A stretch of 64,000 nucleotides of DNA, taken from Pseudomonadota bacterium (GTDB lineage Bacteria > Pseudomonadota > Gammaproteobacteria > Steroidobacterales > JBCBZW01). Position numbers and translations under genes: made by a program. The notes under the pieces were generated by a model. That model did not search any database. It was not told the origin of the DNA and saw nothing but the letters and a program-made list of their open reading frames with translations. Of this stretch, positions 1 to 64,000 are shown piece after piece; positions within the stretch are counted from its first letter, which is position 1; the number at the start of each line of letters is the position of its first letter. The stretch is from positions 1 to 64,000 of the forward strand of contig JBCBZW010000018.1 in assembly GCA_039815145.1 (NCBI GenBank). Direction: 5' to 3'.

Positions 1-397
1 CCAGCAGGCGATCCTCGTGCCGTTGGGCGATCGGGCGCACCTGCTGATAGACCCGGCGCCCGGACGCCGTGAGGCTGAGCCAGGTCACCCGGCCGTCTTC
101 GCGGCTGGCTCGCCGGCGCACGTAGCGACGGTCCGCCAGCACCCGCACGGCGCGGGAGATCGCCACCTTGTCCATGCGGACAATCGGCTCGATGTCCCTG
201 GCCATCAGCTCCTCGTGCTCGGCCAGCACCGCCATGATGCGCCACTGGGGGATGCTCAGGCGGAATCGGTCCGAGTACTCGGTGGCGATCAGGCCACTGA
301 CGCGATTCGACAGGACGGACAGACGGTAGGGCAAAAAATCCTGCAGACGCAGGGTGTTGCGGTGTCCGTCGGGGGATTTTCGGGCGCGTTTATTCAT
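1..397 (-). CDS. MarR-family transcriptional regulator (3' end cut by the window)
   Basis: Read on the minus strand from the ATG at 397, the product begins MNKRARKSPDGHRN and runs off the window after about 132 residues. It has the MarR winged-helix layout: a dimerisation helix, then a recognition helix around VRMDKVAISRAVRVLA, then the wing RRRASREDGRVTWLSL followed by TASGRR. MarR proteins are dimeric repressors that often respond to small aromatic ligands. It is transcribed divergently from the 4-hydroxyphenylpyruvate dioxygenase gene at 542, so the likely job is control of tyrosine/homogentisate catabolism and of itself. A palindrome lies directly in front of its start codon. The family assignment is firm; the ligand and target are inferred from position. 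Confidence 0.85.
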   Translation of the reverse strand, partial: MNKRARKSPDGHRNTLRLQDFLPYRLSVLSNRVSGLIATEYSDRFRLSIPQWRIMAVLAEHEELMARDIEPIVRMDKVAISRAVRVLADRRYVRRRASREDGRVTWLSLTASGRRVYQQVRPIAQRHEDRLL

Positions 398-401
398 GCC
401 G

Positions 402-430
402 GTATTTTAATTTCATTTGAAACAAAATAC
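402..430. promoter_or_regulatory. Palindromic candidate MarR operator between marR-like gene and hppD
   Basis: Outer arms GTATTTT (402-408) and AAAATAC (424-430) surround an inner palindrome, TTTCA-TT-TGAAA. The island is strikingly AT-rich in a GC-rich region. It starts five bases upstream of the minus-strand start codon, so a bound repressor would block the regulator's own transcription, and it lies about 110 bp upstream of hppD. MarR dimers bind such inverted repeats. Operator function is inferred from symmetry and position. Confidence 0.5.
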
Positions 431-541
431 TATTAAGTCCTCACAAGGACGCCCCATGCTTTCGCTTATGAGCCTGCCCGCGCGATATCGCCGGTGGGCG
501 GTGTCCTCTTCGTCAGCTTCGCTCGAGGGAGGCGCACCACC

Positions 542-1606
542 ATGGCCACGGCGCAGAACATCACCGAGAACCCGCTCGGCACCGACGGTTTCGAGTTCGT
601 CGAATTTACGAGTCCCGAGCCGGAAGCGCTCGCTGACCTGTTCGAGCGGATGGGCTTCGTCGCCGTCGGCAAGCACCGTCGCAAGGACGTCGTGCGCTAC
701 CGCCAGGGTGACGTCAACTTCATCCTGAACCGCGAGCGTAGCGGCCAGCCCGCCGAGTTCGCGGGCGTGCACGGCGCATCGGCCAACGCGATGGCGTTCC
801 GGGTGAAGGACGCGGCCTTCGCCTTCGACGAGGCCCTGCGTCGCGGCGCCACGCCCGTGCAGGCCCCCGTCGGGCCGATGGAGCTGAACATCCCCGCCAT
901 CGCCGGTATCGGCGGGCTGAACATCTACCTCGTGGATCGCTATGGCGCCCAGAGCATCTACGATGTCGACTTCGAGCCTGTCGAAGGCGCTGACCCGGCG
1001 GCGAGCGACGTCGGTCTCACCTACATCGATCACCTGACCCACAATGTCGATCGCGGTCAGATGGACAAGTGGGCGGAGTTCTACGAAGGCGTCTTCAACT
1101 TCCACGAAGCGCGTAACTTCGACATCAAGGGGCGCAAGACGGGCCTGCTGAGCCGCGCCATGACCTCGCCCTGCGGCAAGATCCGCATCCCCTTGAACGA
1201 GAGCCAGGACGATAAGTCGCAGATCGCCGAGTTCCTGCGCCGCTACAACGGCGAGGGCATCCAGCACATCGCCCTCGGCAGCAAGGACATCTACGAGAGC
1301 ATCCCGGCCCTGCGCGCACGGGGCGTGCCCTTCCAGGACACGGTGGACGCCTACTACGAGTTGATCGATCGCCGCCTGCCGGATCACGGCGAGGACCTGG
1401 CCACCCTGCAGGCGCACAAGATCCTGATCGACGGCGGCGAGGCCCAAGGCGGCGGCAAGCTGCTGCAGATCTTCACCGAAGAGGTGATCGGCCCCGTGTT
1501 CTTCGAGATCATCCAGCGCAAGGGCAACCAGGGCTTCGGCGAGGGCAACTTCCAGGCGCTCTTCGAGTCGATCGAGCTCGATCAGGAGCGCCGCGGCGTC
1601 ATCTGA
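542..1606 (+). CDS. hppD: 4-hydroxyphenylpyruvate dioxygenase
   Basis: This non-heme Fe(II) enzyme converts 4-hydroxyphenylpyruvate to homogentisate in tyrosine degradation. The 354-residue product has two vicinal-oxygen-chelate domains. The iron ligands are visible: His164 in IDHLTHNV, His242 in IQHIALGS and Glu322 in VFFEIIQRKG, spaced like His161/His240/Glu322 of the well-studied Pseudomonas enzyme. The C-terminal gate helix (GFGEGNFQALFESIE) is intact. The ATG at 542 was chosen because GAGGGAGG sits about eight bases upstream; an earlier in-frame start at 494 has no comparable site. A fumarylacetoacetase follows 83 bp downstream. Homogentisate dioxygenase is not in the window, so the pathway must be completed elsewhere. 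Confidence 0.96.
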   Translation: MATAQNITENPLGTDGFEFVEFTSPEPEALADLFERMGFVAVGKHRRKDVVRYRQGDVNFILNRERSGQPAEFAGVHGASANAMAFRVKDAAFAFDEALRRGATPVQAPVGPMELNIPAIAGIGGLNIYLVDRYGAQSIYDVDFEPVEGADPAASDVGLTYIDHLTHNVDRGQMDKWAEFYEGVFNFHEARNFDIKGRKTGLLSRAMTSPCGKIRIPLNESQDDKSQIAEFLRRYNGEGIQHIALGSKDIYESIPALRARGVPFQDTVDAYYELIDRRLPDHGEDLATLQAHKILIDGGEAQGGGKLLQIFTEEVIGPVFFEIIQRKGNQGFGEGNFQALFESIELDQERRGVI

Positions 1607-1628
1607 TCCGTTCGCTGCCCATGATTCC

Positions 1629-1660
1629 GAGCGCGTCGCGGCATGCTGCGTGACGCGCTC
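1629..1660 (+). terminator. Hairpin between hppD and fumarylacetoacetase genes
   Basis: GAGCGCGTC (1629-1637) and GACGCGCTC (1652-1660) form a perfect nine-pair stem, followed a few bases later by a short TTTT. It lies between two co-oriented genes of one pathway, so it is either a weak terminator that partly uncouples them or an mRNA-stabilising structure. Confidence 0.35.
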
Positions 1661-1689
1661 ATCGCATTCGTTTTCCTAGGAGTTCATCG

Positions 1690-2703
1690 ATGAAGCTCGC
1701 TTCCCTCGCAGGTTTTGGGCGGGACGGTCGGCTGGTCGTCGTCAGCCGCGACCTCAGCCGCTGTATCGAGGTGGTGGATATCGCCGCGACTTTGCAGCAA
1801 GCACTCGATCAGTGGTCGACGGCGGAGCCCGCCCTGCGCGAGGTGTACGAGTCGCTAAACGCGGACGCCTCCAAGGGCAAGCCCTTCGACCAGGCGCAGT
1901 GTGCCTCGCCGCTACCGCGCGCCTATCAGTGGGCGGACGGCTCGGCTTACGTCAACCACGTGGAGCTCGTGCGCAAGGCGCGTGGCGCGGAGATGCCGCA
2001 GAGCTTCTGGACCGATCCCCTCATGTACCAGGGGGGCTCGGACAGCTTCCTCGGTCCCCGCGAGCCCATCGGCGTGGGCGATGAGTCCTGGGGCATCGAC
2101 ATGGAAGCGGAGATCGCCGTGGTCACCGACGACGTGCCCTACGGCGCGCCGGCCGCCAAGGCAGGCGAACATATTCGCTTGGCTATGCTCGTGAACGACG
2201 TGAGTCTGCGGGGGCTCATCCCCGGTGAGCTCGCCAAGAGCTTCGGGTTCTTCCAGTCGAAGCCGTCGTCCGCCTTCTCCCCCGTGGCGGTCACCCCCGA
2301 CGAGCTCGGTGACGCCTGGCGTGACAATAAGCTCCACCTGCCCCTGATCGTGCGCCTGAACGAAGCGCTCTTCGGCTGCGCGAACGCCGGCGTGGACATG
2401 ACCTTCGACTTCGCCCAGCTCATCGCCCACGCCGCCAAGACCCGACCCCTCGGGGCGGGCACCATAATCGGCTCCGGCACCGTGTCGAACAAGCGGGACG
2501 GCGGCCCGGGCAAGCCCATCAGCGAGGGTGGGGTGGGTTACTCGTGCGTGGCTGAAGTGCGCATGGTCGAGACCATCCTCGAGGGTGCGGCGAAGACGCC
2601 GTTCCTGCGCTACGGCGATCGCGTGCAGATCGAAATGCGCGACGCTCAGGGCGCGGATATCTTCGGCATGATCGATCAGGTGGTTGAGCCGATCAACGAC
2701 TGA
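1690..2703 (+). CDS. Fumarylacetoacetase (fumarylacetoacetate hydrolase family)
   Basis: Predicted to hydrolyse fumarylacetoacetate to fumarate and acetoacetate, the last step of tyrosine catabolism. The 337-residue length fits the two-domain bacterial FAH group. Metal-site residues are recognisable: the acidic pair in IDMEAEIAVV (Glu139, Glu141) and the Asp in VNDVSLRG (about residue 170), followed by the family loop GELAKSFGFFQSKPSSAFSP and the glycine-rich IIGSGTVSNK segment. The ATG at 1690 has AGGAG eight bases upstream. FAH-fold enzymes also include other beta-diketone hydrolases and decarboxylases; placement directly after hppD makes the tyrosine role the best reading. Confidence 0.88.
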   Translation: MKLASLAGFGRDGRLVVVSRDLSRCIEVVDIAATLQQALDQWSTAEPALREVYESLNADASKGKPFDQAQCASPLPRAYQWADGSAYVNHVELVRKARGAEMPQSFWTDPLMYQGGSDSFLGPREPIGVGDESWGIDMEAEIAVVTDDVPYGAPAAKAGEHIRLAMLVNDVSLRGLIPGELAKSFGFFQSKPSSAFSPVAVTPDELGDAWRDNKLHLPLIVRLNEALFGCANAGVDMTFDFAQLIAHAAKTRPLGAGTIIGSGTVSNKRDGGPGKPISEGGVGYSCVAEVRMVETILEGAAKTPFLRYGDRVQIEMRDAQGADIFGMIDQVVEPIND

Positions 2704-2711
2704 TGCCAGTC

Positions 2712-2735
2712 GGTCGACGCCGTTCGGCGTCGACC
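2712..2735 (+). terminator. Strong hairpin after the tyrosine-catabolic genes; rest of the 2704-3016 gap is empty
   Basis: GGTCGACGCC and GGCGTCGACC form a perfect ten-pair stem with a four-base loop, nine bases after the fumarylacetoacetase stop. No uridine tract follows, so a classic intrinsic terminator is uncertain. The rest of the 2704-3016 gap contains no gene I can support; AGG about eight bases before 3017 serves the next gene. Confidence 0.4.
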
Positions 2736-3016
2736 TCCTCGGGCTTAGGACACGCTGAGCCCATCGTCGACTCGGTAGGTTGATCCCGGGTCGTGCCCTC
2801 CTGCGCACATTGGCACCCGTGCCCGGGCAAACGGCCGGAACGCAGACACCGATAGCACCAGTCCCAATTTTACCTGCGCCTTATGCGGGCGCGTTCACAC
2901 CTCATTGCTCGCTAAACGCGTGGCCTGCCTGCCTTTGCTCGATGCGATTCGCAACAATTTGCTCATCGTGAAAACCGGCGTCCAGTACGCCACCAAAGTG
3001 AAGCAGGTAGACCGAC

Positions 3017-5014
3017 ATGAGCAAGCAAGCACTGATCACCAGCGCAGTAGCAACCGCCCTCCTGGCCGGTAGTGCACACGCTGCTGCGCCGACCGCAAGC
3101 TCACCAAACGCTGGCGCGTCGCACTCCGTCGTCAGTGTCAAGAGCGAGACCATCGGCGCCAAGTCGTACATCGTGCAGGCGGGCAGCGTCGCGATGGCGC
3201 GGGAGCTGGTGAGCACCGTGGGCGGCGAAATCACCGCCACCCTCGGGGTAATCAAAGCGGTGGCCGCCACGCTGGATGCCGATCAGCACGCAGCGATTTC
3301 CGCGAATGCGGATGTGCGTGTGTACGCTGATGCAGCGGCCGAAGTGAGCAGCCGCCGCCGGTCCTCGAAGAGCTGGAGTGGCTGGGGGAGCGGTGGTCTC
3401 GCCTCCCTGTTTGGCAAGGCACCCACCGAGACGGCAGGTGAGACGACCCGCGCGGCCGTTCCGACCGTCGCTGCTGCCGGTGCACCCGTCGTGGATGCGG
3501 CGCCGACCGATGCCGCCCTTGGTGTGGCGAGCACTTTGAACGAGGCGGCGCCGACGCCTCCCGCGCTCGAGGCAGGTCTCTCGTCCCTCGAGTTGTTCCT
3601 CGCCGGGATGGAGCGCTTCTTTGCCACGGCGGATACGTCCTACCCGCGTGCCATCGGCGCGATGGGTTTGCACAACTTGGGCTACACCGGGGAAGACATC
3701 GGCGTCGCGGTGATCGACACAGGTTTCTGGGATGAGCGCCAGGTGGACATGTGGGATCGTCTGGTCGCCCAGGTCGACACCACGCGCTCGCCGATCTATG
3801 AGAAGCGTGCGCACGAGTGGACGAACGGCGTCGACGATGCCAACGGTCATGGCACCCACGTCTCTTCGATCATCGCCAGCAATTTTCAGGCGAGCAACGG
3901 TCGCTACGAGGGCGTTGCCCCCGGCGTCGACCTGATCTCCGTTCGAGCCTTCGGCGAGAACGGCGGCGGCAGCTACCAGGACGTTATCGAAGCAGTTGAT
4001 TGGGTGATCGGGCACAAGGACGAATTCAATATTCGCGTGCTCAACCTCTCCTTCAGCGCAACGCCCCAGTCGCACTACTGGGATGACCCCCTGAACCAGG
4101 CGGTGATGGCTGCCTGGCAGGCCGGCATCGTCGTGGTAGCTTCAGCGGGTAACTCGGGTCCCGACCCCATGACCGTGGGTGTGCCCGGCAACGTGCCCTA
4201 TGTGATCACCGTGGGTGCGGCGACGGACAACTTCACCTCCAACAACCCGACCGATGATCGCCTCGCGTCCTTCTCGTCCACGGGGCCGACCCACGAGGGC
4301 TTTGTGAAGCCCGACGTGGTGGCGCCCGGCGGTCACATCATGGGATGGATGCCGTACAAGGGTCACATCGCCTCGAACCATCCTGACTCGATGGCCATCA
4401 ACCAGAAGCACTTCACGATGTCCGGCACTTCCCAGGCGGCTGCCGTGGTGAGTGGTGCCGTGGCATTGGTGCTGCAAGCAGATCCTTCGCTCACCCCGGA
4501 CGAGGTGAAGTGCAAGCTGATGGCCAGTGCCCGTCCTGCCCTCTCCGGCAAGGGTGAGTTGGCCTACAGCGTGTTCCAGCAGGGCTCAGGCTTCATCAAC
4601 GCAGCGGGCGCGATCGCGAGCTCCGCGACCGGCTGCGCCAACGTGGGCCTGGACATCGACGATGACCTGAAGGGCATTCGTCACTTCGGCGGTCCCGCCA
4701 ACCTCGACGAAGATGGCAACTACTACATCATGGACATGGGCGCGGGCGAGCCCGGCCAGGCAATCGACAGCGACGGCTACACCTGGTCGCAGGGCTACAC
4801 CTGGAGCCAGGGTTACACGTGGTCCCAGGGGTACACCTGGTCGCAGGGCTACACTTGGAGCCAGGGCTACACGTGGTCTCAGGGGTACACCTGGTCACAG
4901 GGCTACACCTGGAGCCAAGGCTACACCTGGAGCCAGTCCTTGCCCTGGCAGGAAGGCACCGGCGTGGACACCGCCACCGCTGCATCCGTCAACCACTGGG
5001 TGCCGCACGAATAG
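3017..5014 (+). CDS. Secreted subtilisin-like (S8) serine protease with C-terminal GYTWSQ repeats
   Basis: A 665-residue secreted protease. Residues 1-23 are a Sec signal peptide (ends AHA-AAP). Residues about 40-110 resemble an I9-type inhibitory propeptide, followed by a low-complexity Ala/Pro linker to about residue 190. The S8 catalytic domain has Asp234 (VAVIDTGFWD), His281 (DANGHGTHVSS), oxyanion Asn379 (ASAGNSG) and nucleophile Ser472 (MSGTSQAA), so it should be active. After the domain come nine exact GYTWSQ hexapeptides (residues 587-640) and a short tail ending VNHWVPHE. I know no function for this tail; cell-surface attachment or substrate binding are guesses. A perfect intrinsic terminator follows. 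A second S8 protease at 31475-34102 carries a related tail. Confidence 0.93.
   Translation: MSKQALITSAVATALLAGSAHAAAPTASSPNAGASHSVVSVKSETIGAKSYIVQAGSVAMARELVSTVGGEITATLGVIKAVAATLDADQHAAISANADVRVYADAAAEVSSRRRSSKSWSGWGSGGLASLFGKAPTETAGETTRAAVPTVAAAGAPVVDAAPTDAALGVASTLNEAAPTPPALEAGLSSLELFLAGMERFFATADTSYPRAIGAMGLHNLGYTGEDIGVAVIDTGFWDERQVDMWDRLVAQVDTTRSPIYEKRAHEWTNGVDDANGHGTHVSSIIASNFQASNGRYEGVAPGVDLISVRAFGENGGGSYQDVIEAVDWVIGHKDEFNIRVLNLSFSATPQSHYWDDPLNQAVMAAWQAGIVVVASAGNSGPDPMTVGVPGNVPYVITVGAATDNFTSNNPTDDRLASFSSTGPTHEGFVKPDVVAPGGHIMGWMPYKGHIASNHPDSMAINQKHFTMSGTSQAAAVVSGAVALVLQADPSLTPDEVKCKLMASARPALSGKGELAYSVFQQGSGFINAAGAIASSATGCANVGLDIDDDLKGIRHFGGPANLDEDGNYYIMDMGAGEPGQAIDSDGYTWSQGYTWSQGYTWSQGYTWSQGYTWSQGYTWSQGYTWSQGYTWSQGYTWSQSLPWQEGTGVDTATAASVNHWVPHE
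4775..4936 (+). repeat. Nine 18-bp tandem repeats encoding GYTWSQ
   Basis: Nine in-frame 18-bp units (first unit GGCTACACCTGGTCGCAG) encode identical hexapeptides but differ at silent positions. The serine codon follows a three-unit pattern: TCG/TCG/TCA in units 1, 4 and 7; AGC in units 2, 5 and 8; ACG-TGG-TCC or TCT in units 3 and 6. The final unit repeats the AGC type. The array therefore has a 54-bp higher-order period, meaning it probably grew by duplicating blocks of three units while selection held the peptide constant. Confidence 0.97.
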
Positions 5015-5044
5015 TCTCGTACGCCACCCAACGCACTACCCTTC

Positions 5045-5083
5045 GAGGGGACATCGCGCAACGCGGTGTCCCCTCTTTTTTTT
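5045..5083 (+). terminator. Intrinsic terminator of the S8 protease gene
   Basis: GAGGGGACA (5045-5053) pairs with TGTCCCCTC (5067-5075); the inner bases TCGCG/CGCGG can extend the stem. Eight thymines follow directly (5076-5083). It lies 30 bp after the stop codon. Confidence 0.92.
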
Positions 5084-5177
5084 GCTTCCCTTGGACGACA
5101 CGAGGCGATGTCATCCGCTAGCATCCCCCAGCGTTTTACTAGTGGCGCCTCACAAACCTCTCAGGGAGCTGTTTCTC

Positions 5178-5753
5178 ATGTCTCGCAATCACGTTCTCGG
5201 CGGCCTTGCCGCCGCCGGTCTCGCCCTGCTCGCCGTCGATGCCCACGCCCAGACGGGCTTCTACGTGGGTGGCGGTATCGGCTTCAGCGACCAGCAGGTC
5301 ACCCTCGACGCCGTCAGTGACCTCACTCAGATCGCCCTGGACGAAGGCCAGGAGTTCGCCTGGAAGGCCTTCGCCGGCTTCAACCTCGACGTGCCGTTCA
5401 TCAACCTCGGTGTGGAAGGCGGGTACGTGGACCTCGGCAGCCCTCAGGCGGTGGTGCCGGGTGCCTCTGAGGCGAGCCTGGACACGGACGGCTTCGATGC
5501 CTTCGCGGTGGCGGCCGTTGACGTGGGTCCCCTGTCCATCTTCGGCAAGGTGGGGCTGATCGCCTGGGATCTCGACGTCACCGCGACGCCGCCCGCCGCC
5601 AACGTGGGGGAGAGTGGCACCAACTTCGCCGGCGGCCTGGGTGCCCAGTTCCGCCTTGGCAAGCTGCAGATCCGCGGTGAGTACGAGTACTTCGATATCA
5701 GCGAAGTGGACGATAGCTTCCTGCTGTCCACCAGTCTGCTCTGGAACTTCTAG
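5178..5753 (+). CDS. Small outer-membrane beta-barrel protein
   Basis: The 191-residue product starts at ATG 5178 with a clean signal peptide ending AHAQ. The mature part begins TGFYVGGGIGFSDQQV and alternates short hydrophobic strands with polar turns. It ends in LLWNF; a terminal phenylalanine is the usual BAM-recognition feature of outer-membrane barrels. It resembles the eight-stranded OmpA/Opa-like barrels (outer membrane protein beta-barrel family). No OmpA peptidoglycan-binding domain is present. Function unknown. It sits after the strong terminator of the protease gene, so it is probably transcribed on its own. Confidence 0.8.
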   Translation: MSRNHVLGGLAAAGLALLAVDAHAQTGFYVGGGIGFSDQQVTLDAVSDLTQIALDEGQEFAWKAFAGFNLDVPFINLGVEGGYVDLGSPQAVVPGASEASLDTDGFDAFAVAAVDVGPLSIFGKVGLIAWDLDVTATPPAANVGESGTNFAGGLGAQFRLGKLQIRGEYEYFDISEVDDSFLLSTSLLWNF

Positions 5754-5914
5754 GGGTTCCCTAGGGAGGGAGTCCGGGCGGTTTGTGCAGGCGCTGCGAT
5801 TGAGGGAAGTGGGGGGGAGACCTTGCCTCGCAGCGACCTGCACGCCCCGGACGCTCCTAACCCTACTGCGCTGCGACGCAGCAATCAAACAGAAATCTCC
5901 GACCGCCTAATAGA

Positions 5915-5940
5915 CCGCCTCAATCGGGCGGCATATTTTT
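5915..5940 (+). terminator. Weak hairpin plus T-run in the 5754-6087 gap
   Basis: CCGCC (5915-5919) and GGCGG (5927-5931) form a short stem followed by CATATTTTT. It is about 160 bp after the barrel gene and may terminate it. I see nothing else in the gap between the two convergent genes (5754-6087). Confidence 0.35.
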
Positions 5941-6087
5941 ATGGCCATCGCCAATTGGTCTAATTGTGCCGCCAAGCCGTGGTCGACGCCGACGGTTCAG
6001 CCGGAGACCCGGGTAAAGACGAGCGCACTCATCAAGCAGCTCTCTCGCCCCGCATTCGCGACGGAGCGAGGGCGGCACAGGCGTCTC

Positions 6088-7239
6088 CTAGAAGAAGAAC
6101 GAGGCGTACAGCTGCAGGACGTTGGCGTCGAAGCGGTGCAACGGCTCCTCGCCCACGGGCCCTTCCTGGGTGATGTCCCGATAGTTGTCGTAGCGGAAGC
6201 TGAAGCGGTCGTAGTAGACGTTCAGCGAGCCCTTCTCGACGAAGGCGAAGCCGCCTCGCTTCTGACCGAACTCCCAGCTCGCGCCGACGCTCAGAGCGTG
6301 CGCCTGGTAGGTGGAGAGCTCCTTGTCGCGGGCACGGAAGTTGAACTGATCCGCGCGGTCGAAGAGATCGCTGTAGAAGTCCGCAGCACCCTGCGTGTAG
6401 TAGCGATACCCGAAATCCAGCGTTAGGTTCCAGCGCTCCAGCGGGTGCGTGTAGCCGAAGTTCGTGGTGTGGGCGAGGATATTCCAGGTGTCCGTGAAGA
6501 AACGGTACTCGCCGTAGAGGGCGGCGCGGTAGGGCAGGTAGTACTTGGCCCGCACGGCCGCCGCGTTACTCGTGCGCGTGTTCGGGTAGAGCTCCTGCTG
6601 GAAGCTGAAGCCACTGCCCGCATCCGGGTTGCGGAAGCGCACCGAGCGATAGGGGTTATTCAGAAAGCCTTCATCGGTGATGGTCTCGTAGGAGAAGCCG
6701 AGGATGGCGTTCTTGGTCAGCACCTGCGAGAGGCCGAAGCTGTAGCCGTAGCGACGCGTGTTTTCGGAGAAGACGTCGTCGTTTCGCCGCATCACGGTGT
6801 CATCGCCGTAGGTCAGGCCGAGGCTGATCGTGGTGAGATCGCCGAAGAAATCCTGCGACACGCCGAAGTGGTAGTTGTTGGCGAGGTAGTCGTTCTCGTC
6901 GCTTCGCGTGTAGTTGAGGCTGATGAGGGTCTTGCCCGTGAGGAAGTCGATGCCCGCCGAGGTCTGCACGCGCTCTTCCGTGTAGGCGCTGCCCTGGGTC
7001 ACCACGTCGAGGGAAGCGCTCGAGAGGCTGTCGACGTAGTAGTTGCCGCTTACGGACACGTGTTGACCAAAGCCCTTGCGCACGAGCACGGAAGGGCCTG
7101 TCACCTCCACGCCGTCGCCGCTGTAGGCGTGGTACAGCACGTCCGCGCGGTCGTCCGGCAGGATCGCGCTGTTGGCGTTCAGCGCCGCCAAGCCGAGGCT
7201 TGCGCAGGCCAACGCCCCCAGGCGTTTGACGAGGGCCAT
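6088..7239 (-). CDS. DUF3570-family outer-membrane beta-barrel protein
   Basis: The product is 383 residues from the ATG at 7239. A signal peptide (MALVKRLGALACASLG... NSA) is followed by a long series of amphipathic strands and the sequence ends LYASFFF, with a terminal aromatic typical of outer-membrane barrels. The N-terminal LYHAYSGDGVEVTGPSVLVRKG and the later SLNYTRSDENDYLANNYHFG match the DUF3570 family as I recall it. In other genomes DUF3570 genes often sit beside DUF4266 lipoproteins, TlpA-like thioredoxins and the flavin transferase ApbE. Here the first two are present and ApbE is not. An alternative start at 7266 adds nine residues. Role inferred as outer-membrane component of a periplasmic redox or metal system. 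Confidence 0.8.
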   Translation of the reverse strand: MALVKRLGALACASLGLAALNANSAILPDDRADVLYHAYSGDGVEVTGPSVLVRKGFGQHVSVSGNYYVDSLSSASLDVVTQGSAYTEERVQTSAGIDFLTGKTLISLNYTRSDENDYLANNYHFGVSQDFFGDLTTISLGLTYGDDTVMRRNDDVFSENTRRYGYSFGLSQVLTKNAILGFSYETITDEGFLNNPYRSVRFRNPDAGSGFSFQQELYPNTRTSNAAAVRAKYYLPYRAALYGEYRFFTDTWNILAHTTNFGYTHPLERWNLTLDFGYRYYTQGAADFYSDLFDRADQFNFRARDKELSTYQAHALSVGASWEFGQKRGGFAFVEKGSLNVYYDRFSFRYDNYRDITQEGPVGEEPLHRFDANVLQLYASFFF

Positions 7240-7289
7240 ACTCACGAGGGAACTCCCGCTACGCATACAAATAAGCACCGCTTCAGCGA

Positions 7290-7523
7290 TCAGTTGCAGC
7301 CGCAGCCACCGCCGGTAGCACCGGTGGCGCCGCGCGCGCCCTCGCGGGCCTCGTGGACGTGGCCGATGTAGGCGCTGGCGACCGGCGCGCGGTCGAAGGA
7401 CATGATCGGGTCCGCCAGGTGATCGCGCTCGTAGGGCTCCACCCACGGCTTGATGGAGGAGCAAGCGCCGAGGGCCAGGGCGAAGGAGGCGAGGGCAGCT
7501 GCGCGGATCAGTCGGTTGATCAT
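7290..7523 (-). CDS. DUF4266-family small lipoprotein ending GGGCGCN
   Basis: A 77-residue lipoprotein: signal peptide with lipobox ALGAC (Cys21), then SSIKPWVEPYERDHLADPIM, a DUF4266 signature. The C-terminus is glycine-rich and ends GATGGGCGCN, placing two cysteines in a flexible tail. Such a tail could bind a metal or form a redox disulfide that the neighbouring TlpA-like protein acts on. It lies 23-50 bp from the DUF3570 gene and about 73 bp from the thioredoxin gene, all on the minus strand, so an operon is likely. The biochemical role of DUF4266 is not known to me. Confidence 0.82.
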   Translation of the reverse strand: MINRLIRAAALASFALALGACSSIKPWVEPYERDHLADPIMSFDRAPVASAYIGHVHEAREGARGATGATGGGCGCN

Positions 7524-7596
7524 GTCGGGTTCCTCATCGAAGCGCGCCCCGTCCGTTGGTGGCGCGCGATGCCAATTCTTCGAAGGACGGCCGTGC

Positions 7597-8103
7597 TTAC
7601 TCGCGGATCAGCGAGCGCACGAGGTCCTGGTAGGTGTTCTCATCGCCGGGCTTGTAGCCCTTGTGCAGGTGGCGCACGTTACCGTCGCGGTCGACCAGGA
7701 TCGTGCTCGGCATGGCCTTCACCTGGTACATCTTGGTGAGCTGGTTGCTCGGATCGAGGAGCACGGGGAAGCTCACGCTGGTGTCGGCGAGCCAACGCTT
7801 GGCGTCGTCCACATCCTGCTCAACGTTCACGCCCAGGAGCTCGAAACCGAGGGGGTTGTAGCGCTGGTAGAGCGCTTCCAGCAGCGGCATCTCCTGGCGG
7901 CAGGGGCCGCACCAGGAGGCCCAGAAGTTGATCATCACCACCTGGCCGCGCAGCTCGGAGAGGCGCACGTTCTCACCGCCGAGGCTCTTCAGAGTGAAGT
8001 CCGGCGCGGGCTGCCCTTCGTAGGTGGACTTGGTGAGGCCACCGGCGCTGAACAGCAGGCCGAGGGTGAGCAGGGAGCTTGCGGCGAGGGTCTTCAGTTG
8101 CAT
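7597..8103 (-). CDS. TlpA-like periplasmic thioredoxin
   Basis: The 168-residue protein has an N-terminal hydrophobic signal/anchor (residues 1-20) and a thioredoxin fold with the active-site motif WCGPC (Cys65, Cys68) preceded by INFWAS, and the cis-proline loop KAMPSTIL. This is the AhpC/TSA-Redoxin TlpA/ResA group, which reduces disulfides in exported proteins such as apocytochromes or copper chaperones. Given its place beside a lipoprotein with a two-cysteine tail and near many c-type heme proteins, keeping those cysteines reduced is a reasonable inference. It shares the minus-strand cluster 6088-9556. Confidence 0.9.
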   Translation of the reverse strand: MQLKTLAASSLLTLGLLFSAGGLTKSTYEGQPAPDFTLKSLGGENVRLSELRGQVVMINFWASWCGPCRQEMPLLEALYQRYNPLGFELLGVNVEQDVDDAKRWLADTSVSFPVLLDPSNQLTKMYQVKAMPSTILVDRDGNVRHLHKGYKPGDENTYQDLVRSLIRE

Positions 8104-8165
8104 GATGGCTTATCTCCGTGGCCGTCGCGTTTGGCGATGACGGCGTCGTGGCGTCTACGAATGGA

Positions 8166-8843
8166 TTAGAAAAACACCGTGAAGCCGCCGTGGGCTTCCA
8201 GGTTGGTGGTGGTCTCAGGCTCCCCCAGGATGTCCAGATCGAAGAGGTGACCGCGCGCCGTGGCGTGCAGTGCCAGCCAATCCTTGACGTAGAAGCGATA
8301 GCCCAATCCTGCGCTGATCGTGAAGCGACTGTCGCCCGCGAACTCCGTGCTGCCGGCGCCTGCCGTCAGGTACAGCGATGAGTTGAAGGCGCGTTTCTTG
8401 CCCATGAACACCTCGCCCGGCAGCAGATTGAGGCCGAGCGAGAAGTTGTAATAGGTGAGCTGACGATCGTCCGGCAGCAGCAGCTCCGCGCCACCGCTCA
8501 ACTCCTCGAAGCTCGTGAGGCCCGCCTCTGAGCGGCCGTAGCTCGCCTCGGCGTAGAAGGCCTGGGTCACGTGGTAGGCGGCGCGCACGCCGACCAGGGA
8601 GTTGGTGCCGAAGTCCTCGATGCTCATGATGCCGCCGAAGACACCGATCTCGAAGTTCTCCGTGTCGATCTTGGCCTGGCGGACCTCGCGGGTCTCGATG
8701 TCCGGTTCGAACACGAGCGTTAGCGTTTCCTCATCGCCGTCTTCGGCCTCGGCGTCCTTGTTGCCGCCGCCGAAGATGGCGCAACCGCTCAGGGCGAAGG
8801 CCAGCGTCAGGTTCAGAAGAAGAACGAGAAACCGAGTTTCCAT
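8166..8843 (-). CDS. Outer-membrane beta-barrel lipoprotein
   Basis: 225 residues with lipobox ALSGC, an acidic linker (NKDAEAEDGDEE) and then a beta-rich C-terminal part ending HGGFTVFF, again with a terminal phenylalanine. It resembles the outer membrane beta-barrel domain family often found with TlpA/DUF4266 clusters (TIGR04565-like, from memory). A lipidated barrel is unusual, so the lipobox cysteine may instead be cleaved like a normal signal. Its start overlaps the 3' end of the upstream SH3 gene by 31 bases, implying translational coupling. Function unknown. Confidence 0.72.
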   Translation of the reverse strand: METRFLVLLLNLTLAFALSGCAIFGGGNKDAEAEDGDEETLTLVFEPDIETREVRQAKIDTENFEIGVFGGIMSIEDFGTNSLVGVRAAYHVTQAFYAEASYGRSEAGLTSFEELSGGAELLLPDDRQLTYYNFSLGLNLLPGEVFMGKKRAFNSSLYLTAGAGSTEFAGDSRFTISAGLGYRFYVKDWLALHATARGHLFDLDILGEPETTTNLEAHGGFTVFF

Positions 8844-9556
8844 TCAAAAATCTCCTCGTTCTCTTCGCGCTCGGTGAGCACGACGTAACCGTTGTACTCA
8901 GCTCGGGCCATGAAGCGACGGGTCAGGTAAGCGCGCACGCCGAAGGTAGCGGTGGCGACGGGGTCCGTGCGGTCCTCCACCTGCACCAGGGTGGCGTTGG
9001 GGGAGGTGTTGATCACGCCGGCGCCGATGCCGAAGTACGGCGAGGCGCGCCAGCGCGGGAAAAAGGTGTTCACCATGCGGCCCTGGCCGATCAGGCTGTT
9101 GGAGACTCGCCCGAGGGCCTGCGAGGCCTGAATCTCCAGCGCCAGGTTGGGGCTCAGGGCGAGCGCACCGTAGCCCGTGAGCACGTTGGCGCCGCCGAAA
9201 TCGCCGGTCATGAAGCCCATCTCGAGGCGCCGGTTGCCCAGCTCGTCTAGGCCTGCGTTCTTCAGGATGACCTCATCGCCGTTGGAGAGGATCGTGCGCG
9301 CAAGATCCTCGCGCGAGACCCAGCCGACGTAATCGCGCGCCGTGCGGATCTTGTACCAATCCGTGCGCCGCTTTAGAACTTCGATAGGCTCGCCGCGATC
9401 TGCGATCTGGGTCACAGGATAGCCAGAGTGTGGACCGGTTCGCAGTTCCAGATAGGGATCGGCGACCGTCAGCAGCACGGGTGCTTTGCGCGCCCAGCCG
9501 GCACTGCTCATGAGCACCAGGCATACGGCGATGACAGCGGTTAGCACACGTGACAC
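8813..9556 (-). CDS. SH3-domain / outer-membrane beta-barrel protein
   Basis: A 247-residue exported protein. After the signal peptide (ending AGWARKAP), residues about 25-85 form a bacterial SH3 domain (VADPYLELRTGPHSGYPV... WYKIRTARDYVGWVSREDL). The remainder is beta-strand rich and ends KLGFSFFF, like a barrel. I chose the GTG at 9556 because CGAGG lies five bases upstream and the signal peptide then begins cleanly; an ATG at 9613 would overlap the previous gene by 47 bases and add a poor N-terminus. Bacterial SH3 domains bind peptidoglycan or proteins. It is the first gene of the five-gene envelope cluster, 10 bp after the HzsA-like gene. Confidence 0.75.
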   Translation of the reverse strand: MSRVLTAVIAVCLVLMSSAGWARKAPVLLTVADPYLELRTGPHSGYPVTQIADRGEPIEVLKRRTDWYKIRTARDYVGWVSREDLARTILSNGDEVILKNAGLDELGNRRLEMGFMTGDFGGANVLTGYGALALSPNLALEIQASQALGRVSNSLIGQGRMVNTFFPRWRASPYFGIGAGVINTSPNATLVQVEDRTDPVATATFGVRAYLTRRFMARAEYNGYVVLTEREENEEIFEWKLGFSFFF

Positions 9557-9566
9557 GGCAGCCTCG

Positions 9567-12269
9567 TCAGTCCACGGGGGCAGCAAACGGGTTGTTATAG
9601 TACTGGGCGCCAACGTCTAACCACTCGCTGATGAGTCTCAGTTCTGCAGCGGAGAGATAGCCCTCGTGCACGCCGCCCGGTGCGAACACGGCGAAGAACC
9701 GCGTCGACGCGTTGGCGCCATTCGCCGTTGCCGGGGGCGCCACGTTCTCTGTCGCAAAGATCGGTAAGCCCGTATCCGGGTCGATCCCCACCTGTATCTG
9801 GGCGTCCACTAAAACGCCCGCCACGAGGTCCTGCACGGTGTCGCCAAACAGCAACTCCCGGAATGACTTGAACTGGTCGGCCTCCTGATCGGAAGGACCG
9901 TCGCCTAGATCGAGCTGCGCCGCAGGTACCTGCAGCACACCGGCCGGATCTGCCGGGCTGTGACAGGCGATGCAGGTGTTGTCCTGGATCACGGTCATGT
10001 CCACCTCGTCGAGGATCAGGCGCGGCACGCTCCAGATCGGGTGGATGTGCTCCTCGTAGTTGATGGTCGTGCGGCAGGCTGCGCTCCAGGCCTGCACACA
10101 GGCCTCCAGGGTTGGCGGCGCGGTCTCGAGGTCGGCGTAGCTGAAGGCGAAGCTCGCATCGGCGGCGCGGCCCGCGGCGTCCTCGTCGGTCCACACATCC
10201 TGGTAGACGATGTCGACGCTCGGGCGTAGGGCGTTGCAGTTATCGGTGGCGCAGCTGATCCGCGTGCGCGCCTCGGCCATGGTTTCGCCGAAGTCCGCGA
10301 AGATCTCCGGGTTGGTATTGGGGAAGGGCGCCGAGGTGGTGAGGGCGCCCGGGTTGGCCGGTTCGAAGGCGTCCATGCGCCCGTGGCTCAGGGGGCTGTC
10401 CGGGTCGTGGCAGCCGTTGCATTCCATGATCTCCCCGCCCTGCACGCTGAGCCAGGTGCGATGGGCGCTGCCCACCCGGTGGCCGTCGGCATCGAGCAGG
10501 GAGAGGGAGAAGGCGACGTCGGCTGGCACCATCACGCGCACGGAGCCGTCCGGCTCCACCGGCGCGTAGCCGAGGATCTCGCGGAAGCCGAGGCCACGGT
10601 TGGGGCCGAAGGCGATGTCGGGGATCTCGAAGATGTCCTCGTCGGGGATCGAGACCGCCTTGGTCAGGCGCACGAAGCGTACGGGGCGATCCGCGGCCAT
10701 GCTCAGGGCCGGGTCGGCGAGGGTGGCGATGTCGGCGGTGGCCTCGCCGTCGAAGTCGTAGACGCTGCGGATGTGGATCACGCCCACGCCCTCATCGGCG
10801 AAGGTCTGATCGAACTCCTCGCCCGCATCGCCGGGCAGGATGATGGTGGGCAGGGGACGCGGCTGGGTCGCCACCACGTCCGTGTACATCACGCCTTCCT
10901 CGGGCTGCAGGATCGGCAGCTGCGTGTCCGTCTCCAGGTCGTACAGCCATACGCCGTAGAGCGGCGGGGCCGGGACGGCGTTGGGGTTCTCGAGGTCCGC
11001 CTCGGTGCAGGGGCCGATGCGCGACTCACCCGAGTCCGGGTCCGTGATCGTCAGGCGGCACTGGCTCCAGGTCACGAGCAGGCGATTGGTGCCGTCGAAG
11101 AGGGGGAACACGCTGGAGTAGCGTCCCCCCGGCGAGGGGTCCTGCTCCGTGTCGACCAGGTTGATCGTGGCCGGCACCTGGGCGGGGCCGTTCAGCACCC
11201 CGAGATTCTGCGCCAGGGGCTGGGTGTTCTCGAAGTAGTTGGCGACGTCGATGAGCTGCAGGTCGCCGCCGTAGTTGTTGGTGACGAAGGGGCGGACCAG
11301 GGCGATGATCCGCCCGTCCGGCATCTCCTGCGGCTCGAGGAAGTGGATCTCGCTCTCGTTGGTGCCGGTCATGTGGCTCTCGGCGCCGTAGAGCAGTTCG
11401 ATGCCGCTGCCGTCGGGGCGCATCTTGTAGAGGTGGATGCCCTCGGCGCCGCCGTTGCTGTTGTCCCAGCGGCTGAACACCACCTCGCCGGACTGCAGGA
11501 TGCTGGGGTCCTGGTCGTGGCTCTGGTTGTAGGTCACCTGGGTGAGGTTTGCGCCGTTAGCGTCGATCACGTGCAGCACGAAGGCCGGCTCGTTGCCGTC
11601 TTCATCGAGGGCTTGGAACTGGGGCTTGCCCTCGTCCAGCAGCACGGCGCTGGAGCGGCGCTGGCGGGTTGAGCTGAAGATGATGCGCCCGTCCGGCAGG
11701 TAGGCGGGCGAGATGTCGTGGCCCTGTTCCGCGGTCAGGTCTGAGGAAATCACGCGCGAGAGCGTGTCCGTGAGCAGGTCGTACTGCCAGATGTTCCAGG
11801 TCGGTTGCTCTTCCTCATCAAGATCCGGACGTGGGGGGAAGCGCATGGCGAAGAGCACGGCGTTGCCGTCGAAGGCGAGGGTCAGGTCGCGGATATCGAC
11901 GCCCGGGAACACGAACTCCGGGTCATCCACCAGGGTGGCGTACTCCGCCTCGAGCTCGACCAGGAAGGTCTCCGTGAGGTGGGTTTCCAAGGATGTGGGG
12001 GAGGCGCGATCGCGAAGGAAGAGCTCGGCGCCGCCGGCGAAATCGATCAGCGCGCGCGCATCGAGTTCGATCAGCTCGCCCGCCTCGTCGACGGGGAGGT
12101 CGCGCTTAACATAAGCGATAGGAAAATCGATCACCACCGGGTCCGCTTCCTGCCCCGACCCGAAGCCGATGCCGCCGTCGAGGGGGTTGGTGCTGTCACC
12201 GCCGCTGCAGGCGGCGAGGATGGCGAACATGGGGGCCGTGAGGACCAGCGTCTTCAGCTTGGCTTTCAC
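9567..12269 (-). CDS. HzsA-like diheme lipoprotein with beta-propeller
   Basis: A 900-residue lipoprotein (lipobox ILAAC) from a GTG at 12269 with GGAG seven bases upstream. The N-terminal half carries TolB/PD40-type propeller blades (DISPAYLPDGRIIFSSTRQR, QDPSILQSGEVVFSRWD). The C-terminal half has two c-type heme motifs, CNGCH near residue 618 and CIACH near 764, and resembles the widely distributed 'HzsA-related' proteins that share the middle domain of hydrazine synthase alpha. There are no anammox partners here, so hydrazine synthesis is not implied. It is probably a periplasmic or outer-membrane electron-transfer or oxidative protein. It is divergent from the riboswitch-led cytochrome operon at 13130 and directly precedes the SH3/TlpA cluster. 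Confidence 0.8.
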   Translation of the reverse strand: MKAKLKTLVLTAPMFAILAACSGGDSTNPLDGGIGFGSGQEADPVVIDFPIAYVKRDLPVDEAGELIELDARALIDFAGGAELFLRDRASPTSLETHLTETFLVELEAEYATLVDDPEFVFPGVDIRDLTLAFDGNAVLFAMRFPPRPDLDEEEQPTWNIWQYDLLTDTLSRVISSDLTAEQGHDISPAYLPDGRIIFSSTRQRRSSAVLLDEGKPQFQALDEDGNEPAFVLHVIDANGANLTQVTYNQSHDQDPSILQSGEVVFSRWDNSNGGAEGIHLYKMRPDGSGIELLYGAESHMTGTNESEIHFLEPQEMPDGRIIALVRPFVTNNYGGDLQLIDVANYFENTQPLAQNLGVLNGPAQVPATINLVDTEQDPSPGGRYSSVFPLFDGTNRLLVTWSQCRLTITDPDSGESRIGPCTEADLENPNAVPAPPLYGVWLYDLETDTQLPILQPEEGVMYTDVVATQPRPLPTIILPGDAGEEFDQTFADEGVGVIHIRSVYDFDGEATADIATLADPALSMAADRPVRFVRLTKAVSIPDEDIFEIPDIAFGPNRGLGFREILGYAPVEPDGSVRVMVPADVAFSLSLLDADGHRVGSAHRTWLSVQGGEIMECNGCHDPDSPLSHGRMDAFEPANPGALTTSAPFPNTNPEIFADFGETMAEARTRISCATDNCNALRPSVDIVYQDVWTDEDAAGRAADASFAFSYADLETAPPTLEACVQAWSAACRTTINYEEHIHPIWSVPRLILDEVDMTVIQDNTCIACHSPADPAGVLQVPAAQLDLGDGPSDQEADQFKSFRELLFGDTVQDLVAGVLVDAQIQVGIDPDTGLPIFATENVAPPATANGANASTRFFAVFAPGGVHEGYLSAAELRLISEWLDVGAQYYNNPFAAPVD

Positions 12270-12880
12270 CGTATCGCTCCGTTCGGGTGAGGAGTGGGCT
12301 GCGAGGGGGTGGGTCGGGAACGCCGTTGGAGTACCGGCGGTTGACCTATCCCCTCGCGAGTGGGCAGCGTGAGTGCATTTTGTTGCATGGATTCGCGCGA
12401 TTTCGCGCGGTGCACGCGCCTCGACGACGCTGCCGCTGCGTCGACGTCGAGGATGATGGACAGGGGGGTATCCGCGGTCCGTGATCATGTTCACATCCGT
12501 CCTCCCGTACACGGCCCCGCGACGCTACGACGTGATGGAGATCGCGTGGGCCAGCTGATCAATGTGATGTACATCGAACTTCGGAATCGAAGCGGGCCCT
12601 CGAAGGGGTGTTGTGCTTCTCCCACTGGGGTCCCGAAGACGTGCACGGTTCACGCTCTGCGCATATCGCGCGGGTGCCTTAGAGGCGTAGCTATGAAGGC
12701 GATCAAATCAAAAAGGTGGGGTCTTCCCCAGTCGTCGCGATAATGCGACGTCGCAGCTTGGAGACGTTTGCGAGGCAGGGGATGCTGTGTGGAAATCGTC
12801 TCGCATCCGGGGGCTGCAATCGCTGATGGCGGGCGCTCCCGGGGGGTCGTGTCGAGGAGGGGAAGAAGCCTCGATACGAG

Positions 12881-12975
12881 TTGGATGAACTGTTAATGGC
12901 ATACCCGTCGAAAGGCGGGGACGCAAAGCTACCGGTCTAAGGGCAAGAGGCCTAGGACAGCGGAGTTGCCAGGAA
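12881..12975 (+). promoter_or_regulatory. Cyclic-di-GMP-I (GEMM-I) riboswitch aptamer
   Basis: The GEMM-I core is present in order. GGCATACC (12898-12905) corresponds to the conserved GGCAAACC. CCCGTC-GAAA-GGCGGG (12904-12919) is a six-pair hairpin capped by the docking GAAA tetraloop. GGGACGCAAAGC (12918-12929) is the near-invariant linker. ACCGGTCTAA follows, then the second helix with CCTAGGACAGCGG, and finally GTTGCCA (12965-12971), which closes the base helix. It lies about 160 nt upstream of the cytochrome gene at 13130, on the same strand, in an otherwise gene-free 860-bp region. The ligand-contact base before CATACC appears to be G rather than A, which would favour c-di-GMP over cGAMP; that alignment is from memory. 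Confidence 0.9.
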
Positions 12976-13000
12976 GTCGAGGCCGCTTTGAGCTGGCCTG

Positions 13001-13030
13001 CGGGTTGATCAAAAAATCGCCCGTCTTTCC
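13001..13030 (+). terminator. Candidate expression-platform hairpin of the riboswitch; rest of 12270-13129 has no gene
   Basis: CGGG (13001-13004) and CCCG (13020-13023) close a stem extended by GA/TC and followed by TCTTTCC. A second small hairpin, AGGCC/GGCCT, lies just before it at about 12980-12999. Either could be the ligand-controlled terminator. From 12270 to 12880 I see only leader and promoter sequence for the divergent genes, including a CGCG-rich palindrome near 12390-12410. Confidence 0.35.
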
Positions 13031-13129
13031 TAGCCACGCTCACCGCTTTGCTTGTGCTTCTTCAGCGCTGATCGGCCTGAAGGGCGCGTCCCCAAAAATC
13101 GACAGAACACTAGTCGGACGGTAATCGAA

Positions 13130-14380
13130 ATGAGCGCCAATCCAATAGCGAATATCTCGCGCCTACGCCATGGCGACCGGCAGGATGCTTGCCGATATGG
13201 TCATAGCGATCAAGATACCCGCATTGCACGACGTGTAATCCTCTGGTCCCACTACCTGCTGGTGGGTCTGCTGTTCCTCGGGGTGGTGGCCTACGCCGGC
13301 CCGCGCGAGCAAGCCCAACGTATGCACAACCGCTTGGCCGGCGTGCCGCCGAGTGCCAGTGTGCTGGACGAGATGACCACGTTGATCGCCGAGGGCGACA
13401 CGGCTGCTGCCGCCGAGCTGGCGATGAGCAACGACGCCTTCTACAACGTCACGCTAAAGAACTGGATCTCACCGTGGACCAACGAGGAGCGCGAGGTCTT
13501 CGTGCCCCTCAACGATTACACGGCCACGGTGATCGGCATGATCCGCGACGACGTGCCCTTCAACACCCTGTTCTCCGCCGACATCCTCTACGTGGGCTCG
13601 GGCAACGGCTTGCCGCCGTACTCGATGACCAACAACGATCACTACGAAGAGCTGGAAGCGCGCGGCCTGCCCCTGCAGGACGTGCTCCAGCGCCGCACCC
13701 AGTCCGCGCTCACGGACCTGCCGCCCCAGGGCATCGCCGGCATCTTCACCACGCGCCAGGCGGCGCAGGCCTACTTCATCATGGGCACCAACCGCGCCAT
13801 GTTCCGTTTCATGCTGATGGATCACATGTGCCGTGACCTGGAGCAGGTGCAGGACACCACGCGCACGCCGGACCGCATTCGCCAGGACGTCTCGCGCAGC
13901 CCCGGTGGCGACAGCCGCGTGTTCCTGAACAACTGCGTGAGTTGCCACAGCGGCATGGACCCGATGGCCGGCGCCTTCGCCTACTACGACTACGACGTGG
14001 ACTTAGGGCGCATCATCTACACCCCGAACCAGGTGCAACCGAAGTACTCCCTCAACAACGCCACCTTTGCGCCGGGCTACATCACCACCGACGACAGTTG
14101 GGCCAACTACTGGCGCGAGGGCATCCACGCCTCGATCGGCTGGAGCGCGAACCTGACCGGCAGCGGCAACGGCGCCGCCTCCATGGGCGATGAGCTCGCC
14201 AACTCGCAGGAGTTCGCGTCCTGCCAGGTGCGCAAGGTGTTCCGTAACGTCTGCCTGCGCGATCCGGTCGATGCGGCCGACCGCGGCCAGATCGACACCA
14301 TGGTGTCGGCCTTTCAGACCGACGGATATCGGATGAAGCAGGTGTTCGCGGAATCCGCGGCCTACTGCATGGGCGAGTAA
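13130..14380 (+). CDS. Exported cytochrome c-domain protein, first gene of the riboswitch operon
   Basis: 416 residues from ATG 13130. An unusually long N-terminal stretch precedes one hydrophobic signal or anchor segment (YLLVGLLFLGVVAYAG). One heme-binding motif, CVSCH, occurs in NNCVSCHSGMDPMAGAF, resembling the DUF1588/PSD1-type cytochrome domains. Upstream text such as NWISPWTNEEREVFVPLNDY and MFRFMLMDHMC suggests an alpha-helical DUF1592-like body, but this is uncertain. It is co-directional with, and 13 bp from, the LamG/diheme lipoprotein gene and then a Tat-exported protein. The start is poorly determined; an upstream TTG at 13052 would leave a less likely N-terminus. Inferred role: periplasmic electron transfer under c-di-GMP control. 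Confidence 0.75.
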   Translation: MSANPIANISRLRHGDRQDACRYGHSDQDTRIARRVILWSHYLLVGLLFLGVVAYAGPREQAQRMHNRLAGVPPSASVLDEMTTLIAEGDTAAAAELAMSNDAFYNVTLKNWISPWTNEEREVFVPLNDYTATVIGMIRDDVPFNTLFSADILYVGSGNGLPPYSMTNNDHYEELEARGLPLQDVLQRRTQSALTDLPPQGIAGIFTTRQAAQAYFIMGTNRAMFRFMLMDHMCRDLEQVQDTTRTPDRIRQDVSRSPGGDSRVFLNNCVSCHSGMDPMAGAFAYYDYDVDLGRIIYTPNQVQPKYSLNNATFAPGYITTDDSWANYWREGIHASIGWSANLTGSGNGAASMGDELANSQEFASCQVRKVFRNVCLRDPVDAADRGQIDTMVSAFQTDGYRMKQVFAESAAYCMGE

Positions 14381-14393
14381 GGGAGTCACGACA

Positions 14394-16904
14394 ATGAAAC
14401 ACGAATCGAATCGTCTCGTGCCCGCCTCGCCCTTGCGCGGATTGAGCGCTGTGGCACGGCCGGCAGCATGGTTAGCGACCGCAGCCCTCGCCGTCCTGGC
14501 TGGCTGTGGTGGTGAGAGCACGGTGCCCCTGCCCGTGACCGACATCGGCACCGGCGGTGACGCCGCCTACAACGGTCCGCCGGCAGCCACCCCCGAGGTC
14601 GCGGCCTTCAAGAACCAGGTGTGGGACCCGATCGTGGAGGAGGGCGGCTGTCAGGGCTGTCACTTCACGGGCGGCCAGGCCCCCACCTTCATGCGCAACG
14701 ACGACATCAACCTGGCCTTCGAGGATGCGCGAGCGCTCCTCGACCAGGGCTCGCCCGAGCTGTCCCGCCTGTCCACCAAGGTGGGCGGTGGCCACAACTG
14801 CTGGCTGGCCTCGGATCAGGCCTGTGCCGATCGCATGACCGCCTGGATTGGCCTCTTCGCCTTCGAGGTGGCCGGTGGTGAGGGCCCGAGCGATGGTCGG
14901 GAGATCATCTTGACGCCGCCGCCGATCAAGGACGTGGGTGCGAGCAAGGCCTTCCCGTCGGATCCGGCTCTGTACGCCGCGACCGTGCAGCCGCTGCTGG
15001 TGACCTACTGTTCGGGTTGCCACGCGACGAGCGCGGCACTGGCCCAGTCGCCCTACCTCGGCAACGCCGATCCGGTCACCTCCTACGAGGCGGCCAAGGC
15101 GCGTATCGACCTCAACACCCCCGCCAACTCTCGCCTGGTGCTGCGCCTCGAAGACGAGTTCCACAACTGCTGGGGCGATTGCGTCGCCAATGGCGCCGAG
15201 ATGCAGGCAGCGATCGAAGCCTTCGCCGATCAGATCGATCCGACGGAGGTCGATCCCTCGCTGCTCACCAGCAAGGCCCTCACGCTGTTCGACGGCTCCC
15301 TCGCCAGCGGCGGCAGCCGGGTGGAGAACAACGTGATCGCGCTCTACGAGTTCAAGAGCGGCCAGGGCAACACGGCCTTCGACACCAGCGGTGTATCGCC
15401 CGCCCTCGATCTCACCATCAGCGGTGACTTCGACTGGGTCGGCGGCTTCGGCATCGACCTGCGCAGCGGCAAGGCCCAGGGCTCCACCACCAACAGCTCC
15501 AAGCTCCACGAGCTCATCACCCAGACCGGTGAGTACTCGATCGAAGCGTGGGTGGTGCCGGCCAACGTGACCCAGGAAGAAGCGCGCATCGTCAGCTACT
15601 CGGCGGGCGTGTTCCAGCGCAACTTCACCCTGTCGCAGACCCTCTACAGCTACGACGCCTTCAACCGTTCCAGCGTCACCGACGCCAACGGCGAGCCCGT
15701 GCTGACCACCTTCGCTGACGACGAGGATCTGCAGGCCACCCTGCAGCACGTGGTGGTGACCTACGACGCGCTCCTCGGCCGCCGCATCTACGTGAACGGC
15801 GTGTTCACCGACGACTTCGACGCCGGTGGCGGCAGCCTCGCCGACTGGGACGACACCTACGCTTTCGTACTGGGTAACGAGGTATCCAACGACCGTGCCT
15901 TCTCCGGCGTCATCCGCCTGGTGGCGATCCACAACCGCGTGCTCACCCAGGAGCAGATCCAGCGCAACTTCGATGCCGGCGTCGGCGAGAAGTTCTTCCT
16001 GCTCTTCAACGTGGCGGACCTGGTGGAGCTGCCGGCGGCCTACGTGATGTTCGAAGTCAGCCGCTTCGATAGCTACAGCTATCTCTTCGAGGAGCCGCGC
16101 TTCATCAGCCTGGACACCTCGGTGATCCCCGACAACATCCCCTTGGAGGGTATGCGCATCGGGGTGAACGGCGGCGAGCCGACCGTGGGTCAGGCCTACG
16201 CCAACCTGGATGTGATGCTGAACACCGCCAACTACGATCCCGCCGAGGGGCAGTTCCTGTCCACCATCGGCACCATCGTGGCTCTCGATCAGGGACCGGA
16301 CGCGGATGAGTTCTTCCTCACCTTCGATCGCATCGGCAACAACGAGAACGTGCGCACGGACGATGCCGCCCTCGCCCCGCCGCCCGCGGTGGACGGTGAG
16401 GAGACGCCGGACATCGGCATCCGCACCTTCGCCGAGATCAACGCCACCATGGAGGCGGTGACCGGCGTGGACAGCCAGAGCGAGTCGGTGCGTACCACCT
16501 ACGACCTGATTCGCCAGCAGCTGCCCACGGTGGACGCGCTGGGCGGCTTCCTGTCCTCGCAGCAGATCGCGGTGGCCCAGCTCGCCATCGAGTACTGCAA
16601 CACCCTGGTGGACGACACGGGCGCTCGCGGCAGCTACTTCCCGGGCTTCAACTTCGGTGAAGCACCGAACGCGGCCTTCGGCAATGCGGCGCAGCGGGAT
16701 CTGGTGATCGATCCACTGCTCGCCAACATGATGGGCGATGGGGTGGGTACCCAGCCGGTGCCGGCAGACGTGCGCGATGAGCTGAATGCACTCATCGATC
16801 GTCTGACCACCTGCGGCAACGCGTGCCCCGCCGACAAGACCGGCACCATCGTCAAGGCCGTGTGCTCCAGCGTGCTCGGCAGCGCTGTGACCCTGGTCCA
16901 GTGA
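14394..16904 (+). CDS. LamG-domain lipoprotein with two c-type heme modules
   Basis: 836 residues. A signal peptide with lipobox VLAGC leads into two consecutive heme modules of about 90 residues: CQGCH (near residue 86) trailed by GGGHNCWLASDQAC, and CSGCH (near 205) trailed by EFHNCWGDCVANGAEMQAAI. Residues about 310-540 form a LamG/concanavalin A-like domain (NVIALYEFKSGQGNTAFDTS ... YSIEAWVVPANVTQEE ... RRIYVNGVFTDDF). The remaining 300 residues are unassigned but contain a possible third helical region. LamG domains bind carbohydrates or proteins, so this may link substrate binding to electron transfer on the outer surface. Middle gene of the riboswitch operon, 31 bp before the Tat protein gene. 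Confidence 0.85.
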   Translation: MKHESNRLVPASPLRGLSAVARPAAWLATAALAVLAGCGGESTVPLPVTDIGTGGDAAYNGPPAATPEVAAFKNQVWDPIVEEGGCQGCHFTGGQAPTFMRNDDINLAFEDARALLDQGSPELSRLSTKVGGGHNCWLASDQACADRMTAWIGLFAFEVAGGEGPSDGREIILTPPPIKDVGASKAFPSDPALYAATVQPLLVTYCSGCHATSAALAQSPYLGNADPVTSYEAAKARIDLNTPANSRLVLRLEDEFHNCWGDCVANGAEMQAAIEAFADQIDPTEVDPSLLTSKALTLFDGSLASGGSRVENNVIALYEFKSGQGNTAFDTSGVSPALDLTISGDFDWVGGFGIDLRSGKAQGSTTNSSKLHELITQTGEYSIEAWVVPANVTQEEARIVSYSAGVFQRNFTLSQTLYSYDAFNRSSVTDANGEPVLTTFADDEDLQATLQHVVVTYDALLGRRIYVNGVFTDDFDAGGGSLADWDDTYAFVLGNEVSNDRAFSGVIRLVAIHNRVLTQEQIQRNFDAGVGEKFFLLFNVADLVELPAAYVMFEVSRFDSYSYLFEEPRFISLDTSVIPDNIPLEGMRIGVNGGEPTVGQAYANLDVMLNTANYDPAEGQFLSTIGTIVALDQGPDADEFFLTFDRIGNNENVRTDDAALAPPPAVDGEETPDIGIRTFAEINATMEAVTGVDSQSESVRTTYDLIRQQLPTVDALGGFLSSQQIAVAQLAIEYCNTLVDDTGARGSYFPGFNFGEAPNAAFGNAAQRDLVIDPLLANMMGDGVGTQPVPADVRDELNALIDRLTTCGNACPADKTGTIVKAVCSSVLGSAVTLVQ

Positions 16905-16935
16905 CCCGATAACAAGATTTACGAGGAATACTGAC

Positions 16936-18528
16936 ATGTCACGCAAGATCAACTATGCAGACACGCGCCAGCCCTTGTTGCATCCGGATCACCCGCGGCC
17001 GGTCACCCGTCGTGAGTTCATCAGCGCGGGCTTGATGAACGGGGCGGGGCTCGCTTTCGGTTCCACCCTGTTCGGCCTCTTCGGTAACCCGAAGATGGCC
17101 CGCGCAGCGCTCTCCGATGACCTGGAGACGTTGCGTCAGAGCTGCGGCATCGCCGTGCAGGGCGCGGGCAAGATCCCCTTCATGTGCTTCGACCTCGCCG
17201 GTGGCTGCAACGTCGCCGCGTCGAACGTGCTGGTGGGCGGGCCCGGTGGGCAGTACGACTTCCTGAGCACCGAGGGCTACGCACGCCTCGGCCTGCCCGG
17301 GGACATGATCCCGCCCGTGGCCAACCCGCAGACGGGAACCAACGACTTCATCAACACGGACATGGGCATCGCCTTCCACTCCGATAGCGCGTTCCTGCGC
17401 GGGATCCTGGAGAAGGCATCGCCTGGCACCCTGGCCAACGTGCACGGGGCCGTGATTCCGGCGCGTTCGGAGAACGACACGGGCAACAACCCGCACAACC
17501 CCATGTACGGCATCTTCCGTGCCGGCGCGGACGGCGAACTGCTCACCCTGATCGGCTCGCGCAACAGCGATTCCGGTGGTCGCTCCGTGGCGCCCATGGA
17601 GCTGATGGACCCGAGCGTGCGCCCCACCAAGGTAGATCGCCCCAGCGATGTGACCGGTCTGGTCGATACGGGCAAGCTCGTGGGCCTGCTCGACCAGGGC
17701 GATGCCGTCGCCGTGATGGAGTCCATTCAGCGCATCAGCGACATGAAGCTCGGCCAGGTGGACACACGGATCACCGCCGACGACGTCCTCAAGGACCTCG
17801 TCCGCTGTGGGTACGTGAAGTCCGCAGACCTAGCGGATCGCTTCGGTGATCCCTCCACCCTGAACCCCGAGATTGACCCCGATATCGTCGGCCCCACAGG
17901 GATCTTCACGGAGGAGGAGCTGAACGACAACGACATCCGCAAGACTGCCTCGGTGATGAAGCTCGTGATCAACGGCTTCGCCGGTGCCGGCACGGTGGAG
18001 ATGGGCGGCTACGACTACCACGGCGGTCGCCGCGCCCGTGGTGAGGAACGTGACCTCGAGGCGGGGCGCTGCATGGGGGCGACCCTCGAGTACGCGGCCC
18101 GCATCGGCGTGCCCCTGATGCTGTACGTGTTCAGTGACGGCTCCGTTTCCGCCAACAGCAACATCGACAACTCGCCCGAAGGTCGCGGCAAGTTCGAGTG
18201 GCAGTCGGACAACCAGTCCACCGCCGCCTCGTTCTTCCTGGTCTACGACCCGAACGGCCGGCCGAGCCCCTTCACCGGCGACTCCCTGGGGCCGGAACGG
18301 CATATTCAGATCGGTCACTTCCGACCGGATGGGTCGGTGGAGGCCTCGAGTACGCCGGCGGCCAACAACGTCAACCTGCTGGTGCAGACCGTGATCCTCA
18401 ACTACATGGCCTTGCACGGGGAGCAGAACCGCTTCTCCGAGATCCTGCCGGCGCACGGCTTGGGCAGCGTCGCCCTACGCGATAGCCTCACGGCCTTCGA
18501 TCCCATAGTGAACGGAACGATTGGCTGA
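16936..18528 (+). CDS. Tat-exported DUF1501-like protein
   Basis: 530 residues with a twin-arginine signal: VTRREFISAGLMNGAGLAFG, meaning it is folded in the cytoplasm before export. The body has glycine-rich loops (FDLAGGCNVAASNVLVGGPG), a HSDSAFLRGILEKASPGTL segment and MGGYDYHGGRRARGEERD, which recall DUF1501 proteins (alkaline-phosphatase-superfamily-like) that pair with DUF1592/PSD1 cytochromes in other bacteria. The match is by layout rather than by a clear motif; homologues have also been mislabelled as GspF in databases, as I recall. It is the third gene of the operon begun at 13130. AGGAA stands nine bases before the ATG. Confidence 0.65.
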   Translation: MSRKINYADTRQPLLHPDHPRPVTRREFISAGLMNGAGLAFGSTLFGLFGNPKMARAALSDDLETLRQSCGIAVQGAGKIPFMCFDLAGGCNVAASNVLVGGPGGQYDFLSTEGYARLGLPGDMIPPVANPQTGTNDFINTDMGIAFHSDSAFLRGILEKASPGTLANVHGAVIPARSENDTGNNPHNPMYGIFRAGADGELLTLIGSRNSDSGGRSVAPMELMDPSVRPTKVDRPSDVTGLVDTGKLVGLLDQGDAVAVMESIQRISDMKLGQVDTRITADDVLKDLVRCGYVKSADLADRFGDPSTLNPEIDPDIVGPTGIFTEEELNDNDIRKTASVMKLVINGFAGAGTVEMGGYDYHGGRRARGEERDLEAGRCMGATLEYAARIGVPLMLYVFSDGSVSANSNIDNSPEGRGKFEWQSDNQSTAASFFLVYDPNGRPSPFTGDSLGPERHIQIGHFRPDGSVEASSTPAANNVNLLVQTVILNYMALHGEQNRFSEILPAHGLGSVALRDSLTAFDPIVNGTIG

Positions 18529-18550
18529 GCGATGCCTCGCTAGGACACCG

Positions 18551-19486
18551 GTGACGGTGTTACCCCCACGGCGCCGTGACGAGCCTCGTCGCGGCGCCGT
18601 CGTCGCGCCTACTTCGGGTACGATTCAGCGCCTGCCGGCAGTCCCCGCACCCGCCGTGCGTGTGCGGGCGATCGAAGCGGGCCAGGTGCTGGTGCTCGAG
18701 CGCCCGCCAGAGGCCTTTTCCGGTCTGCTGCGCCGAGCGAGCGAGCTGGTCGACGATGCCTTCGCCCTCGAGGGGCCTGCTGCACTCGCGCACTGCCTGC
18801 CGGCGGAGGTCTTCGCCGCGCGCGGCCGCATCCTTCAGCGGCGCTTCGCCGGCGACGCGACGGCACGCGACGCCTTCTGGCAAACGGCCAGCGCCCTGCA
18901 GATGGGCGATGGCGTTTTCCGCGATCAACTCTTCTTGCGTGTGCTGCCGCCGCAGGCGAGCGGCCACGGCGGCTTCCCACCCCTGCATCCCCACCGCGAC
19001 ACCTGGGGCTCGCGGGTCATGTGCCAGGAGAATTGGTGGGCCCCCGTGTCGCCCGTGTCACGTCTGAACACGTTGGGCCTGTACCTGCAGCACTGGCAGC
19101 AGCCGGTGGAGAACGAGTCCGACACCTGGTCCTTCGAGGACTATCGAGCCCATCGCCAGGCTGCAGGCGGTCAGGGGCGGTCGGTGGCTTACCCCTCGGC
19201 GCCGCGGGCCAAGTTACCGCCGCCGGCTCAGGAGGCGACCCCGCTGGAGCTGCCCGTGGGTCATCTGGCCTTGTTTTCCGGGGCGCAGCTGCACGTCTCC
19301 CTGCCCAATCACAGCGGCGTCACGCGCTTCAGCGTGGAGACCCGCACCGTTCGCTTGGAGCGCGGCGGGCGGCTGGCGCCGGGGCCGCGCAACGTTGACA
19401 CGGCCGAGCGCCCGCCGTACCTCACCTGGTTTCGCGATCGCCGCGGTACCACCCTTGCCGAGGCCCTGGACGCGTACGGCAGCTGA
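18551..19486 (+). CDS. PhyH-like Fe(II)/2-oxoglutarate oxygenase-type protein
   Basis: 311 residues from the GTG at 18551, which has AGGA about six bases upstream. The facial-triad pattern is visible: HRD in FPPLHPHRDTWGS (HxD) and a distal His in LFSGAQLHVSLPNHSG followed by Arg in VTRFSVETRTV, which would bind 2-oxoglutarate. The MCQENWWAPVSPV stretch after the HxD resembles PhyH-like proteins of marine bacteria. Substrate unknown; no signal peptide is apparent, so it is cytoplasmic. An upstream TTG at 18521 would overlap the preceding gene. It follows the Tat protein gene by 22 bp and could be the fourth gene of the riboswitch operon. Confidence 0.7.
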   Translation: MTVLPPRRRDEPRRGAVVAPTSGTIQRLPAVPAPAVRVRAIEAGQVLVLERPPEAFSGLLRRASELVDDAFALEGPAALAHCLPAEVFAARGRILQRRFAGDATARDAFWQTASALQMGDGVFRDQLFLRVLPPQASGHGGFPPLHPHRDTWGSRVMCQENWWAPVSPVSRLNTLGLYLQHWQQPVENESDTWSFEDYRAHRQAAGGQGRSVAYPSAPRAKLPPPAQEATPLELPVGHLALFSGAQLHVSLPNHSGVTRFSVETRTVRLERGGRLAPGPRNVDTAERPPYLTWFRDRRGTTLAEALDAYGS

Positions 19487-19513
19487 TCGCGCGAGCGACT
19501 ACAATGCCGGCCC

Positions 19514-20575
19514 ATGATGATCAGAGTTTCCGCCCGCGCAGCGCTCGCCTGCGCCGTTCTCATCGCCGCGGTGCTGAGCGGATGTGCGAAGGCGCCGCCG
19601 CCGCGCGATCTCGCCGATGCCCGCTTGCTCAGCATCTCCCTGGCGGCCGCGCCTGACCACGGCGTCGTATCGCTGGCGGCCGATGCGTCGGCGGGGGATG
19701 AGCAGTGGCTCTACCGGGCCCCCGCGGGCAGCGAGATTCGCCAGCTCACCGTGGCCCGGGACGAGTCGTTCCTCATCTACAGCTACGTGCCACCGCCGGC
19801 GGGCGACGCGCGCCTGTTCGACCGCAGCGCCTTGTACCGGGTGGATCTCACGGCCCCCGAGTGGTCCGCCCAGCCCCTGCTCGGCGGGGACACGCCCGGC
19901 GAGTACCTGCTGGAGCCCGCCCTGTCGCCGGACGGGCGCTACTGCTACCACGTGCGCGTGGCCGCCTCGGACGATGCGATCAACGCCTACTCGGACGTGA
20001 CCTTGCGTCGCCTCGACCTGCGCACGGGCGAGGTGCAGGACATCATCGCCAACGGCATCTGGCCCACCGTGTCCCCCGACGGGCGCAAGATCGCCTTCGT
20101 CGGCGTGCAGCCCCTGTCCCAGCAGCGCGGCCTGTTTGTGGCTAACGTCGACGGTAGCAAGCTCGAGATGTTGGTGCCCGTGGGCAAGTTCTTCGATGTG
20201 GACGCACCCGCGTTCACCCCCGACGGCAAGCACCTGGTGTTCGCCGTGGCGGAGGAGGACACGCGCGTGCCGGCAGGGCAGCGGGGTGGCCTGTCGTCCC
20301 TCCTGTGGCGATTGCTGCCGATCGGTGAGGCGCAGGCGCACAACGACCACGATGTGGCGTCGGACTGGTGGCGCGTCCCCGTTGCTGGGGGTGAGCCTGA
20401 ACGCCTCACCGAGCAGGCACAGATCATGAGCTACGGCGCTTTCGCGGGCGGTGATGGCACCTTCGCCTACGCCACCACCAATGGCATCTACCTGACGGAT
20501 CTGTCAGGGGAAGCGCCTGTGGCGGTGCGGTCTGAGGGCGTGTGGATGAGTGTGGCATGGCTGGGAGGGCGTTGA
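19514..20575 (+). CDS. TolB-like beta-propeller lipoprotein
   Basis: 353 residues with lipobox VLSGC. Repeated propeller blades carry the WD40-like/PD40 signature: EPALSPDGRYCYHV, WPTVSPDGRKIAFV and APAFTPDGKHLVFA. It ends in a short blade (VWMSVAWLGGR). Such proteins act as periplasmic scaffolds; enzymatic activity is not expected. Two adjacent ATGs (19514 and 19517) are equally possible starts. The gene is 2 bp upstream of the FixH/YtkA-like lipoprotein gene, which itself overlaps the MauG-like peroxidase gene, so these three are probably co-transcribed and work together. Confidence 0.8.
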   Translation: MMIRVSARAALACAVLIAAVLSGCAKAPPPRDLADARLLSISLAAAPDHGVVSLAADASAGDEQWLYRAPAGSEIRQLTVARDESFLIYSYVPPPAGDARLFDRSALYRVDLTAPEWSAQPLLGGDTPGEYLLEPALSPDGRYCYHVRVAASDDAINAYSDVTLRRLDLRTGEVQDIIANGIWPTVSPDGRKIAFVGVQPLSQQRGLFVANVDGSKLEMLVPVGKFFDVDAPAFTPDGKHLVFAVAEEDTRVPAGQRGGLSSLLWRLLPIGEAQAHNDHDVASDWWRVPVAGGEPERLTEQAQIMSYGAFAGGDGTFAYATTNGIYLTDLSGEAPVAVRSEGVWMSVAWLGGR

Positions 20576-20577
20576 AG

Positions 20578-21195
20578 ATGACGTCGAGAGGATCGTGGTA
20601 TCTCGCCGCGTCGTCGGCGCTGCTGCTCAGCGCCTGCGGGCCCGCGCCGAGCGAACCGGAAGCGCAAGCGCAGACCGCTGACCATGCGCACCATGAGCAC
20701 ATGGGGGGTGACGGCGATGCCGAGGTGCGCGCCATGCTCGAAGGCGCTAGCGTCGCCTCCGCCCAATCCACGCCCTCCGCCTGGCGCGCTCTGCGGGCCG
20801 AGGTGGCGGCAGGGCGCATCAGCCTCGACGATGACGGCATTCCGCAGAGCCTGGACCCGGTGGCGAGCAAGCTCACCGAGGGCGGGCATTTCCGCATCAG
20901 CCTCCAGGCGCCGCCTGAAGGGCCGCAGATCAATCGCCTGCTCACCTACACGATCGCTGTGGACGATCCCGAGGGCACGCCCGTGGAGGGCGCGCAGCTC
21001 GATTTCGTCGGTGGCATGCCCCTGCACGATCACGGCTTTCCCACCTCACCGGCGATCGGCGCGCCGGTGGCTCCCGGCCGCTACCCGCTCGAAGGGCTGC
21101 GCTTCGGCATGAAGGGCTGGTGGCAGCTGGTCCTGTCGGTGCAGGCGGGGCAGGTGACCGACACGGTGACCTTCGACATCGCCGTCGAGCCTTGA
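20578..21195 (+). CDS. FixH/YtkA-like lipoprotein
   Basis: 205 residues, lipobox LLSAC, then a His-rich stretch (DHAHHEHMGG) that could bind copper or another metal. The C-terminal half has an Ig-like fold reminiscent of FixH/YtkA domains: FRISLQAPPEG, NRLLTYTIAVDDPEGTPVEGAQLDF, GMPLHDHGFPTSP, GLRFGMKGWWQLVLSV. The HDHG motif is typical of this group. YtkA-like proteins are often linked to copper handling or oxidase assembly. GGGAGGG sits about eight bases before the ATG. The stop codon overlaps the TTG start of the next gene (TTGA), so translation is coupled to the diheme peroxidase. Confidence 0.75.
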   Translation: MTSRGSWYLAASSALLLSACGPAPSEPEAQAQTADHAHHEHMGGDGDAEVRAMLEGASVASAQSTPSAWRALRAEVAAGRISLDDDGIPQSLDPVASKLTEGGHFRISLQAPPEGPQINRLLTYTIAVDDPEGTPVEGAQLDFVGGMPLHDHGFPTSPAIGAPVAPGRYPLEGLRFGMKGWWQLVLSVQAGQVTDTVTFDIAVEP

Positions 21196-22481
21196 ATCGT
21201 TGCCACGCGCTGGGCGCCCTGGCGGCGCTGGCGCTGCTCGCGGTTGGGCCAGCGGCGAGTGCGAACGACGCCGCCGAGGCGCCTTGGAGTGTTGCCGAAC
21301 GCTCGCTGCTCGCGAGCCTCAGCCTCCTGCCGTCCCCCAGCTTGCCGGTCCCACCGAGCCCTTCGAACGCCCTGGCCGATTCTCCAGCAGCAGCTGCTCT
21401 CGGCGAGCGTCTGTTCTTCGACACCCGTCTGAGTGCCAACGGCGAGGTCTCCTGCGCCAACTGCCATCAACCGACCCACGCCTTCGCCGACAGCACCGCC
21501 CGTTCCCGCGGCCTCAGCCTCACCGGTCGCAACGCGCCGACCGTGCTCGGCGGGGCTTACCAACGCTGGCTCTACTGGGATGGGCGTCGGGACAGCCTCT
21601 GGGCCCAGGCGCTCACGCCGATCGAACACCCGGATGAGCAAGGGCTCGGCCGCGTGGCCGTGCTCGCCGTGCTCGCCGAGGACCCCACCTATCGCGAGGC
21701 CTGGGTCGACCTCTTCGACGAAGCACCCCTCGATGTGTCCGACGCGGAGCGTTTCCCGCTCCACGCCACACCGCGCGCGGACGCACCTGCCCTCGCCGCC
21801 TGGCAGCAGATGGCCTCGGATGATCGGGCGCGTGTGGATGCCGCCTTCGCGCGCGTGGGGAAGGCGATCGCCGCGTACGAGCGCACCCTGCTGCCCGCGC
21901 CGTCGCGCTTCGATCGCTTCGTCGCCGCCCTGCTGGCGGGAGATGTCACTGGAGGGGGATACCTCAGCGACGAGGAGCAGGCGGGCCTAAGGCTATTCAT
22001 CGGTGATCGCGCCCAGTGCACCCAGTGTCACAACGGGCCCATGTTCAGTAACGGCGGCTTTCACAACATCGGCCTGATCGCACGCACCGCCACGGCCGAC
22101 ACCGCAGATCTGGGCCGCGCCGCGGCCGTGCGCGAGGTGCGCGAGGATCCCTTCAACTGTCTCGGCCCGCACAGCGATGCGGCCCCCGCGGACTGCGCCG
22201 AGCTGCGCTTCATGAAGGCCCGTGGTGCGGACCTGTTGGGGGCGTTTCGCGTGCCCACCTTGCGCAACGTGGCGCGCACGGCGCCCTACATGCACGACGG
22301 CCGCTTCGCTGACCTCGCCGCTGTGCTCGCCCACTACGTGGCCGCGCCCACCCAGGTGCTCGGCCACCAGGAGCTCGACCCGCTACGCCTGGACGCGGAG
22401 GAGCTCGCCGCCCTGATCGCGTTTCTCCACGCCCTGAGCGGGGAGAGCCTCGACGACGGCGTGGCCGCGCTGACCCCCTGA
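21192..22481 (+). CDS. MauG/cytochrome c peroxidase-family diheme protein
   Basis: 429 residues from a TTG start inside the previous stop (TTGA overlap). After the signal peptide (ends ASAND), the first heme motif is CANCH (residues 88-92, followed by QPTHAFAD) and the second is CTQCH (276-280, followed by NGPMFSNGGFHN). The bacterial diheme peroxidase layout is complete: LGERLFFDTRLSANG before heme 1 and VPTLRNVARTAPYMHDGRF near the end. Members reduce peroxide or, as in MauG, oxidise a partner protein. The translationally coupled His-rich lipoprotein is a candidate partner. Confidence 0.92.
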   Translation: MNRCHALGALAALALLAVGPAASANDAAEAPWSVAERSLLASLSLLPSPSLPVPPSPSNALADSPAAAALGERLFFDTRLSANGEVSCANCHQPTHAFADSTARSRGLSLTGRNAPTVLGGAYQRWLYWDGRRDSLWAQALTPIEHPDEQGLGRVAVLAVLAEDPTYREAWVDLFDEAPLDVSDAERFPLHATPRADAPALAAWQQMASDDRARVDAAFARVGKAIAAYERTLLPAPSRFDRFVAALLAGDVTGGGYLSDEEQAGLRLFIGDRAQCTQCHNGPMFSNGGFHNIGLIARTATADTADLGRAAAVREVREDPFNCLGPHSDAAPADCAELRFMKARGADLLGAFRVPTLRNVARTAPYMHDGRFADLAAVLAHYVAAPTQVLGHQELDPLRLDAEELAALIAFLHALSGESLDDGVAALTP

Positions 22482-22501
22482 CCGTCGCATGCGCGGGTGC
22501 T

Positions 22502-22531
22502 TTGCTCCGCCATTCGGGCCGGCGCTATAGT
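22502..22531 (+). promoter_or_regulatory. Candidate sigma-70 promoter of the hydroxyproline gene pair
   Basis: TTGCTC (22502-22507) and TATAGT (22526-22531) are separated by 18 bases. Transcription would begin near 22538, which would leave the ATG at 22540 almost leaderless and supports the downstream TTG at 22567 as the true start. Confidence 0.4.
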
Positions 22532-22566
22532 CGACGTCAATGTCGCCATCGCCGCAGGACTGTGCC

Positions 22567-23673
22567 TTGAAGTTAGCTGAGATCCGCGTCTATCAAGTCG
22601 ATCTTCCCCTGGTGGAGGGCCGCTACAGCTGGTCCGAGGGCAAGTACGTCGAGGTCTTCGACAGCACCGTCGTCGAGCTGATCGGCGACGACGGTCGCTA
22701 CGGCCTTGGCGAGGTGTGCCCCCTCGGCCCCTTCTACCTCCCGGCGTTCGGGCCCGGTGCCCGGGCCGGTATCGGCGAGCTGGCGCCCACCTTGCTCGGC
22801 GAAGACCCCACGGCCCTCGGGCCGATCAATCGCCTCATGGATCGCGCCTTACTCGGCCACCCCTACGTGAAGTCGGCGATCGACATGGCGTGCTGGGACC
22901 TGCTCGGCAAGGCCTGTGACAGGCCGGTGTGCGACTTGCTGGGCGGTCGCTACGGCGAGCGCGTCGTGCTGTATCGGGCGATCAGCCAACGCCCCGTGGC
23001 GGAGATGGCGCAGAACGTCGCCGAGCATCGCGCCGCGGGCTATACCAAGTTTCAACTCAAGGTGGGCGGTGATCCCGCCACGGACATCGCGCGCATCCAC
23101 GCGGCGGCCGATGTGCTTTCCCCGGGCGAGGTGCTCGTCGCCGACGCCAACACGGGCTGGCGCGTGGATGACGCCCTGCGGGTGGTGCACGCCGTGCGCG
23201 ATCGCGACGTGTACATCGAGCAGCCGTGCCGCACCTACGAGCACTGCCTCACGGTGCGCCGCAAGACGGCGCTGCCCTTCATCCTCGATGAGAACATCAC
23301 CGATCTCGATGCCTTCCTGCGCGGCCATCACGACGGCGCGATGGATGCGATCAACCTGAAGATCTCCAAGGTGGGCGGCCTGAGCAAGGCAAGGCAGATC
23401 CGCGATCTGTGCGTCTCACTCAACGTGCCGATGACCCTGGAGGACAGCTGGGGCGGCGACATCATCACGGCTGCCATCGCCCACCTCGCGCACTCCACCC
23501 CCGAGCCCTTGCGCTTCTCGGCGACCGATTTCAATAGCTACGTCACGGTGAGCCACGCGAGCGGAGCGCCGACGCGCGTCGACGGGTGCATGGAAGCATC
23601 GCGCGCCCCGGGGCTCGGCGTCGAACCTCGTCGCGAGGTGTTGGGCGAGCCGGTGGCGGTTTACAGCGCGTGA
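22567..23673 (+). CDS. Enolase-superfamily dehydratase, probable cis-3-hydroxy-L-proline dehydratase
   Basis: 368 residues from TTG 22567 (AGGA eight bases upstream), giving the usual family N-terminus MKLAEIRVYQVDLPL. Enolase-superfamily marks: FQLKVGGDP with the catalytic Lys, metal ligands in VADANTG (Asp), IEQP (Glu) and DENI, and the second Lys in NLKISKVGG. The FQxKVGGDP form is typical of the cis-3-hydroxy-L-proline dehydratase group as I recall. That enzyme yields delta1-pyrroline-2-carboxylate. The next gene, 19 bp downstream, is an ornithine cyclodeaminase-family reductase able to turn that product into L-proline, which strongly supports the assignment. Other acid-sugar dehydratases remain possible. 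Confidence 0.78.
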   Translation: MKLAEIRVYQVDLPLVEGRYSWSEGKYVEVFDSTVVELIGDDGRYGLGEVCPLGPFYLPAFGPGARAGIGELAPTLLGEDPTALGPINRLMDRALLGHPYVKSAIDMACWDLLGKACDRPVCDLLGGRYGERVVLYRAISQRPVAEMAQNVAEHRAAGYTKFQLKVGGDPATDIARIHAAADVLSPGEVLVADANTGWRVDDALRVVHAVRDRDVYIEQPCRTYEHCLTVRRKTALPFILDENITDLDAFLRGHHDGAMDAINLKISKVGGLSKARQIRDLCVSLNVPMTLEDSWGGDIITAAIAHLAHSTPEPLRFSATDFNSYVTVSHASGAPTRVDGCMEASRAPGLGVEPRREVLGEPVAVYSA

Positions 23674-23692
23674 CGTCCCCGAGGAGCGTCCG

Positions 23693-24664
23693 ATGGAGCT
23701 GAAGGTATTCAACGCACAGGCGGTGGCCGAGGGCACGCCCTGGGTGCCCATGATCGATGCTATCCGTGACGCTTTCCGGGCCGCGGGCGTCTCGCCGATG
23801 CGTCATCACCATGCGGTGCCCGGCGTCGCCGAGGGAGACGACGACCTGACCTTGTTGCTGATGCCTGCCTGGCACGGCCAGGGCGGGGCCTTCGGTCTCA
23901 AGGTCGCAGCGCTCTCGCCTACGAACGCATCCGTTGGGTTGCCCACCTTGCACGGGGTGTACCTGTTGTTCGAGCCGGGCACCGGGGTGCCGCGGGCGCT
24001 GCTGGATGCGGGCGCCCTCACGGCCAGGCGCACGGCCGCTGCCTCCGCCCTGGCCTCGCGCTACCTTTCCCGCGAGAACGCGCAGACCTTGTTCGTGATC
24101 GGCACCGGTCGGGTCGCACGGGAGCTGATCAGCGCTCACTGCGCGGTGCGCCCGATCCGTGAGGTGCGCGTGTGGGGGCGGCGCCCCGAGCGGGCGCAGG
24201 CCTTGGTGGAGGCCGTCAGCGCAGAGCTCGACGCCGGGCAACGGTGCGTGAGCGTGGCGGACGTGGCCAGCGGCGCGGCCGGAGCGGACATCATCAGTGC
24301 TGCCACCGGCGCCAAAGCGCCGCTCCTGCGCAGCGAATGGGTGGAGGATGGCACGCACGTGGATCTGGTGGGGGCTTACACCCCTGCAATGTGCGAGGCG
24401 GACCCGGCGTTGGTGGGACGGTCCGACCAGGTGTTCATCGATACGTGGGAGGGCGCACGCGATGAGGCGGGCGATCTGCTGCAAGCGATCTCCGCTGGTG
24501 CCTTCTCGTTTGATTCGGTGGCGGGCGATCTGTATCAGATGTGCGCACACGATGGGGGCACCCTGCTGCGGCGGAGCGCACAGGAGATCACCCTCTACAA
24601 GTCCGTCGGCACGGCCCTGCAGGATCTGGCCGCGGCTGAGTTGTGCGTCACGCGCGCCCCATAG
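23693..24664 (+). CDS. Ornithine cyclodeaminase/mu-crystallin family, probable delta1-pyrroline-2-carboxylate reductase
   Basis: 323 residues with GAGGAG seven bases before the ATG. The Rossmann motif VIGTGRVARELI (residues about 130-141) binds NAD(P). Family segments MRHHHAVPG, LPTLHGVYLLFE, DAGALTARRTAAASALASRYL and VDLVGAYTPAMCEAD are all present. In this family, reductases of delta1-pyrroline-2-carboxylate (LhpI type) make L-proline during hydroxyproline catabolism. Adjacent to a probable cis-3-hydroxyproline dehydratase, that is the best reading. True ornithine cyclodeaminase or alanine dehydrogenase activity is the alternative. Confidence 0.83.
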   Translation: MELKVFNAQAVAEGTPWVPMIDAIRDAFRAAGVSPMRHHHAVPGVAEGDDDLTLLLMPAWHGQGGAFGLKVAALSPTNASVGLPTLHGVYLLFEPGTGVPRALLDAGALTARRTAAASALASRYLSRENAQTLFVIGTGRVARELISAHCAVRPIREVRVWGRRPERAQALVEAVSAELDAGQRCVSVADVASGAAGADIISAATGAKAPLLRSEWVEDGTHVDLVGAYTPAMCEADPALVGRSDQVFIDTWEGARDEAGDLLQAISAGAFSFDSVAGDLYQMCAHDGGTLLRRSAQEITLYKSVGTALQDLAAAELCVTRAP

Positions 24665-24852
24665 GGCTGCATATGTCGACTGCGCGAGCGCAGGCCGGAC
24701 CTTCCATAGCGTCGCGCGCACTCTCGCGCTAGCGCTAGGCCATCGCTCGACGCCTGCTCCGTCAAGGGCTTATGTCGGTACCCGCGAGCCGCGCCCGGCT
24801 CCGGTACACTACGCCCCCTCCAGTCCGAGCTGAATTCAGAGCGTTACCTATC

Positions 24853-27800
24853 ATGAACGAGAAGAAGACCGCAGCAGCGGCCGCCGAGGCGTCGACCACC
24901 GTGTCGCGCGCTGGAATGATCGGAGTGTTCACGTCGGCCCTGGTGCTTGCGGGGTGCGGCGGCGGCGGTGGCGGCGGAAATCCCGCGCCCCCGGCTCCCC
25001 CCACCAACACCGCGCCCACGATCACCGGTACGCCCCCGGCGACCGTGGATCAGGATGCCCAGTACGCATTTTCTTTCACCGCCAACGACGCGGATGGCGA
25101 CACCCTCACCTTCGCCATCGACGGCGCGCCCGCCTGGCTCATGATCGATCCCGCCACCGGTGATCTCTCGGGCCAACCTGGCAACGCCGACGTCGGGGTG
25201 ACGGCCGACATCACGGTGAGCGTGAGCGATGGTGACGTCACCGTCGACAGCGCGCCCTTCAGCGTGGAGGTGGTGAACGTCAACGACGCCCCCGTCTTCA
25301 CCAGCGGCGCCTTGCCCATGATGGCGACGGAGGACGCACCCTTCACCTTCCAACTCAGCGCCACCGACGCGGACGGTGACGCGCTCACCTTCGGCTTGCG
25401 CAACGCGCCGATCTGGTTGCTGGTCGATCCCATGACGGGCGCCCTGACCGGCACGCCGACCAACGCGGATGTGGGCGTGACCACGGACGTGATCGTGACG
25501 GTGACCGACGGCACCGCCACCACCAGCAGCACTGGCGTCTCGCTGGAAGTGATCAACGTCAACGACGCCCCGGAGCTGGTCGGCGCCCTGCCGGCCACCG
25601 CGACGGAAGATGCGGCCTTCAGCTTCCAGCTCACCGCCACCGACGCCGACGGCGATGCGGTCACCTTCTCGATCGCCAACGCCCCCGCCTGGGCGACCCT
25701 CGATCCGGCCACGGGGCAGCTCACCGGGGCGCCGACCAATGACGATGTGGGCGTGACCGCCGGCATCGTGGTGACGGTGAGCGACGGCACCGACAACACC
25801 TCCAGCGCCCCCTTCTCGCTCGAGGTGCTGAACACCAACGATGCGCCGGAGATCGCCGGCACGGCACCCGCCTCCGTGGACGAGGGTCAGGACTACGCCT
25901 TCACGCCCACGGCGAGCGACGTCGACGTGGGCGATGACCTGACGTTCTCCATCGCCAACACACCGCCTTGGGCGAGCTTCGATCCCGATACCGGCGCCCT
26001 CACGGGCACACCGTCGAACACGGACCAGGGCGAGTACGCGGACATCACGATCAGCGTTGGCGACGGCACGACCACCGCGAGCCTCGACCCCTTCACGATC
26101 ACCGTGGTGGACATCACCACCGTGGTGCTCTCGGGCATGGTGACCGACTCGCCCGTCACCGACGCCGCCATCTTCGGTAGCTTCGACGGCGATGATTTCG
26201 AAGCCACCGCCGACGGCAGCGGCGCCTACACGGTCACGCTGCAGCGGCGCGAAGGGGAGTTCAACGCGGACGCCCTCGTCACCCTGCGCGCCTTCGGCAC
26301 GGCGGCGGGCCAGGAGCAGGTGGAGCTGGTCTCCGTGCTCGGCAGCCTCGCCCAGCTGGTGGCCGCCGCGGGCGCCGACGAGACCCTCGATGCGAGCGAG
26401 TTCCCGCGTCTCAACGTGACCCACGTGAGCACGGCCCGCGATCTGCTGCTGCCGGACTTCAACGGCGGCGCCGCGGCGACGGATGCCGAGACCTTGACCC
26501 GCGCCGAGACCGCCATCCCGTTGCAGCTGCTCCTCGACACGGCCTCGCTGATCAAGGCCATCGTCGACGACGGCCTCATCACCGTGCCCGACGGCGAGAC
26601 CGTGCTGGGCCTCCTGCTGCCCGACGGCATGGAGTCGCGCCAGGAGGCGATCACCGCCCTGTTGGAAGCGCAAGGCCTGCAGGATGCCGACGGCGTGCGC
26701 ACGGACGCCTTCGCCCAAGCCTTGGCCGACGCCCAGGCGGCCACCCTCGCCGATGGCAACGTGGTGGCGGGCTTCGACGCCGCCACCCTGCCGGGTACGC
26801 GCATCTGGGCCGCCGAGGCAGCGCCGAATCACCTCCTGCGCGACATCACGGCCAAGTCCGTGGTCGACCTGGCGGACGGCGGCACGGGCACCTACTACCG
26901 CCAGCGTTACGAGGCCCTCGGTGCCCGTGCGCAGAAGGTGCGCACCGATGCCATCGGCCTGTCCTGGGCCTTGATGAACCAAACGCTCACGTTGACCTTC
27001 GACGAGGCGGACGCGCTCGCCGTGGCCAACACCGCCGAAGTGGCCCTTGCCGACCGCAACGACCTGGTGTCCCAGTTCGGCTTCGATCAGGAGGTGGTGG
27101 ACTTCCTCACCCAGGCGTTAGTGGATGGGGACATGGTGCCCGATCCCCTGGAGGTGCGTACGCGGCTGACCTCGCGCGTCGCCCAGGCCGTGAGCAGCGT
27201 CGACGGCGACGTGCAGGCGATCGTGGAGGAGCGCGAGGTGAGCGATCTGGATCAGGTGCTCACGGACCTCGAGTGGCCCGGCGACCTGCCGAGCGGCTCG
27301 CGCTCGAGCGAGTTCACGCGGGTGATCTCGCCGCCCACCGCGCGCGACGGTGACCTCGCTGACGACGTGGTGTCGCTGCAGGCCTGGGCCGTGCCCGTGC
27401 GCTACGACCTCGGCGGCAGCTTCGACACGGCGCCCGGCATCGCCGTGGACCTCTTCACCCTGCGTCAGGATGGGCGCACCACCTTGGGCGTGCTGAGCGA
27501 TCTCGACTTCGCCTGGAACCTGATCGACGGCGCCCTGGTCTTCACCAGCGAAGACGAGGAGGGCACCACGGAGCGCTTCACCTTCCAGCGCCTGCGTCGC
27601 CTGTTCGACATCGACTTCGTCCTGGTCACCTACGAGGTGCATGGCGAGGTGATGCTGCGCTTCACCGATTGGATGGCGCGCCAGCGCAACGACGGGGCGA
27701 ATCTGCTCGAGGATCTGCTGGCCGCGGAGCCGAGCTACTGGGCACCGGTCACCGCCGAGCCGAACTTCGGCCGGGAGCGCGTGGATCGCAGCAGCATCTA

Positions 27801-28218
27801 CCGCGCCGACGGTTTGCCCGACCCGCAGCGCATCTCCGGCTACCTGTTCAGCGCCGACCTCAGCGCACGCCTGTTCGAGCCGGGCCCGGCCACCTGCCTG
27901 ACGGACGATTCGCGCGGTTGCTTCGAGACCGCCGGCACCTGGACCTACACCAGCTCCGTCGACACGGCGCAGATCGTGCTCACGGGCGACTTCGCCCTGT
28001 TCGACCGCGACCTCACGTGGGAACTGCTCGACTACGACGGCGAGGCGGACGTCGGCACCGTGCTCGAGTTCGAGTTCAGCCTCTTCGACGACGGCATGGG
28101 TGGGGAAGGTCGCCAGGTGCGCGTGCCGCCGCGCCTGAACCGCATCGACCTCGAGACCCTCGACGACTATCCCGCCGAGCTTCAGGACGCCCGCGACGTC
28201 GGCTTCCTCGAGGACTGA
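24853..28218 (+). CDS. Giant lipoprotein with four tandem Ig-like (cadherin-type) domains
   Basis: 1121 residues; lipobox VLAGC followed by seven glycines. Residues about 55-420 are four Ig-like repeats of about 93 residues, each with a NDAP or NTAP start, a DADGDxLTF strand (DVDVGDDLTF in the fourth), PxWxxxDPxTGxLxGxPxNxDxG and a terminal VTVSDG-like strand. These are the putative Ig/He_PIG cadherin-like repeats that bind calcium and stiffen surface proteins. After a carboxypeptidase-regulatory-like strand region (VVLSGMVTDSPVTDAAIFG), the C-terminal 600 residues are unassigned. Likely a surface adhesin or scaffold. The ATG at 24853 was chosen because an upstream in-frame start at 24772 would bury the signal peptide. 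Confidence 0.82.
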   Translation: MNEKKTAAAAAEASTTVSRAGMIGVFTSALVLAGCGGGGGGGNPAPPAPPTNTAPTITGTPPATVDQDAQYAFSFTANDADGDTLTFAIDGAPAWLMIDPATGDLSGQPGNADVGVTADITVSVSDGDVTVDSAPFSVEVVNVNDAPVFTSGALPMMATEDAPFTFQLSATDADGDALTFGLRNAPIWLLVDPMTGALTGTPTNADVGVTTDVIVTVTDGTATTSSTGVSLEVINVNDAPELVGALPATATEDAAFSFQLTATDADGDAVTFSIANAPAWATLDPATGQLTGAPTNDDVGVTAGIVVTVSDGTDNTSSAPFSLEVLNTNDAPEIAGTAPASVDEGQDYAFTPTASDVDVGDDLTFSIANTPPWASFDPDTGALTGTPSNTDQGEYADITISVGDGTTTASLDPFTITVVDITTVVLSGMVTDSPVTDAAIFGSFDGDDFEATADGSGAYTVTLQRREGEFNADALVTLRAFGTAAGQEQVELVSVLGSLAQLVAAAGADETLDASEFPRLNVTHVSTARDLLLPDFNGGAAATDAETLTRAETAIPLQLLLDTASLIKAIVDDGLITVPDGETVLGLLLPDGMESRQEAITALLEAQGLQDADGVRTDAFAQALADAQAATLADGNVVAGFDAATLPGTRIWAAEAAPNHLLRDITAKSVVDLADGGTGTYYRQRYEALGARAQKVRTDAIGLSWALMNQTLTLTFDEADALAVANTAEVALADRNDLVSQFGFDQEVVDFLTQALVDGDMVPDPLEVRTRLTSRVAQAVSSVDGDVQAIVEEREVSDLDQVLTDLEWPGDLPSGSRSSEFTRVISPPTARDGDLADDVVSLQAWAVPVRYDLGGSFDTAPGIAVDLFTLRQDGRTTLGVLSDLDFAWNLIDGALVFTSEDEEGTTERFTFQRLRRLFDIDFVLVTYEVHGEVMLRFTDWMARQRNDGANLLEDLLAAEPSYWAPVTAEPNFGRERVDRSSIYRADGLPDPQRISGYLFSADLSARLFEPGPATCLTDDSRGCFETAGTWTYTSSVDTAQIVLTGDFALFDRDLTWELLDYDGEADVGTVLEFEFSLFDDGMGGEGRQVRVPPRLNRIDLETLDDYPAELQDARDVGFLED

Positions 28219-28236
28219 GGGACGCTCACGGCAGAC

Positions 28237-28261
28237 GCGGCAGCGGGACACTTGCTGCCGC
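28237..28261 (+). terminator. Hairpin after the Ig-repeat lipoprotein gene
   Basis: GCGGCAGC (28237-28244) and GCTGCCGC (28254-28261) form a perfect eight-pair stem 18 bp after the stop. No T-tract follows, so it may be a weak or Rho-assisted terminator. Confidence 0.4.
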
Positions 28262-28353
28262 GCCTCTCGGCCCGCGATGGGGGAACTCCAGGTAGAATAA
28301 CGACCCTGGTTTCGTTTTCATCGCGGACTCATCTCAAGTAGAGGCACCCTGTC

Positions 28354-29247
28354 GTGAGCAACTTCGAGCAGCAGAAAGCCAAATTCCAAAGCGCCGATGG
28401 CTTCATCGCCGCCCTCGACCAGAGCGGCGGCAGCACGCCCAAGGCCCTGCGCCTGTACGGCGTGGCCGAGGATGCCTGGTCCAACGACGAGGAGATGTTC
28501 GACCTCGTGCACCAGATGCGCTCGCGCATCATCACCGCGCCCGCCTTCAACGGCGATCGCATCCTCGCTGCCATCCTCTTCGAGATGACCATGGATCGGG
28601 AGATCGACGGTCGCCCCACCGGGGACTACCTGTGGGAGGAGAAGAACGTGGTGCCCCTGCTCAAGGTGGACAAGGGGCTCGCCGAGGAGTCGCAGGGTGT
28701 GCAGCTGATGAAGCCCATGCCGGGCCTCGATGAGCTCCTCGCGCGCGGCAAGGCCAAGGGCATGTTCGGCACCAAGATGCGCTCGGTGGTGAAGCAGGCC
28801 AACGGCGAGGGCATCGCTGCGATCGTCGAGCAGCAGTTCGCCGTCGGCAAGCAGATCATCGCCGCCGGCCTCGTGCCCATCATCGAGCCCGAGGTGGGCA
28901 TCCACTGCCCCGACAAGGCCGGCGCCGAGGAAATCCTCCACGCCAACATCATGCAGCACCTCGATGCCCTCGGTGCCGAGGAGATGGTGATGCTCAAGCT
29001 CACCTTGCCGGAGAAGGACGACCTCTACGCCGACTGCATCGCCCATCCGCGGGTGCTGAAGGTGGTGGCCCTGTCCGGCGGTTACAGCCGTGAGGAGGCC
29101 AACGCGCGCCTCGCCCGCCAGCACGGCATGGTGGCGAGCTTCTCCCGTGCCTTGAGCGAAGGCCTCTCCGCCCAGCAGACGGACGAGGCGTTCAACAGCA
29201 CGATGGACGCCTCCATCCAGAGCATCTTCGACGCCTCCAAGACCTGA
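28354..29247 (+). CDS. Fructose-bisphosphate aldolase, class I
   Basis: 297 residues from GTG 28354 (AGAGG upstream). It is the short bacterial class I aldolase: FIAALDQSGGSTPKAL at the N-terminus, SRIITAPAFNG, LVPIIEPEVGIHCPDKAGAE, and the Schiff-base Lys215 in VMLKLTLPEKD. It cleaves fructose 1,6-bisphosphate to dihydroxyacetone phosphate and glyceraldehyde 3-phosphate in the cytoplasm, without a metal. It stands alone between two hairpins and is probably monocistronic. Confidence 0.94.
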   Translation: MSNFEQQKAKFQSADGFIAALDQSGGSTPKALRLYGVAEDAWSNDEEMFDLVHQMRSRIITAPAFNGDRILAAILFEMTMDREIDGRPTGDYLWEEKNVVPLLKVDKGLAEESQGVQLMKPMPGLDELLARGKAKGMFGTKMRSVVKQANGEGIAAIVEQQFAVGKQIIAAGLVPIIEPEVGIHCPDKAGAEEILHANIMQHLDALGAEEMVMLKLTLPEKDDLYADCIAHPRVLKVVALSGGYSREEANARLARQHGMVASFSRALSEGLSAQQTDEAFNSTMDASIQSIFDASKT

Positions 29248-29286
29248 CACCGCCTGCCCGGTGCGAGGCACCCCGAGGAAGCGTAG

Positions 29287-29313
29287 CGAGCGCCGCCGAC
29301 CCCGCGGCGCTCG
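29287..29313 (+). terminator. Hairpin after the aldolase gene
   Basis: CGAGCGCCGC and GCGGCGCTCG pair perfectly (ten pairs) with a seven-base loop, 40 bp after the aldolase stop. There is no T-tract. Confidence 0.4.
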
Positions 29314-29373
29314 GCTGCGCCTGCCGATGACGGACGACGGGTCCGCGGGGGCTTGCCGAGGCAGGTGAACGGG

Positions 29374-30543
29374 GTGCATCTCATCCTGGTGATCGGTGCC
29401 CTGCCACCGCCCATCAACGGCCAATCCAAGAACCTGGAGCGGATCGCAGGCGATATCGCCGCCTGCCCCGGCGTCCGGCTGGTTCGGCGCAGTGTGGCGG
29501 CCGGAGCCCTCGAGAAGAGCGTGGTGACCCACGCCCGCAAAGCCGGCCGCGTCGTGGCAGCCTGGGTGACGATGCTCGCTTTGTCGCTACGTTATCGAAA
29601 ACGTTCGCTCTACCTGGTGGCGGATGGAGGACGAGGCCTCGTCTACACCTGGGGCCTGGCGGCCACGGCCAAGGCCTTGGGCTACCGGATCGTGTTGCAG
29701 CACCGCACCTTCGAATACGTGCGTGCCCCCAATCCTCTGATGGCCAGGATCGATGCCCTGCGAGCGCGCAGCGCTGGCGCCCAGGTGTTTCTGTGTGAGT
29801 CCATGGCGCGACGGTTTCGCGAGGCCTACGGGAGTGCTGTTGGACCGTCGCACGTCGTGGGGAATCTCTCGCAGTACGCCGGCTTCGCCGGCCCGCAGGA
29901 CCGCCCCGAGCCCCTCGTCGCGGACGCGCCGATTCGGGTCACGATGCTCTCCAACCTAATCCCGGAGAAAGGTGTCGATACCTTCCTGGCCACGGCACGT
30001 CTCGTGCTGGCGCGCAGCCAGGCCTGCCAGTTCACCCTGGCGGGGCCCGTGCCGCACGCGGACACGCGGGCGGCGATCGAGGCCCTGGTGGCGCACGCCC
30101 CGGAACAGGTGCGCTGGCTGGGTCCGCTCTACGGCGAGGATAAGCGTGAGCTGTTGAAGCGCACGGACGTCTTCGTCTTCCCGACCCGCTACCGCTTCGA
30201 AGCACAGCCTAACGTGGTGCTCGAAGCGATGCGCCTGGGCGCCACGGTGGTCGCGCCCGATCGGGGCTGCATCGCGAGCGATGTCGCCGAGACGGGTGTC
30301 GTCATCGAGGCGGGGCGGGAGTCCGATCCGAAGGCTTACGCCGAGGTGCTTCTGGCGTACGCTGCCGAGGGCGGGCGAGCGCTGTTGAACGCCAGGCGTC
30401 AGGCCGCCTTTGAGGCCGCTGCGCACGGGGTGGTGGTGGGTCGCGCCGCCTACGCGCAGTTCCTGAGCGATCTGACGGGTGTCGACGCGAACCGACTGCC
30501 CGTCGCCGGCGAACCGGGATCAACAGGCCGTGCAAGCGTCTGA
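29374..30543 (+). CDS. Glycosyltransferase family 4-like protein
   Basis: 389 residues. It has the GT-B fold: an N-terminal nucleotide-fold start (HLILVIGALPPPINGQSKN), a central RVTMLSNLIPEKGVDTFLATA strand that begins the donor-binding domain, and the donor motif FVFPTRYRFEAQPNVVLEAM containing the E-x7-E pattern. It transfers a sugar from a nucleotide donor, probably to a surface polysaccharide or lipid. Start codon uncertain: GTG 29374 has AGG eight bases upstream; GTG 29365 and TTG 29353 are in frame. The sulfotransferase gene follows at once, so the product may be a sulfated glycan. Confidence 0.83.
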   Translation: MHLILVIGALPPPINGQSKNLERIAGDIAACPGVRLVRRSVAAGALEKSVVTHARKAGRVVAAWVTMLALSLRYRKRSLYLVADGGRGLVYTWGLAATAKALGYRIVLQHRTFEYVRAPNPLMARIDALRARSAGAQVFLCESMARRFREAYGSAVGPSHVVGNLSQYAGFAGPQDRPEPLVADAPIRVTMLSNLIPEKGVDTFLATARLVLARSQACQFTLAGPVPHADTRAAIEALVAHAPEQVRWLGPLYGEDKRELLKRTDVFVFPTRYRFEAQPNVVLEAMRLGATVVAPDRGCIASDVAETGVVIEAGRESDPKAYAEVLLAYAAEGGRALLNARRQAAFEAAAHGVVVGRAAYAQFLSDLTGVDANRLPVAGEPGSTGRASV

Positions 30544-30577
30544 GGTCGGTGATCGCCGGGGCCGTGTCCCGGAGCGA

Positions 30578-31384
30578 ATGTTCCTGTTGATCGGGGCGAT
30601 GAAGTCCGGCACGACGGCGCTGTTCGACGACGTGGTGACCCATCCCGCGATCCACGCGCCGAGCATGAAAGAACCCGCTGATCTCACCGACGACGCGGTC
30701 CTCACGGAGGCGGGTCTTGCGCGGTATCTGAAGATCTTCGACGGGGCGCCGCGCGAGGCCTGGTGTGCAGAGGCGTCGACCGCCTACACCAAGCTGCCGG
30801 CCTTCACCGGTGTGGCGGCGCGGGCGCTCGCGCTCTTCGGTCCTGAGCTGCGGTTGGTCTTCATCGGTCGCGATCCCGTGGATCGCCTGCGTAGCCACTA
30901 CCGACACGACGTTGCGAAGGGGGCCTATCGTGGTGATTTGGTGCAGGCCCTCGAGGAGTTGCCGTTGCTGCGAGAGGTGTCGCGCTACGATCGGCAGCTG
31001 GCGCCCTGGCGCGCCGCCTTCGGCGATGACGCCCTGCTCGTGTTGCGCTTCGACGACTACGTGGCGGACCCTGAGGCTAGCGTCGAGCGCGTCTGGTCCC
31101 ACCTCGGGCTGGCGCCTGTCACCTCATCGCTCGGCGCCCAACGCAACGCGAGCGCACAGAAGCGGGTGCCCCGAGGCCTGCTCCGCGCCGCCATCCAGTC
31201 CGATCTCTATTCGAGAACCCTTCGCCGCCTGCTGCCCGAGAAGCTGCGGGCCCAGCTAAAGGCCGTGTTGGTACCGAAGGGGCAGGGTGGCTTCGCCGAT
31301 GCGCTCCCGCCAGCCCTCGAGCGGGCGCTGCGCGAGGAGCTGGCCGCAGATTGCGTGGACTTCGAGGCCCTCGCCAGTCGCTAG
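30578..31384 (+). CDS. PAPS-dependent sulfotransferase
   Basis: 268 residues. The 5'-phosphosulfate loop is GAMKSGTTALF (residues 6-16), and the 3'-phosphate site is FIGRDPVDRLRSHYRHD. These define the soluble/Golgi-type sulfotransferase family that moves sulfate from PAPS to a hydroxyl group of a sugar or lipid. It follows the glycosyltransferase by 34 bp, so glycan sulfation is likely. Start uncertain: the ATG at 30578 has GGAG only three bases upstream, while GTG 30530 or GTG 30479 would overlap the preceding gene and suggest translational coupling. Confidence 0.85.
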   Translation: MFLLIGAMKSGTTALFDDVVTHPAIHAPSMKEPADLTDDAVLTEAGLARYLKIFDGAPREAWCAEASTAYTKLPAFTGVAARALALFGPELRLVFIGRDPVDRLRSHYRHDVAKGAYRGDLVQALEELPLLREVSRYDRQLAPWRAAFGDDALLVLRFDDYVADPEASVERVWSHLGLAPVTSSLGAQRNASAQKRVPRGLLRAAIQSDLYSRTLRRLLPEKLRAQLKAVLVPKGQGGFADALPPALERALREELAADCVDFEALASR

Positions 31385-31418
31385 CGTCGCGCCTCGATGA
31401 AGCGCTGAACGCAAGAAG

Positions 31419-31447
31419 GCCCGCGAGCGAATGAGTCGCTCGCGAGC
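31419..31447. terminator. Hairpin between convergent sulfotransferase and S8 protease genes
   Basis: GCCCGCGAGCGA (31419-31430) and TCGCTCGCGAGC (31436-31447) pair with one mismatch around a five-base loop. It sits between convergent stops and could act for both genes. Neither side has a long T-tract. Confidence 0.5.
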
Positions 31448-31474
31448 CCGGTGGTGGCGAAGGAGTGCGCCGGG

Positions 31475-34102
31475 TTAGTCGTCGTTCAGGGTACCGTTCA
31501 GACGCAGACCGTCTTCATCCTGCACGCTGTCCGACCAGAGGTACGCATCGCTCCAGAGGTAGCCGTCGGACCAGAGGTAGCCGTCGCTCCACAGGTAGGC
31601 GTCGGACCAGAGGTAGCCGTCGCTCCAGAGGTAGCCATCGGACCAGAGGTAGCCGTCGCTCCAGAGGTAGGCGTCGGACCAGAGGTAACCGTCGCTCCAG
31701 AGGTAAGCCGAGCTCCAGCTGGCATCACCCCACAACTGCGCGGTGTTCTCCACCAGCATCACGGTGCCGTCGTCGGAGCGCGCCATCAGGGGCGACAGGG
31801 CATTGCCGCTGATCGTACCGGAGTCGTCGAGCGCTGCCTCGATGTCGAGCAGGCCTGCGCCCACCTTGGTCGGACCCCCATCGATCTTCTTAGCCGAGCG
31901 CATGAGGCGGGCCTTGATCGTGTCCGGTGTCAGCGATGAGTCCTTCTGCAGCATCAGGGCCGCGGTGGCGGCGACGGCCGGGGCCGCCATGCTGGTGCCG
32001 GACATCTCGAGGTAGTCGCCCTCGCAGTCGCTGCCGGAGCAGGACACCACGCGGTCGGACAGGTCCGTGCGCAGCTTGCCGCCTTGGGTGATGGTGGAGA
32101 TGACTCGGTTGCCTGAGGCCACGAGATCGGGCTTGAGCACGAAGTCGATCGCCGTCGGACCCTGCGAGGAGTAAGTCGAGGGGTAGTCGTCCAGTGGGTT
32201 GAGGCCCGTGCCGTTGTCCGTGAGTGAGCCCACGGTGATGATCTTGCGCGAGTTACCCGGGCTCGTGATGGTCATGTGCCCATCGCGGCCGTAGTTACCC
32301 GCCGAGGCCACCACGGTGATGCCCGAGTCCCACACGGCTTCCACAGCCTGCACCAGCGGATCCACCTGGTTGGACTGGAGGACCGCCATGCCGAAGGACA
32401 GGTTGGCCACCTTGATGTCGTTCTCGGCGCCGTGCTGCAGGAGCCACTCCATGGCCGCGAGGGCGCTGGAGAGGTTGCCGCGGCCGTTCTCGTCCAGCAT
32501 GCGCAGGGAGTAGACGGTCGCCTCCGAGGCGGGACCGCGGTGCACGCCGTTCGAGTTCTCACCGTCGGCGGCGACGATGCCCGCCACGTGGGTGCCGTGA
32601 CCGTTCGGATCGTTGTCCGTAGCGTAGGCGTCGGGACCCGCGTTGTAGTGGTCCAGCACCTGGCTCGGGCTCAGGGCATCGCAGTGCACGGCCGCGAGGT
32701 GGTAGTCGCCGCGGAAGTCGCGGCTGCCGTTGTTGGGGCTCGTGTTGAACTCGTTGCCGATGGCGAAGTTGTAGCTGCCGACCCAGTTCGAGAAGTCGCC
32801 GCCGATGGTCTCGACGTCACGTAGTTGTCCGTCGACGTACAAGCGAGCACTGCCCTGGGCATCGCGAACCGCCACCACGTGCTGGAGCTGCGTCTTCACC
32901 GTGTTGTGGGGGGTGTAGAGCTGGCGACCGGTGCCGTTGTTGCCGTTAGTCGTGGTGCGCAGGCGCATGACGTAGCGGCTGCCGTCCTGGGCCAGGGTGA
33001 AGTTGCGGTTACCCGAATTGATCGAGAAGGTGATGATGCGGGCCGGGCCACCCTGACTGGTGTTGTCGGGCTCCACCCAGGCTTCCAGCGTGATCTCGTT
33101 GCTGGCGCGACAGGCGTTGAAGATGCGATCCGTGCCCGTCGCTGCGGAGGCGCGGCTCGCGTTGTCGAGCTGTGCGGTGCCGTCTTCCCACTCGAAGTTG
33201 GTGTTCTCGAACACCAGGTCTGCGGGCGTCTCGCCAGCGTCCACTGAGCGGTCGAAGACGCGGCGGCCGCGAGCTTCGTCGAAGACGTACAGCGCTTCGG
33301 CAGCGCCGTCGTGGCGCACGCCGTTGGCCAAGCGCGTCTTCGGCGTGATCAGGTTGACGTGCTCGACGTTGTCGAGATCGCCGTGCACGCCGACGCCGGA
33401 GTCGACCACGGCCACGTTGATGCCGCTGCCGCGGTACTGGGCGTTGGGGCTGTTACCCCTCGGCATCTTGTTCGTGTGACGCGAAGATGAGGACGCGCCG
33501 ATCACCTCACGGTCGAGGGACAGGCCGGCCACGTGCGGGTCCATCGCGAGGGCTTCGAGCGAGCCGGCCGGGAGGCTCACGGCGCGCATGTTCAGCGCTG
33601 CGAATTCCTGAGTGACCACACCGCCCAAGGCCGCCAGGCGCTCGGCGTCGAACAGTTCCGGCTGCTCGTCGAGGTGTGCGATGAGGCTGACGCGCTGAGC
33701 GCCACCGGCCGCCGCAAAGGCCGCGAGGGCGGGGCCGATCTTGTCGCTCACGTCGCCGGTGCCGGCATCGTCTTTGCGCGCGGTGGACTCGTCGGCGTTG
33801 CGGCCGTCGAAGGACCCGCGATCACCCGGGAAGCTGCCGATGGCACCCGCCGGCGGCCCGATCAGATCCGGTGCTTCACCCCGACTCTGCGACCAGGGGA
33901 AACCGGCGGTATCCAGATTGCCGCCGACGCTGGGGTTCGAGGGATCCAGTCCGGCACCCAGGCCAGCGCCCGGCGTAACGTCTGCGGCGGCAAACAGCGG
34001 TAGGTCCTGTTCGCCGTGAGAAGACGGTGCACGGGGCGAAAGCGCGGTAGCCGCGGAGATGGCGACGACGACGGCGATGCCGAGGGTAGTGTTCTTGTTC
34101 AC
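31475..34102 (-). CDS. S8 serine protease with inserted LamG domain and C-terminal [GA]YLWSD repeats
   Basis: 875 residues. An N-terminal signal segment and a long linker precede a propeptide-like region (about 120-205). The catalytic residues are Asp234 (NVAVVDSGVG), His505 (PNGHGTHVAG), Asn603 (ASAGNYG) and Ser704 (MSGTSMAAP). Asp and His are 271 residues apart, against 47 in the protease at 3017, because a LamG domain (about 262-488: ALYVFDEARGRRVFD ... EITLEAWVEPDN ... ARLYVDGQLRDVE) is inserted there. The C-terminus has ten [GA]YLWSD hexapeptides and ends LNGTLNDD. The protease should be active and exported; LamG would add a substrate- or surface-binding function. A LamG domain of the same subtype is in the lipoprotein at 14394. 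Confidence 0.92.
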   Translation of the reverse strand: MNKNTTLGIAVVVAISAATALSPRAPSSHGEQDLPLFAAADVTPGAGLGAGLDPSNPSVGGNLDTAGFPWSQSRGEAPDLIGPPAGAIGSFPGDRGSFDGRNADESTARKDDAGTGDVSDKIGPALAAFAAAGGAQRVSLIAHLDEQPELFDAERLAALGGVVTQEFAALNMRAVSLPAGSLEALAMDPHVAGLSLDREVIGASSSSRHTNKMPRGNSPNAQYRGSGINVAVVDSGVGVHGDLDNVEHVNLITPKTRLANGVRHDGAAEALYVFDEARGRRVFDRSVDAGETPADLVFENTNFEWEDGTAQLDNASRASAATGTDRIFNACRASNEITLEAWVEPDNTSQGGPARIITFSINSGNRNFTLAQDGSRYVMRLRTTTNGNNGTGRQLYTPHNTVKTQLQHVVAVRDAQGSARLYVDGQLRDVETIGGDFSNWVGSYNFAIGNEFNTSPNNGSRDFRGDYHLAAVHCDALSPSQVLDHYNAGPDAYATDNDPNGHGTHVAGIVAADGENSNGVHRGPASEATVYSLRMLDENGRGNLSSALAAMEWLLQHGAENDIKVANLSFGMAVLQSNQVDPLVQAVEAVWDSGITVVASAGNYGRDGHMTITSPGNSRKIITVGSLTDNGTGLNPLDDYPSTYSSQGPTAIDFVLKPDLVASGNRVISTITQGGKLRTDLSDRVVSCSGSDCEGDYLEMSGTSMAAPAVAATAALMLQKDSSLTPDTIKARLMRSAKKIDGGPTKVGAGLLDIEAALDDSGTISGNALSPLMARSDDGTVMLVENTAQLWGDASWSSAYLWSDGYLWSDAYLWSDGYLWSDGYLWSDGYLWSDAYLWSDGYLWSDGYLWSDAYLWSDSVQDEDGLRLNGTLNDD
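31529..31708 (-). repeat. Ten 18-bp tandem repeats encoding [GA]YLWSD
   Basis: Ten in-frame 18-bp units encode GYLWSD or AYLWSD. The serine codon alternates strictly along the array between AGC and TCC (TCG in the last unit), a 36-bp higher-order period, while the peptide stays nearly constant. This differs from the 54-bp period of the array at 4775-4936, so the two arrays expanded separately. Confidence 0.97.
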
Positions 34103-34382
34103 GTTGGTCAGCCCTGAAGGTGTGTGCCTGAAGATGGGCGTATTTCATCAGGGGCGCCGAGAGTGAGCGTTGTCTTCGCGACGCACTGCTCAGGCACGAG
34201 TGTGAAGCCGATCACGTAATCCGTGGGTAAAGTGCTGACAGGGGTGTGCGGCTTGACGGAATCCGGAGTTATCGGGGGCGCCGAGTCAGCGGATGGAGCG
34301 ATGTGTGCACTCGCCTCAGCTTGTCGAGGGCATTCCTGGCGGTAGAGTAGCGGTGTCGCCGGTCGCTCACGGATCCCCGCCT

Positions 34383-35411
34383 ATGCAACGCCGCCAGTTC
34401 CTCACCGCCACTGCGGCGGCCCTCACCTGGGCGTCCGTCGGCCCGGTCACCGCCGCGCAGCGTTCCCTGATCAAGGCGCCCGCCCTGCGGCGAGGAGATC
34501 GCGTGGGACTGGTGAATCCTGCGACCGCTGCCTTCAAGCGCGCTCCTATTGAGGTCATGCAGGAGGCGCTCGAGTCGCTGGGCCTGGAGGTGGTGCTGGG
34601 CGAGCACTTCTACGACCGCCTGGGGTACTTCGCCGGTGAGGACGAGGCGCGGGCGGCGGACATCAACGGTTTCTTCACCGATCCGTCGGTGCGGATGATC
34701 TTCGCCCGGGGCGGTTGGGGCTCGGCCCGCCTGTTGCCGCTCCTTGATTACGAGGCGATCGCCCAGCATCCGAAGATCCTCATGGGGTACAGCGACGCCA
34801 CGGCGCTGATCAACGGCGTCCACCAGCGCACCGGATTGGTCACCTTTCATGGCCCGAGCCCGCTGGACCGTTTCTCCGCTGAGTACTTTCAGCGCGTCGT
34901 CATGGCGGGGGAAGCGGTGACCATGCGCAACCCGACCGGGACCCCGCGCGACACCTTGGTGCCGGTGAACCATCGTATCCGCTCGCTTCGCGGCGGTAAG
35001 GCCCAGGGCCCGCTCCTCGGCGGCAACCTCACCGTGCTCACCGCCATCGTCGGCTCCTCTTACGTTCCCGACTTCGACGGCGCCATCCTGTTCCTGGAAG
35101 ACGTGGGCGAGGCGGTCTACCGCGTCGACCGTATGCTCACGCAACTCAAGCTCGCCGGCATTCTCGATCGCCTCGCCGGCGTGGTGTTCGGTCGCTGCAC
35201 CGATTGCGGGCCCGGCACCGACTACGGATCGCTCACGCTGGAGGAAGTGCTCGAACGTCATTTCACGCCCCTCGGCGTGCCGGCCTTCAGCGGCAGCATG
35301 ATCGGTCATATCCCGAAGCAGTTCGTCTTGCCCCTGGGGTTGAACGCACAGATCGATGCAGACCTCGGCACGATCCGACTGTTGGAGAGCGCCGTCGCGC
35401 CAGCGCCGTAG
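34383..35411 (+). CDS. LD-carboxypeptidase (peptidase S66 family), exported
   Basis: 342 residues from ATG 34383. The N-terminus MQRRQFLTATAAALTWASVG is a twin-arginine-type signal. S66 active-site regions are present: nucleophile Ser in MGYSDATAL, Glu in ILFLEDVGEAVYRVDRML and His in SGSMIGHIPKQ. The family releases the terminal D-amino acid from murein tetrapeptides during peptidoglycan recycling, or cleaves related peptide bonds such as microcin C7. Usual family members are cytoplasmic, so export is unusual and implies a periplasmic role. It is divergent from the S8 protease gene, with about 280 bp between them. Confidence 0.87.
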   Translation: MQRRQFLTATAAALTWASVGPVTAAQRSLIKAPALRRGDRVGLVNPATAAFKRAPIEVMQEALESLGLEVVLGEHFYDRLGYFAGEDEARAADINGFFTDPSVRMIFARGGWGSARLLPLLDYEAIAQHPKILMGYSDATALINGVHQRTGLVTFHGPSPLDRFSAEYFQRVVMAGEAVTMRNPTGTPRDTLVPVNHRIRSLRGGKAQGPLLGGNLTVLTAIVGSSYVPDFDGAILFLEDVGEAVYRVDRMLTQLKLAGILDRLAGVVFGRCTDCGPGTDYGSLTLEEVLERHFTPLGVPAFSGSMIGHIPKQFVLPLGLNAQIDADLGTIRLLESAVAPAP

Positions 35412-35556
35412 CCGGGACCACTCCACCGACATCCCGTAGGCGCATATCGCTTCCGCCAATCGTTGTTGCTAGGATCAAAAAGACGCCGCTGCACTAGGGA
35501 CGCAGGGCGCGTTTATCACCAATCGAATAACAACGATGCTAGGCGAGGGCAGGTTG

Positions 35557-37542
35557 ATGTCGATTATGTCAAGGGAGCGAGTGCTTACGGGCACTTGCTG
35601 CGCTGCCGTGTCTATGCTGATGCTTGGCAGCTACGCAGCTAGGGCAGAGCTGCAGTTCACCGATGTCACCGCGAGTGCGGGCGTAGAGTTCACCCAGATC
35701 GGGGATCACCAGGTGCCGATCGGCGCCGGTGCCGCGTGGGTGGACGTAGACGGCGACGGCGACGATGACCTCTACGCCACGCAGATGGTCGGCTGCAATC
35801 GCTTGTACCTGAACGACGGCAAGGGGGAGTTTACGGAACTCTTAGGGGCCGGTGGTGCAGACGATTGCACCGGCGTCACCTTCGCCGTCGGCGCCGCCGA
35901 CATCGACAACGATGGCGATCAGGATCTGTTCGTCGGCAACAAGGGGCAGAACCGCCTCTACGAGAACAGTCCGCTCGACGGCCAGGTCCGCTTCATCGAC
36001 ATCACCGAGAGCGCGGGCCTCGGCAACGACGGCGAGCGCACCACGGGGGTGATCACCTTCGGTGACTTCGATGCGGACGGTTTCCTCGATATCTTCGTCG
36101 GCAATCACATCGTGCCGCCGGAGACCCCAGACAACGGGTTCCTGCCGGTAACGTGTACGGCCGACTATCTCTGGCACAACAACGGCGACGGCAGCTTTGA
36201 CGATGTGGGCCCGTCCACGGGCATCGCCCTGTCGGGGCTGCCGAAGATCGCGGGCTGCGCCCTGGCCGCCACCTTCACCGACTTCGATAACGACGGCGAT
36301 GCCGACCTCGCCGTGGTCAACGACTTCGGCACCGAGAGCGGCACGGGCGTGCCTAACCGCCTGTTCCGCAACGATGGCCCCGGCGTGCTGAACTGGACCT
36401 TCACCGACGTCAGCGACGTGGTCTCCTTCGACTACCCGCAGGCGGGCATGGGCATCGCCATCGGCGACATCAACCGCGACGGCACCTTCGACTACTACTC
36501 CACGGACGTCGGTTCGAACGACCTCGCCTCGGGCGACCCCTTTGACTTCATCTTCGCCAACGTCGCCAAGTTCCTCGGCGTCGACGCCAACGATCAGGAC
36601 ATCTTCGGTGGCCGCGGGCTCGTGGGCTGGGGCACGGGATTCTTCGATATGGACCACGACGGCTGGGAGGATCTGATCGTGGTCAACGGCGGCGTACCGA
36701 TCGAGAAGTTCCCCGTGACCTTCGGCGGCGATGACTACCAGCACGCGAACCCGGTCTACCTGTTTCTCAACAACTGGCCTAACCCCTTCCCCGAAGTGCA
36801 CGAGCAGGTGGGGATGACGGCGCAGAAGCTCTATCGCGGCTCGTCGGTCACGGACCTCGATGATGATGGCGATCTCGACCTGCTGGTCTCCACCTTCGAG
36901 GGCACCAACACGCTGTACCGAAACGACCTGAACCCCACCGGGGGCGGCGAGCACTGGGTGAAGGTGCGCGTGCAGGGCACCGTGTCCAATCGCGACGGTA
37001 TCGGCACCCGCCTGCGCCTCACCACCGCCACCGGCACCCAATTGCTACGTGAGGTGGACGGCGGGTCAGGCTACGCGGGACGCAACACGCTACAGGTGCA
37101 CTTCGGTACCGGATCGGAAGATAGGGCGGACATCAATGCGGTGTTCCCCAGCGGCATCGAGACCGAGGTGCTCGACGTGGCCCTCGACAGCACGCAGGTG
37201 TTCGTCGAGCCGCTGCTCTCGGCCCGCTTCAAGGGCGATGAGGAGGTGGTGGGCACCGCGGGCGAGACCTTCTCCCTGGAGCTGACCGTACGCAACCACA
37301 GCGACGCCGCCCAGACGCGAGAGCTATGGATGGTGCGCCAAACGCCGGCCGGGGCCGAGGTGGTCTTCCGTGCGCCGCGTACGATTACCCTCGGTGCCGG
37401 TCAGTCCTTCTCCTTCACCGTCACCTTGCCGACCACACCTAACACTCAGCTTGGGCGCCATCGGGTCATCGCCCGCGCCGGTGAGTTCCCTGAGGTGTTG
37501 ACGCAGCAGGATCATGTGGACCTGATCCTCAGCGCTCCCTGA
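35557..37542 (+). CDS. CRTAC1-like FG-GAP/ASPIC-UnbV secreted protein
   Basis: 661 residues from ATG 35557 (GAGGG seven bases upstream) with a signal peptide ending ARAE. At least five Ca-binding FG-GAP/VCBS blades carry DxDxDG loops: DVDGDGDDDLYA, DIDNDGDQDLFVGN, DFDADGFLDIFVGN, DFDNDGDADLAVVN and DLDDDGDLDLLVS. Residues about 460-555 are an ASPIC/UnbV domain (HWVKVRVQGTVSNRDGIGTRL ... GYAGRNTLQVHFGTG). A short Ig-like region ends the protein. CRTAC1-like proteins are calcium-bound extracellular propellers of unknown function. Monocistronic, followed by a strong bidirectional terminator. Confidence 0.88.
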   Translation: MSIMSRERVLTGTCCAAVSMLMLGSYAARAELQFTDVTASAGVEFTQIGDHQVPIGAGAAWVDVDGDGDDDLYATQMVGCNRLYLNDGKGEFTELLGAGGADDCTGVTFAVGAADIDNDGDQDLFVGNKGQNRLYENSPLDGQVRFIDITESAGLGNDGERTTGVITFGDFDADGFLDIFVGNHIVPPETPDNGFLPVTCTADYLWHNNGDGSFDDVGPSTGIALSGLPKIAGCALAATFTDFDNDGDADLAVVNDFGTESGTGVPNRLFRNDGPGVLNWTFTDVSDVVSFDYPQAGMGIAIGDINRDGTFDYYSTDVGSNDLASGDPFDFIFANVAKFLGVDANDQDIFGGRGLVGWGTGFFDMDHDGWEDLIVVNGGVPIEKFPVTFGGDDYQHANPVYLFLNNWPNPFPEVHEQVGMTAQKLYRGSSVTDLDDDGDLDLLVSTFEGTNTLYRNDLNPTGGGEHWVKVRVQGTVSNRDGIGTRLRLTTATGTQLLREVDGGSGYAGRNTLQVHFGTGSEDRADINAVFPSGIETEVLDVALDSTQVFVEPLLSARFKGDEEVVGTAGETFSLELTVRNHSDAAQTRELWMVRQTPAGAEVVFRAPRTITLGAGQSFSFTVTLPTTPNTQLGRHRVIARAGEFPEVLTQQDHVDLILSAP

Positions 37543-37568
37543 TCGTCGGCCGCTGAAACGCGGCCATG

Positions 37569-37606
37569 AAAAAGGCCGCCGAGGTGTGATGCCTCGGCGG
37601 CCTTGT
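37569..37606. terminator. Bidirectional intrinsic terminator
   Basis: GGCCGCCGAGG (37574-37584) and CCTCGGCGGCC (37592-37602) pair perfectly over eleven bases. Five adenines precede the stem, giving a T-tract for the minus strand; TTGTGCT follows on the plus strand. It lies between the convergent CRTAC1-like and arylsulfate sulfotransferase genes and best fits the latter. Confidence 0.85.
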
Positions 37607-37658
37607 GCTAGTTGGCCGATGATGGGGAACCGAAATTCCCCATCGGTCGGTAGCGGGG

Positions 37659-39524
37659 TCAGTCGTTGCGGGTGTAGAGATCCTTCACCCGGAACTGGCG
37701 GTAAACCGGCACGCTCACCCGCAGGGACAGGGCCACCTCGCCGGAGGGCGTCAACTCATCGCCGAGGGCGTAGCTGAAGCCGATGATGCCCGAGTTGGCG
37801 TAGATGTTGCCGTTCTCCAGCAGCTGGGCTGAGCCGAGCGCGAAGGAGTATTCGCGCGTGGCGAGGCTGTGCTCCAGCGTGGCTTCCATCGTGTTCTCGT
37901 CGAAGCTGTAGAGCTGCGCACGGCTGCCGCAGCCGTTGATCGGATCGGCGGCACAAGCGGTCAGGGCGTTACCGTTGTCGTACACCAGCATCTGGTTGTC
38001 ACCGATGAAGTTGTTGTCGTGCTGGTGGCTCTGCCACAGGTCCGGGTCGACACCGTCCGTGAGCGTGAAGTCGCCGTCCTTGCCGAGGTTCCACTTTACG
38101 GCACCGGTGCCCTGGCCGTCGGCGTAGTCGATACCCATCATCCAGTCGAGGTGGCGGATGGACATGACGATGGTGCCGTCGGACTCGCGGTAGCCAAGGG
38201 CGTTGCTGTGCAGCCAGTCGTTGGCCTCGAGCACGCCGTCAGGCTCGGAGCCCGGGCCCTCGGGGCCGTAGTCGTCCTGGGACAGGAACAGTATGGGGCA
38301 ACCGCCCTGGGTAGCGCCGGTTTCCGGGTTGTAGGTGCACAGCTCACCGAGGATCGCCACCTTCTCGAGGTCCACGTGCTCGAAGGCGTCCCACTGCCAG
38401 ATCACCTGCATGTTGCGATCGAGGCCGAGGATGATGTCGGACAGGATGTCCACTGGGCCTTCTTCGCCCTGCGCGCCGTCGATACGGGCTTCCGAGTGGG
38501 CCAGCACGATCCATTGGCCGTTCGGCAGTTCGCGTGCCTCATGGTGAATGGTGGTGAGCGGTACCGTGCCACCGTTGGCGGCGAACTGCTCAGACAGGCG
38601 CCGGGCGTTGGTTTCGCGCAGCGTGTTACCGACCAGATCGATCTCGCGCACGCGGAAGCGATCGTTGCTGGTGGCGGCGCCGATCAGCATGATGCGACCG
38701 CCGCTCGACATGCGGGTGAGCGTGACCCCACTCTCATCGGCATCGGGCGGGTTGTAGTACCACACGAGATTGCCGTCGAGATCGGTCGCGATCGGGCGTC
38801 CGCCGAGGCCCGCCGTGGGGCCGAACACGACGAAGCGCTCTTCGGTGCTAACGTCTGCCGTAGCCGGCGAGTCCACCGTGACTTCGGGAATGTCGTCCAA
38901 ACCCTCCGGAATGGCGCCGGTGGTGAACTGACGCAGGGGCCCCTGGACCACCTCCGTGCCGTTCGGCGAGAGCAGGACGTGACGCACCGCGTAGTTGGTC
39001 TCCGGCAGCATGCCGCCGAGGTAGAAGTTCATGGCGGTGTTGCCGTCGCAAGCCTTCGCGTCGGTGGACACCGGCAGCTGCGTGCCGCCCTCGGGCGAGA
39101 AGGTGACGGCCATACGCAGGCCGGCCGGGCAGGCCGGGGCGCCATAGATGGCCACCAGCGGGTGGCGCGTCTCGCGCACGCTCACGCCCGGCGTCGGGCG
39201 AATCAGGAAGCCGGCGCGCAGGGTTTCCAGGTTCACGCCGTCGCGCACGGTCATGGTGACGGCGTAGCGGCCCACTTCCAGGGGCGTCCAGCGCAGTCCG
39301 TTGATCGAGGTGTAGTCGTAGATCACCTGCTGCTGACCGCCGATGCGGGTCACCGCCAGGCGGTAGGTAGCGTTTGCCGGGGCGTTCTCGACGCTCCAGG
39401 TGACCGAGGTGCCTGGCAGCTGCCCCGGTGGCAGATCAGATACCAAGTTGAGTTGGGCGTTCGCCAGCCCAGCAGCGAGAGCGAGGCTCGCTGCGACGAG
39501 CGGCCGAGTGTATTTGAGGGTCAT
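37659..39524 (-). CDS. Arylsulfate sulfotransferase (ASST family), periplasmic
   Basis: 621 residues from ATG 39524 (AGGGATGG upstream) with a signal peptide ending ANAQ. ASST enzymes move sulfate between phenols through a sulfo-histidine without PAPS. The catalytic motif DWLHSNAL places His near residue 439, close to His436 of the E. coli enzyme; other site residues fit TTIHHEAREL and QSHQHDNNF. A beta-propeller with LDRNMQVIWQWDAFEHVD and GAVKWNLGKDGDF blades is evident, plus an N-terminal fibronectin-like region. No DsbL/DsbI-type partner is nearby. A 16-bp palindrome stands 33 bp upstream. Confidence 0.88.
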   Translation of the reverse strand: MTLKYTRPLVAASLALAAGLANAQLNLVSDLPPGQLPGTSVTWSVENAPANATYRLAVTRIGGQQQVIYDYTSINGLRWTPLEVGRYAVTMTVRDGVNLETLRAGFLIRPTPGVSVRETRHPLVAIYGAPACPAGLRMAVTFSPEGGTQLPVSTDAKACDGNTAMNFYLGGMLPETNYAVRHVLLSPNGTEVVQGPLRQFTTGAIPEGLDDIPEVTVDSPATADVSTEERFVVFGPTAGLGGRPIATDLDGNLVWYYNPPDADESGVTLTRMSSGGRIMLIGAATSNDRFRVREIDLVGNTLRETNARRLSEQFAANGGTVPLTTIHHEARELPNGQWIVLAHSEARIDGAQGEEGPVDILSDIILGLDRNMQVIWQWDAFEHVDLEKVAILGELCTYNPETGATQGGCPILFLSQDDYGPEGPGSEPDGVLEANDWLHSNALGYRESDGTIVMSIRHLDWMMGIDYADGQGTGAVKWNLGKDGDFTLTDGVDPDLWQSHQHDNNFIGDNQMLVYDNGNALTACAADPINGCGSRAQLYSFDENTMEATLEHSLATREYSFALGSAQLLENGNIYANSGIIGFSYALGDELTPSGEVALSLRVSVPVYRQFRVKDLYTRND

Positions 39525-39556
39525 GTCACCATCCCTAGCGTTGGCGTTATTCAGTG

Positions 39557-39572
39557 CTGATTCGCGAATCAG
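39557..39572. promoter_or_regulatory. 16-bp perfect palindrome upstream of arylsulfate sulfotransferase
   Basis: CTGATTCGCGAATCAG is perfectly symmetric and ends 33 bp before the minus-strand start codon. The surrounding 39573-39720 stretch is AT-rich compared with the genes and is the likely promoter. Candidate operator for an unknown dimeric regulator. I see no gene between 39525 and 39833. Confidence 0.45.
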
Positions 39573-39833
39573 TTTCGTTATTAGAGGCGATCCGTCGACG
39601 CCCCAACATATTGTTGAGACGCGACAAATATAGCGAATGTAAAGGCGGTCGTCGCGCTGATTTCGCGTATCGGATCTGCAGCAATTTGCTGCGGTGAACA
39701 AGGCTGGCCCCGCTCACCGCCGCAGGCGCTTGATTCTCTTGGTGCTATGCGTCGGCGACGGCCTATGCGCAGCGAGCCGGGCTGCTACCCGATCGCTGCA
39801 GAAGTGAATGTCACGTCGTGTGTTAGCTGGTGC

Positions 39834-41042
39834 TCAAGCGGTGGGCGGCTGGACCACGGGACCGTCGATCGGCGGCAGGGGGTACTTCAGGCCGGTCGCG
39901 CAATTGAACAGAACGGCGTGATCGGTGGGCGCGATGAGTCCCCGGTCGCGCGCTAGCTGCCAGGCAGCGTAGGTGGCAGCCCCTTCTGGGCAGAGGAGCA
40001 GTCCCTCCTCGGTGGCGACCTCGGCGAGGGCGCGCGTGGTGTGCTCGTCGTCCACGGCAATGGCGAAGCCGCCGCTTTCGCGCACGGCGTCGAGGATCAG
40101 GAAATCGCCGATTGCCGCGGGCACGCGAATCCCCGTCGCCACCGTGTGCGGGTCGACCCAGGGCTCGGCGTGGGTGTCGCCGCGCTCGAAGGCGCGCACG
40201 ATGGGGGCGCAGCCGCTCGCCTGCACCGCCACCATCCTTGGCATGCGTGCATCGTCGAGCCAGCCGAGTTGGCGCAACTCGGCGAAGGCCTTCCACATGC
40301 CGATGAGCCCCGTGCCGCCGCCGGTGGGATAGAAGATGACGTCGGGCAGGCGCCAGCCCAGCTGCTCGGCGAGTTCGAGCCCCATCGTCTTCTTGCCCTC
40401 GATGCGGTAGGGCTCCTTGAGGGTGGAGACGTCGAACCAACCCTCCTGTGTCTTGCGCTCGCCGACCAGGCGGCCGCAGTCGTTGATGTAGCCATCGACC
40501 CGATACACCGTGCCGCCTTGCAGGGCCGTCTCCTCCATGTTGATGCTGGGCGTGTCCTTGGGGCAGAAGACGTGACACGGCAGGCCGGCCCGCGAGGCGT
40601 AGGCGCTCAGCGCCGCGCCCGCGTTGCCGTTGGTGGGGATGGCGAAGGCGCTCACGCCAAGCTCCCGGGCCATGGTCACCGCCATCACCAAGCCGCGTGC
40701 CTTGAACGATCCAGTGGGCAAGCGCCCCTCATCCTTCACCGTGAGCCGTCCCTGGGATCCGCCGAGGCGCGGCAGCCCCACCAGCGGGGTCATCTGCTCG
40801 CCCAAGCTCACGCGGTTCGCGAAGTCCCGGACGGGCAGCAGCTCGCGGTAGCGCCAGAGCGTGGGCTCGCGATCGCGCAGGTCTTCGCGCTGAACGGCCC
40901 GGCCCACCGCGTCCAGATCGTAGTGGACCAGCAGCGGCGCCCCCTGCGGCGATAAGTTGTGCAGCTGGCCCGCGGGCAGGTGTTCGCCAGTCTTCGAACA
41001 GCTCAGGTGGGTGACGAAGCAGCGATCATCGGCGGCGCCCAT
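39834..41042 (-). CDS. thrC: Threonine synthase
   Basis: 402 residues. A fold-type II PLP enzyme that makes threonine from O-phosphohomoserine. The PLP lysine is Lys114 in DEGRLPTGSFKARG, the phosphate-binding loop is YPTGGGTGLIGMW, and the family start MTPLVGLPRL is present. A zinc-finger-like N-terminus (CFVTHLSCSKTGE) marks the archaeal/actinobacterial-like class of short threonine synthases. The gene is isolated and reads away from the M20 amidohydrolase. Threonine dehydratase is less likely because of length and N-terminus. Confidence 0.88.
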   Translation of the reverse strand: MGAADDRCFVTHLSCSKTGEHLPAGQLHNLSPQGAPLLVHYDLDAVGRAVQREDLRDREPTLWRYRELLPVRDFANRVSLGEQMTPLVGLPRLGGSQGRLTVKDEGRLPTGSFKARGLVMAVTMARELGVSAFAIPTNGNAGAALSAYASRAGLPCHVFCPKDTPSINMEETALQGGTVYRVDGYINDCGRLVGERKTQEGWFDVSTLKEPYRIEGKKTMGLELAEQLGWRLPDVIFYPTGGGTGLIGMWKAFAELRQLGWLDDARMPRMVAVQASGCAPIVRAFERGDTHAEPWVDPHTVATGIRVPAAIGDFLILDAVRESGGFAIAVDDEHTTRALAEVATEEGLLLCPEGAATYAAWQLARDRGLIAPTDHAVLFNCATGLKYPLPPIDGPVVQPPTA

Positions 41043-41159
41043 AGGGGGGTCCTCGTGGTGCGGTGGTGGCGGGGGCTTGTGCTAGGCTCGACGGAGCAGT
41101 GCGCGCCTATCCTCGCAGCACTCCCCGATCAGCACCAGAACGCAAGCAACGGAGCTCCC

Positions 41160-42539
41160 ATGCCCAGGACCGCGGCCCCCCTACACACCACCCTGCTCGC
41201 CGCCGTGACGGCCGGTCTGGCACCGCTCGCGCAAGCCGAGTTGACGCCGGAGCAATTGGAGCGGGCGATCGACGCGGACTACGCCTACCTCGGGAACTTG
41301 TTCGTTCACTTCCACGAGAATCCGGAGCTCTCCTTCCGCGAGGAGCAGACGGCCAAGCGCTTGGCGCAGGAGCTGCTCGATGCAGGCGTGCCCGAGGTGA
41401 CCACGGGTGTGGGTCGCACCGGCGTCGTCGCGATCCTGCGCAATGGGCCAGGGCCTGTGGTGATGATCCGCGCCGATATGGACGGCCTGCCCGTGCGCGA
41501 GCTGTCGGGCCTCGAGTACGCCTCGGAGGCGAAGCAAACGAATATCTTCGGTGATGAGAAGCCGGTGATGCACGCCTGCGGTCACGACATGCACATGGCC
41601 TCGCTGGTGGGCACGGCGCGCCGCCTGGTGGCGATGCGCGAGGAATGGTCGGGCACGGTGGTGTTCATCGGTCAGCCGGCCGAGGAGCGCATCACCGGCG
41701 CCAAGGCCATGCTCGACGACGGCCTCTACGAACGCTTCCCCCGCCCAGACTACGCCCTCGCCCTGCACGTGGCGGCGGGCGAGCCGGCCGGCAAGATCGG
41801 CGTCACCTCCGGCCTCACCTATTCGAGCTCGGACAGCGTGGACATCACCGTGCACGGCGTCGGGGCCCACGGCGCCTCGCCTCACCGCGGTAAGGACCCG
41901 GTGGTGCTGGCGGCACAGATCATCGTCGCCCTGCAGACGCTGGTGAGCCGTGAGGTCTCTCCGCTCAAGCCCGGCGTGGTCACGGTGGGTTCCATCCACG
42001 GCGGTCAGAAGCACAACATCATCGGCGAGCGCGTCGATCTTCAGCTCACGGTGCGGTCGAACGATGAGGACACGCGTCGGCGCTTGCTCACGGGCATCGA
42101 GCGCATCGCGATCAACGCCGGACGCATGGCGGGCTTCCCGGAGGACAAGCTCCCCACGGTGACCTTCCTCGAGGAGTCCACGCCGGTGACCGAGAACGAT
42201 CCGGCCCTCGCCTCACGCATCATTCCCCGCCTCCAGCGCGACATGGGCGACGGTCAGGTGTACTTCGCTGAACAGAAGGGCATGGGTGCCGAAGACTTCG
42301 CCTATTTCACGAAGACCGCGGACGCCGTGCCCGGCTTCTATTTCCGCGTGGGAGGCACGCCTGAAGAAGACCTGATCCGCGAGCGCGACGGCGGTGCGCA
42401 GGTGCCGTCCCACCACTCGCCCTTCTTCAGGATCGCGCCAGAGCCTTCGATTCGGGCAGGCGTGAAGGCCATGACGCTGGCCGCGATCGAACTCCTCGAC
42501 GCCCCCTCAGAGCCTGCCAGCGGGGACGCTTCCCGCTAG
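41160..42539 (+). CDS. M20 family metallopeptidase / amidohydrolase, exported
   Basis: 459 residues from ATG 41160 with GGAG five bases upstream. A signal peptide (ends LAQAEL) precedes an M20D amidohydrolase. Metal-site motifs: HACGHDMHMA (Cys and two His), QPAEERITGAKAM (Glu) and the His of LALHVAAGE; a lid-domain motif is GAHGASPHRGKDP. Relatives are IAA-amino acid, hippurate and N-acyl-amino acid hydrolases that release an amino acid from an acylated or amide-linked form. Periplasmic location inferred from the signal peptide. Substrate unknown. Confidence 0.9.
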   Translation: MPRTAAPLHTTLLAAVTAGLAPLAQAELTPEQLERAIDADYAYLGNLFVHFHENPELSFREEQTAKRLAQELLDAGVPEVTTGVGRTGVVAILRNGPGPVVMIRADMDGLPVRELSGLEYASEAKQTNIFGDEKPVMHACGHDMHMASLVGTARRLVAMREEWSGTVVFIGQPAEERITGAKAMLDDGLYERFPRPDYALALHVAAGEPAGKIGVTSGLTYSSSDSVDITVHGVGAHGASPHRGKDPVVLAAQIIVALQTLVSREVSPLKPGVVTVGSIHGGQKHNIIGERVDLQLTVRSNDEDTRRRLLTGIERIAINAGRMAGFPEDKLPTVTFLEESTPVTENDPALASRIIPRLQRDMGDGQVYFAEQKGMGAEDFAYFTKTADAVPGFYFRVGGTPEEDLIRERDGGAQVPSHHSPFFRIAPEPSIRAGVKAMTLAAIELLDAPSEPASGDASR

Positions 42540-42660
42540 CGCGCCGCGCGCCGGCACATACACACTTCATCGAATCGTCATCAGCCGGCAACGTTGGCGC
42601 TCTAGCCTCGCCGGCTGATATTCCGATTAAACGCGCTTCGGCGCCCGGGAAGACGAAACG

Positions 42661-43401
42661 ATGAAGAACGCGACCCTGCTCTCACTCCTATGCCTCGGCG
42701 CCTGGTCGGGCGCCACGAGCGCCTCCACCATCGCCGGCACCAGCTTTGAAGAACCGCAAGCCGTCGGCGGCCAGTACACCGACACGCTGCCGGCAGACAC
42801 GGACCACGCTCTGCTGGACAACGCGGGCGAGCCGATCGTCAACTACACCAGCATCGGCGGTGAGCTCGGCTTTTCGAGCTTTTACACCAACACGCGCGAC
42901 AGCAGTGGCCTGACCGACGGCGATTTCGTCGGCGTCACGGACTTCACCGGCGATGTCGGTGCCTACACCGATGGCCTGCAGGGGTTCCAGATCAGCGACC
43001 CCGACGGCCTGATGACCATCACCTTCGACACCGTCGACCTCTCCGGCGTCACGGACGCCACCCTCACCGTGGATCTCTTCGTGAACGAGACCGGTTACGA
43101 GGATGGCGACCGCGTGCGCGTGTGGGTGGAGGGCGACGGGGGCGTCGTCGATCTCATCGACACCGCGGGTAGCGACATCGACGACCTCGGCATCGAGGGT
43201 GTGTGGTTGAACCTGATTGCCGATCTCTCAGGCTTCACCATGGCGACGCTCCTCTTCGAGGGCGAGTCGAACTCCTCCGCCGAGTCCTTCTACTTGGACA
43301 ATGTCGCCTTCTCCGGCGCGGCCGCCGTGGTGCCCGTACCGGCCGCGGCCTGGTTGCTGCTCGGCGGCCTCGGCGTGCTGGGTCTGCGCCGGCGCGCCTG
43401 A
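42661..43401 (+). CDS. VPLPA-CTERM sorting-domain protein
   Basis: 246 residues. A signal peptide (MKNATLLSLLCLGAWSG) and a beta-rich secreted domain (TSFEEPQAVGGQYTD ... FYLDNVAFSG) are followed by a tripartite C-terminal sorting signal: VPVPAAAW, a hydrophobic stretch LLLGGLGVLGL and basic RRRA. This is the VPLPA-CTERM/PEP-CTERM type handled by exosortases; no exosortase gene is in the window. Function of the secreted domain unknown. A good intrinsic terminator follows. Confidence 0.85.
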   Translation: MKNATLLSLLCLGAWSGATSASTIAGTSFEEPQAVGGQYTDTLPADTDHALLDNAGEPIVNYTSIGGELGFSSFYTNTRDSSGLTDGDFVGVTDFTGDVGAYTDGLQGFQISDPDGLMTITFDTVDLSGVTDATLTVDLFVNETGYEDGDRVRVWVEGDGGVVDLIDTAGSDIDDLGIEGVWLNLIADLSGFTMATLLFEGESNSSAESFYLDNVAFSGAAAVVPVPAAAWLLLGGLGVLGLRRRA

Positions 43402-43425
43402 GCCGATCCAGGCGCTGCTCCGCTC

Positions 43426-43460
43426 ACGCCCGCGTCGACTTCTGTCGGCGCGGGCGTTTT
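43426..43460 (+). terminator. Intrinsic terminator of the VPLPA-CTERM gene
   Basis: CGCCCGCG (43427-43434) pairs with CGCGGGCG (43449-43456), with an inner CGAC/GTCG pairing. TTTT (43457-43460) follows, then GCTTTCC. Confidence 0.85.
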
Positions 43461-43620
43461 GCTTTCCGGTCTGCGGGATCGCCTACGGGCGGCGCGGGGG
43501 GATTATGAGACGGGGATCACACCTGTACCTCCCCTCGCCGTCGCTGAGCAGACGCCGCCCGCTTCCTGCCTTGCCACACTGCCTCCATCACATGCACCCA
43601 CGCGCAGATGGAGAGACGCA

Positions 43621-43803
43621 GTGAACAGCGAGCGGTTGGAACAGGTTAAATCCGTGGTGGTCGGCGCTCTGATGGCCGCGGCCTTCATCATCATCGGACC
43701 GCCTCAGGGCTCGACACCTGAGGAGGCCGAACCCGCCTTGGTGATGGTCGATCACTCGCCGGCGACCGACGGCCCTTACCTCTCGCAGCTGATCAGCGAG
43801 TAG
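43621..43803 (+). CDS. Small single-span membrane protein, hypothetical
   Basis: 60 residues from GTG 43621, preceded by GGAGAG about seven bases upstream. One hydrophobic segment (VVVGALMAAAFIIIG, residues 11-25) is followed by an acidic, proline-containing tail (GSTPEEAEPALVMVDHSP). I do not recognise it. The good ribosome site and the lack of any overlapping gene support it being real, but the evidence is limited. Confidence 0.45.
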   Translation: MNSERLEQVKSVVVGALMAAAFIIIGPPQGSTPEEAEPALVMVDHSPATDGPYLSQLISE

Positions 43804-43832
43804 GTGATCGATCGACTATCGGGGACGCTAGC

Positions 43833-44450
43833 TCAGCCGCGCCAGATCTCGGGCTCCGCCGGACAGCTTGTGACCGGCTGCGGTCGACTCTCGACGAGGT
43901 TCGTGCGCCAGCACTCGTCGAACACCGAGCAGTAGCAGGCCTCGAAGCGGTAGGTAAATCGCGCCCGGTCGATCGCCGACCACAATGGCTCCGACGCTGC
44001 GTCGTAGGGCACAGCGAACACCAAGACCGCTTCACCCGGGGCGAGCACGCGGCCGCTGGGGGTCGTGGTGTACGTCGTGGGCGCCTCGCGTTCCTCCGTG
44101 CTCTTCGGGGGCGTCCACTGGTCATCGTAGCCGTGGCGGATGAGCTCACCGATATGGCGCAGGGGGGTGCCGTCCTCGGCTCGGATCACGAAGGACTCGA
44201 GGCGCAAGGGGCCGACGCCGGCGTTGGACAGGGTCAGCTGGATCACCCGTTCCCCGTCCACCACATTGCTCGAATCGAGTTGGAGGTAGGGCCAGCTGTT
44301 GGCCTCGACCAGTCGCTCCATGGAGTCGGCGTTCTGCACGGCGATGAAGATCGAGGCGGCCGAGGTGGCCAGGGCGGCCAGGCTGACGATGATGCCAAAC
44401 CAGTCACGCCTGGCAGCGGGGAGCTCTGCGGGTTCCGGGACGTCTTCCAT
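43833..44450 (-). CDS. Membrane-anchored hypothetical protein
   Basis: 205 residues with one transmembrane helix (GIIVSLAALATSAASIFIAV, about 19-38) and then an outside domain rich in beta strands (WPYLQLDSSNVVDGERVIQLTLSNAGVGPLRLE). Three cysteines cluster at EACYCSVFDECWRTNL and may form disulfides. A similar 'LQLDSSNVxDGExVIQLTLSNAGVGP' layout is common in uncharacterised proteobacterial proteins. It precedes the RND operon on the same strand, but function is unknown. Confidence 0.6.
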   Translation of the reverse strand: MEDVPEPAELPAARRDWFGIIVSLAALATSAASIFIAVQNADSMERLVEANSWPYLQLDSSNVVDGERVIQLTLSNAGVGPLRLESFVIRAEDGTPLRHIGELIRHGYDDQWTPPKSTEEREAPTTYTTTPSGRVLAPGEAVLVFAVPYDAASEPLWSAIDRARFTYRFEACYCSVFDECWRTNLVESRPQPVTSCPAEPEIWRG

Positions 44451-44536
44451 CTTCGCGCTCGAGGCGTTCTCTCGCGAGAACGGTCTGGAGACGATAGCGG
44501 GCGATCCGTCGGGGATCCACCCGCTCCTGAAGTCCT

Positions 44537-47500
44537 CTAGCTGCCCACCGGCGCCGGTCGGGTCTCGCCGAGCAGGCGCTTCGCGAATGCCACGACCCGC
44601 CCCGGGAGCCGCACGAGATCGTCCAGCACCAGGTAGTTCATCGGAATCAGCAGCAGCGTGATGGCGGTAGCGAAGAGGATGCCGAAGCCCAGGGACACCG
44701 CCATCGGCACCAGGAATTGAGCCTGCGTGGATTTCTCGAAGATCAGCGGCATGAGCCCCGCGAAGGTGGTCAGGGAGGTCAGCAGGACGGGGCGGAAGCG
44801 GGCGCCGCCCGCGGCGTACACCGCCTCGCGCACGCTGGCGCCCTCGCGGCGCCGTTGGTTGACGTAGTCCACCAGCACCAGGCTGTCGTTCACCACCACC
44901 CCGGACAGGGCGAGCATGCCGAGCACGCTCACGAAGCTCAAGGTGAGGCCCATGATCATGTGTCCGAGCATGGCCCCGATCACGCCGAAGGGAATCACTA
45001 GCATCACGATCAGCGGCTGCAGGTAGGAGCGGAAGGGCACGGCCAGCAACACGTAGATCGCGAACAGCACGAACAGCGCGCCGTTGGTCACGCTGCCGAA
45101 GGACTCGCGCTGTTCGGCCGCCTCGCCCTCGAGGGTGAAGCGCACGGTGGGCCGGGTGGTGAGCTCGCCGCCGAGCCAGGCGTTGAGATCGGCCTTGATG
45201 CCCTCCACGTCCGCGCTTTCCTTGTCGACATCGGCCGTCACGCTGACCTTGCGTGTGCGGTCGACCCGCGTGATCGAGGCGAAGCCGCGCCCCTTGGTCG
45301 CCAGGGCCACTTCCTCGAAGGGCACGTCGGCGCCGCTGGCGGTGCGGATGGTCATGGCTTCGAGGGTGGCGATCGACTCGCGGTCCACGCGCGGGTATCG
45401 CAGGTACACCCGCACCTCCTCGCGGCCGCGCTGCACGCGCTGCACCTCGAGACCGAAGAAGGCCTGGCGCACCTGCGAGGCGAGATCGTCCAGGGTGAGG
45501 CCGAGGGGTTCCGCCTGGGGTCTCAGGGCTAGCTCGATCTCGGCCTTACCCGCCTCGAAGTCGTCGGTGACGTCGAAGACACCGGGGTAGGTGGCGAGGC
45601 GTTCGCGCACGCTCGCCGCCACTGCGCGCAGCTCGTCGAAGTCCTGGCCGGTGAGCTGCACATCGATGGGCGCACCGCCGCGGGCGAACTCCGCCCGCAG
45701 GTTCAGATCCTCGGCGCCGGGGATGGTGCCGATGCGCTTGCGCCAGCTGGCCACCACATCGCGGGTGGACGGCCCGTCCGGGCGACTCTCCGCCGGCGTC
45801 AACTCCACCAGCACACGCGCCACGTTGCTCTGCGCCGTCGTGCTCTGGCTGGACGAGAAGCCGCCCCCGCCGCCGCCGCCGACCACCTCGTAGATGTGGG
45901 TGATCACGCTCTCGCCGGTGACCGGGTCCACGAACTCCTCGCGCAGGGCATCGGCCGCATCGCTCATGCGCCGGGCCGCGGCGCGGGTCACCTCGAAGGA
46001 GGTGCCCGTCGGCATGGTGAGGCTCGCCGTGGCGGTCTCGCTCGGCACGCGGGGGAAGAAGATGAAGCGTAGGTTGCCGCTCGCCACGGTGGCGAAGGTC
46101 AGCATTGCCAGCGCGACGAAGGACGCTAGCACCACGTAGCGATAGCGGATGGCGAGGTCGAGGAAGGGTTGGTACACGTGCCGTACGAACCACTCGAGGG
46201 AGTCGGCGATGCGCCGCTGCACGCGCGTGAGCAAGCCCACGTCGTCGTCGCGCATGGCGTGGGAGCGCGCGTGCTTCAGGTGGGCGGGCAGGATCAGCTT
46301 CGATTCCACCAGGGAGAATAGCAACACGGGAATGACGATCAGGGGGAACTGGGCGAAGAGCTTGCCGCGCGTCCCTTCGATGAACAGCAGCGGCGTGAAG
46401 GCCGCCACCGTGGTCAGCACACCGAAGGTGACGGGCACCGCAATCTCCTGCGTGCCGCGGATGGCCGCCTGCTCCGGCGGTGCACCGGCGCGCAGGTGGC
46501 TGTAGATGTTCTCGCCGGTGACGATCGCATCGTCCACCACGATGCCGAGCACCAGGATGAAAGCGAAGAGGCTAAGAAGGTTGATCGTCACGCCCAGGGT
46601 GGGCATGAGGGCGATGCCGCCCATGAAGCACACTGGAATCCCAACCACCACCCAAAGGGCGACGGACCAGCGCAGGAACAGGGTGAGCAGGATGAGGATC
46701 AGCAAACCGCCCTGGATGGCGCTCTTGGTGAGCGTGCCGAGGCGCGCCTTGACCACTTCGGAGTTGTCGTCCCACACGGTGATGGCGACGCCTGCGGGCA
46801 GCGTGGCGGCGGCACGGTCGACGTAGTCCTTGACCGTGGCGGCGATCTCGATGGCGCTCTGGTCGCCCACGCGATCCACCTCGATCACGGCCGCCAGCTG
46901 GCCATCGAAGGCGGAGGACACGGGCTCTTCGCTGAACCCGTCGCGCACCACGGCGATCTCCGAGAGCGGGATGCGGGTGCCGTCCGCGCCGCGCACCACG
47001 ATGCGCTCGAAGTCCAGGCGCTCGTAGGCCTGGCCCTCGGTGCGCAGCACGATGTCGCCGCTTGGGCTGCGGATCTGCCCCGCGGAGAGGTCCAGGGAGG
47101 AGCGCCGGATGGCCTGCGCCACCTGATCGAAGGTGAGGCCGTACTCGCGCAGGGTGGCAGCGGAGACCTCGATGGAGATCTCGTACTCGCGCACGCCCGA
47201 GAGCGAGACCTGAGTGATGCCGGGCAGGGTGGCGACGTCGTCGCGGACGCGCTCGGCGAGCTTGCGCAGCTCCGCCTCGGGCACGCTCCCGTGCAACACT
47301 ACGTCGATGACTTCGAAGCCCGTCTGCGGGATGTAGACGACGGGCTTCTCCGCGTCCACGGGGAAGGTGCTGATCGCATCGACCTGCACCTTGATTTCCT
47401 CCAGCAGGTCCTTCGGATCGTAGCCGCGGTCCACTTCCGCCGTGATCGTGCCGAGCCCTTCGCTGGCCGTGGAGCGCAGGCGCTTGATGCCCTCGATCTC

Positions 47501-47719
47501 GTAGATCGCCTCCTCCACCTTGATCGTGATGCCTTGCTCCACCTCCACGGGCGTGGCGCCGGGGAAGGGCACGCGCACGTTCACCACGTCGATGTCGAAG
47601 GCGGGGAACACTTCCAAGGGGAGGCCGCGCACGGTCATGAAGCCCGCGCCGAGAATCGTCAGCATGAGCAGGTTCGCGGTGACGTCGTTGCGCGCGAACC
47701 AGTCGATCAGTCCCTTCAT
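44537..47719 (-). CDS. RND efflux permease (AcrB type)
   Basis: 1060 residues with the twelve-helix, two-porter-loop RND layout. The proton-relay aspartates are in LGIVVDDAIVTGENIYS (helix 4). Repeated halves are visible (first porter loop near 35-330; second near 560-870). A glycine-rich loop (VVGGGGGGGFSSSQS) interrupts the second porter loop. It exports drugs, lipids or other amphiphiles using the proton gradient. ATGA overlap (47716-47719) with the adaptor gene shows translational coupling. No TolC-type outer-membrane channel is encoded beside it. Confidence 0.93.
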   Translation of the reverse strand: MKGLIDWFARNDVTANLLMLTILGAGFMTVRGLPLEVFPAFDIDVVNVRVPFPGATPVEVEQGITIKVEEAIYEIEGIKRLRSTASEGLGTITAEVDRGYDPKDLLEEIKVQVDAISTFPVDAEKPVVYIPQTGFEVIDVVLHGSVPEAELRKLAERVRDDVATLPGITQVSLSGVREYEISIEVSAATLREYGLTFDQVAQAIRRSSLDLSAGQIRSPSGDIVLRTEGQAYERLDFERIVVRGADGTRIPLSEIAVVRDGFSEEPVSSAFDGQLAAVIEVDRVGDQSAIEIAATVKDYVDRAAATLPAGVAITVWDDNSEVVKARLGTLTKSAIQGGLLILILLTLFLRWSVALWVVVGIPVCFMGGIALMPTLGVTINLLSLFAFILVLGIVVDDAIVTGENIYSHLRAGAPPEQAAIRGTQEIAVPVTFGVLTTVAAFTPLLFIEGTRGKLFAQFPLIVIPVLLFSLVESKLILPAHLKHARSHAMRDDDVGLLTRVQRRIADSLEWFVRHVYQPFLDLAIRYRYVVLASFVALAMLTFATVASGNLRFIFFPRVPSETATASLTMPTGTSFEVTRAAARRMSDAADALREEFVDPVTGESVITHIYEVVGGGGGGGFSSSQSTTAQSNVARVLVELTPAESRPDGPSTRDVVASWRKRIGTIPGAEDLNLRAEFARGGAPIDVQLTGQDFDELRAVAASVRERLATYPGVFDVTDDFEAGKAEIELALRPQAEPLGLTLDDLASQVRQAFFGLEVQRVQRGREEVRVYLRYPRVDRESIATLEAMTIRTASGADVPFEEVALATKGRGFASITRVDRTRKVSVTADVDKESADVEGIKADLNAWLGGELTTRPTVRFTLEGEAAEQRESFGSVTNGALFVLFAIYVLLAVPFRSYLQPLIVMLVIPFGVIGAMLGHMIMGLTLSFVSVLGMLALSGVVVNDSLVLVDYVNQRRREGASVREAVYAAGGARFRPVLLTSLTTFAGLMPLIFEKSTQAQFLVPMAVSLGFGILFATAITLLLIPMNYLVLDDLVRLPGRVVAFAKRLLGETRPAPVGS

Positions 47720-48993
47720 CGCGAGGCGCTCGCCGCCGCCTCGCCGGCCACCGCCGGGCTAGGTCGGCCGCCGCCGGCGCCGCCGCTCCCGCGGCCACGT
47801 CGCGGCGGCGCTTCGCCGTCCACCGTGGCGCGCACGAGGGTGCCATCGGCCACGACCGCGAGCGGCGTGGTCACCACCACCTCGCCCGCGCTCAGGCCCT
47901 CATCGATCACCACCGTGTCGTCGGTCAGCCAGGCGACGTGCACCTGACGGCGTTCTAAGGTGCTCTCGCTGGTCACGGTGAGCAGCTCGTCCGCTCCGCG
48001 CAGGGCCTGGCGGGGCAGCACGAAGACGTTGTCGAGGGTGCGCCCCTCGATCCGCGCCTCGACGAACTGACCCACGCGCAGGGGTGGGCGGGAGTCGTTG
48101 GCGAGACGTGCGTAGGGGTCGATCACCTCGGCGATGACGAACAGGCGTCGGCTGGCGCTGTCGATGGCGCCCTCGCTGCGCACGATGCGCGCCGACCACC
48201 GGTGCGAGCGATCGCCCAACTTGCCCGTCAGCTCGACGCGGGGGGAGGGAGCACGGCCCTCGTCGTCGCGGTAGCTGCCGGGCAGATCGACGTACGCGAG
48301 CTGTCGGCTCGCCAGGGGCAGGCGCACCTCGGCGCGTTCCACCGAGTAGAGCTCGGCGAGGGTGGAGCCGACGTTGACGAACTGGCCGACGTCCGCGCTG
48401 ATCGAGAGCACGCGACCGGCGTAGGGGGCGCGCAGCACCGTGCGTTCCAGATCTACCCGCGCGCGTTCTAGCTGCGCCTGCGCCGAGGCGAGGTCGGCCC
48501 GGGCGGCGGCGATCTGAGGCTCGCGCAACCCGAGCGGTGGGGCTTCACGGCCGAGGGCCTTCCAGTCGCCGGCCACGACCTCCGCTTCGGCAAGTTCCAG
48601 CTCGAGGGCTGCCTGGGCCTGGGCGACCGCAGCTTCGGCCGACGTCACTGCCAGGCTGTAGTTGCGCGCGTCGATGCGCACGAGCACGTCGCCCGCCTCG
48701 AAGAAGGCGCCGGCGCGGAACTGCTCGGCGACCTCTTCGATGCGCCCTGCCACCTCGGGAATGAGGGTGGTGGCCGTGCGCGGGGACACGGTGCCGTCGC
48801 TGAGCAACTCGATAGCGTATTCGGTGGGCACCAGGCGGGTGGCGTCGACGCTCACCACCGAGGGCGGTGGCGTGAACCGCTGCGGCGTTTCGCGCCCGGC
48901 GATCATCGCCCGCGAGAGCACACCCCCGACCACCAACACCGCGATGGCCAACCCCGCCTTAAGCGCGGCTGACCGGATCTTGCTCTGCCCCAT
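47716..48993 (-). CDS. RND periplasmic adaptor (membrane fusion protein)
   Basis: 425 residues. After an N-terminal hydrophobic anchor (AGLAIAVLVVGGVLS), it shows the MFP order: a beta/lipoyl half (ATTLIPEVAGRIEEVAEQFR), a coiled-coil hairpin (SAEAAVAQAQAALELELAEAE ... DLASAQAQLERARVDLERT), the second lipoyl half (VLRAPYAGRVLSISADVGQFV) and beta-barrel domains. A proline/glycine/arginine-rich tail (PPRRGRGSGGAGGGRP) is unusual. It links the permease to an outer-membrane channel. Confidence 0.92.
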   Translation of the reverse strand: MGQSKIRSAALKAGLAIAVLVVGGVLSRAMIAGRETPQRFTPPPSVVSVDATRLVPTEYAIELLSDGTVSPRTATTLIPEVAGRIEEVAEQFRAGAFFEAGDVLVRIDARNYSLAVTSAEAAVAQAQAALELELAEAEVVAGDWKALGREAPPLGLREPQIAAARADLASAQAQLERARVDLERTVLRAPYAGRVLSISADVGQFVNVGSTLAELYSVERAEVRLPLASRQLAYVDLPGSYRDDEGRAPSPRVELTGKLGDRSHRWSARIVRSEGAIDSASRRLFVIAEVIDPYARLANDSRPPLRVGQFVEARIEGRTLDNVFVLPRQALRGADELLTVTSESTLERRQVHVAWLTDDTVVIDEGLSAGEVVVTTPLAVVADGTLVRATVDGEAPPRRGRGSGGAGGGRPSPAVAGEAAASASR

Positions 48994-49154
48994 GGCTGTC
49001 CCCTGAACGCTTTCGTGGCTCTGTACCCGTCGGCATGGCGGGTACTGAACATGGATTCGCTAAGTCGATGACTTCGCTGAAGCTTAGGGGACGGATGTGG
49101 CCGCCACGGCAAAGATCCGTAAGGAATCGTTTGCCGTCGCGGTGGATCTTGGGA

Positions 49155-52100
49155 TCACTCGTCCGGATCGGGATCCGGCGGCGGGTCGGCGAGCAGATCG
49201 GCCCAGGCCTGGATCGCTGCCTGCATCTGCGCGGCGTCGGCGTTGCAGTCCGCGCTCCAACATCGGTGGTTGTCCACGGCGAGGCGTTCGACGAGGCGCG
49301 AGGCAGCGGCCACTTCGAGGTTGACCAGCATGTTGTCGATGGTCTGCATGTGGGCCGTCTCCACCACGGGATCCGCGAAGCCCGGCGCGGCCGCGCCGCC
49401 CACCACATGGCAGTTCGAACACATCGCCTCGCCGCGCACCAAAGGCCACACGGTGGCCTGGAAGGCGGCGATGCTGGCCGCATCCGGATCATCCTCCGGC
49501 GGCGGCTCGTCCTCCGGCGGCGGCACGATGATGATGCCGACGTCGTCCTCGTCCGGGATCAGGCAATCGGGGCCCATGGCGCTGATCCAGGCGTCGACCA
49601 GGGCGATACCGGCGGCGTCGGCGATACGCTGGCCCGAAGGCGGCATCTGGCGCGGACCGCGCTCGGCCATCCGCGCGCGCAGGATCGATCGGTCCGTATC
49701 GCCCGGGGCGATCAGGCGCGGGTCCTCCACGCCGAGATCACCGCGCATGGGCGCGACGTCGCAGGCGCCGATCATGTCGACGGTCTGCTCGAAGCGCAGA
49801 TCCAGGGCACCGGGGGCGCTGCCGCCGGGGCGATGGCAGCTGGAGCAGTTCACGTGCAGGTAGGCCCGGGCGCGACGGGTCAGGGTGTCTTCCGTGTCGT
49901 CCAGGCGCGGGAAGGCGGGCAGGTCGGTGGCCGGTGCCGGGAGCGCCTCGGTGAACAGCTCGATACCCTCCAGCGTCGTCAGCTGGTTGGCGCGTCGTGG
50001 CCCGTAGGTGAACAAGCTGTTTAGCTGCGGTGATTCGAGACCCAGGCTGCCGCCGGCAGGGCCGAGGTGGCAATCGAGGCACTCGTTCTCGCTCGGGTAG
50101 TACCAGAGGGGCCCCGCCAGACCTTCCGCTTCCCCTAGGTTGACGAGGGCGCCGCCGCGCACGCGGGTGGCGACGCGGGTGATCGGATCCCAGGCGTAGG
50201 TGTAGCCGCGCAGGCGCCCGTCCGTGTGCCGGGCGAGCACGCGCGTCTCCACCGGCGAGCCGTTGAGCTCGAGGGTCTGCAGCAGCACGTAGCTGTCGGG
50301 CAGGGTCCAGTCGCCGTTGCCCGTCTCGGGGTCGAGGCCGGCATCGACGAAGGTGTTGTTCGGCAGGGCGAAGCCTTTGCTGTGCACAGCCTCTTCCGTG
50401 AAGCTATCCACCAGGGTGGCGTAGGGGATCACCGCGCTGACAAAGGCTTCGAAGTCGTTGAGGTCGATGCAGCCTGTGTCCGCCAGGGCGTCGGGCCACG
50501 GGTTGTTCTCGCTCGCCGCGTTGGGCGTGATGCGGAAGTAGCGACCGGAGGCGATATCCGTGAGGTACAGCTCGCCCTCGGCGTCCTCGAAGAAGGAGGC
50601 CGGGGAACGGGTGGTGTCGAGCAGGCGTTCGACCGTGTAGCCGCCGTCGTCGGCGAGGCTCAGGGCGAGGACGCGACCGCTGACGAAGTCCGCGAAGACG
50701 TAGCGACCGACCAGCGTGGGGATGGCGCTGCCGCGGTAGACGTAGCCGCCCGTGATGGAGCTGCCGAGACCCTCATCGTGGGCGTACTCGGCCGTGGGGC
50801 GCACCAGGTCGATGTCCGTGCAGTCGACCGCCGGGTCGAAGCAGCGCGAGCCCTCGCGGATGCGCCAGCCGTAGTTGCCGCCGCCGACCAGCACGTCGAT
50901 CTCCTCCACCGCGTCCTGACCCACATCCCCGGCCCACAGGCGGCCGGTGGCGCTGTCGAACTGCCACTGCCAGGGGTTGCGCAGGCCCCAGGCCCAGATC
51001 TCCGGGCAGGGCGCCGCGCCCACGCCGCCAGCGGCGCAGGTGGGGTTGTCGGCGAAGGGGTTGGTCTCGGGGATCGTGTAGGGCGTGCCGAAGTTCACGT
51101 CGACGCGCAGCATGGCGCCGAGGAGGTTGCTCGTGTCCTGGGCGTTGTCCTCGGGGTCGCCGGCACCGCCGCCATCGCCCATGGCGATGTAGAGCAGGCC
51201 GTCCTCGCCGAAGCCGATGCGTCCGCCGTTGTGGTTGGTGAAGGGCTGCTCGACCGTGAGCAGTTCGAGCTCGCTGGTCGGATCCAGGGTGAGACCGCCG
51301 TCCTCGCTCACGAAGCGCGAGATCACAGACGTGAGCGGGGCGGTCCCGGCGCCTGTGCGCGTGTAGGACACGTAGACGAAGCCGTTGAGGGCGAAGTCTG
51401 GGTGGAAGGCGGCGCTGAGCAGACCACCCTCGCCGGTGGCATCCACCTGGGCGGTGAGGTCCAGGAACACGGTCAGGCCCGTCGGCGGATCGTCCGGCAG
51501 GGCCTCGGGATCGGGCAGGGCGGCGCTGTCGTAGCGGTAGATCAGTCCGCCGCGCTCGACCATGTGCCACACGGTCGCCGGCGGCGGCTCCGTGCCGTCG
51601 AGGGGCTCCACGAGCGGGGGGCGCAGCAGCTGGATCGGGGCCGCGAAGTCTGGCAGGGACGGGAACGCGTCCGTGAGGCCCACGGTGGTGGCGCTGGTCG
51701 GCGTGGCGCCCGCGAGGCAGACGTTGTTCGGCGGGCGAGTGGTGAGGCCGACACCGTCGCTCTCGTCGTCGTCGTCCACGATGGTGCCGGTGGCGGGGCC
51801 CTCGGGCAGCACGCCGTTCACCACGTTGGAGAAGCTCAGCACGATCGATTCGGGGCCTTCCTCGGCGTCATCGTCGAGGAGGTCGACCACCACCGTCTGG
51901 CTGGTCACGCCGACGGAGAATGTCAGGGTGCCCATCACGGGCAGGTAGTCCTGGTCCGGCGTCGCCGTGCCCGGATCCACCGAGTAGTCCACCATCACCG
52001 GTGCATCGGGGGTGGCCGTGAGGGTGACGAGGAAGCTCAGGGGGGTGACGCCCGCGCTCGCCTCATCGGCGCTCGCGTCGGCCACCTGCAGCTGGGGGAA

Positions 52101-52553
52101 GAGGTCGTTGTCGACGATGGTGGCGATAGCCCCTGCCAGGAGGAACTCAGCACCTACCGGATTGCTTAGTTCGAGGCGGAAGTTCTCGTCGCCTTCGCGG
52201 ATCTCATCACCGACGATGGGCACGGCCACGGTAGCACTGGTCTGGCCCACCTCGAAGGTGAGCATGCCCGTGCGACCGAAGAAGTCGATGCCCGCGGCCG
52301 CCGTGCCGTCCACCGTGGTGTAGTCCACGGTCACCGTGCTCTCGGGGGCCTTGTCGAGGGTGATGGTGAAGACCGCATCGACCGCGCCGTCATCGCCCTC
52401 GGTCACCTGGGTCTCCGCTACGCTGATCTGCGGCGGTGGCGTGGAGGCGTTGCCGGCCACGGGGTCCGTATTGACGGTGCACGCCGTGAGGAAGGCGGCG
52501 CTTGCGAGGATGAGGGTGGCGGCCTGCGCCTTAGCGTCGGTGGGCATCATCAC
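49155..52553 (-). CDS. Calx-beta / PQQ-type sugar dehydrogenase / three-heme fusion lipoprotein
   Basis: 1132 residues with lipobox FLTAC. Domains in order: two Calx-beta domains (about 45-270; QVTEGDDGAVDAVFTITLD, VDYTTVDGTAAAGIDF); a six-bladed glucose/sorbosone dehydrogenase propeller (about 310-690; GLLSAAFHPDF, HNGGRIGFGEDGLLYIAMGD, WAWGLRNPWQW, GGGNYGWRIREG); then cytochrome segments with CLDCH (near 824), CSSCH (near 900) and CSNCH (near 1043). The last module ends NHRCWSADCNADAAQMQAAI, matching modules in the protein at 14394. This would oxidise a sugar or similar alcohol with PQQ and pass electrons to its own hemes. The sequence has three possible consecutive starts (GTG 52553, ATG 52550, ATG 52547). 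Confidence 0.87.
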   Translation of the reverse strand: MMMPTDAKAQAATLILASAAFLTACTVNTDPVAGNASTPPPQISVAETQVTEGDDGAVDAVFTITLDKAPESTVTVDYTTVDGTAAAGIDFFGRTGMLTFEVGQTSATVAVPIVGDEIREGDENFRLELSNPVGAEFLLAGAIATIVDNDLFPQLQVADASADEASAGVTPLSFLVTLTATPDAPVMVDYSVDPGTATPDQDYLPVMGTLTFSVGVTSQTVVVDLLDDDAEEGPESIVLSFSNVVNGVLPEGPATGTIVDDDDESDGVGLTTRPPNNVCLAGATPTSATTVGLTDAFPSLPDFAAPIQLLRPPLVEPLDGTEPPPATVWHMVERGGLIYRYDSAALPDPEALPDDPPTGLTVFLDLTAQVDATGEGGLLSAAFHPDFALNGFVYVSYTRTGAGTAPLTSVISRFVSEDGGLTLDPTSELELLTVEQPFTNHNGGRIGFGEDGLLYIAMGDGGGAGDPEDNAQDTSNLLGAMLRVDVNFGTPYTIPETNPFADNPTCAAGGVGAAPCPEIWAWGLRNPWQWQFDSATGRLWAGDVGQDAVEEIDVLVGGGNYGWRIREGSRCFDPAVDCTDIDLVRPTAEYAHDEGLGSSITGGYVYRGSAIPTLVGRYVFADFVSGRVLALSLADDGGYTVERLLDTTRSPASFFEDAEGELYLTDIASGRYFRITPNAASENNPWPDALADTGCIDLNDFEAFVSAVIPYATLVDSFTEEAVHSKGFALPNNTFVDAGLDPETGNGDWTLPDSYVLLQTLELNGSPVETRVLARHTDGRLRGYTYAWDPITRVATRVRGGALVNLGEAEGLAGPLWYYPSENECLDCHLGPAGGSLGLESPQLNSLFTYGPRRANQLTTLEGIELFTEALPAPATDLPAFPRLDDTEDTLTRRARAYLHVNCSSCHRPGGSAPGALDLRFEQTVDMIGACDVAPMRGDLGVEDPRLIAPGDTDRSILRARMAERGPRQMPPSGQRIADAAGIALVDAWISAMGPDCLIPDEDDVGIIIVPPPEDEPPPEDDPDAASIAAFQATVWPLVRGEAMCSNCHVVGGAAAPGFADPVVETAHMQTIDNMLVNLEVAAASRLVERLAVDNHRCWSADCNADAAQMQAAIQAWADLLADPPPDPDPDE

Positions 52554-52648
52554 GCGTCGTTTCCAAGTGGACCGGAGCGCAGACGGTAAGGCGCGCAGTT
52601 GCAGGCGGTGAAGCTGTCTCCCGTCGAAGACACGGGCGAGCGGGCCCC

Positions 52649-53068
52649 CTACCAGCAGGCGGTAGAGGTGTCACCGCCGGTCGTATCGACGGCGGTGCGT
52701 TGCCCAGCGGCGTTGATCGAGAAGCTCGCGCAGATGGCGTCGTTCACCTGCGGACCGCCCTCTGTGGGCGTCGCGGTGATCGTGTAGGTGGTGGCGTTCG
52801 CGGTCGGAATCGTGAGCGTGTAGTAGCCCGCGTCCGTCACCGGATCGTTCAGCTCGGACATGTCGCCGTAGCTGTTGTTCTGCAGGTAGAACTTCTCCTG
52901 CTCCGCCGCCACGCGCATCAGGGCTGCCGTGGCATCGGTGCGATTGCTGCGGCGGATCTGGTTGGTGAAGCTAGGCAGGGCGAAGGCGCCGAGGATGGTG
53001 ATGATGGACACCACGATCATCAGTTCCGTCAGGCTGAAGCCAGCGGTTTGCTTTGCGTTGATGCTCAC
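52649..53068 (-). CDS. Type IV pilin, PilE-like
   Basis: 139 residues from a GTG at 53068. The prepilin signature is G-FSLTELMIVVSIITIL, with cleavage after Gly10 and Glu at mature position 5; the hydrophobic assembly helix follows. The C-terminal domain holds two cysteines (DAICASF and STACW) that can form the D-region disulfide loop. PilE-type minor or major pilins build type IV pili for twitching and attachment, processes commonly governed by c-di-GMP. The upstream GspH/FimT gene on the same strand fits a pilin pair; no other pil gene is visible here. Confidence 0.9.
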   Translation of the reverse strand: MSINAKQTAGFSLTELMIVVSIITILGAFALPSFTNQIRRSNRTDATAALMRVAAEQEKFYLQNNSYGDMSELNDPVTDAGYYTLTIPTANATTYTITATPTEGGPQVNDAICASFSINAAGQRTAVDTTGGDTSTACW

Positions 53069-53094
53069 GTGAACTCCGAGGGTGGATCGGGGCG

Positions 53095-53649
53095 TCAGGT
53101 CGCGCAGCTCGGCGCGCCGGAGACTTCACCGTGGGTGACGATCTGCGGGCGGCCGGTGGCGGGCAGGCGAAGGATGCGAGCGCCCGCGTTGCCGCGCTCG
53201 TCGCAGAAGACCACGTCCCCGCTCATGGCCCCGCCGCCGATGGCGCGGGTGAATCCTGAGGAGACATAACTCACGTAGATCGGCAGCCCGTCGGCGATGG
53301 TGGTGATGCCGCCGCGCTGCCACACGTCATTGCGCAGGAGCACGTCGCCGGCCCCCGAATCGAAGGAGGCGTCGTCGTCCGCGTTCACGAAGACGGCGTA
53401 GCCGGTGCCCTCGGAGGAGCAGGCGGGCGCCTCGGCGATGGTGCTGCGGCATACGGTCACGCGCGTTCGCTGCTTCACCGCTTCCGAGCGCGCCACGTAG
53501 AGCGCGGCCAGCCACGTGTTGGTGGCCGCGTTCATGCGGCTCGAGCGCACCTGATCGATGAAGCTCGGCACGCCGACCCCCAGCACCAGGGCGGCGATCC
53601 CCACGGAGTAGAGGAGCTCTACCAGGGTAAATCCGCGTTGAGTGTTCAT
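53095..53649 (-). CDS. GspH/FimT-family pseudopilin
   Basis: 184 residues from ATG 53649. The prepilin motif is G-FTLVELLYSVGIAALVLG, with Gly at 6 and Glu at mature position 5. The GspH/FimT pattern follows: NTWLAALYVARSEAVKQRTRVTVC, then VFCDERGNAGARILRLPATGRPQI. These minor pseudopilins start pilus assembly. It is 26 bp upstream of the PilE-like gene and is co-transcribed with it. The upstream in-frame start at 53772 has no coding character. Confidence 0.9.
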   Translation of the reverse strand: MNTQRGFTLVELLYSVGIAALVLGVGVPSFIDQVRSSRMNAATNTWLAALYVARSEAVKQRTRVTVCRSTIAEAPACSSEGTGYAVFVNADDDASFDSGAGDVLLRNDVWQRGGITTIADGLPIYVSYVSSGFTRAIGGGAMSGDVVFCDERGNAGARILRLPATGRPQIVTHGEVSGAPSCAT

Positions 53650-53978
53650 GAGCCGCAGTGTAGCCACGGCGTCGGCCGCCACCGGTTGAGGTGGTTCACA
53701 ACTTGGAGCACGGGTCTTTTGCGGTGCGACGTAACCCTGAACCCGTTCCATGCAACCGGAATTCCATGTCATACGGCCACGAACGACGGGCCCTCGCCCC
53801 GAATCTCAGCGATCGGACTTGAGCCGCCCGGAGCGCCCGTGCAAAATCCCCCCGCAGCGCGTCAGAGGGTTCCCGAGCGAGCCAGGCGGCTAAAAGCTAA
53901 GCGATTTTTCGGCGTGAATGGAGCTGGCCAGCGGTCGCTTCATGGCTCGCGCTCTAAGCGACTCGCGAATCGGGGACC
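53650..53978. other. Intergenic region between divergent FimT and HAD genes
   Basis: About 330 bp between divergent genes. I see no open frame with coding character, no clear hairpin with a T-tract, and no RNA motif I recognise. AT-rich patches near 53895-53910 (GCTAAAAGCTAAGCGATTTT) may hold a promoter. Confidence 0.4.
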
Positions 53979-54728
53979 GTGGTGAGGGACATTAGCGTCG
54001 TGTCGCTCGATTTAGACGACACGCTTTGGGAGCTGGGGCCGGTCATCCGCCGCGCCGAGGCGACCCTGCACGACTGGCTGCGTCGGCACTACCCGGCGGT
54101 CAGCGAGCGGTTCTCCTCGGCGGACATGTTCGCCATGCGCCCGCTGATGCTGGCGCGTTACCCCGAGCACCGCCACGACGTCTCGACCTTGCGCCGGGCC
54201 ACCCTGCGCCATTGCTTCGAGGCGGTCGGCGAGCCAAGCGCCGGGGCGGATCAGGCGTACGCCGTGTTCTACGCGGCGCGCAACGAGGTGGAGTTGTTCG
54301 AGGGGGCGTCCGCGCTACTCGAGTGGCTCAGCAAACGATTTACGGTGCTTGCCCTCACCAACGGCAACGCCGACCTGGAGCAGATTGGCCTGTCGACGCA
54401 CTTCGAACACGTGGTCACGGCCGCGAAGGCGGGGGCCTCGAAGCCGGAGCGGACGATCTTCGATGTGGCCTTGGCCGCCTGCGGCGCATCGGCCTCGCAG
54501 GTGGTGCACGTGGGGGACCATCCCAGCGCGGATGTGGAGGGCGCCTTGGGCGCGGGCATGCACGCGGTGTGGTTCAACCCGCAAGGTCACGCGTGGCCGC
54601 AGGACATCGAGGTGCGACGGCGAACGGGCCAGGCGCATCACGAGGTGCGGTCCCTGGCGCAGCTGCGCACGCTGCTGCAGCCGGCGGCGCCTCGCGCCGC
54701 GACGACCGAGCAGAGTGGGAGAGGATAG
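53979..54728 (+). CDS. HAD-superfamily hydrolase
   Basis: 249 residues. Motif I is DLDDTLWE (nucleophile and acid Asp), motif II is ALTNGN, motif III includes Lys in AGASKPERTIF, and motif IV is VGDHPSADVEGA. The helical cap fits the haloacid dehalogenase/YjjG-type group that hydrolyses small phosphates. The start is GTG 53979 or 53982. The stop is three bases before the TTG start of the squalene-hopene cyclase gene, so the two are translationally linked; a role in terpenoid phosphate housekeeping is possible but only inferred. Confidence 0.85.
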   Translation: MVRDISVVSLDLDDTLWELGPVIRRAEATLHDWLRRHYPAVSERFSSADMFAMRPLMLARYPEHRHDVSTLRRATLRHCFEAVGEPSAGADQAYAVFYAARNEVELFEGASALLEWLSKRFTVLALTNGNADLEQIGLSTHFEHVVTAAKAGASKPERTIFDVALAACGASASQVVHVGDHPSADVEGALGAGMHAVWFNPQGHAWPQDIEVRRRTGQAHHEVRSLAQLRTLLQPAAPRAATTEQSGRG

Positions 54729-54731
54729 GGT

Positions 54732-56774
54732 TTGGCAACCAATATTCTGGCAGAGGGGCAGCCTAGGGGCGCCGCGTCGCCGCAGGCGCTGGACGCCGCG
54801 ATCAAGCGCGCGCTGGGCTGGCTCGACGATAACCAGGAAGACGGTGGCTTCTGGGTCGGGATGCTCGAGTCGAACTCGTGCATCGAAGCCGAGTGGCTGC
54901 TCGCCATGCATTTCCTTGGCATCGACGATGCGCCCAAGCGCGACGGCCTGGTGCGCGCCCTGCTCGCGGAACAACGCGAGGATGGCTCCTGGGAGACCTA
55001 CCACGACGCGCCTCGCGGCGACATCAACGCCACCGTCGAGAGCTACGCGGCCCTGCGCGCCTGCGGCTTCGCGGCCGATGATCCGGTCATCGTTCGCGCC
55101 CGCGAGTGGATCTTCGCCAACGGTGGCCTCGGTGGCCTGCGCGTGTTCTCGCGCTACTGGCTGGCCCTGATCGGCGAGTGGCCCTGGGAGAGCACGCCCA
55201 ACCTGCCGCCGGAGATCATCTTCCTGCCGAGTTGGATGCCCTTCAACATCTACAACTTCGCCTCCTGGGCGCGGGCCACCATGATGCCCCTCGCCGTGCT
55301 GTGCGCGCGGCGTTCGAGCCGACCGCTGCCGCCCGAGGCACGCCTCGACGAGCTGTTCCCGGACGGTCGCGACACCTTCGACTACCGCATGCCCAACACC
55401 AAGTCGGGCTCTTGGCGCGAGGTGTTCCTCAAGGCCGACCGCGCCCTCCACGCGTACCAGAACTTCGGCATTACGCCCGGGCGCAACGCGGCCATCCGTC
55501 TCGTGCTCGACTGGGTGGTGAAGCACCAGGATCAGGACGGCGCCTGGGGGGGCATTCAGCCGCCCTGGATCTACAGCCTCCTGATGCTGTACGAGGAGGG
55601 CTATTCCCTCGAGCACCCGGTGCTCAAGCGCGGCATCGAGGCCCTCGATTCGCACTGGTCCTACGAGCGCGACGGCGCCATCTACATCCAGGCGTCCGAG
55701 TCACCCGTGTGGGACACCTTGCTCTCCCTGCTCGCCATGCAGGATTGCGAATGCGACTACGCCTCGACGCCGTCCATGCAGCGCGCCGTGGAGTGGGTGC
55801 TGGAGCAGCAGGTGCGCGTGCCGGGCGACTGGAGCGTCAAGGTGCCGAACGCCACGCCGGGCGGCTGGGCCTTCGAGCGCGCCAACCTGCACTACCCGGA
55901 TATCGACGACACGGCGGTGGCCCTCATCGTGCTGGCCCGCCTGCGCGGCACCTACCCCGACCAGGCCCGTCTGCAGCGCGCCATCGATGACGCGGTGGGC
56001 TGGACCCTGGCCATGCAGTCCTCGAACGGCGGCTGGGCGGCCTTCGATAAGGACAACGATCACGAGATCCTGACCCAGCTGCCCTTCTGTGACTTCGGGG
56101 AGGTGCTGGATCCGCCGAGCGTGGACGTCACCGCCCACGTGGTGGAGGCCTTAGGGTTGCTGGGCATGGACCGTCGCGAGCCCGCCCTGGCCAAGGCCCT
56201 CGACTACATTCGCCGTGAGCAGGAGCCGGACGGCAGCTGGTTCGGTCGCTGGGGGGTGAATCACATCTACGGCACGGCGGCGGTGCTGCCGGCCTTGAAG
56301 GCCGTCGGCGAAGACATGCGTTCGGTGTACGTGGTGCGCGCCGCCGATTGGTTGGTGCAAACGCAGTGCACCGATGGCGGCTGGGGCGAGAGCTGCGCCT
56401 CCTACATGGACGCCCGGTCCCGCGGTAAGGGCGAGAGCACGGCGTCGCAGACCGGCTGGGCCCTAATGGCGTTGATCGCCACGGGTAACCGTCGCTATCG
56501 GGACGCGATTCAGCGTGGTCTCGATTACCTCACGTGCTCTCAGCTCGATGAGGGCACCTGGGACGAGCCGCACTACACCGGCACGGGCTTCCCCGGCTAC
56601 GGGGTCGGCGCCCGCCTCGAACTCGACGGCAAGGACCAGACGCTGGAGCAGGAACTGCATCAGAGCACGGAGCTCGGGCGCGGCTTCATGATCAACTACA
56701 ACATGTACCGCCACTACTTCCCGCTCATGGCCCTCGGCCGGGCGCGCGAGTACCTCGCCTCCCTGACCGCGTAA
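54732..56774 (+). CDS. shc: Squalene-hopene cyclase
   Basis: 680 residues from TTG 54732 (GAGGATAGGG upstream). It cyclises squalene to hopene or diplopterol, making hopanoids that rigidify membranes. The catalytic acid motif DIDDTA is at residues 390-395. Several QW motifs are visible (QEDGGFWVG, QDGAWGG, SSNGGWAAFD, EPDGSWFGRWG, CTDGGWGE, GTWDEPHYTG). Length and order match bacterial cyclases. It directly follows the HAD hydrolase gene. Other hopanoid genes (hpn) are not in this window. Its stop directly abuts the stop of the convergent gene at 56775. Confidence 0.95.
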   Translation: MATNILAEGQPRGAASPQALDAAIKRALGWLDDNQEDGGFWVGMLESNSCIEAEWLLAMHFLGIDDAPKRDGLVRALLAEQREDGSWETYHDAPRGDINATVESYAALRACGFAADDPVIVRAREWIFANGGLGGLRVFSRYWLALIGEWPWESTPNLPPEIIFLPSWMPFNIYNFASWARATMMPLAVLCARRSSRPLPPEARLDELFPDGRDTFDYRMPNTKSGSWREVFLKADRALHAYQNFGITPGRNAAIRLVLDWVVKHQDQDGAWGGIQPPWIYSLLMLYEEGYSLEHPVLKRGIEALDSHWSYERDGAIYIQASESPVWDTLLSLLAMQDCECDYASTPSMQRAVEWVLEQQVRVPGDWSVKVPNATPGGWAFERANLHYPDIDDTAVALIVLARLRGTYPDQARLQRAIDDAVGWTLAMQSSNGGWAAFDKDNDHEILTQLPFCDFGEVLDPPSVDVTAHVVEALGLLGMDRREPALAKALDYIRREQEPDGSWFGRWGVNHIYGTAAVLPALKAVGEDMRSVYVVRAADWLVQTQCTDGGWGESCASYMDARSRGKGESTASQTGWALMALIATGNRRYRDAIQRGLDYLTCSQLDEGTWDEPHYTGTGFPGYGVGARLELDGKDQTLEQELHQSTELGRGFMINYNMYRHYFPLMALGRAREYLASLTA

Positions 56775-57476
56775 CTAGAGCGCGGGACGCCACACCTCGA
56801 AGCGAAAGATGCGCAGGTGGCGCTCGCCGCTGCCGCTCGCAGGGGCGTGGGCGACGCGCAACTCGTAGTCCCCCGAGGTGAGCTCATCGGCGGGCACGCT
56901 CAGGGTGGGACGCAGGGAGCCGAGGGTGTCGGCGCGCCAGCTCGGCGAGCCGCCGGCCGCGGTGAGTTCCAGGCGCCAATCGACGGGCTCGGCCGCGCGC
57001 AGCTGCGGCAGCAGATCCAGGCGGTCGGCGCGGGGGTCGAGGCGCACGGCGGGAATGCTCTGGGTGTTGGCCCACGCGGCCATGTGATCGGGCACGCTCA
57101 CCACGGTGACCCGCTCACCGGTGGACGCCTCGTAGGCGGAGGCCAGGGGCACCACGTCGGTGTCGGCGGGGCCCGCGGTCACCCACCAGAGCATGAGGGC
57201 GGTGAGGACGATGCCGAGCGCCGCCCAGGCCGGGTGAGGGCGCCATCTCGCCGGCGCGTTAGGCTCTGCCACAATCGCCGTCACCTCCGAGCGCCCGAGC
57301 TCCCGCGCCAGGCGCAGCTGCTTGCTGAGCTCTGCCGGGGCCCCCTGCACGGACTGCTCGAAGGCACGCGCCTGCGCCGGATCGAGACGCCCGGAGAGGT
57401 AACGACGCAGCACCTCTCGCGGTTCGATGTACGGCGAGCGGGTTGCCTGGGGCAGGCGCAGGGGATGGCGGGTCAT
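56775..57476 (-). CDS. Anti-sigma-like single-span membrane protein, hypothetical
   Basis: 233 residues from ATG 57476. The N-terminal cytoplasmic part (IEPREVLRRYLSGRLDPAQARAFEQSV ... LRLARELGRSEV) resembles anti-sigma-factor or zinc-finger-like helices but lacks the His/Cys zinc ligands. One transmembrane helix (PAWAALGIVLTALMLWWVTAG) is followed by a beta-rich periplasmic domain ending FRFEVWRPAL. No sigma factor gene lies beside it, so I cannot confirm the role. The upstream in-frame start at 57560 is less likely. Confidence 0.55.
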   Translation of the reverse strand: MTRHPLRLPQATRSPYIEPREVLRRYLSGRLDPAQARAFEQSVQGAPAELSKQLRLARELGRSEVTAIVAEPNAPARWRPHPAWAALGIVLTALMLWWVTAGPADTDVVPLASAYEASTGERVTVVSVPDHMAAWANTQSIPAVRLDPRADRLDLLPQLRAAEPVDWRLELTAAGGSPSWRADTLGSLRPTLSVPADELTSGDYELRVAHAPASGSGERHLRIFRFEVWRPAL

Positions 57477-57668
57477 GTCGGGGGCCACGCAGCGGCTCTC
57501 CTCGGGGCGAGCATGAGTGAAGGCGCAGACCGACCCCGACGCTGGGCGGACTGCGGGCATGTCTTCTTATAGCGCTAGTCCCTCATCGACACGATGACAG
57601 GACACAACTTTTCACGCCCGTGCCGAGCTTCGTTAAACTTTCCGTGCGCTAGTTCAGGAGAACACCCT

Positions 57669-58265
57669 ATCAACACGCAGACTGACGCCCCGTTGGGCCC
57701 CCTCGACGACGCCGGTGTCCGCCAACTGGTGGACGTGCTGTCGGGTCGTCGCACCATCAATCTGTTCGACGATCGGCCTGCGCCGAAGGACGTGCTCATT
57801 GACGCCATCGACACGGCGCGCTGGGCCCCCAACCATCGCCTCACCCAACCCTGGCGCTTCCATTTGCTCGGCGAACAAACCGTGCACCGGGTGATCGAAC
57901 TGGAGGTGGCGCTCGCCGTCGCCCGCAACGGTGATGCGGCTGGCCCGCGCCGGCGCGAACGCCTGGGGGCGATCCCCGGCTGGTTCGTCGTCACCTCTGC
58001 CCTGTGCGGCGAAGAGCTCATGGACACGGAGAACTACGCGGCGACGGCCTGCGCGGTGCAGAATCTCTCCCTGTACCTGTGGGCCCGCGGGGTGGGCTTG
58101 AAGTGGACCACCGGCGCGATCACCCGCGACGAGCGCTTTTACGAGATCCTCGGCATCGAGACCGCCACCCATCGGGTCGTCGGCATGTTCTGGTACGGCT
58201 ACCCAGCAATGGTGCCCGCGCAGAAACGCCTGCCCTGTGAGGAGATCGTCTCCCACCTGCCTTGA
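57669..58265 (+). CDS. Nitroreductase-family protein with a possible AUC start codon
   Basis: About 198 residues. The nitroreductase fold is shown by LVDVLSGRRTINLFDDRPAPKDVL, ARWAPNHRLTQPWRF and, near the end, ATACAVQNLSLYLWARGVGLKW and GILGIETATHRVVGMFWYGYPA-like segments that bind FMN. These flavoproteins use NAD(P)H to reduce nitro groups or quinones. The start is odd: AGGAG (57656-57660) is eight bases before ATC 57669, and no ATG, GTG or TTG is placed correctly. The nearest upstream in-frame ATG, 57594, would add 25 residues with no family resemblance and no ribosome site. Confidence 0.8.
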   Translation: MNTQTDAPLGPLDDAGVRQLVDVLSGRRTINLFDDRPAPKDVLIDAIDTARWAPNHRLTQPWRFHLLGEQTVHRVIELEVALAVARNGDAAGPRRRERLGAIPGWFVVTSALCGEELMDTENYAATACAVQNLSLYLWARGVGLKWTTGAITRDERFYEILGIETATHRVVGMFWYGYPAMVPAQKRLPCEEIVSHLP

Positions 58266-58317
58266 TCACCGCCCGATCGCGCAATACCGATCGTAGTTAC
58301 TAGGAGTGTGTTGAAAG

Positions 58318-58641
58318 ATGACTCGACTGACCTTCGTCGAACCGGACGGACGCCGCCACGAGGTGGATGCGGACGATGACATGAGTGTGATGGAAGCTGC
58401 GATCGACAACGGGATCGATGGCGTCGAAGCGGTGTGTGGCGGGGGCTTGAGCTGCGCGACCTGCCACGTCTACGTCGATGAGGCGTGGGTGGATCGCCTG
58501 CCGAAGATCGAGGCGGGGGAGGAGCAGATGCTGGGCACCACGGCAGCGCCCCGAAAGGCCAACAGCCGCCTTAGCTGCCAGCTCGACGTGAGCTCGGAGG
58601 TCGACGGCCTGGTGCTCCACCTGCCGCCCTTCCAAAGCTGA
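58318..58641 (+). CDS. 2Fe-2S ferredoxin, adrenodoxin/putidaredoxin type
   Basis: 107 residues. The cluster ligands are Cys40, Cys46, Cys49 and Cys87 in CGGGLSCATCH and SRLSCQLD, the C-x5-C-x2-C...C layout of vertebrate-type ferredoxins. These pass electrons from a flavoprotein reductase to cytochrome P450s or Rieske-type oxygenases. A matching FAD-dependent reductase begins at 63085, beyond the efflux operon. The P450 or other acceptor is not in the window. The nitroreductase gene lies 52 bp upstream on the same strand. Confidence 0.92.
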   Translation: MTRLTFVEPDGRRHEVDADDDMSVMEAAIDNGIDGVEAVCGGGLSCATCHVYVDEAWVDRLPKIEAGEEQMLGTTAAPRKANSRLSCQLDVSSEVDGLVLHLPPFQS

Positions 58642-58654
58642 GGGCCGCGCCTGC

Positions 58655-58676
58655 GAGCGGGGCGCCTGCCCCGCTC
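58655..58676. terminator. Hairpin between convergent ferredoxin and RND genes
   Basis: GAGCGGGGC (58655-58663) and GCCCCGCTC (58668-58676) pair perfectly over nine bases with a four-base loop. It lies between convergent stops and may serve both. No T-tract on either side. Confidence 0.5.
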
Positions 58677-58685
58677 CAAGACCAC

Positions 58686-61600
58686 CTAGCTCTGCGCCGC
58701 CAACTCCTCGAGGCGGCGCGCGACCTCGTCTGGCGAGGTGGTGCCACGAGCGATCAGTCGATAGGCGGCTGGCACCACGAAGAGCGTGAGCAGCGTCGCC
58801 AGGGACACGCCTGAGAACACCACCACGCCGAGGGTGGCGCGAGACTCCGCCCCGGGGCCCGTGGCCAGGATCAACGGCACCGCCCCCATCACCGTCGAGA
58901 TCGCCGTCATCAGCACCGGGCGGAAACGCACCCGGGCCCCTTCGATGATGGCCTTCTCGAAGGGCATGCCCTCATCGCGCATCTGATTGATGAACTCGAC
59001 GATGAGGATCCCGTTCTTGGCCGCGATACCGATCAGCATCACCACGCCGATCTGGCTGTAGATGTTCAACGTCTTGCCGAAGATCATGAGGCCGATCAGG
59101 CCGCCGGCGATCGCCAGGGGCACGGTCAACATGATGATCAGCGGGTGACGGAAGCTCTCGAACTGCGCCGCCAGCACCAGGAACACCACGAGCATGGCGA
59201 GGCCGAGGGTGAACAGCGTCGAGCCGGACGACTCGCGGTACTCCTGGGACTCGCCGCGGTAGTCGATGTTGGCCGTGGGCGGCAGCTCCTCGGCCACCAC
59301 CTGCTCCAGGAAGTCGAGGGCCTCGCCGAGGGAGTAGCCGTTGGCGAGGTTGGCGGAGATGGTGACCGCGCGCATGCGGTTGTAGCGGTTGAGCTCCGCT
59401 GGGCCCGCGCGATCGCTGATCGTGAGCAGGCTGGCGAGGGGAATCAGTTCGCCCGAACGTTCGCTGCGCACGTAGATGTTGCTGAGGTCGCTCGGGCTCG
59501 CGCGTTGGCTCTCTTCGGCCTGAAGAATCACGTCGTACTCTTCGCCGCGCGTGATGTAGCTGGCCACCCGTTGGTCGCTCATCATCGCTTGCAGGGTTTC
59601 GCCGATGGCGAGCGTGCTGACCCCCAGGGCGGCGGCGCGCGCCTTGTCGATGCTGACGGTGAGCTGTGGTTGCGTCTCGATCAGGTCCGAGTCCACCCGC
59701 GTAAGCCCCGGATTGTCCCGCGCGCGTTCGATGATGGCGTCCCGCCACGCGGCCAGATCGATGTAACTGGCGCCGCCCACGACGAACTGCACGGGCTTAC
59801 CGCCACCGCCGCTCGATAAGCCCGAACGCATGAAGGTGAACACGCGCAGGTCGGGGATGCCCTCCCACTGTTGCTCCAGCTGATCCATGGCGTCGTAGGT
59901 GCTGAGCTCGCGTTCCTTCCACGGTGCCATGGTCACGATGGCGATGGCGCTCGAGGGCGAAGAGGCGCCCCAGCTCGGTGCCCGCACGAGGGCGCGGCGC
60001 ACGGCACCGTCCTCCACCAGGTCCAGCATCGGGCCTTCCACCTCCACCAGGTGCTGCTCCATACGCTTGAGGCTGGTGCCCTCAGGGGCCCGCACCTGGG
60101 CGAAGAAGCTGCCCTGGTCCTCCGACGGCGCGTACTCCTTCGGCACGTACTGCAGGAGGAACCAGGTGCTGCCCGCCACCGCCAGGGCCAGCAGCACCAC
60201 CAGGGCAGGTACGTGCAGGGAGGCGCTCAGGGTGCGTGCGTAGCCGTTGGCGATCGCATCGAAGACGCGGTCGAACAGGCGCGGCTTGGTTGCCTCGCCC
60301 GTGGGCATTCTCGCTTTGAGCAACTTCGAGCCCAGCACCGGCACCAGGGACAGGGCCAGCACGCTCGAGAAGATCACCGCCGCGGACAGGGTCACGGCCA
60401 ACTCGGCGAAGATGCGGCCCACCGCGTCCTGGAGGAAGGCGATCGGCGCAAAGACGGCCACCAGCACGGCGGTGGTGGCGATCACCGCGAAGCCGACCTG
60501 GCGCGTGCCCCGGAAGGCGGCCAGCAGCGGGGGTTCGCCTTGCGCCACGCGGCGCTGGATGTTCTCCAGCACCACGATCGAATCGTCCACCACGAGGCCG
60601 ATGGAGAGCACCAGGGCGAGCAGGGTGATCAGGTTGATCGAGAGGCCGAAGCCGGCGAGCACGCTGAAGCTCGCGATCAGGCACACGGGAATGGTGACGA
60701 AGGGAATGACCGTGGCGCGCAGGCTGCCGAGGAACAGGAAGATCACCAGGCCCACCAGCGCGGTGGTCAATGCGATCGTTTGGTAAACGCTGGCGATGGC
60801 GGCACGGATGAACACCGAGTCGTCGCTGCTCTTCACCAGGGAGATGCTCGACGGCAGGGTCTGGCGCAGGCGGGCCGTCTCCTCCAGCACCGCCTCGATC
60901 ACATCCACGGTGTTGGCCGTGGTCTGCTTGACGATGCCCATGCCCACGGAGTTCTCGCCGTTGGTGCGGAAGATGCGGCGATCGCTGCGCGGCGCCACAT
61001 CCACCCGCGCCACCTCGCCGAGGCGGATGATGTGGCCGTCTTCGCCCTGGCTGATGACGAGCTGGCGAAAGTCGTCGGGGGAGTCGTAGTCGCGCAGGAC
61101 GCGCACGGGAAACTCGCGATCGATCGATTCGATACGTCCGGCCGGGAGTTCCACGTTCTCTCGGTCGAGCGCCGTTTGGATGTCGCTCACCGTCAGGCCG
61201 CGGGCGGCGAGGGCCAGGCGGTCCACCCAGATGCGCAAGGACGGCCGGCCGACGCTGCTCACGCGCACGGTGGCGACGCCGGGGATGGCGGCGTAGCGGT
61301 CCACCACGGAGCGCTCGAGGAAATCCGTGAGGTCCATCAGGCTCATGGCCGAGGAGTTGGCCGTGATGTAGATGACCGGGCGCGCGTCGCTGTCGCGCTT
61401 GCTCACCTCCGGCGGCTCGGCGCCTTCCGGGAGGTTGTCGGCGACCCGCGAGAGGCGGTCGCGCACGTCGTTGGCAGCCTCGTCGATGTCGCGTTCGAGG
61501 GAGAACTCGATGGAGATGCTGGACTCACCGTCCTGACTCGACGAGCGCACATTGCGCACCCCCTCGATGCCCGCCACCTGCCCTTCGAGCAGTTCGGTGA

Positions 61601-61787
61601 TGCGGTTGTCGACGATCTGCGCGGAGGCGCCGGGGTAGTTAGTGTCGATGGAGATGACCGGGCGCACCACATCGGGGTACTCGCGCACGGACAACTGTTT
61701 GAAGGAAAGCAGCCCGAAGGCGATCAGCAGCAGGCTGATCACGGAGGCGAACACGGGGCGCTTCACCGAAACATCTGAGAGCCACAT
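58686..61787 (-). CDS. RND efflux permease (AcrB/MexB type)
   Basis: 1033 residues, close to the size of AcrB. The proton-relay aspartates are in SIGLVVDDSIVVLENIQRR. The N-terminus MWLSDVSVKRPVFASVISLL, the NYPGASAQIVDNRITELLEG strand and the VMLIGIAAKNGILIVEFINQ helix near the end are typical of the hydrophobe/amphiphile efflux family. It works with the adaptor encoded 9 bp upstream at 61797. As with pump 1, no outer-membrane channel gene is adjacent. Confidence 0.94.
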   Translation of the reverse strand: MWLSDVSVKRPVFASVISLLLIAFGLLSFKQLSVREYPDVVRPVISIDTNYPGASAQIVDNRITELLEGQVAGIEGVRNVRSSSQDGESSISIEFSLERDIDEAANDVRDRLSRVADNLPEGAEPPEVSKRDSDARPVIYITANSSAMSLMDLTDFLERSVVDRYAAIPGVATVRVSSVGRPSLRIWVDRLALAARGLTVSDIQTALDRENVELPAGRIESIDREFPVRVLRDYDSPDDFRQLVISQGEDGHIIRLGEVARVDVAPRSDRRIFRTNGENSVGMGIVKQTTANTVDVIEAVLEETARLRQTLPSSISLVKSSDDSVFIRAAIASVYQTIALTTALVGLVIFLFLGSLRATVIPFVTIPVCLIASFSVLAGFGLSINLITLLALVLSIGLVVDDSIVVLENIQRRVAQGEPPLLAAFRGTRQVGFAVIATTAVLVAVFAPIAFLQDAVGRIFAELAVTLSAAVIFSSVLALSLVPVLGSKLLKARMPTGEATKPRLFDRVFDAIANGYARTLSASLHVPALVVLLALAVAGSTWFLLQYVPKEYAPSEDQGSFFAQVRAPEGTSLKRMEQHLVEVEGPMLDLVEDGAVRRALVRAPSWGASSPSSAIAIVTMAPWKERELSTYDAMDQLEQQWEGIPDLRVFTFMRSGLSSGGGGKPVQFVVGGASYIDLAAWRDAIIERARDNPGLTRVDSDLIETQPQLTVSIDKARAAALGVSTLAIGETLQAMMSDQRVASYITRGEEYDVILQAEESQRASPSDLSNIYVRSERSGELIPLASLLTISDRAGPAELNRYNRMRAVTISANLANGYSLGEALDFLEQVVAEELPPTANIDYRGESQEYRESSGSTLFTLGLAMLVVFLVLAAQFESFRHPLIIMLTVPLAIAGGLIGLMIFGKTLNIYSQIGVVMLIGIAAKNGILIVEFINQMRDEGMPFEKAIIEGARVRFRPVLMTAISTVMGAVPLILATGPGAESRATLGVVVFSGVSLATLLTLFVVPAAYRLIARGTTSPDEVARRLEELAAQS

Positions 61788-61796
61788 GGCGTTCTC

Positions 61797-62891
61797 CTAG
61801 GGCGCGGCCGGTGAGCCGCCGCCATCGCCGGCCAGGCTGACCTCGTCCACCTTGCGCCGAATGGCGGCGCCTTCGCTCAGGCGGATCGTGCCTTCCACCA
61901 CCACCTCGTCGCCGGCGGCCAGGCCGTCGGTGATCTCGACCACGCCGGGCCGTCGGGCGCCCAGGAACACCTCGCGTCGCCGCGCCGTGTCCTGCTCGTC
62001 GACGATGTAGGTGAAGGCGCGCTGGGCGACTTGGAACACCGCCGCCTCGGGCACCACGATCGCCTGGCGTTCGTTGGAGCTCACGTTCACCGTGAGCAAC
62101 ATGCCCGGGCGCAGGGCGCCGTCCGCGTTGTCGATGTAGGCGCGGATCACGGCGGCGCGCGTCACGGGATCGACGCGCGAGCCGATGGTCTGCACCACGC
62201 CCGTGAACTCAGCTCGCCCCGCACCGCCCGTGCGCACGGCGGTCACCGGGTCACCGGGGGAGATCACGCCGAGGTACAGCTCCGGCACGCTGAAGTCGAG
62301 CTTGATGCGTGAGATATCGTCGAGGGTGGTGATGGCCGTGCCGGGGCTGACCAAGGTGCCCTGGCTGACCTCCCGGAAGCCGAGTACGCCCGCAAAGGGC
62401 GCGCGCACGAGGCGGTCCTCCATCCTCGCCACCACCGTGTCGAGGCGTGCCCGCGCGGCGTTGCTCGCGGCGCGCGCCGTGTCCAGCTCCGACTCCGGCG
62501 CCAGGCCCTGGCGCGCGAGGTCCACTAGGCGCTGCGCCTGGCGCTGTGCGTCGCGCATGTTGGCTCGGGCCTCTTCGAGCAGGGCAGCCTCTTCCTCGCT
62601 CGTCAGCTCCACCAGCACTTCGCCTTCCGCCACCCGCTGGCCGTCCTCGAAATGGACCTTGCGCACGGTCTCCGTGAGGTTGGCGGTGATGGTGACCGAT
62701 TCGTTGGCACGGGCCGTCCCCAGCGCTTCGATGCTGTCCACGACGGTGCCTATCGCAACCGTTTGCGTGAGCACCGTGACCGGGCGCGGGGCGCCGCGGG
62801 AACGGCCGGTTTCCTCATCGCTCGCGCAAGCGCTCAAGAGCACCATGGCGGCGATGGCGGGGAGAGATCGTCGGGCGTGTCGCATCGTCAT
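61797..62891 (-). CDS. RND periplasmic adaptor lipoprotein
   Basis: 364 residues with lipobox LLSAC, so it is anchored to the inner membrane by lipid. Lipoyl halves flank a coiled-coil hairpin (EEAALLEEARANMRDAQRQAQRLVDLARQG ... is split across about 110-170), followed by beta-barrel and membrane-proximal domains (LRPGMLLTVNVSSNERQAIVV). It delivers substrate between the permease and a TolC-like channel. AAAGG sits six bases before the ATG at 62891; an ATG at 62885 is also possible. It is divergent from the ferredoxin reductase gene. Confidence 0.92.
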   Translation of the reverse strand: MTMRHARRSLPAIAAMVLLSACASDEETGRSRGAPRPVTVLTQTVAIGTVVDSIEALGTARANESVTITANLTETVRKVHFEDGQRVAEGEVLVELTSEEEAALLEEARANMRDAQRQAQRLVDLARQGLAPESELDTARAASNAARARLDTVVARMEDRLVRAPFAGVLGFREVSQGTLVSPGTAITTLDDISRIKLDFSVPELYLGVISPGDPVTAVRTGGAGRAEFTGVVQTIGSRVDPVTRAAVIRAYIDNADGALRPGMLLTVNVSSNERQAIVVPEAAVFQVAQRAFTYIVDEQDTARRREVFLGARRPGVVEITDGLAAGDEVVVEGTIRLSEGAAIRRKVDEVSLAGDGGGSPAAP

Positions 62892-63084
62892 GGGGGGCCT
62901 TTTCGCGTCAAAGCGGCTTTCGGTTTTCGCGTGCTACCATCGCGCGCTCCACCGAGGGCGCCCGGATCTCGGGTCCGCTTGGGGCAGGGCGGCTGCGCGA
63001 ATCGCGATTGATCTCCCGGACCGTAGCCCTATCTGCAGAATCTCGCTACCTTCCAGCCGCGCAATCCGGCCACGGAGTGACATG

Positions 63085-64000
63085 ATGAGCGACAGAATTG
63101 TAATCGTTGGGGCAGGCCATGCGGGCACGCAGACGGCCGTGTTCCTGCGCCAGAACGGTCACAGCGGCGCCATCGCGGTCGTCAGCCAAGACGCTGATGC
63201 GCCCTACCAGCGTCCACCCCTGTCGAAGAAGTACCTCACGGGCGGCCTCAGCGATGCGCAGATCGCCCTGCGCCCCGAGCAGTGGTTCACGGACAACGAC
63301 GTGCTCATGTACCTGGGCGCCGAGGTGGTGCAGCTGGACCTCGATGAGAGCCTGGTCACCCTGCGTGATGGCGAGGAGCTGAAGTACGACCGCTTGCTGC
63401 TCGCCACCGGTAGCCGCTTACGTCACCTGGAGGTGCCCGGAGCGGATCTGCCCAACGTGCACTACCTGCGCACGGCCGAAGACTCGCGCAAGCTCGGCGA
63501 CGCCTTCGGCGAGGGTAAGCGCGTCGCCGTGATCGGCGGCGGCTACATCGGCCTGGAGGTGGCCGCTTCCGCGAGGCAGATGGGGCTGGAGGTCACCGTG
63601 CTCGAGCGCGCCGAGCGCCTGTTGCCGCGGGTGGCCTCGGCGGAGCTCGCCGGTGCCATCGCGCGTCTGCACCAACGCGAAGGGGTGACCGTGCGGTGCG
63701 GTGCCAATGTCACGGCGCTCGAAGGCGATGAGACGTGCGTGCAAGCGGTCGTGCTGGAGGGCGGCGAGCGGGTGGCGGCCGATGTGGTAGTCATCGGTAT
63801 CGGGGTTACGGCGGAGACCGCGCTCGCCGAAGACGCCGGGCTGCGCGTCGACAACGGCATCGTGGTGGACGAGTTCTGCCAGACCTCCAACCCGCGCGTC
63901 TATGCGGCAGGCGATTGCACCAGTCATCCGAATAAATTCGTTCGCCACCGGGTGCGCCTGGAGAGCGTTCCCAACGCTACCCAACAGGCGCGTACGGCGG
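63085..64000 (+). CDS. FAD-dependent ferredoxin reductase (3' end cut by the window)
   Basis: The visible 305 residues start MSDRIVIVGAGHAG (FAD dinucleotide-binding GxGxxG), continue with SQDADAPYQRPPLSKKYL, the ATG motif LLLATGSRLRHL, the NADH-binding VIGGGYIGLEVAASARQ (about residue 150) and the C-terminal FAD motif VYAAGDCTSH. This is the putidaredoxin/rhodocoxin reductase group that passes electrons from NADH to a 2Fe-2S ferredoxin. The ferredoxin at 58318 is the obvious partner. ATG 63085 has GGAG seven bases upstream; ATG 63082 is adjacent. The reading frame is still open at the end of the window. Confidence 0.93.
   Translation, partial: MSDRIVIVGAGHAGTQTAVFLRQNGHSGAIAVVSQDADAPYQRPPLSKKYLTGGLSDAQIALRPEQWFTDNDVLMYLGAEVVQLDLDESLVTLRDGEELKYDRLLLATGSRLRHLEVPGADLPNVHYLRTAEDSRKLGDAFGEGKRVAVIGGGYIGLEVAASARQMGLEVTVLERAERLLPRVASAELAGAIARLHQREGVTVRCGANVTALEGDETCVQAVVLEGGERVAADVVVIGIGVTAETALAEDAGLRVDNGIVVDEFCQTSNPRVYAAGDCTSHPNKFVRHRVRLESVPNATQQARTA

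Follow-up and report, generated by a model that had tools for sequence, protein, structure and literature searches.

A full-length c-di-GMP-I (GEMM-I) aptamer stands in the 5′ leader of an operon encoding exported heme, LamG and twin-arginine (Tat) proteins (genes A, B and C) in the window (the whole 64-kb stretch of DNA analysed here), and it is very probably a genuine riboswitch through which c-di-GMP sets the amounts of these proteins, in a regulated unit that possibly spans genes A-G (Table 1). A comparison with the RF01051 covariance model, proposed in an earlier note written from the letters of the window, gave a significant match at 12888-12973 on the forward strand, covering model positions 1-87 of 87 with 81.4 bits against a gathering cut-off of 35 bits (E 1.8e-14 for the 64 kb against 4227 Rfam families; E 2.9e-16 when a 1-kb region was scanned alone). 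This was the sole Rfam match above cut-off across the whole 64-kb window, and the scan of the 1-kb region gave no other credible RNA family in the leader upstream of gene A. A covariance model built from 27 GEMM-I elements of the order (R1) scored the same element at 96.1 bits. The note had described a near-complete aptamer some 160 nt upstream of the gene at 13130, on the same strand and in an 860-bp gap without a credible gene; each part of that description held, with a full-length aptamer, a distance of 156 nt from its end to the ATG of gene A, and an 860-nt intergenic region (12270-13129) with no conserved ORF.

The consensus helices of the aptamer form, with 21 of the 22 pairs that have both positions present being standard. 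We took Vc2 residue 20 to correspond to Rfam column 11 and assigned the ligand contacts from knowledge of the Vc2 structure; with this mapping, the alignments show a conserved ligand-contact core, comprising G20 (the G at 12898, the c-di-GMP form), the ACGCAAAGC linker with A47 and the CC that ends P1. The element shares with RF01051 members the linker GGGACGCAAAGC, the GAAA-capped P2, G20 and the closing GCC strand, and it is reported as RF01051 rather than as c-di-GMP-I-GGC (RF03167). It differs from known RF01051 riboswitches only in the operon regulated, together with an expression platform that fits no recognised terminator or ribosome-site design. The riboswitch is real and of a known class, while its target is new. 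The 6.0-Mb genome (295 contigs) has just two GEMM-I elements; the other (G000:C1:25771-25855, equivalent to L150:9772-9856) stands ahead of a lipoprotein-like ORF, starting near L150:9992, whose large secreted product is rich in Gly and Asp.

Table 1 Features of the riboswitch-led operon and its divergent partner (window positions).
Feature	Position	Strand	Basis
c-di-GMP-I (GEMM-I) aptamer	12888-12973	+	Rfam RF01051, R1, conserved in sister G008
Rest of leader, candidate expression platform	12974-13129	+	Sister alignment, folding, terminator scan; mechanism inferred
Gene A: one CxxCH (CVSCH), N-terminal membrane anchor or signal, PSD2/DUF1585-like C-terminus	13130-14380	+	Pfam
Gene B: lipoprotein-like, two CxxCH, LamG_3	14394-16904	+	PF13385, CxxCH scan
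Gene C: twin-arginine exported protein, no Pfam family	16936-18528	+	Signal, Pfam search
Genes D-G: D, PD40, YtkA-like, MauG/MbnH-like di-heme	18521-22481	+	Pfam
HZS-alpha middle domain/PD40, lipoprotein-like, two CxxCH; first gene of divergent operon	9567-12269	-	PF18582 5.1e-15
SH3/OMP protein, divergent operon	8813-9613	-	Pfam
Beta-barrel-like protein, divergent operon	8166-8843	-	
TlpA/AhpC-TSA thioredoxin-like, divergent operon	7597-8103	-	PF00578 5.8e-34
DUF4266 small protein ending CxC, divergent operon	7290-7523	-	PF14086 7.4e-22; ORF
DUF3570, divergent operon	6088-7284	-	PF12094 1.7e-38

The heme, LamG and Tat composition that the earlier note had proposed for 13130-18528 was confirmed by one CxxCH in A, two in B alongside LamG_3 (PF13385, 8.2e-20) and a lipobox, and the twin-arginine signal of C. 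Gene A is conserved in an alignment of 22 sequences (A5), and its PSD2 match (1.9e-5, 24.8 bits) falls slightly below the Pfam cut-off of 25.8 bits; the predicted structure of its protein (pLDDT 72.8) had no PDB match below E 2. Protein C gave no Pfam match, including to DUF1501 or DUF1552, in 29 members, save a weak unrelated one in two. Foldseek matches to its modest model (pLDDT 63.8) were nearly all to the alkaline phosphatase superfamily (best E 3e-3, low TM-scores), suggesting a weak resemblance to that fold. In Planctomycetes and myxobacteria, PSD/PSCyt heme proteins pair with Tat-exported DUF1501/DUF1552 proteins. The PSD2-like end and CVSCH of A, and the Tat signal and weakly alkaline-phosphatase-like fold of C, recall these pairs, but C matches neither DUF in Pfam and the likeness is one of resemblance only. 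Genes D-G follow C in this genus only, among the fetched loci. Because these genes overlap or are separated by short gaps, and no strong terminator intervenes, the transcript may extend to them, and A-B-C and D-G are possibly co-transcribed. This set (18521-22481) may represent a copper- or peptide-modification set behind the same leader. Elsewhere in the window, a subtilisin-like protease (3017-5014) carries about nine tandem GYTWSQ repeats at its C-terminus.

A-B-C is divergent from an operon encoding HZS-alpha-like, SH3/OMP, OMP, TlpA, DUF4266 and DUF3570 proteins, and tblastn over the fetched loci indicates that the pair is conserved across Gammaproteobacteria; in 119 of these loci, a count that includes duplicates, the HZS-alpha-like gene adjoins A. 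Meheust et al. (2021; PMC8238504) reported flavinylated extracytosolic redox clusters combining DUF3570, thioredoxin-like, DUF4266 and ApbE proteins, and DUF3570 is a shown ApbE flavinylation substrate. The window's divergent operon matches these clusters in that its TlpA/thioredoxin-like, DUF4266 (with the CxC end) and DUF3570 genes stand together and in order at 6088-8103. It differs from them in its association with A-B-C, the HZS-alpha-like protein and riboswitch control, all absent from the main text of that paper, which likewise makes no mention of riboswitches, LamG or hydrazine. A tblastn search of the window gave no ApbE homologue; contig C70 of the genome has an ApbE-like ORF, identified by eye, beside COIL-TPR genes with no riboswitch there, and ApbE follows in the loci of many relatives. 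A-B-C is thus one half of a conserved divergent locus, the other being the DUF3570/DUF4266/TlpA operon, and a role for this locus in electron transfer outside the cytoplasm is plausible. The intergenic regions between A and the HZS-alpha-like gene in many families (e.g. L174, L072 and L145) also contain a conserved 21-nt element, TACCGTTAACGCGATCACAAA (other strand TTTGTGATCGCGTTAACGGTA), which probably serves the HZS-alpha operon as a promoter or as a regulator site.

In the order, 66 of 147 genomes encode protein C, and so do at least 580 stretches of DNA from GTDB genomes; nearly all of the best 80 carry gammaproteobacterial titles. None of 80 GTDB loci, 68 of them with both A and an HZS-alpha-like gene, had an R1 match within 8 kb of C. 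Because most relatives thus lack the aptamer before A (0 of the 68 GTDB leaders), c-di-GMP control is not essential to A-B-C. Among about 70 leaders examined, the aptamer occurs upstream of A only in family f1, which comprises the window genome and one other genome, the sister G008 (2/2 genomes), and in family f7. The f7 copies, in three genomes from genera other than the window's (R1 scores of 45.9 bits in G128, 32.7 bits in G089 and 27.4 bits in G152, with a weak fourth of 13.2 bits in G149), are divergent GEMM-I elements at the same position upstream of A; that of G128 scores 40.8 bits in Rfam, above the cut-off. They keep G20 and the ACGCA core, with longer P2 and P3 loops and different paired sequences. 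The riboswitch in front of A is, on this distribution, a sporadic lineage-specific addition.

In G128, G089 and G152 the aptamer lies between a perfect sigma-54 promoter (TGGCAC-N5-TTGC) and the start codon. Such perfect promoters precede A in f7 leaders (among L168, L170-L177, L179-L182, L192, L193 and L215-L284): 15 of 16 leaders have one in a first set, as do 63 of the 70 f7 sequences fetched for a larger one. A sigma-54 promoter for A in the window was rejected, the best candidate scoring 12/15 against a shuffle mean of 11.75 and not being conserved in the sister genome. The sequence TGTCTCAAAAGCACGACAG in f7 leaders was considered as a partial aptamer and proved instead to be a motif resembling an inverted repeat, located a long way upstream of the sigma-54 promoter; motifs of this type are more likely regulator sites and could be activator sites. 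An R1 match of 21.9 bits inside gene A of G106 is coding sequence and was taken as chance, and a loose regular-expression search of the leaders returned mostly chance matches and was not used.

A second point of attachment was observed in 12 genomes of families f4 and f15, in which a riboswitch lies beyond the divergent operon, directly before genes for TlpA2, a small coiled-coil-like protein (COIL) and a TPR protein. The four of these riboswitches checked in Rfam all score as c-di-GMP-I-GGC (RF03167). In G001 and G030 (family f2) the TPR genes are located elsewhere and are also behind a riboswitch. No riboswitch was found at the TPR genes of the window genome, G008, G128 or G089; genomes checked at both places have a riboswitch on A-B-C, on TlpA2-COIL-TPR or on neither, and never on both. 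A tentative reading, to which we give a little less than an even chance, is that a single gammaproteobacterial flavin/heme locus acquired c-di-GMP riboswitches on more than one occasion and on alternative operons (A-B-C in f1 and some f7 genomes; TlpA2-COIL-TPR in f2, f4 and f15), making the locus a c-di-GMP-governed extracytoplasmic electron-transfer machine for attached cells; in that reading, it is the lack of any checked genome with both attachments that argues for the locus as the governed unit. The repeated, alternative attachment is new, and is suggestive, rather than proof, of something beyond shared ancestry.

The recurrence could also be coincidental, with GEMM-I elements, typically 2-10 per genome in the order, lying near many genes. 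Such elements occur in 53 of 53 scanned genomes with protein C and also in 38 of 80 without it, a comparison weakened because the genomes are related, and the relatedness of the families means that the matches are not independent. Coincidence is nonetheless unlikely: all 12 of the 12 f4/f15 neighbourhood matches sit right before TlpA2-COIL-TPR, those before A lie at one and the same spot in two families, and at about 5 elements per 3.5 Mb one would be expected within any particular 20-kb stretch in roughly 3% of genomes. Some riboswitches of the TlpA2-COIL-TPR type (among them L143:16792-16877, L144:12800-12896 and L147:15993-16083) end in GCT or GCA, not GCC; the ligand-pairing C92 may therefore be changed in these, and their ligand preference could differ. 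The neighbourhood in L143 also contains a cobalamin riboswitch (L143:14413-14632), 2.2 kb ahead of the c-di-GMP element.

The sister genome keeps the aptamer, a near-identical distance to gene A, and the genes. Aligning the two leaders shows only a few differences from G008 across the 86 aptamer positions, against drift and indels in the sequence on either side. Those indels break the frame of an extension from a TTG at 13052, ruling out this alternative start and leaving 13130 as the likely start of gene A. Downstream of the aptamer, a hairpin at approximately 12996-13024, read by eye from the alignment, keeps its pairing in G008 despite changes, and a 19-nt block, CTAGCCACGCTCACCGCTT (13030-13048), is identical in the two genomes. 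In predicted ligand-free folds this block pairs into aptamer strands, and the energy needed to force the aptamer fold is 3 kcal/mol in one genome and 14 kcal/mol in the other, with the predicted anti-aptamer pairing differing in detail between them. The predicted pairing suggests an anti-aptamer switch. A terminator-like hairpin followed by TTTTT lies at 12717-12730 on the reverse strand, within sequence that is well conserved in G008.

The terminator scan of the leader found no intrinsic terminator after the aptamer, folding revealed no evident sequestered ribosome site there, and the leader taken as a whole shows no unusual stability (z -1.1), all of which, along with the absence of the element before most homologous operons, would suit a decayed or orphan element, or one serving a short independent transcript, that exerts no control over A-B-C. 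Such an origin is highly improbable in view of the preservation of the aptamer between drifting flanks in G008, its recurrence at the matching place upstream of A in f7, and its same-strand, 156-nt spacing to A. For a riboswitch controlling A-B-C, the conserved downstream block would pair into the aptamer without ligand, and c-di-GMP binding would free or block the downstream leader, acting on transcription or translation as either an ON or an OFF switch. A-B-C would then work with the divergent operon in extracytoplasmic electron transfer in surface-attached cells, and the attached-versus-motile switch would control the A-B-C operon, as the earlier note had supposed.

Because G20 is kept, c-di-GMP rather than cGAMP is expected as the ligand. 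Least probable of the alternatives is a real aptamer that senses 3′,3′-cGAMP (GEMM-Ib type), as do many GEMM-I RNAs of Geobacter, including 12 of 17 in G. sulfurreducens (PMC8835794), since the discriminating position 20, the site of the G20A change examined in work on cGAMP binding by class I GEMM RNA (PMC6274999), is G and not A in the window, the sister genome and the f7 copies. The GEMM-Ib elements of Geobacter share the aptamer family and are linked there to extracellular electron transfer genes; they differ from the window element in having A in place of G at position 20 and in the genes that they accompany. The comparison with Geobacter cytochrome control drawn in the earlier note stands as an analogy and fails as kinship, the relatives of the window locus being gammaproteobacterial.

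The A-B-C operon and its divergent partner are widespread in Gammaproteobacteria and, as far as could be found, unstudied; our search of the literature on LamG or ApbE with c-di-GMP riboswitches returned nothing relevant. The riboswitch provides a first testable signal for when A-B-C and its partner operon are used. If, in several lineages, c-di-GMP does act through different operons to govern the flavin/heme locus, attached life would be tied to a new extracytoplasmic electron-transfer system, and such a link would fall outside the Geobacter cases known so far.
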